From positions 1,352,200 through 1,378,193 of the forward strand of contig KQ482003.1 of the NCBI GenBank assembly GCA_001430745.1: a stretch of DNA of 25,994 nucleotides. Reading direction: 5' to 3'. The notes beneath the pieces are model-generated. The model was not told the DNA's origin. It searched no databases and saw only the letters and a program-made list of their open reading frames with translations. The stretch is from Auxenochlorella pyrenoidosa (Eukaryota; Chlorophyta; Trebouxiophyceae; Chlorellales; Chlorellaceae). Positions within the stretch are counted from its first letter, which is position 1; the number at the start of each line of letters is the position of its first letter. Of this stretch, positions 1-25,994 are shown piece after piece. The position numbers and the translations under genes were made by a program.

Positions 1-809
1 GGGGGGACGCTCTCCTCTGCTGCCTAAACACTGCACTCCTTGCTCTGCTCGCCTCTGCCTTCTCGCTCTGTGTGCTTCTTCCCAATGCATGCCTTGCATC
101 TTGACAACATGAGCAAGCCCCTCTGATTGCTACCTATAAAATCGTACTACAGCTTGGAAGTCTGGTTGGAGCCTCAAGCATCCAAAACCATGCATTTCTT
201 GGCGCCGCCAGCCCGTCGATACAGTGCACTGCTGCCTATGTACAGCAAACTTGCGGTGGGGGCCTGCCGGGCCGCAGAGGGGCGCCCTTATCCTGAGAGT
301 CAGCCTTGTGTTCCCTTTTTTAGTAATTGCCTAGCTTCATTTCGTCTTACAAGTTCCTGCATGGTCTTTGGACGTCTCCAATAAAAAAGAGTGGCTGTCG
401 TGCACGCCACGTGGCCCAGCCGGTGAGTTGGCAGCTGCTGCGAGAACGCGGGCTGTCTGAAAGGTATGCTACGGTGTTCGCTTGCGCACCCCCGATTTTC
501 CTGTGCGAACTGCAAAGCCGTTCCGGAGAGCAAGTGTTCACAAACTCTCGAATTGAAACCCTGCACACGGCTCCTGCACATAGGCAGCTCTGTGTGTTGC
601 ACCGCTCGAGTCTCACATAGCCTGGAAAGAGGGGAGGGACAGGCGAGCGTGCTCCTCTGTGCTGCGGTTTTACTTGACGAGGGGTGCACGCCGCCGCGGC
701 TGTGAACACTGCAGTACGCAGCAAAGAGCACGGCGGCAGTTTCGCGCTGCTTGGAGCTGCGTGGACCTGCCTGCAGGCTGCCTTGATGCTCTTTCACTTC
801 TGTCCCACC
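1..809. other. Left-edge non-coding stretch, no gene recognised
   Basis: I see no open frame here with recognisable protein character and no tRNA or rRNA. The frames that stay open are short and change identity with strand. The right end must hold the promoter and 5' leader of the LRR gene whose proposed start is at 810. The left end could be the 3' flank of a gene outside the window. No TATA box stands out. Confidence 0.5.
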
Positions 810-3800
810 ATGGCAACCTTATCATCCTCCTCGTTCTCCTTGCCCTTGCATCAACCAGGCATGGAGGACAGTACGTGCCCACTTCCACGTGGTGTTCTGG
901 CACAACCTCCACACAGCAGAGCAGATCTGGAAGATGGGCACCTTTTGACCCCCCACCAATCAAGCGAGAGGAATCCCACGTGGTGCACTCCAAGTATGAT
1001 GTGCCTAGCCTCTTCAAGATAGCCATTCGCCTGCCTGCCGGCTGGCCAGCCCGCCTGCCTAATCTTCAATCAATATCCTGGGTGCTAAGACTCGGAGCTC
1101 CTGGCTGCTATCTTGCCTGAGGCTGTCGACTGTCTGCCCTGGATGCTACCAGAAGACATCCTTGCCACTTGGACAGCCGCCGTCCTTTCTGCTCCCCAAC
1201 AGGTGTTACAGCTTTGAAGGAGCAGGCCTTTCTGCAGCTGCTAGAGGAGCTGGGCATCCCACCAGCAGTGGATTGGGGCACTGTTGACAGCAAGCTGCAA
1301 CAGCAGTGCGTAGAGGATATGCGCTACATTGCAGTGTCGGCCAAAAGCAGGTTTGGATGCTCCACATCGATATCAATGTCGACGTACATGATGTTGTGAC
1401 ATAGTTGTTCTGAGTCGATTATTGTTGCCAGCCTGAATGCTCAGCAGCACACTCTCAGGAGCAGTTTGCCCTGTGCGGCAGCAGCACACCGAATGATACA
1501 CTCCTCGCCCCTGGTGCAGGAATGATCTTTACAAGCAGTACACTGAGTGCCAGCTGCAGCTGGAGTCCCGCCTGGCAGACCTGGAGCCGGAGACTTGGCA
1601 GCAGGTCGATGAAGAGCCTCTGTTGCTTCAATTGCTAATACAATCACCGGTATCTGCTGCCGTAAAAATTTTCGACCCAGTGCCTTCTTTGGGAGGCTGG
1701 TGGCAGCAGGAATTACCAGCAAGTGCTGCATGATGGGGTGCCTGATGTGGCACAGAAGGTACGAGCACTGGGGTGCACAAACACGACCCAGCATTTTCCT
1801 GCCCTTGCAGGTGCAGCGCCAGCTGGCAGGCAGCAGTGAAGATGCTCCGCTGCTCAGCCTGGGCATTCACAGCAGTGAGCTAGTCGAGCTGCCGGCCTGC
1901 ATCGGCCGTCTGGGCACCCTGCAGACACTCGATCTGTCGGGCTGCACCAGCTTGCAGCGGCTGCCATCCAGCATTTGCCAGCTCAGCAGCCTGCAAGTGC
2001 TCAGCCTGTCAAGCTGCGAGTGGCTTGAGCGGCTGCCGTCCTCTCTGGGTGACCTCAGCAGCCTGCAGATGCTCGATCTGTCCAGCTGCATCAGCCTGGA
2101 GCGGCTGCCATCCAGCATCGGCCGGCTCAGCAGCCTGCAAGTGCTGAGCCTGTCCGGCTGCTCGTGGCTGGAGCGGCTGCCATCCTCCCTGGGTGACCTC
2201 AGCAGCCTGCAGATGCTTGACCTATCCGGCTGCACCCTTCTGCTGCCCTCTGACGAGCAGCTCAGGAGCCTGCAGAGGCCGGCAGAGGCGCGACTGGCTG
2301 CGCAGCAGCTGTGGGCGGCCATCAGGAGCGAGCAGAAGCAGCAGTCGATCATGGAGGCCGGCGGCGCAGACAGGCTCGTGGGCGTCCTGGCCAGTGAGGA
2401 CGCAGGTGACCCCCTCCGTGCTAGCATCTGCAGCATTGTCAGGGTGCTGGCCTGCAACCTCACCTACTGCAGCAGGCTTGCTGCAGCTGGCGCCGGCCCT
2501 GTCCTTTTGCGCCTGTTCTGCCGGGATGACTTTTGCAGCGACGGATTGGCACAACAGCGAGCTGCCCCCGGGCGGGCGCTGCTTCAAATGTCAGCCTTTA
2601 AAGTGAGCCCACCCAGACTGGTTTTGCATGCCCTGTGTGCTTGCTCCCTGCATGGGGTGCTTGCCTGGGCTACCTGTCTGGGAGCTTCATGCCCAGCCGG
2701 CCTGCCCGCCTGCTGCTCTGCTGCTTTCGCGCCGGCCTTTTCTCTCGTGCAGACCAGCTTGCTGGTCTTGGGCGCCCATCAGAACTTTCTGCTTTTGACT
2801 TCTGCCTCACAAGCGGACTGTTGCAGTGCCAGGCCCTGATTATTAACACCAGTTGCCCACCGTATGACACCATCACTTGCATTCAGACGGTTGCCACTTC
2901 GCTTGTCCAAGCCGGCGGCATAAAGCAGCTCAAACAATGCATTGACTCCATCGTCACATCGGGCAGGTGGAAAAATGTGGGGACCAAGCAGCTGCAGATT
3001 GCTGGCGAGCTGGTGGCTTGCCTGCTAAACAAGCAAGCGCCGCCCCACAGCAGGTAAGCAAACAGTGCAGTGTGCCCCATGACTCGACTCTGCTTTGGCT
3101 TGCTTTCCTGCTTCTGGGCTGTGCATGCTGAAATTGCAGTGCCAGCTCTGCTTTACATAGACCATCGCTAAGTTTTGCCTGTGCTCTGCTTGCAGCCACT
3201 GCACTCTGCCAAACATCCCATCCACAATCGTGTGCTGGCTCAACTCCCCTGCTTGCAGAGAGCATCTGAAGCTGGCCAGCCTGGCTGTTGACAAGGTAGC
3301 CTCCATCCAGTACGGCATGCAGGCGGCAGGTGGACAAGATGTTTTGGATGCGTTTGTAGACGTTGAGCTGACTGTGGCGCTGACTGCATATGGTGAGCTG
3401 AGGCGCCAAGACGGGTTGTCTGAGCAGTTGGGAACTAGAAAGTGTGTCACTTTGCAATGCTGAAGAGCAGAGCTGATTGTGCGGCAATGCGTCCAGCGGT
3501 TGCATTGATGCCGGTCTGTAGCTGTGCACTAAGCGTTCTCGTTCTGAAAGGTGCATATCGTTGTTCGCTGTTGCTCCCAAACAGGCAAGGACGATAAACC
3601 ATCCGCCTCCGCTTCACAACCATCAGCAGCTCAGGCGGGCAACACAGGCACTGGCATCATATCGCACAGAATTAGTGGACTCTTGGAAGACGTAGAAGGT
3701 GGGCAGCTCCTAGCCATGGTTCACTCATCAACTCATTTTGGCGTTTGCACTGGCAGAGGGCAGAGCGCATAAACAGAGGGGGCACAGCCTTCAGTTGTGC

Positions 3801-4420
3801 CAGAATGTGTGCGTGCGTGCGTGCTTTGCGCCGCCCGACATGTCAAGCGCCCCTTGATGCTTGCCTGCGTTGAGACAATCCGGCTACATGCAGTAACCTG
3901 GGCCCTTGATTCTGCAGATGATGCCTTCGCTGCAATTGCAACTAAAAGTGCAAAAATCAGCGGCAAGCCTGCCCATTTCATTGGTGTGAAGAATGCCACG
4001 AAGCAGCCCTTCTGGGTGACTGCCACACGCCTGGATCCCAAGCGTCGGCTCACAGATTTCACGTTCAACCTCGACTTAAGGGGCGCAGTAGGTGTCGCCC
4101 TTGGGTATCAACTCATGGCTGCATTCTCGCCACAGGAGGGGTTTGTGGATGCAGGCGACACTCAGTATTTCTACCTCGACGGTGACAACGACGGCGGCAC
4201 TGTGGAGGCTGGGCGCCGGCGCAACAATGTTGAACTCCGGCGGTGGGTGCAATCTGGCCGCGTCTGGATAGTACGCGCCAACATGTTCCCACATGACACA
4301 CCGCTCGGCATCAAGGCAGTTGTGGCATCTGCTGTTGTTGCGGGGGCATCTGCTCTTTTTTTGGGCATATGCCAGCTTCTGGGGCGCCCGCAACGCATGA
4401 GGGAGACCCGCAGCCCATGA
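810..4420 (+). CDS. LRR plus armadillo-like protein with C-terminal membrane anchor
   Basis: The model is exons 810-870, 1203-1350, 1520-1604, 1681-1758, 1811-2602, 2827-3053, 3259-3392, 3585-3698 and 3918-4420, giving 713 residues; all junction phases agree. Residues 20-124 are predicted helical and match no family I know. Residues about 136-266 hold five 24-residue leucine-rich repeats of the plant-like type (L..LPSSIG.LSSLQ.LDLS.C). Residues about 280-510 are Ala/Leu-rich helices of armadillo character (e.g. GGADRLVGVLA, AGGIKQLKQCI). A linker and a mixed domain follow. A hydrophobic segment at about 678-700 leaves only about 11 basic residues after it, which fits a tail anchor. No NB-ARC or TIR domain is visible, so it is not a standard NLR. 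The exons from 1203 on are well supported. The start at 810 (context CCACCATGG, donor GTACGT, matching phase) is less sure. The function is unknown; an LRR/ARM scaffold on a membrane is inference. Confidence 0.75.
871..1202 (+). other. Intron 1 of the LRR gene, possibly hiding another exon
   Basis: This 332-nt interval is spliced out in the proposed model (donor GTACGT at 871, acceptor CCCCAACAG ending at 1202). It contains a short coding-like stretch beginning at 883 (FHVVFWHNLHTAEQIWK) and another at about 1090-1200 (PEDILATWTAAVLSAP). I could not connect either with acceptable splice sites and phase. They may be exonic in another isoform or chance. Confidence 0.35.
1995..2226 (+). repeat. 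144-bp internal duplication of two LRR units
   Basis: Repeats spanning CTGCAAGTGCT at 1991 and again at 2135 are offset by exactly 144 bp, i.e. two 24-residue LRRs. The two copies differ at few positions, and several differences are synonymous. The protein shows the same alternation: repeats ending in 'LQVLSLS.C' alternate with repeats ending in 'LQMLDLS.C'. This points to recent expansion by unequal exchange of a two-repeat unit. Confidence 0.75.
3809..3824. repeat. (GTGC)n microsatellite in intron 8 of the LRR gene
   Basis: About four perfect units of the tetranucleotide GTGC/TGCG lie within the intron 3699-3917. The repeat is non-coding in the model. Confidence 0.8.
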
Positions 4421-6203
4421 TGCCTGCAACAAGATGGCACTCCGGCACACGCAGCACAGCTGTCCAGGCAGCATCAACTAGCGGGCAGCTTGTTGTGCCT
4501 GCATGCTTTGACAGGCTGAGCCCAGCCTAAATCAGCCAGCTGGCAGGATGGCACGTGCCCACAGCATCCCTTGCTCATTTGTGTACCTTTCTCTGCTGCC
4601 CCTTCATATTCCGCTTTCTGTCTCGTCCCATCAATACTTTGCTGTCCATGCGTTCTTTTGCCGCTGAGGCCCTGTCTGTCATCAGTTGTGCCTTGTGTGG
4701 TCCTGCCCATGAACCTTACTCTCAGCTCGAGGCTGTAGACTAATAACTGCTAGCAGCGCTGCTAGCATGGTGTCCCTTTTTCCGAAGCGTTTCTGGCAGC
4801 TGAGGCCTTCCTCCACGTGAAAAACAGTTCTGAAGTATTGCGCAGCGGGCTTTTCCCCCTCCCCGTCAATGCCTGGGCTGTCAATGCCCACATGGTCTCC
4901 CACCTGGCCCAATATTTCTTGAGCTGCTGACGGCTTTCTTCCCCTGCAGCGTTTTTGTCCACATGTGCCGGTATGATGCCATGCAAGATTCCCATGCAAA
5001 AGCTATACGATTTGTGGTCTTCTGTGCTTCTAACTGCAGCAATGTGTGCTCGTCCACAAAAGTTCAACAGGAGAGCACACTAGGGGCAGCCTCTTGCATG
5101 AGCAGCTGGCAGGAGGGAAGGATTGCCGTGCATGCCTCACGCTTGCCAACGTTGGCTCAGTTAACTGAGCCTTGCTCGTGCGCCTGCAAACCATGCGCCT
5201 GGTCAGCTGTTGGAGTGACAGGAAGCAGCACAAGCTGCCAGGCATGCAGCTAGGTTCGGTGCTGGAACACCCGCGATTCAGCTCTCCCGCTGCTCCAGCG
5301 GTCAGGCGAAGGCGCCGCCGCACGTGCACTTTGCCTGCGCCAGGCCCACAAGCCGCCGCACATCGTCCTCCGACGCAAAGGGGCGGCCGGAGGCGCCCCG
5401 CGGCGGTGGGGTGCGCAGCGCCACAGTGCGTTCAAATCAGGTGTGACATCAGTTTTGGTCGAGGCTGCACATGCCGCTTGCGAAGCGCTCATGCAGACAG
5501 GGTCCCTGGTATCCACTGCATGCAGCACTGATGCCACTTGTGGTGCACCCCTTCATCCCTTGCACTTCTCAGCGCGCCCCGCATGCTGTGCACTCAATTC
5601 CTGAACGTACCTCAGGATACCTGGTAGGTGGTGCCCTTGGGCATCAGTCGGTGCAGGGCCCTTGGAGGCTGCGCAGGCATGCGCCTCGGCAGGGCAAATG
5701 CAGGCAGCAAGGCGGATTGGATTTGGATGGATTATCTTTTCAAGCCTCTGGAGTTGAATGTTCATCGAATTGACGTCTTACGCAGCTAAGGATGATGCAC
5801 TTCCCTCATGCACCATCCCTGATGCTTCACCGCTAGCAGACGGCATCGTGCCCCTTGCAAACTTTGCCCCCGGCACACGGCATCGTGCCACCTCCCTGGA
5901 GCGCTCCCAAGCTATCTCTTTTTCGTTTGTTCAAGGGTCTTATTGCGCCATCAAGTGGGCACAGTGAAAAGAAGGGAGCAATGTGAGCGGCTCTTCGGCA
6001 CCCACGGCCACAGCGCGGAGGGAGTTGTGCCCTGCAGATCAGCCCCACCGCCGGCCCTCTGCGCCGCCTATGATTGTCCCCTGGCCCGTCGTGTTGCGCA
6101 AGGCTGAGCTCCCCCCTTCTTTCATACACAACAATCCTTCCATTTCATCGCTTCAATCCTTCTGCTGCCATGCACATGTACTGCACCGTGTAGAACGCTC
6201 TCC
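4421..6203. other. Gene-poor gap between two convergent genes
   Basis: About 1.8 kb holds the 3' flanks of the LRR gene and TRM6. I see no frame with sustained protein-like composition except a GC-rich island at about 5290-5440, listed separately. I found no TGTAA close behind the LRR stop at 4420. No RNA gene is recognised. Confidence 0.5.
5302..5433 (-). other. Orphan coding-like segment, possible gene relic
   Basis: On the minus strand 43 codons read like real protein (…FASEDDVRRLVGLAQAKC…) and end in TGA at 5302-5304, inside a GC-rich island that contrasts with the DNA around it. There is an in-frame stop two codons upstream and no AG between it and the segment. It therefore cannot be spliced as a last exon in the ordinary way. 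It may be a decayed gene fragment or chance. No family is recognised. Confidence 0.25.
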
Positions 6204-6208
6204 TTACA
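6204..6208 (-). terminator. Probable algal poly(A) signal (TGTAA) of TRM6
   Basis: TTACA on the plus strand is TGTAA on the minus strand, 116 nt beyond the TRM6 stop codon. UGUAA is the usual poly(A) signal of green algae, and the distance is reasonable for a 3' UTR. Confidence 0.55.
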
Positions 6209-6323
6209 CATGTGACCTCTCATTTGAGTTTAATGAGCAAGCTGCTGGGACCTGTTCACATGCAGCCATGCAGAAGAGCGTGCGGGCCCGCCACCGCTGC
6301 GAGCACTGTGCTCGAGCAGCCAC

Positions 6324-8761
6324 CTACTGCCGCTGCCGCTTCCCGTTGGACTGCTGCTGCCCCTGCTGCCCCTGCTGCTGCTGCTGCTGCTTGCGGGCGC
6401 TGGGCGCCAGCACCGTGCCTGACAGGATGAAGCCGCCGCCGTGATTCATGTTCATAGTGGGGTGGGTGCGCAGCGGCAGCACCTGCCACAAGAGGGAGAA
6501 GCCGGGTGCAGGCGGGGGGGGCTGCTGTCGAGACGAGGACCGCCGGCTCTGGGTTGCACGAGTATCAAGCGCCGCGGGCACCGGGTGTGCTGCATGCGGC
6601 CGCCACTGCACGGCACACCCGCAGCGGCGGCAGGGCGCTGGCAGGCAGCGAGGGCGGGCCCGGCCCGCGGCCCACCTGCATCTCCCGCCACCAGCACTCC
6701 TGCAGAGCCAGGTTGGCCACCTCACCCCGGCCGCGCAGCGCATCCAACGCCTCGGCCAGCGGGTGCTGCCAGGGGCTGAAGACGGCCAGCGAGGCGGAGG
6801 GGGCCAGCAGGGGCAGGACGTGCCGCACCAGCGCCAGCGGGCTCAGCGAGCTGGCCGCCAATATGCAGCAGTTGAAGGGCGGGCCCGGGGCCTGCTGCGC
6901 CTGCTGGGGCTGCTGCGCGGGTGCCGCAGCGCCGCCTTGGACCTCCATCGGCTCGCCCCCCTCGCCGGCCGCCTGCTGCTCCTGCTGCTGCTGCTGCTGC
7001 TCGGCTGGCGCTTCCTCCGCCGCTGCCTGCTGCTCCTGCTGCTCGGCCGGCTTGCCCGCCGCCTCCTCTTGCCCGTCAGCCGCCGCTGCCGGCTGCTGCT
7101 GCTCCGCGGCCGCGGGCTGCGCTTCTTCCCCCGCCCGCCGCGCCTCCCCCAGCAGCTCGTGCAGCGGCGCCAAGCGCAGCGCGGCGCGCTGCCCCGCCGG
7201 GAAGTTCATGTGCCGCCAGGCGTCGAGCGCGGGGCGCTTGGCCCCGGGGCCGCCCGCCCAGGCCGACACCACGCAGCCGGCCGAGCCGGCGCCCAGCCGC
7301 TCCAGCGCCGCCGCGCCCACCAGCCCCCCGCAGCCCTCCACCACCAGCACCCGGGCGTGTGGCCCCACGTTGCCCAGGCTGAGCAGCAGGGCCAGGGCGT
7401 CTGCCCGCAGGTAGCCGGTCTTGGCGGGGGAGTTTGCAAAGTAGGCCTCGCACACGGCTGCGGCGGTGGGGCGCCGCACAGTGGCCACCTGGATGTACTT
7501 TTTGGCCTTCTTCTTCCTGCGCGCGGTTCAAGGGGCGGGCACAGCGGAGTCGGGGGCGTGAAGGTGGGGCGGCCAGGCCGGGGCGGTGCCCCGCGCGCCG
7601 CCTGGGCGCCCTGTGACCCTTTGCAGCAACAGCCGCCGGAGTGCAGCACGGCAGCGGGGGCTGTACGGGGAGCCGGGCCGGGGGCAGGCTCGCCTGTACT
7701 TCTCCTGCGAGAACTCGGTCTTGTTGGCAAAGGTGGCCGAGTTGGCGGTGAGGGCGGCCACAATGTCGGCGCCGGTCTTGCCGTCGGCCTGCGCCGCCGG
7801 GTGGGGGCGGGGTTGGGTGTGTGTGGCCGCGGTTCAGCGCACCCACAGACTGCAGGGCTGCCCTGCAAGGCCTCGATGCCCTGCAGCAGGGCGGGGCCGC
7901 CAGGGCGGGAGGGCGACAGCGCCCAGCTGCCCCGTGCGGCAGCAAGGGAAGGACACGGCTCCCGCCGTGCCCTCGCCGGCAAGTCGAATCCACCCGGGGG
8001 GCCCTGGCTGCTGCCCAGCGGCAGGCTCGCCTTCATGGCCTCAATGTCCTCTGCAGACAGGGCCTGGTGGGCAAACCCCGCGTCCACCAGCCCGGCGTTG
8101 GTGCGGGTGTTGAAGTCGGGGCCGTCGGGCAGGTCCCAGTCAGACAGGGGCACGCTGCGGGGTGGGGAGAGGGCAGTGAAGTGTGGATGGGAGGGGCACG
8201 GCAGACCGTACTTGGGGGCTCTGTTCACCGGCGGCGCGGGAGGGGGATCAACATGGAATGGAGAGATCGTATACAGGAAGACCATGTTGCAGCAGCACGA
8301 TGGAACAGAGCTGTCAAGGCAAGAAAACAGCGCAGGTGTTGGTCCTTCGGCGGCAGCGGCGATGGCGGCGGCAAGTGGCAGCAGCACTTACTACTCGGTG
8401 CGCTCCAGCGAGTTCCCGTTTGCGCTCAGGGCGAACATGGAGCCGTACGGGCAGCCCACCAGGGCGGCAGCGGAGCAAAACACCTTGCCCAGCTTGACTT
8501 TGCTGCGGGCAGGGTTGCATCGGTGTTGCATCGGGGGAGGTGCTTCGTCAACAAACTAATCAAGTGATTGGATGACGCTCGGTATAAAGGGAGCATACTG
8601 GAGAGCTCGTTCCGACACTCCCTTGCTGCATATGGCTTCCCGCGTCTCTCCCGCTCTGCGCACGTGTTCTTATCCACCGTGATGAGTGCCTGGCGGTCTC
8701 CATTGATGTCCCAGATGACAGTGTCCCCCTCCCGCACCACTGCAGGATAGGCGCTCGTCAT
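6324..8761 (-). CDS. TRM6: tRNA (adenine-58-N1)-methyltransferase non-catalytic subunit TRM6
   Basis: TRM6/Gcd10 pairs with the catalytic subunit TRM61 to make 1-methyladenosine at position 58 of tRNAs, in the nucleus. It binds tRNA but lacks SAM-binding catalysis. The exons in transcript order are 8761-8664, 8502-8392, 8154-8031, 7788-7694, 7516-6676 and 6482-6324: 475 residues, close to yeast and human lengths. Diagnostic segments are the N-terminal VREGDTVIWDINGD, then VGCPYGSMFAL, AHQALSAEDIEAMK, NSATFANKTEFSQEKY, the decayed Rossmann segment GNVGPHARVLVVEGCGGL (residues about 191-208), and the C-terminal VLPLRTHPTMNMNHGGGF. Residues 273-354 are a Q/A/E-rich insertion, and the tail is Gln-rich. 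Two of the five introns start with GC. It is transcribed away from the cysteine-rich cluster, with about 1.2 kb between the two starts. Confidence 0.93.
6346..6390 (-). repeat. CAG-rich tract encoding the Gln-rich C-terminal tail of TRM6
   Basis: The last exon of TRM6 carries interrupted CAG triplets that encode runs of glutamine broken by glycine, followed by a short basic end (NGKRQRQ). Orthologues usually end near the GGGF.LSG motif, so this tail is an extension. Confidence 0.8.
6883..7128 (-). repeat. Low-complexity Q/A/E insertion inside TRM6
   Basis: The segment encodes residues 273-354 of TRM6, almost entirely Gln, Ala, Glu, Pro and Gly, with a CAG run near 6970-7000. It separates the two halves of the degenerate methyltransferase fold (after HELLGEARRAG, before FNCCILAASSLSPLALVRHV). 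It stays in frame across the whole tract. Confidence 0.85.
7517..7693 (-). other. GC-AG intron in TRM6
   Basis: The exon ends TACAG and the intron begins GCGAGC; the acceptor is CGCGCAG. Splicing here joins FSQEKY-R-KKKAKKYIQV, which matches the conserved TRM6 spacing (human has QEKYIQKKKAKY). No GT donor gives that join. Confidence 0.8.
7789..8030 (-). other. GC-AG intron in TRM6
   Basis: The donor is AAG followed by GCGAGC. Splicing gives EDIEAMK-ADGKTGADIVAAL, which aligns without gaps to the human segment EIEKLKQEGVSGQEIIQAL. Reading on past the donor gives a Gly/Pro-rich stretch unlike the family. Confidence 0.75.
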
Positions 8762-9690
8762 ATTGCCGTCTTTGCGCGCTGCAATAGGATTGTCCCCTCA
8801 AGAGATGCAAGGCGACTGTTGTACAATGGCAAAGGACAGAGAGGGCGCCCGGTGTGCAGCAGCTGCTGCGAGCGCTGGGGCGGTGGGCAGTCCTCGCGAT
8901 GAACTTTGTCAATCACCACTATCCAACCCCTCCCCTCCCTTGCTGCAGTACGCCCAGACAGCTGCATGAGCACGTTGCAATGATGTTTGCTTTGCATTTA
9001 CGCTTCAAGCAAGAAAGGCTGTGGCGGTGGCGGCCGCGGCAGCGCCTTGCGTTCATCCCTAGCCAGCTTGTCCCTCTGAATGCCTCGCACAAAAGTTTTG
9101 CTGTGCTGCGTGTTATGCTCAGTGCACCCAATGCACCACAGGCAGCAGCATGCGTCAGCGGCATGCAACTCCTTTCACATTTCATCTCGCCGCCCCAGCG
9201 CGAATGCATTCTGGAGGTGGCATGCTGTGCAGCTGCTGCCTTTCATAGCGGGCGCTACAGGATGCTGTGGGTCCCGAGCGCCTGCACACCTTTTCTTTAC
9301 AGGGGTGCTGGCCAGCCTGCTGCCAGCTCCAGACGAACTGCAGACGACCTGTGCATGAGTGCTGTATGGAACTCCTGGCTTCAGCAATCGGCAGCAGTCT
9401 TGAGTGCTGAACCCAATGAGGCAGATGCCGGAATTTGCGGTGAGCTTGCCGTGGCGTGCGCACCGCAGCCTGATCAGCCAGTCAGCCAGCTCATGAGCAG
9501 GAGGGGATCCGGATCTGTAATGGCGCCAGCAGGCCTCATCGATGGCCTCAGGCGCCAACATGCCCCTCTCTACAAAGCTAGCTTTTGGGGGGAACGTCCT
9601 GTGAGCATTAGCTGTAGGACACGGCTTTTAGGCATCTACACAGTGTGCCAGCTGATGCTGCATAACTGCAAAGCGCATGGCAGCCTGTTC
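8762..9690. other. Intergenic region between divergent TRM6 and cysteine-rich copy 1
   Basis: No convincing gene. It must contain the TRM6 promoter at its left end and distal upstream DNA of the cysteine-rich copy 1 at its right. No TATA box or known operator is apparent. Confidence 0.5.
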
Positions 9691-10005
9691 GGTGCTTGCT
9701 CACAGCCGCGCCACACGAGCATGCAGCGCGGGGCACCAGACAGCCATGCTGCATTGCCGAGCATCTCTTGAGGCTGCTCAACGGCTTCAGCCACTTGGTT
9801 CAATTGTCTGAAAGGCCAGGAATGTCGCAGCACAAGCAGATAGATGAATACATGCCCGTGGGACGGGCAGGCATGCAAGGCGGTGCTGGCTACATGCTGC
9901 TGCCGGGGAATCAGCCACACTCTCTTTTACGGTTCTGGGCCTCCGGCAAGCCCGCACTAGCTCTCTGTGCAACTTGCGAGGTCTCGGGGCCTGGCCCGGC
10001 GCGCC
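9691..10005 (+). promoter_or_regulatory. Upstream block of cysteine-rich copy 1, shared with copy 3
   Basis: This block aligns patchily with the DNA before copy 3 (16911-17236). Shared stretches include GCTCACAGCCGCGCC, CATGCAGCGC, CCATGCTGC and ACGGCTTCAGCC. A conserved TACGGTTC element lies about 75 nt before the start codon. It is probably promoter and 5' leader duplicated with the gene; regulatory function is inference. Confidence 0.6.
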
Positions 10006-12801
10006 ATGCGCGCTCCACCGGGCGTTCTGTACAGGGCGCCTGCGGTCGTCCTTGCGCTCGCCCTCCTGCTGATTGTGCCCCCTGCTGGCTGCCTGGCAAC
10101 AGGCGAGTTAGCCGAGAACACGCAGAAATCATTTTCAGGGCTTCCCCAGTAGCGGGCGACAGGCAGCGAGCGGCAGCAGCAGGTGTTGGATTTCATTAGA
10201 AACGGGCACGTTTTAACATTGGTTGCTAAGGTTGTTTTCAAGCTTGCAAGTGCCCCAGCTTCCTGTGCATCGATGCAGGGGGTGCAGCTCGCGCTGCCAA
10301 CCCCACCATGTGCACGTGAGGAGCTGGGGAGCTGCTTGCAGCGGTGGTCAGCCTGCATGCCTTGCTCATGCAGCCTGCTGGCTTGCTCCGGCCGACCAGA
10401 CAGCCGGTTGGACTGCACAAAAGCTTGCAAGAAATTTGGCGGCAAAGACGTTCTGTGCTTGCTTGCGTGCTGTCCGGTGCAGCATGCATATGCTCGAATT
10501 TGCTGCCGATTGGCGGCAGCTGCCCATGTGTGCCTGGTTGCTGGGCCTGAGGCCGCAGCCGCATCTCACAAGCTCAGCGTCACATGTCTGAACATGTTCA
10601 AAGCTTGCAATGCTGCCACATGCGTCTTTTTTCTTCCCTGCCCGCCCTCCCCCACCCACTGCAGCGACCCCACCTGCGCCACCCGATGCCTCCCGGTTGA
10701 AACCCCCTTTCCGTGCAAGACGTGCGGGATGCACTACAGGCTGGACAGCAACGGCAGATGTCAGCCCTGCAAGGACCCAGCCTGCATGTGAGGGCTGGCC
10801 GGCTGGTATGCCACTCCCATCCCTGCCGCCGTCACTGCTGCTGCTGTACGCCAGCTAAGCTGGCTCTCTTGTTGTCCTGCACTTGAGAGCATCTTGCATG
10901 TTCCTCCAGGCATGCCTAGGGCCGAATCTACTGATGAACCCCTTTTCATTCTCTTCAGGTATTGCGATGCCGCTGCGGACAAGTGCACGCACTGCATCGG
11001 CCAGGAGGGCCTTGCAGGAGGGCCCATTTATGATCTGGTGAATGGCACCTGCAGAGCTCCCAAGGTGAGAGCCAGTTTCCGCTCTGCTGAGCATCAACTG
11101 GATGATTGGCTGGGCCATAGGCCGTATCTTTGCGCACTGGTCGTGCTGATCCCTGCTTGTGGATGGCATCTGGTTACCATAGTGTGGTACACCCTTGATT
11201 GCTGCTTGCGCACGTCGCTCCCTCACCCAGTCCAGTGCGGCTTCGGCTGCATCTACTGCGCACGGAGCGAGAGTGGCAAGCCCACGTGCCGTTCATGCAT
11301 CGATGGGCTAACACCTGTTGAAGGCCAGTGCCAGCCTTTCCCCAACTACAACGCCTACTGCCGCTATGTCCTTGGCAAATGTTTCGACTGCAATCAACCG
11401 TATGCCCTCGGCTACGGCCCGCCGGATGCGGTCGGCAACCGTCCGCGCACCTGCGTGCTGGGCGTCCGCAACTGCTTATACCGCGGCAACATCAACAAGC
11501 CCTCAGAGTGCACCGTGTGCAAAGACGGTGGGCGGATTGGCCATGCTGAGCACCTCTCTGCGGCTTGCTGCCTTGCTGAGCAGGGTCGCCCCAGCCCATC
11601 ATTTTTTGCCAACTCGTGCGCACACATGCCTCCCGCCCTGCCCCATTTGCCCGGCCGCCCCCAGGCTACGGCCCCAGGCGGGGCATCAGCAATTTCAACC
11701 TGGTGGTGGGCGGCTGCGTGCGCTGCGCGGTCCCGCGCTGCACGTCATGCTCCTGGAACGCCACCAAGTGCGACTCGTGCGTTAATGGTTATTCACTTGT
11801 CAACAATACGTGTGTCAAGGTGAAGGTGAGTGGGACGGGTGCATGCAGCCACTGCCCGCCCTTTCAGAGCAAGCAGGCATCTGGGCCTCACCTTCGGCCT
11901 GACCAGCACGGCCAGCCCATGCGCGCATCAGGCACGCTTCTTGTCTGCTCTCGTTCGCTGCAGTGCCCCAGCGGCTGCGGATTCTGCACCTCTCCCTTGC
12001 GGTGCGGCCTAAATGGCTGCCTGAGTGGGCACTTTGATGATCGCAAGGGCGGCTGCGTTCTATGCATCGTACCAAACTGCTCTGTCTGTTACAATAAAAC
12101 AATATGCTATAGTTGCAACGACGGCTTTGTGGCAGTCAATGGCACATGCGTCGCGGTGAGCATTGCGGCGGCACCGCAGCTCAAGCAGCAACGCCTCTGC
12201 TTCTGGTAAAGACGCACAGCCTGTGGCTCACAATGCGGCAAGTGCCGGTCCGTGATTCCAAACATGCTGCTTCAGTGCGGTTGGCCAACCCGTACGCAAG
12301 CCGAGCCCCAACTGATCCTTGGTCCATCCCCATCTGGTCCTGAAGCCACCCACCTTGCTCCCTGCCGCTCTCCCCAGTGCAAGCGGGCCAACTGCAAAAC
12401 CTGTGAATATGGCCCTTCAACGTGCTCTGTCTGCCAGCCGGGCTGGGGTGCGGACGGTGCTGGCGGCTGCATCAACTGTGCCAAGGCCACTGGCGACCCC
12501 AACTGCTCAGCCTGCGGCTCAGTGTCCCCAACCATCTGCGAGGGCTGCAGGGACGGAGCCATCTTGTACTTTGACACACAGGGCCGGCGACGCTGCCTGG
12601 TGAGGCAGGCAGGGTGGGAGGGGGTATCCGGACAGCTGCTGTGCTGCACAAAGCCAGTTGAGCATTTCTCCAGCAACCCACCCCCCTCCCCTGCAGCCCT
12701 GCAAGGTTAGGAACTGCAGCCAGTGCTTCTTCCCCACCATATGTCAGAAGTGCGCTCCTGGCTACGAGCTCCAGCAGAACGGCACGTGCATTGCAGGGTG
12801 A
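10006..12801 (+). CDS. Secreted cysteine-rich repeat protein, copy 1
   Basis: Exons are 10006-10102, 10279-10315, 10665-10787, 10959-11064, 11236-11527, 11665-11825, 11964-12155, 12378-12599 and 12697-12801: 444 residues. Residues 1 to about 31 are a signal peptide (MRAPPGVLYRAPAV, then a Leu/Val core ending PPAGCLA). The mature chain has 62 cysteines in repeated C-x2-C pairs, with recurring GxCxxC and CKDPxC units and several NGT/NAT glycosylation sequons. This resembles furin-like/growth-factor-receptor cysteine-rich repeats or protist surface proteins, by pattern only. There is no C-terminal hydrophobic tail, so soluble secretion or cell-wall location is likelier than a GPI or membrane anchor. 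Intron 1 has a GC donor. It is first of three tandem copies. The function is unknown; candidates are wall component, adhesin or disulphide-rich defence protein. Confidence 0.85.
10103..10278 (+). other. GC-AG intron 1 of cysteine-rich copy 1
   Basis: The signal-peptide exon ends GCAACAG and the intron begins GCGAGTT; the acceptor is CGATGCAG. Copy 2 has GTGAGTT at exactly the corresponding place and the same phase (1), which supports this call. Confidence 0.75.
10279..10315 (+). other. Microexon 2 of copy 1 (37 nt)
   Basis: A 37-nt exon between a phase-1 and a phase-2 intron encodes the link between signal peptide and first cysteine module (…AANPTMC). Without it the signal-peptide exon cannot join exon 3 in the cysteine frame. 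The same exon is seen in copies 2 (28 nt) and 3 (37 nt). Confidence 0.75.
12156..12801 (+). repeat. 3' block nearly identical to copy 3
   Basis: From within intron 7 through exon 9 this region matches 19377-20006. About 180 nt of intron 7 differ at three positions. Intron 8 is identical for its first 85 or so bases, then copy 3 carries a ~10-nt insertion near the acceptor. Earlier introns of the two copies are clearly more diverged. Confidence 0.8.
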
Positions 12802-13204
12802 GCCGCGGCAGCTGCCCTGCGCAATTTGTATCACCGCCTGCAACTGTAAGGCAACTGCTAGGTGATGGCAGTCATGAGATGGAGTGGGGCTGTCGCTCTA
12901 TGATGCTTGGCAATGTGCCAGAGGATGCATGGCACTCGGCAAGCAACTGGGCCAGCAGAGGGTGCAGCAGTTGGCGAAGTGTCGAGCTGCAGGCGTTATC
13001 ACTGGATGCTTTGCACGAAGACCGCCCCACAGACAGCCTTTGCATTAAGGGTTAGGACCCCAGCCACGCTGCCTTGCTAACCTCTTCCGATCAATTTCAA
13101 TGGCGTACACGATTTGTGTGAAGGGTCAGTGCGCGCTGGTCGGAGGTTGCTGCTGATGCCTGCAGAGGCGGTGATGCGCGCCACGCGGTCGCAGCATGCT
13201 GGAT
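12802..13204. other. Spacer between cysteine-rich copies 1 and 2
   Basis: The first ~120 nt correspond to the 3' UTR and resemble the DNA after copy 3. I see no gene in the rest. Confidence 0.5.
12845..12849 (+). terminator. Probable poly(A) signal (TGTAA) of copy 1
   Basis: TGTAA lies 44 nt after the stop, in the context CTGTAAGG, which is repeated after copy 3 at a similar distance. That fits the green-algal UGUAA signal. Confidence 0.55.
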
Positions 13205-13300
13205 AGGAATCGCCTTCCTTGTACGGTTCGGCGCACCCGGTCCTCCCGCACCAGCTTCCTGTGCAAGTTGCAAAGTCTCCCAAGGCCTGGTGAGGCAGCC
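13205..13300 (+). promoter_or_regulatory. Conserved upstream block of copy 2
   Basis: CTTGTACGGTTC, CACCAGCTTC and TGTGCAAGTT are shared, in order and spacing, with the DNA just before copy 3 and more weakly with copy 1. The block sits within 100 nt of the start codon, so it is probably core promoter and 5' UTR. Confidence 0.6.
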
Positions 13301-16300
13301 ATGCGCGCTCCACCGGGCGTTCTGTACAGGGCGCCTGCGGTCGCCCTTGCGCTCGCCCTCGTGCTGATGGAACCGCCTGTCAGCTGCCTTGCTGCCCGTG
13401 AGTTGTCCTTCAAGCTCCGAAAGCACCCGCCACACCCGGCCTGCAGAGGGCCCCTGGCCCTTGCCCGCCTGCCGGGAGGGGCCATCATCCTGGCTGCTTG
13501 CGCAAGGGTGTTTGGCATAGCAGCAGGCCATACTTCCTGGTGTCTTGAGACTGCCCCGCTGTCCTCACGGCCTGCGAATTCTGCTGCATTCCCTGTGGCT
13601 CTGCAGGGGCTGCCGCCAACGTCACCATGTGCAAGTGAGGTGCTGGGCAGCCGCCATTAATGCCGCCAATATTGCTCTTCCAGCTTTTTTGCATCCCTGC
13701 TGCGCTGCTGGGCGGCAGCTTGCATTGCACGTCTTGATCACCCGTCACCAACCGTGACCAATGATGCACGTCACTCAAAGCCTGGCCAGGCTGCACCTCT
13801 TGGCGCTCACCACGATGCCGCCCCCCCGCTTGCCTGTAGCGACCCCCTCTGCGCTTTCGCAGTTTCTTGCGACCCAGGCAGCGCAGTTGGACCATGCTCA
13901 CAATGCATACAGAACTACCGGCTCGTCGACGGCGTCTGCCGTCCCTGCAAGGATCCAGCCTGCGAGTGAGTGCGGGCCGGCAGTACTGCCTCTTTCAATC
14001 AAATAATTGATGTTGCGCCTGTTGCTGATATTGCCGAACCTCATAGCAAGACAGCCCAGCCTTCTTGCGTTGCCCTGCCTGTGAGCCAGAGCGCATGGCA
14101 TGCCAGAAGAAGCAGAAAGAAAGAAAGAAAGATTACGCCTATGGCGTGGGTTGAGGAACTAGCCAGGGCATGCCAGAAGTAGTAAGCGCCTGCCAGTCAC
14201 TACTTCCCTTGCCATCCTTTCTGGTCCTCACGCGCAGCCTGTGCAACGAACGCAACAAGTGCAGTAGCTGCATCGATGCTGGCGATTTCCTCCTTGGTTA
14301 TTACCCGGTGAATGGCACCTGCAAGGGCCCCCGGGTGAGCGCTGCATGCTGCATCGGCGCAAACATTCACTGGGGTCTTCCTTGGAGGCTTGGGCTGGGC
14401 CAGTTGGCAGAGATAGGTTGTACGGTTTGTGCCAGCAGCAGCTGTGCATGCAGTTCAGTCACCCTATCAGCCAGCCAAGGCCCTCTTCAGCAGGGGCAGA
14501 ACAAGCTTCAACCGCTCTGTGCTGCTGCTCCCGAACCGCAGTGCGGCTACGGCTGCATGAACTGCATCATGCCCGCGGGCGGCGGCAAGCCCTCATGCGC
14601 AAGGTGCACCGACGGCCTTCGCATTGTCAACGGGCAGTGCATACCACTGGCCAACTACGACGCCTTCTGCCGATACGATGGCAGGCGGTGCCGGTTCTGC
14701 CAGGGGGCCTCCGTGCAGGTCAACGGCACCTGCGTGCCAAGCCCCCCAAACTGTGTTGGTGCCTTCACAATCAACAACCAAATCAAGTGCCTCGGCTGTC
14801 AGACGGGTGGGTGGCTGCACCAGCCGCTTCAGGCAGCGCACAGCCAGAGCGCCAACCGACTGCCCCTGGGCTGTTGCATGTGTTGGCCAATGGACCCACC
14901 CTGGGCCCCCTTCTCTGTTCCCACACAACTGGCCACGTTCCCCTCGGCCTCCACCGGTTGCGTCCCCTGCTTTTGACGGTTGTGCACCCTGTCCCACCCC
15001 CGCTGCCAGGCTATGGCCCCCGGCTGGGCTTTGATCATCCAGCTCCCTACACAATTGCGGTGAAGGGCGGTTGCGTGCCTTGCTCAGACCCAAACTGCTT
15101 CAAATGCTCCAACAAGGCCACAGAGTGCGACCCCGATGGCTGCAACGCTGGGTATGCCCTTGAGGATGGCAAGTGCTTGGTGAACAAGGTGCGCATGGGC
15201 TGCCCTGGCTGCTCCTGCCTGGCTCGCCTAGCTGTGCTCGCGCACTCGTTATGCATCTTGATGACAGCTGTCGTTCCGCACTTGTGGTCGTATGTGGTCG
15301 GAGAGGCAAGACCCTTATGCGCAGCTGCTGACGTAAGGTGCTGGACTCGCCCTGCTGGTGCCCACCCACCCACCCACCCACGGGCCTGTCTCCCCCTGCC
15401 CTGCCGCCCCGCAGTGCCCAGACCACTGTCGGGCTTGCTCCCAGGCAGACATTCCACAACAAAGGTACTGTGTCGACTGCGAGGATGGGTTCTCCAGTGT
15501 CCCCCGAGGGCTCCCCTTCCTGGGCTCAACATGCGTGCCGTGCAAGGACCCCAACTGCTTGACCTGCGTGGACAAGCCGGCAGTGTGCCAAGCCTGCAAG
15601 GACGGCTTCGTCAACGTCGACGGCAAGTGCGCCAAGGTGAGTGTTCTCCGTTTTGGCAGCACCCCATGCGTGCGTTGGCAACAAAGCAGCAGCATGGGTC
15701 TGTAGCTGCACCTGGTCCTTCTTCCGGGAGCGCCCTGTACTCCATTGCGCTGAGCCGCTACCAACCAACTCAACCTGCCCTCACAGTCTACCTCATGCCG
15801 CCCACTCATTGGCCTCTCGCAGTGCAAGGTGGCGCGTTGCTGGGGGTGCCGCCCTGACCTCACCACCTGCGAATACTGCCAGCCCGGCTGGGGCCGGGAT
15901 GCCTTTGGCCGCTGCACCATCAACTGCGCCAGATCCACCGGCGAGCCCAACTGCGAGCAGTGCAGCACCTCCCGCACCATCTGCGAGGGCTGCCGGCCAG
16001 GCTATTTCCTGTATTTTGACACGCGGGGCCAGCGGCGCTGCCTGGTAAGGGATGGTGGGCAGCTAGAGCGCCTTGCGTAGTGTAGCCAAGCTTGTGGCCA
16101 GCCGGGGCTTGGCTGCACAGCGCAGGGCAGCACAATATTGTTGGATTGAGATGCGGCAAAGTGGCTGCAGCATGTTGGCATGCAAGGACTGTGCCTGCAG
16201 TTGTTGATGAACTGGTCCAACACCGGCCGTTGCTTTTCTCCGGGCTCCGCTCGCTTCTTGCAGGCTGGCAGGGTGAGGAACTGTGCAGCTCACGCCCACC

Positions 16301-16368
16301 CTACCAAGTGTGCTGAATGTAACGACGGCTACGCCCTCCAGCGCAATGGCACGTGCTCCCGAGCCTGA
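13301..16368 (+). CDS. Secreted cysteine-rich repeat protein, copy 2
   Basis: Exons are 13301-13397, 13607-13634, 13840-13965, 14238-14334, 14542-14806, 15010-15188, 15415-15636, 15823-16044 and 16264-16368: 446 residues. The signal peptide is nearly the same as in copy 1 (MRAPPGVLYRAP…PPVSCLA). Sixty mature cysteines match cysteines 1-56, 58 and 60-62 of copies 1 and 3; numbers 57 and 59 are absent (AGR for PCK, AAH for SQC). Exon 7 is 222 nt against 192 in the other copies, yet keeps twelve cysteines. Microexon 2 is 9 nt shorter. All introns start with GT. This is the divergent member of the array. It is intact, with no frameshift or early stop in the model. Confidence 0.83.
13607..13634 (+). 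other. Microexon 2 of copy 2 (28 nt)
   Basis: Flanked by CTGCAG and GTGAGG, it encodes AAANVTMC with a likely N-glycosylation sequon (NVT). It is three codons shorter than in copies 1 and 3 but keeps the phases (1 in, 2 out). Confidence 0.7.
14114..14131. repeat. (AAAG)n microsatellite in intron 3 of copy 2
   Basis: About four AGAA/AAAG units in the intron 13966-14237; not found in the other two copies. Confidence 0.85.
15361..15381. repeat. (CCCA)n microsatellite in intron 6 of copy 2
   Basis: Five CCCA units close upstream of the exon 7 acceptor (15189-15414 intron), forming part of the pyrimidine-rich tract. Confidence 0.85.
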
Positions 16369-16910
16369 GCCGCGGGCCGAACTGGGCCTCTCGCTGCCTC
16401 ACACGCGGCCTGTGCACCTACTGATGCACACGCGGGGCGAGGACGCATCCTCACGCCCTTGCCAGAGCACAGCACCACACTGTGTTCTTTTGCACATATT
16501 CTGGCATACTCTGTCCCAGCCTGCAGCTCCTGTGCATTGCTCTCGGCGTCACTGGTCCGTAATGCAGGGGCGGCCTAGCCTTCCGGGCTCCCGCCCTGCG
16601 CCCATGGCTCGTCTCGTTGACCAGCTCCTAGGCACGTGCTCTTAAAAACTGCAAAGCTCAGAATCGTGGTGCTCGCTCACGCCGCTTTGCCAGATTAGGT
16701 GCGCACGAGGCCAATGATCAGGTCACGGTGCAGTTCGCAGTAGGCCCGCAGGATCGCGGACTAAGGAGGAAGAGTAGCGGCAGGCGTCGCCTTGACAATT
16801 CACCTTCTAAAGAAGTCGGCTTTGAGAAAGACTTGCGACCCTGAACTTCAGTACGCAGCTGTTGGCAGTGCGCGTGCCGATGGTACACAACTGCGGCGCG
16901 CGCAGCATGG
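16369..16910. other. Spacer between cysteine-rich copies 2 and 3
   Basis: No gene recognised. It holds the 3' flank of copy 2, in which I did not find TGTAA, and distal upstream DNA of copy 3. Confidence 0.5.
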
Positions 16911-17236
16911 CTGCTCGCTCACAGCCGCGCCGCATGAACATGCAGCGCAGGGCCCCAGACCGCCATGCTGCCCTGCCATGCTCTCCTGAGTCCATGTAAC
17001 GGCTTCAGCCGCTTGACCCAATTGCATGAAAGACTTGGACATGCTGAATGTTGTGGCACAACAGGATGGATGAACAGGCGCGCGTGGGCGGGCCTGGGGC
17101 AGGCGTGCAGGGCGCTGGCAACATACTGCCGCTGGGGAATTCCCCACGCTCCTTTGTACGGTTCAGCACATCTGGTCCTCACGCACCAGCTTCTTGTGCA
17201 AGTTACAGGCCTCGCAAGGCCCGGCGCCGGGCGGCC
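16911..17236 (+). promoter_or_regulatory. Upstream block of copy 3, shared with copies 1 and 2
   Basis: The distal part matches the DNA before copy 1 (GCTCACAGCCGCGCC, CATGCTGCC, ACGGCTTCAGCC). The proximal part matches copy 2 best (TTGTACGGTTC, CACCAGCTTCTTGTGCAAG). TGTACGG lies about 80 nt before the start. Confidence 0.6.
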
Positions 17237-20006
17237 ATGCGCGCTCCAGCGGGCGTTCTGTACTGGGCGCCCGCCGTCGCCCTCCTGTTGATGGTGCCGC
17301 CTGCCGGCTGCCTATCAACAGGCGAGTTCGAGAGAGAGAACACGCGCATGGGCAGAAAGCATGTTTAGGGCTTTCCCTGTGGCGGGCCGACCGTCGACCG
17401 GCAGCGGCATGTTGGGTTTGGTTGGCAGGTTTAAACCCAGGGGTGCTGGATTTCATTCAAGCTGATCGGTGCATGGCCTCCTGCACTACAATGCAGGGGC
17501 TGCAGCTCGCACTGCCAACCGCACCATGTGCACGTGAGGTGCTGGGCAGCCGCTGCCAGCCATGGTTAGCCTGCATGCCTTGCTCATCCAGCCTGCTTGC
17601 TTGCTTGGGCTGACCAGACAGCCTGTTGGACTGCAAGGAAGGTTGCGAGGAATTTCGCAGGAAAGATGTTCTGTGCTTGCTTGCGTGCTGTCTGGTGCAG
17701 CATGCATGCTGGAATCTGCTGCCGAATGGCGGCAGCTGCCGATGCTGGGTGCTGGCCCTGAGGCCGAGGCCCCTTGTCATTAGCTCAACGCCTCATGTTT
17801 GAGGTTGCTTGAAACCCACCATGCTGCTACATGCGGGCTGACTCTACCCCGCTGGCCCTCCCCACCCACCTGCAGCGATCCCACCTGCGCCGACCAATGC
17901 CTGCCCTTCGAAACTCCCTTCCCGTGCAAGACGTGCCGGGCGCACTACAGGCTGGACAGCAGTGGCAGATGTCGCCCCTGCAAAGACCCAGCCTGCTTGT
18001 AAGGGCTGGCCCGCTGGTAAACAGCTCCCATCCTTGGCACCGTCACTGCTGCTGATGCAACCCAGCTAAGCAGGCTCTCTTCTTGCCTTGCACTTGTGAA
18101 GCATGCAACGCGTGCACCCAGGCGTGCTTGGAGCCCGACTTCCACTGATGCTCTCCGTTCTGCTCCTTTCAGGGAATGCAACGCCGCTGGCGACAAGTGT
18201 ACGCACTGTATCGGTCGGGAAGGCGAATTTTTTGGCTATTTTCCAACCTATCGTCTCGTGAATGGCGCCTGCAGAGCTCCCAAGGTGAGAGGCACACGGT
18301 GCAGTCCAGCATTATGCCAAGAATGCGCTGCTGTCCTGGCCATGACTGGTGCCTGGGGCTTTGAGCCACTTGACGTGTGTGCCCTGAGTGCATTGCAGCA
18401 TTTTACAGGATGTCCCCCCTTGATTCCCCCTTGCACGCCTCACTTCCTCACCAGTGCAGTGCAGCTACGGCTGCATATACTGCATGCCGCGCGGCGGCAA
18501 GCCTACGTGCATTGAGTGCAGCGATGGAATGACGCTTGTTGGCGGGCGGTGCCAGCCTGTCCCCAATTACAACGCCTATTGCCTCTACAGCGGCAAGCAG
18601 TGCATTTACTGCCCTCAGCCATATGTTACTGGCCCCGGCCCGCCAGATGTGGTCGGCAACCGCCCGCAGACCTGTGTGGTTGGCGTTCGCCACTGCGCAA
18701 CTCGCAACAATATTAACAAGCCCTCAGAGTGCCTTGCGTGCAAAGATGGTGGGACACGCAGGCATGCTGAGGCGCTCACTGCAGCTTGTCGCCTTGCTGA
18801 GCACCCCTCACCCCGTAATTATCCGACTCCTAACTCCTAAGCTCACGTGTGCCCCACCCTGCTGCCCTTGCCCGGCCGCCCCCAGGCTACGGCCCCAGGC
18901 GGGGCATAAGCAATTTCGACCTGGTGGTGGGCGGCTGCGTGCGCTGCGCGGTCCCGCGCTGCACGTCGTGCTCCTGGAACGCCACCATCTGCAACTCGTG
19001 TATTGAGGGGTACTCACTTGTCGATAACAAGTGTGTGAAGGTGAGTGGGACATGGGTGCATGCTGATGCGCTTGCTGTGAAAGCAGACAGGAACGCGTGC
19101 GTTGCACCTCCAGCCCGACCACTCGGCATAACCAGCCCGTGCACGCGTCGATTGCGCTTCCAGCCTTCCTCCTCATCGCTGCAGTGCCCCAGCGGCTGTA
19201 TGTCATGCATTTCTCCCTCGCGGTGCTACAGCAATAGCTGCTCAGCGGGGTACTTGTACGACGGCAAGGGCGGCTGCGTCCCGTGCACCCAACCAAACTG
19301 CTCAGTCTGCTACACAAGAAGGACCTGCGACTACTGCCTGGACGGCTTTGTGATAGTCAATGGCACATGCGTCGCGGTGAGTCCAAGACCTCTGCTTCTG
19401 GTAAAGACGCACAGCCTGTGTCTCACAATGCGGCAAGTGCCGGTCCGTGATTCCAAACATGCTGCTTCAGTGCGATTGGCCAACCCGTACGCAAGCCGAG
19501 CCCCAACTGATCCCTGGTCCATCCCCATCTGGTCCTGAAGCCACCCACCTTGCTCCCTGCCGCTCTCCCCAGTGCAAGCGGGCCAACTGCAAAACCTGTG
19601 AATATGGCCCTTCCAAGTGTTCCATCTGCCAGCCGGGCTGGGGTGCGGACGGTACCGGCGGCTGCGTCAACTGTGCCAAGGCCACTGGCGACCCCAACTG
19701 CTCAGCCTGCGGCTCAGTGTCCCCAACCATCTGCGAGGGCTGCAGGGACGGAGCCATCTTGTACTTTGATACACAGGGCCGGCGGCGCTGCCTGGTGAGG
19801 CAGGCAGGGTGGGAGGGGGTATCCGGACAGCTGCTGTGCTGCACAAAGCCAGTTGAGCATTTCTCCAGCAACCCACCCCCTTCCCCTCAATATCCCTGCA
19901 GCCCTGCAAGGTGAGGAACTGCAGCCAGTGCTTCTTTCCCACCATATGTCAGGAGTGCGCTCCTGGGTACGAGCTCCAGCAGAACGGCACGTGCATTGCA
20001 GAGTGA
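17237..20006 (+). CDS. Secreted cysteine-rich repeat protein, copy 3
   Basis: Exons are 17237-17321, 17497-17533, 17876-17998, 18173-18284, 18460-18748, 18886-19040, 19185-19376, 19573-19794 and 19902-20006: 439 residues. The signal peptide is four residues shorter than its paralogues (MRAPAGVLYWAPAVALLL…GCLS). The mature protein has 62 cysteines with the same order and almost the same spacing as copy 1. Sequons include NRT in the microexon plus NAT and NGT. Exons 6, 8 and 9 are close to identical with copy 1 in protein. Intron 1 has a GC donor, as in copy 1. There is no membrane anchor after the signal peptide. The chain is predicted secreted; the role is unknown, as for the other copies. 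Confidence 0.85.
17322..17496 (+). other. GC-AG intron 1 of cysteine-rich copy 3
   Basis: The donor is CAACAG followed by GCGAGTT, the same as in copy 1; the acceptor is CAATGCAG. Phase 1 is conserved in all three genes. Confidence 0.75.
17497..17533 (+). other. Microexon 2 of copy 3 (37 nt)
   Basis: It encodes AARTANRTMC between a phase-1 and a phase-2 intron. Its size equals that of copy 1, and it adds an NRT sequon. Confidence 0.75.
19377..20006 (+). repeat. 3' block nearly identical to copy 1
   Basis: Partner of 12156-12801. The match covers intron and exon alike, which argues for recent sequence exchange and not only protein-level selection. Confidence 0.8.
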
Positions 20007-20059
20007 GCTGCGGCAGCTGCGCTGCGCAAATTCAACCTCTGCTTACACGTGCCTGCACC

Positions 20060-20064
20060 TGTAA
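20060..20064 (+). terminator. Probable poly(A) signal (TGTAA) of copy 3
   Basis: TGTAA 54 nt after the stop in the context CCTGTAAGGTCACTGC, matching the element after copy 1 (CTGTAAGGCAACTGC). Confidence 0.55.
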
Positions 20065-20501
20065 GGTCACTGCAAGGTGGTGGCAGGCATAAGAGGGAGC
20101 TGCTCTGTCACCTCGATAAATTTTGGCCATGTGCCAGGGCAGGCAGGGTAGCTGATAAGCATGCTGCGCAGGCCAAAAGCTCAGAAGGTGAAGCTGACGG
20201 AGGGGTGTGCACGCCCAGAGGCAGGCCCTGTCCTGCCAGCAGCTCCCTGCCACCACATGGCATGCAGCGTGAAGCCAGCCTCATCAAGCCGCACTTGCGT
20301 CGGCCAGGCTGGCAGATCCCAGGTATCGGCACGTGCACCCACCAGCAGGGCCGCTTGGAAATCTTTTATCTGCAGGGGGGCTGGCCGGCCTGCTGGCAGA
20401 TGACCTTTTCGCTAATCATCATAAGCGGCCCCGAATGTTGAATCCAATGGGGGGGCACCTGCCACAGTTGCGGCAAACTTGCCAGCATGTCTGGGTGTTG
20501 T

Positions 20502-20619
20502 TTGGCGCCCAGTGGCACCATGTTGGGATGGGCACCAACCAGTTCCAAATTCTGTGCTGGTGCCCAGTGGCATCAAGGTTTGGCACGAGCTGGCGCCATT
20601 TTTGGGTCTGGTGCCAAAC
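20502..20619. repeat. Cluster of TGGYGCC-type motifs in both orientations
   Basis: Seven TGGCGCC/TGGTGCC/TGGCACC-like words occur in 118 nt in both orientations, at about 20502, 20512, 20530, 20557, 20579, 20590 and 20609. A longer direct repeat, TGGYGCCCAGTGGCAYCA, occurs at 20503 and 20558, 55 bp apart. It could be a decayed short repeat element or a protein-binding array. Confidence 0.6.
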
Positions 20620-20948
20620 GGGCATCATGAATGCTCGCTCTCTGGATTGATGCCAGTGTGTTTTCTAAACTCTCAGTGTATGTTAGTGCTTATGAGCACT
20701 GGTTGCATGCAGCAGAAGAGTGCCAGGCCCATCTCGGCGGTCTGCTAGAGCGCCATGGATGTCGCTCCCGCTGCCACGTCATGACGCGTCAGTGTTGTTG
20801 TGTGCACCTCTCTTGCAACGTGCGCCTCGCGTCCTCCGTGCGCTTTATGTTGGTGTCCACCCCCCCGCTTTCTGCTTTCAAAGGCGCAGCTGTCTGCTAA
20901 CTGTCGCTGGTCTTCAGTGCCTGCGTTCTGTCCCGAGGCCGGCCGCCA

Positions 20949-23366
20949 ATGGAGGCGGGCTGCGAGGATGTTTTCGATAGTCTGGAAGACATGCACGGCG
21001 CCTACTCCAGCCCGACCTACAGCGGGGGCGGCGGCGTAGCCGCCTTCAGTGTGTCGGCACTGCCTGGCGACAGTGCTGCGTTCGCCAGCGAGGACATAGA
21101 GCTGGCCCTTCAGGAGGCGGAACGGCTGCTAGTTGCCGGCGAGCCGCCTGCTCAGGTGCATCAGATGCAGGCGCAGCCCTACGGCATGCCGCCAGCGGCC
21201 CATCATGCCGGTGGCGCTGCTGGCACCAGTCTGCGGCCGCCAAGCGCCATTTCCCTGGGTGAGGCAGCGATCAACTTGCGGCTGACGCTGCATGAGAAGG
21301 AGCTGGAGCTGCTGGAGCTGCGGGCGCAGTGTGCGCAGCTGGCGGTGAGGGCCTCGGGTCGGCGACAAAAATCGTATGTGCCTTCTTGCTGTGCCTTAGT
21401 ATGGCTTAGGTAGGGCAGGTGTGGACCCCGCTGGCTTCACCTAGGTGCTGCAACATGTCCCCAACAGAGCCTGTCTCGCACATGGCTGCCGCGTATTGGG
21501 CTGCGCGCATGGAGTGTGTGTGCCGCAGCATGTCCACTGGCGTGCACCTCGGCGAATCCTCCTCACACATGCAGGAGCATGGTGAGCACGTGCAGAGGCA
21601 GCTGGAAGCGGGCCTGGAGGGGCGAGACGCCCGGATTGCAGCCCTGGAGGCGGCGGCGGCGCGGCACGAGGCTGCAGCGGCCCGCCTCTCGCAGCAGCTG
21701 GCAGCGTATCGGGGGGTCTCCCCCGAGGCAGCGGCCCGCCTGCAGGCAGACAACGCCGCGCTGCAGGCCGCCAAGAGCAGCGCGGAAGCTGCGGCTGCAG
21801 AGGCGGAGCGGCGGCGGCAGGAGGCAGCTGCGCGAGTGACACAGAGCCTGGGCACCTGGGAGCGCGTGCAGGCCGAGCTGCAGGCAGACAATGCCCGGCT
21901 GGCGGCAGAGGTGGAGCGGCAGCGGCGCGAGCTGGCCGACGTGTTCCAGGAGAAGGAAGTGTACCGGGCGCGGGCCGCCATGCTGGAGGCCAGGGCGGGG
22001 CCGGCAGTGGCGGCGGTGCAGGCTGCAGGGCAGGCGGCCTCAAGGCCGGGCGAGGCCGCGCAGCTGCGGGAGCAGCTGGCAGCAGCACTGGAGCGGCTGG
22101 CGGGGCGGGATGGCGCGGCGAAAAAGTACAAGGTGGGGGCGGCAGCTGGGCAGGGGGGGTGCTGCATCGTGCTTGCCACCGCATGCTGCACCGTTTCCAG
22201 GTGGCCCCACGCCATGCGCAATGCTGGGCACCGTTGCATGGGCCGGCTGCAGCAGCCTGCCAACTCCACCCGCCTGTGCGCTCCTTGTGCCGCCACGCGA
22301 CTGCCTGTAGGAGGCAGTGCGTGCGCTCAAGCGCCGCACAGCCGAGCTGGAGCAGCAGTTGGCAGCCGCCCGCAGCGCCGAGGCCGCCGCCGCGTCACAG
22401 GCGCAGGCGGGCACGGCGCAGCAGGCGGCGACGCTGCAGCAATGCGAGCGGCAGCTGGCAGAGGCACAGCAGCAGTGCGAGCAGTATGGGGCGCGGCTGG
22501 CGCAGCTGGAAGGGCAGCTGAGGAAGGCGGAGTTTGAGCGGGCGCAGCTGGAGTGGCGGGCTCAGGCAAGGCATGGTCCACGGCTGCATGCACCGGCTGG
22601 TGTCGCCCCATGGCAGCTCTGATGCTGCCTGGGGGCTGCGGGCATCACATAGCTTGGGTGTGTGGGATCGCATGCAGGGACACCTGCATCCATCGGGCTG
22701 GAAGTACAAAAGGCGGGCAGGCACCCTGGCCCTTGCGCCTCCCACACCCATGCAGGATGCCGAGCAGCGCGCACAGAGCGCCAGCGATGCAGCCGATGCC
22801 TCCAGCGCCGCGGCCGCTGGCCTGGCCGACAAGCGGCGGGCGCAGGCGGAGGGGCGGCTGGCAGAGGCTGAAGCCCAGGCCAAGGCTGCCTCGCTCAAAG
22901 CGCTGGTGGGGGCTGCCATGTGGGGGCTGCCTGGTTTGAGCGCCAGCGGCAGGCTGCATGCTGTGATTGCTGGTGCACAGGGCACCTCGTGCTGCGCTGG
23001 GCGCACGGATGGAGACGCCTTGCATGCCTGCTGTGCGCTGCGGTGTCCTCACCCTGCCCTGCTGCCCTGGCCCCCGCCGGTCAGCAATTGGAGAAGGCGC
23101 TGGCGGCGGCGCGGCGGGAGCTGTCGGCCCTGCAGCAGCGGCAGGATGCGCAGGCCGAGGCCGCGGCCCGGCACGAGCAGAAGCTGCTGCAGCAGCAGGT
23201 GGCGGCCCTCAGGTCCAGGCTGGCGGCTGCGGAGCAGGAGCTGTGCACCAAAGCGGCGGCGCTGGCGGCGGCCGACAAGCGCCTGCGGCACTCGCAACTC
23301 ATCCTGCAGCGCGTGGCCAGCAGGGGTGGCAGCGGCGGAGCCCCCCTCGGCGTGGGCGCTGCGTGA
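20949..23366 (+). CDS. Coiled-coil protein of unknown function
   Basis: Exons are 20949-21344, 21575-22132, 22311-22565, 22756-22905 and 23085-23366, all joined in phase 0: 546 residues. The first ~100 residues are acidic then Gly/Ala/Pro-rich (MEAGCEDVFDSLEDMHGAYS…). From about residue 104 to 530 the chain is nearly continuous heptad-like coiled coil rich in Ala, Glu, Gln, Arg and Leu (e.g. ARIAALEAAAARHEAAAARL, ALKRRTAELEQQLAAARSAE). The end is Gly-rich. There are no membrane segments and no recognisable catalytic domain. Such proteins are often cytoskeletal, centrosomal/basal-body or golgin-like, but composition alone cannot tell. The start fits a leader ending GGCCGCCAATGG. Intron 3 uses a GC donor. 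Confidence 0.75.
22566..22755 (+). other. GC-AG intron 3 of the coiled-coil gene
   Basis: The donor is GCTCAG followed by GCAAGG, the best-known GC-donor context; the acceptor is CCATGCAG. The join gives LEWRAQ-DAEQRAQSAS and keeps phase 0 and the coiled-coil pattern. Reading on gives a stop at 22621. Confidence 0.75.
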
Positions 23367-24205
23367 CAGTGAGCCAGCTGCGGTGCTTCCATGCCAACCA
23401 GGCGCCTGCTCATGCCCTGCATCCCCCCACACGTTGCCCCTTGGTGCACTGTTGGTCCTTGTTACACATGCTTGCTGCTGAGGGGGAAAAAGAGCTTGGG
23501 GTCTCGTCCGCAGCCGAGCAAAATAATGGCGGCCGAGCCTGTGGGGACGCGGCGAGGCGGCCAGGCAGCGCAAAAGGGCGGCAGTGGCAGTGCAATCGTC
23601 GAGAGGCTGTGGGGGGAGGCACAAGCTGCATGCGTTCTGGGGTTGGGCGGTGTGGCCGGGCGGCCGGGGCGCCGAGGGGCCGCCAATCACAGGGAATCAA
23701 AGAAGGGGGCAGGGATGGACAAAACTTATGCCCTTCGGTGAGAAGGGTGGAGCTGCAAGGAGCGGACAGTGAGGGGATGAGAAGGTGGGGAGGGGAGGGG
23801 CGTGGGTGGCGGCGAGGGTTTTGCTGCTGGCAGCTGCGCATGGGGCAGCGGCGGCGACGCCAAGCGGGCATTGCCGGCAGGGAGGCCGGCGAGCTGCCTT
23901 GCCTGGCGCAAGCACCGCTGCTCCTCAAAAGAGCGCTACACACACACGCACACAGGGCCGCTGCCTAGGTGGCGCAGCGGGCTCTAGCTGGGAGCAAAGG
24001 GGACCAATGCGGCGACAAATCGTGGGGAGGGCGTTCTGACGTGGGGGGTTATCTCTAGCATCTACCACCTAGCAAGGATGGGGGCCGGGGCGGCGCGGCT
24101 GCTGGGGCGCGAGGGAAAAAGGCATGGCGAAAAACAGGGAGGCGGCCTGCCCCCAGCAGCGCCCTGGGCGGCCAGCAGGGGCCAGCCGGAGCAGCGGTGT
24201 GCCGC
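23367..24205. other. Convergent intergenic region
   Basis: It lies between the stops of the coiled-coil gene (+) and the Mei2-like gene (-), so it holds two 3' flanks. No gene is recognised. A short CA-rich run occurs at about 23938-23955. I found no clear TGTAA close behind either stop. Confidence 0.5.
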
Positions 24206-25994
24206 TCAGGCATCCGCGGCGGCTGCTGGCGGCGCCTGCTGCTGCTGCAACGGCTGCGCCTGCGGCTGCGCCTGTTGCCCGACAGGCGCCATAATTGGCG
24301 GCGCTGCGGGCGCCGCAGCGCCAGCTGCTGCGCCGCTGCTGGCTGCAGAGGCCGCTGCTGCCGTTGCTGATGCCATGATGGGCACGGAGCTGCTGGGAGC
24401 GCCGGTTCCCGCCTGGGGCGCAGGGGTGACGCTGGGCGAGGGCAGCGTGCCCGGGAACTGCGGCGGGGGGTGGCAGAAGAGCAGAGGAGTGTCAGGACCA
24501 GCAACTGATAACAAAAAGCCGCCACCGGTGGCCGCGCACACCGGACCTTGCTTCAGCCGCTGCCCGCATTCATGCGCCAGCGGGGCGTGGGCCGCGCAGC
24601 GCCCTGCCAGCAGCAGCAGGCTTGCGCCCGCTCTGTGCGCACAGCCCCTGGCGGTGCGCAGGCATGGCCGGCCCCCCCATGCCCCGCACCTGCTCCACCT
24701 CGCCCGCCAGCGCGCCGTCGCTGTGGAACAGGATGGGCCGGCAGCGCTTGTCCTCGTGCAGCAGGCTGGAGTTCTGGAAGTGCTGCACCAGCGCCGCCTT
24801 GCCCTGTGGGCGGCAGCCGAGGGAGGGAGGGGGGGCAGACGAGCAGGGGTTGTTGGTGCAGATGGCGAGGGGTGCGGGCAGCATGCGGCGACCGGCGCGA
24901 GGCGGGCTGGAGCCGAGCCTCCCTCTCGGGCCTGCGGGCCGGCCAGCAGCCAGGCCCACCTGGATGCGGCCGTACGCGATGTGGCAGATCTTCTCGCTGT
25001 TGAACTTGGGCCACTTCTTGCCGTGCAGCTCCTCCACAAAGGGGATGATGTACTCGGGCCGCACCTGCGCAAGAGTTTACACAGTTTAAACTCGAAAGAA
25101 GCCGTGGCGGCAATGCACCCGGCGGCAGCAAGCGCGCACATGCAAGCGTCGAGCGGCGGCTAGGCGCTGCACGCTCCTGCCACCCACATCAAGCACCCAA
25201 CAACAAAAACGACATTGCTCACCATGTTGATAAAGGCATACCCAACGTTGCACTTGTTTTTGAAATCGATGGGTAAGTAGAAGAAGTCGAACATGCCGCG
25301 GAAGCGCTCCTCCACCAGCTGCAGCGGGAAGGTGGAAAATGGCGGATAATCACTATATTTATACCAGGCAACAAGAACAAGAACATGAGGGCCGGCGGAA
25401 AACGGGCGGGCAGTGCAGCCGAAGAGGTTCAAGCGAGCCTCCCTGGAGGATGCCCTGCCGCTGCCGCTGCCCACGCCACGTACAGGCCACCAGCTTGCTC
25501 GAGCGGCTCGTCCACTCCAGGCTCGAAAGAGACAGCAAAGGCCAGGGCAGCAAAGACCAGCCCTCACCGCCAGCAGCATCTTCTGGGTGTACTTGTTGGG
25601 GATGTTCTTCACCATGAGCGTGGTGCGCTTGTCCTCGCCCGCCCGGATTTTGTTCAGGTCGAGCGAGTAGAGCTTCTCCTGCGGGGGGGGAGGCAGGGCG
25701 GGGTGGGGAGTTGCCTGGTGGGTGGGGGCGTGAGCGAGGGCACGGGCCAGGCAGGAACGCACGACAGGGGGGTGCCAAGCCAGCTTATCCTGAGCTGCAA
25801 CAGAGGACTGCAGGTGGAGCGCATGCCTCCCCCAGGCGGCCGCTGCCAGCGCCCCGGCGGCGGGCCAGCTGCTGCCTGCAGCGGCGCGGCCGCACCTGCT
25901 GCATGCGGCGCTCCGCCTCTGCCACGGGGTCCAGGGGGCGGCGGGCGAGGCGGCCTCCCAGCGGCGGCTCCGCCACCCTGCGGGTGGCCAGCAG
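24206..25994 (-). CDS. Mei2-like RNA-binding protein, 3' part (5' end outside window)
   Basis: Exons in transcript order are 25994(cut)-25896, 25678-25568, 25318-25223, 25064-24960, 24803-24690 and 24457-24206, all phase 0: 258 residues visible. The part covers the C-terminal RRM typical of Mei2-like proteins (RRM_2), which in fission yeast Mei2 and plant AML/TEL proteins binds RNA and controls meiosis or development. Visible marks are EKLYSLDLNKI, RTTLMVKNIPNKYTQKMLL (RNP2 region), DFFYLPIDFKNKCNVGYAFI (RNP1 region), GKKWPKFNSEKICHIAYGRI and GKAALVQHFQNSSL…DKRCRPILF. The last 83 residues are an Ala/Pro/Gln-rich tail. The N-terminal RRMs expected in AML-type proteins would lie right of the window. 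The last-exon acceptor at 24457 is the least certain splice site. Confidence 0.92.

What the first reader, a model, noticed from the sequence alone, without database searches (positions are those of the whole stretch)
10006..20006. Three-copy tandem array of an unrecognised secreted 62-cysteine protein family
Three intact genes in a row share a nine-exon layout with the same intron phases, a near-identical signal peptide, and an ordered series of cysteines that can be numbered 1-62 across all copies. Spacing suggests furin-like/growth-factor-receptor style repeats, but I recognise no described algal family. Tandem, exported, disulphide-rich proteins under local expansion are typical of cell-surface, adhesion or defence roles.
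Basis: partly seen in the sequence, partly recalled or inferred. Interest (0 to 1): 0.78.

Follow-up and report, generated by a model that had tools for sequence, protein, structure and literature searches.

The report
Secreted furin-like-repeat protein gene cluster
A green alga of the Chlorella group carries a small cluster of intact genes for probably secreted proteins built from eleven cysteine-rich repeats like those of animal growth-factor receptors and R-spondins; the family seems undescribed, but its building block looks like a known one and its job is untested.

Summary
Window 10006-20006 carries three intact nine-exon + strand genes with identical intron phases, encoding proteins of 444, 446 and 439 residues with a signal peptide. 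Exon models are supported by 18 of 18 exon indels being multiples of three against 19 of 115 in introns, and by a 438-residue relative open across all eight intron positions. Corrections: mature cysteines number 62, 60, 62; the genome holds at least five genes, two of them inverted about 43 kb away; subtypes are A (three) and B (two). In A1 the cysteines resolve into eleven modules, nine of six and two of four. Spacing, a composition-biased profile match and a low-confidence fold point to R-spondin furin-like (FU) repeats. Subtype B lacks one predicted disulphide pair; module 10 is the most conserved. No Pfam family passes its cut-off in seven sequences; only two close relatives, both unnamed, were found. 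Best reading: a rod-like extracellular glycoprotein, probably for surface recognition or adhesion. FU class supported, not proved; function inferred. New variant of a known kind, modest interest.

The parts
10006..12801 (+). Gene A1 (copy 1), 444 aa. Exons 10006-10102, 10279-10315, 10665-10787, 10959-11064, 11236-11527, 11665-11825, 11964-12155, 12378-12599, 12697-12801
   Evidence: coding signature
13301..16368 (+). Gene B1 (copy 2), 446 aa. Exons 13301-13397, 13607-13634, 13840-13965, 14238-14334, 14542-14806, 15010-15188, 15415-15636, 15823-16044, 16264-16368
17237..20006 (+). Gene A2 (copy 3), 439 aa. Exons 17237-17321, 17497-17533, 17876-17998, 18173-18284, 18460-18748, 18886-19040, 19185-19376, 19573-19794, 19902-20006
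10006..10102 (+). Exon 1 of A1: hydrophobic signal peptide; same layout in B1 (13301-13397) and A2 (17237-17321)
   Evidence: only strong hydrophobic stretch in each of the five genes' products
10103..10278 (+). Intron 1 of A1, GC-AG; also GC-AG in A2 (17322-17496) and in A3 outside the window, GT-AG in B1 and B2
11964..12155 (+). Exon 7 of A1, phase 0-0, encodes modules 7-8; B1 15415-15636, A2 19185-19376
12378..12599 (+). Exon 8 of A1, phase 0-0, modules 9-10; module 10 is the most conserved part of the family; B1 15823-16044, A2 19573-19794
12697..12801 (+). Exon 9 of A1, module 11 with spacing C-4-C-2-C-5-C-2-C-11-C (RSPO1 stretch: 4-2-5-2-10); A2 19902-20006
16264..16368 (+). Exon 9 of B1, module 11 that lacks its 1st and 3rd cysteines
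12156..12801 (+). 3' part of A1 (intron 7 to stop), 84-95% identical by segment, introns included, to A2 19377-20006: probable recent gene conversion or exchange

Best explanation
A small, apparently lineage-restricted family of secreted glycoproteins made only of a signal peptide and eleven furin-like (FU) modules. Each full module has six cysteines (C1-x3 to 8-C2-x2 to 5-C3-x5 to 10-C4-x2 to 4-C5-xn-C6), paired 1-3, 2-4 and 5-6, so that the chain folds oxidatively in the ER into a ladder of short beta-hairpins, a rod with 31 disulphides in subtype A and 30 in subtype B. It has no visible membrane anchor or enzyme domain, so it would be released to the periplasm, wall or medium. The most likely job is recognition or adhesion at the cell surface: module 10 (exon 8) is the conserved contact site, and the faster-changing modules are a stiff spacer with a variable surface. 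The genes arose by an A/B split, an inverted block duplication of the B-A pair, a further local copy of A, and later exchange between A1 and A2. Shown: gene models, module anatomy, block relationships, conservation pattern. Inferred: fold, disulphide pairing, secretion, glycosylation, order of duplications. Guessed: surface recognition or adhesion.
For: Gene models and phases. Frame-preserving indels. Relative P0002, 438 aa on a 1396-base contig, aligned end to end with no intron, hence most likely a spliced transcript. Eleven modules accounting for all 62 mature Cys of A1. Profile match to R-spondin-2 in the PDB, best E 0.0024, the only four sequences of 177635 at E 0.01 or better; the RSPO1 stretch has spacing 4-2-5-2-10 against 4-2-5-2-11 in module 11. 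The 26 top Foldseek rows are all chains of R-spondin entries, on a weak model. B1 and B2 both lack the C1 and C3 of module 11, which are partners in the furin-like ABABCCDD pattern described for HER3 (PMC8248824, passages seen); a random pair of the 62 would be predicted partners in 31 of 1891 cases. Modules 4 and 5 have four cysteines in every sequence that covers them and are best read as lacking C1 and C3 too. R-spondin FU domains form a ladder of beta-hairpins (PMC3905715, passages). No strongly hydrophobic stretch after residue 45 in the five genes (best 17-residue mean 0.95 with Cys scored 0; 1.26 with Cys scored 2.5). Module 10 non-Cys identity 69% against 29-54% in the other ten, with low dN against dS in B1-B2 and A1-A3.
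Confidence: 0.42

Rival explanations
1. A structural wall or extracellular-matrix protein: the disulphide ladders are stiff building rods that pack or cross-link in the Chlorella-type wall, with no specific ligand.
For: Signal peptide, no visible anchor, many cysteines, moderately fast evolution of most modules while the cysteines are kept. Subtypes A and B kept side by side in both blocks would suit a two-part assembly.
Against: One module (10) is far more conserved than the rest, which a uniform rod does not explain. Proline is not concentrated (at most 6 in any 20 residues), unlike the Hyp/Pro-rich green-algal wall glycoproteins (recalled).
Confidence: 0.27
2. A variable surface antigen or decoy family used in defence or escape (VSP-like): copies diversify by duplication and conversion, and the surface changes under attack by viruses, bacteria or grazers.
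For: Sub-cut-off similarity to Giardia VSP in 5 of 7 members, best 23.1 bits against 31.4, and similarity to a Spironucleus cysteine-rich membrane protein (P0005, E 4e-12, 25% identity); local duplication and A1-A2 exchange.
Against: Only five genes carry the module 9-10 exon, plus one weak hit; purifying selection overall; no membrane tail, no CRGKA or GGCY motif. The VSP model searched in this genome rings once, at C23 and below cut-off, not in the window.
Confidence: 0.12
3. A self/non-self or mating recognition pair in which A and B proteins act together, as furin-like repeats may do in the Tetrahymena MTA/MTB mating-type proteins.
For: A and B are adjacent in both blocks and their split seems older than the separation from the species of P0002 and P0003 (unrooted tree). 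Tetrahymena MTA/MTB carry furin-like repeats (PMC3608545, PMC8777248, passages).
Against: MTA/MTB are multi-pass membrane proteins and divergently transcribed, these are soluble and on one strand; the function of the furin-like repeats there is called unknown in both papers; no sex-linked context was seen; the resemblance is of repeat type only.
Confidence: 0.06
4. EGF-like or other disulphide repeat rather than FU, with the same rod architecture.
For: EGF-like domains share the 1-3/2-4/5-6 pairing; the FU profile and fold matches are weak.
Against: No EGF family in Pfam at E 1 in 7 members; 2-4 residues between the 4th and 5th Cys, where EGF has one (recalled); top fold rows are R-spondins.
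Confidence: 0.08
5. Extracellular metal binder: free thiols chelate metals.
For: Very high cysteine content (61-63 per protein in the five genes).
Against: Even mature cysteine counts in all five genes, paired loss in B, FU-like spacing and an export signal favour disulphides.
Confidence: 0.03

Closest known systems
R-spondin Fu1-Fu2 furin-like repeats (RSPO1/RSPO2)
   Same: Cysteine spacing of modules, profile match E 0.0024 though composition-biased, top fold matches on a weak model, secreted
   Different: R-spondins have two FU domains of four disulphides each (PMC3905715, passages) plus a TSR domain and basic tail (PMC4533229, passages); here eleven six- or four-Cys modules and nothing else; no Wnt context looked for or seen
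[quoted passage not shown]
   Same: ABAB-CC disulphide logic (PMC8248824, passages); cysteine ladder
   Different: No ligand-binding L domains, no membrane helix, no kinase (domain layout of the receptors recalled)
Diplomonad cysteine-rich surface proteins (Giardia VSP, Spironucleus CRMP)
   Same: CxxC-rich furin-like repeats; the only named relative found is Spironucleus CRMP2 (P0005)
   Different: Those are large families with membrane-anchored members (PMC1805757, passages); Pfam VSP is below cut-off here and the CRGKA and GGCY motifs are absent
Tetrahymena MTA/MTB mating-type proteins
   Same: Furin-like repeats, paired genes
   Different: Membrane proteins assembled by programmed DNA rearrangement (PMC3608545, PMC8777248, abstract and passages); none of that here

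Membership tests
Furin-like (FU) repeat class | Recurring cysteine spacing with ABAB then CC pairing | tested here: met
   Eleven modules, spacing; paired loss of C1 and C3 in B. Pairing itself is inferred, not measured, and is shared with EGF-like domains.
Furin-like (FU) repeat class | Match to a curated domain model | tested here: not met
   No furin-like or growth-factor-receptor Pfam model at E 1 or better in 7 of 7 members scanned. So it is described as FU-like, not filed under a Pfam furin family.
Furin-like (FU) repeat class | Same fold as solved FU repeats | tested here: inconclusive
R-spondin | Two FU domains plus TSR domain and basic tail | tested here: not met
   Eleven modules to the C-terminus, no TSR in the Pfam scans
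Giardia VSP (PF03302) | Pfam gathering score | tested here: not met
   Cut-off 31.4 bits. A1 11.3, A2 19.2, B1 none; P0002 18.5, P0003 23.1, A3 12.3, B2 none
Giardia VSP (PF03302) | Membrane helix and CRGKA tail | tested here: not met
   No strongly hydrophobic stretch after residue 45; CRGKA and GGCY absent in five of five genes. Motifs named in PMC1805757 (passages)
EGF-like repeats | Pfam EGF match; one residue between the 4th and 5th Cys (recalled) | tested here: not met
   No EGF family at E 1; spacing is 2-4 residues
Tetrahymena MTA/MTB | Five membrane helices at the C-terminus | tested here: not met
   No second strongly hydrophobic stretch; five helices stated in PMC8777248 (passage)

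The most novel reading that the evidence does not exclude
The A and B proteins form a paired, fast-evolving recognition system at the surface of a Chlorella-group alga (self/non-self, mating or partner choice), with module 10 as the binding site. That would be a furin-like-repeat recognition system in green algae, a group in which sex and cell recognition of Chlorella-like species are, to my knowledge, largely uncharted.
Probability: 0.06. Interest if true: 0.65.

Novelty: new variant of a known kind. Interest (0 to 1): 0.36.

Why it matters
Furin-like repeats are best known from animal receptors and R-spondins, ciliate mating-type proteins and diplomonad surface antigens. A protein made of nothing but eleven FU-like modules, encoded as a small A/B gene cluster in a Chlorella-group alga and with further FU-like loci elsewhere in the same genome, would show that this extracellular module is also used by green algae. 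It gives a defined, intact set of genes and one conserved module on which a surface role could be tested.

Tried and rejected
Chance or pseudogene array: rejected, five of five genes are open with conserved phases and exon indels between four pairs keep the frame.

Membership of VSP, EGF, R-spondin or MTA/MTB: rejected on the features in Membership tests.

Viral or prokaryotic relatives: scans with two short patterns each from the profile found no confirmed relative in viral contigs (26 stretches matched a pattern, 0 confirmed) or genome contigs (40 matched, 0 confirmed). Patterns that short-listed would miss distant relatives.

Family in other named algae: none of the 3 hits or the 9 hits carries an algal name, although proteins of Micractinium tetrahymenae, Chlorella sorokiniana, C. 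variabilis, Parachlorella kessleri and Auxenochlorella are in that database. Of the 9 hits, 3 are unspliced frames of the window itself, 2 are the close relatives P0002 and P0003, and 4 are distant (E 4e-12 to 1.5e-6; one is Spironucleus, three unnamed). This is not proof of absence: the search needs shared 5-residue words, one search scored only the 7995 candidates sharing most words, lengths are limited, and gene models may be wrong.

Literature: the family searches (no paper; listings seen; 15 of 65 papers shown, 10 of 19) gave no paper on such an algal family; this covers open-licence PMC papers only. Passages seen of PMC12902096 and PMC10762512 had nothing on it. Searches were for R-spondin and disulphide pairing; passages of PMC3861454 added nothing used. 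Identifying the species from assembly size failed.

A second structure prediction, of exon 8 alone, could not be run. An 18S search did not complete.

Scripts 25 and 44 stopped with an error after printing part of their output; the printed dN/dS table is used, the rest was done again.

Full report
What was checked. The finding names a three-copy tandem array at 10006-20006. I rebuilt all three genes exon by exon. Each has nine exons, phases 1-2-2-0-1-0-0-0, AG acceptors, and an open frame of 444, 446 and 439 aa. I name them A1, B1 and A2 after their subtypes.

Are the exon models right? Three lines say yes. First, indels between copies: 18 of 18 in exons are multiples of three, 19 of 115 in introns (four pairs that share genes, so not fully independent). 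Second, synonymous change exceeds replacement change in all 10 pairs of the five genes, dN/dS 0.39-0.58. Third, the database holds P0002, a 438-aa frame on a 1396-base contig that aligns end to end without any intron, and P0003, 321 aa on a 1710-base contig, which covers modules 3-11. I read them as spliced transcripts of relatives; their species are not given. Three further hits with source '-' (P0001, P0004, P0008) are unspliced frames of the window itself.

How many genes. A whole-genome protein search finds five on contig C30, a lower bound by the tool's own terms: the three in the window and two in opposite orientation at 1417918-1414843 (A3) and 1421815-1418828 (B2), also intact with the same phases. 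The nearest ends of the two groups are 42.6 kb apart. The module 9-10 exon finds these five plus one weak hit at C8 (E 0.006). DNA self-comparison shows B2-A3, including the spacer between the genes, aligned in inverted orientation with B1-A2 (69-73% identity), and A1 and A2 as a direct pair over a 3.4-kb alignment at 76%. The 3' end of A1 and A2 (intron 7 to stop) is 84-95% identical by segment with introns included, while their other introns are 52-79%: probably a recent conversion or exchange. In an unrooted tree P0002 joins the B genes and P0003 the A side, so the A/B split is probably older than the separation from those species.

Anatomy of the protein. After the signal peptide the A1 chain is eleven modules: nine with six cysteines and two (4 and 5) with four, which makes 62. 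The commonest spacing is C-4-C-2-C-5/6-C-2-C-10/11-C; modules 1, 2, 3, 7 and 10 depart from it in one or more gaps. In the window genes the phase-0 introns fall at the first cysteine of modules 3, 7 and 9 and one codon before that position in module 11; B2 has a slightly longer exon 8. No second strongly hydrophobic stretch exists in the five genes. There are 4-9 N-x-S/T sites per protein.

A natural test of the disulphide pattern. Both B genes lack two cysteines of module 11, the first and the third, while P0002 on the same side of the tree still has both. In furin-like domains of HER3 the pattern is ABABCCDD, so 1 pairs with 3 (PMC8248824, passages). A random pair among 62 would be predicted partners in 31 of 1891 cases. 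Modules 4 and 5 have four cysteines in every sequence that covers them and are best read as lacking the same two. This is good evidence for disulphides in that pattern; it does not separate FU from EGF-like domains, which share the pairing (PMC10214685, passages), so the FU assignment rests on spacing and on the R-spondin matches. Two further Cys columns that differ between A and B in module 7 are, by my reading, one cysteine shifted by the alignment.

Conservation. Outside invariant-cysteine columns, module 10 is 69% identical on average across the seven sequences against 29-54% for the others, with dN/dS values of 0.05/0.31 for B1-B2 and 0.12/0.53 for A1-A3. It is the best candidate for a functional surface.

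Organism. Among named proteins the TRM6 exon in the window is closest to Micractinium tetrahymenae (68% over 86%), then Chlorella sorokiniana and C. variabilis (57-58% over 86%); some unnamed hits are more alike over shorter stretches. The genome has 51.6 Mb in 65 contigs. So this is most likely a Chlorella-group alga; the species is unknown.

Wider family. FU-like modules by a strict pattern also occur at six other loci in this genome: C63 (8), C41 (5), C2 (3 and 2), C30:1155500-1165499 (2), C23 (1). They are more distant, and their gene models were not built.

Mechanism and function. Best reading: an exported rod of FU-like modules that acts in recognition or adhesion at the cell surface through module 10. 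The module anatomy is shown, the FU class supported, secretion likely, the function a guess; a structural wall role is the main rival. The neighbours that I scanned (an LRR protein, TRM6, an RRM_2 protein, and three frames without a Pfam match) do not help.

Verdict. A real, well-formed, apparently undescribed gene family of a known architectural kind. Interest 0.36.

Noticed in passing
C63:290622-294694, C41:169555-172422, C2:2364054-2364245 and 2489007-2493021, C23:494458-494544, C30:1160490-1162827 (loci L045, L064, L061, L062, L063, L046): Further FU-like six-cysteine modules scattered through the genome, suggesting a wider class of such proteins in this alga
   Followed up: partly
window 10103-10278, 17322-17496: Intron 1 of all three A-type genes has a GC donor, both B-type genes GT: a donor change that goes with the subtype
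   Followed up: partly
window 1616-2836 (+): Leucine-rich-repeat protein frame with repeats spaced 72 bases at 1888-2247; best Pfam LRR_14
   Followed up: partly
window 6568-7527 (-): Exon of the tRNA methyltransferase subunit TRM6 (Gcd10p), used to place the organism near Micractinium and Chlorella
   Followed up: yes
window 24573-25076 (-): RRM_2 frame, as in Mei2-like RNA-binding proteins (recalled)
   Followed up: no
window 20904-22534 (+): Alanine-, glutamate- and glutamine-rich frames that look coiled-coil by eye, no Pfam match in the two stretches scanned
   Followed up: no
P0003 residues 1-12: The relative has a few extra residues at the place of the exon 4/5 junction, perhaps a shifted acceptor
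   Followed up: no
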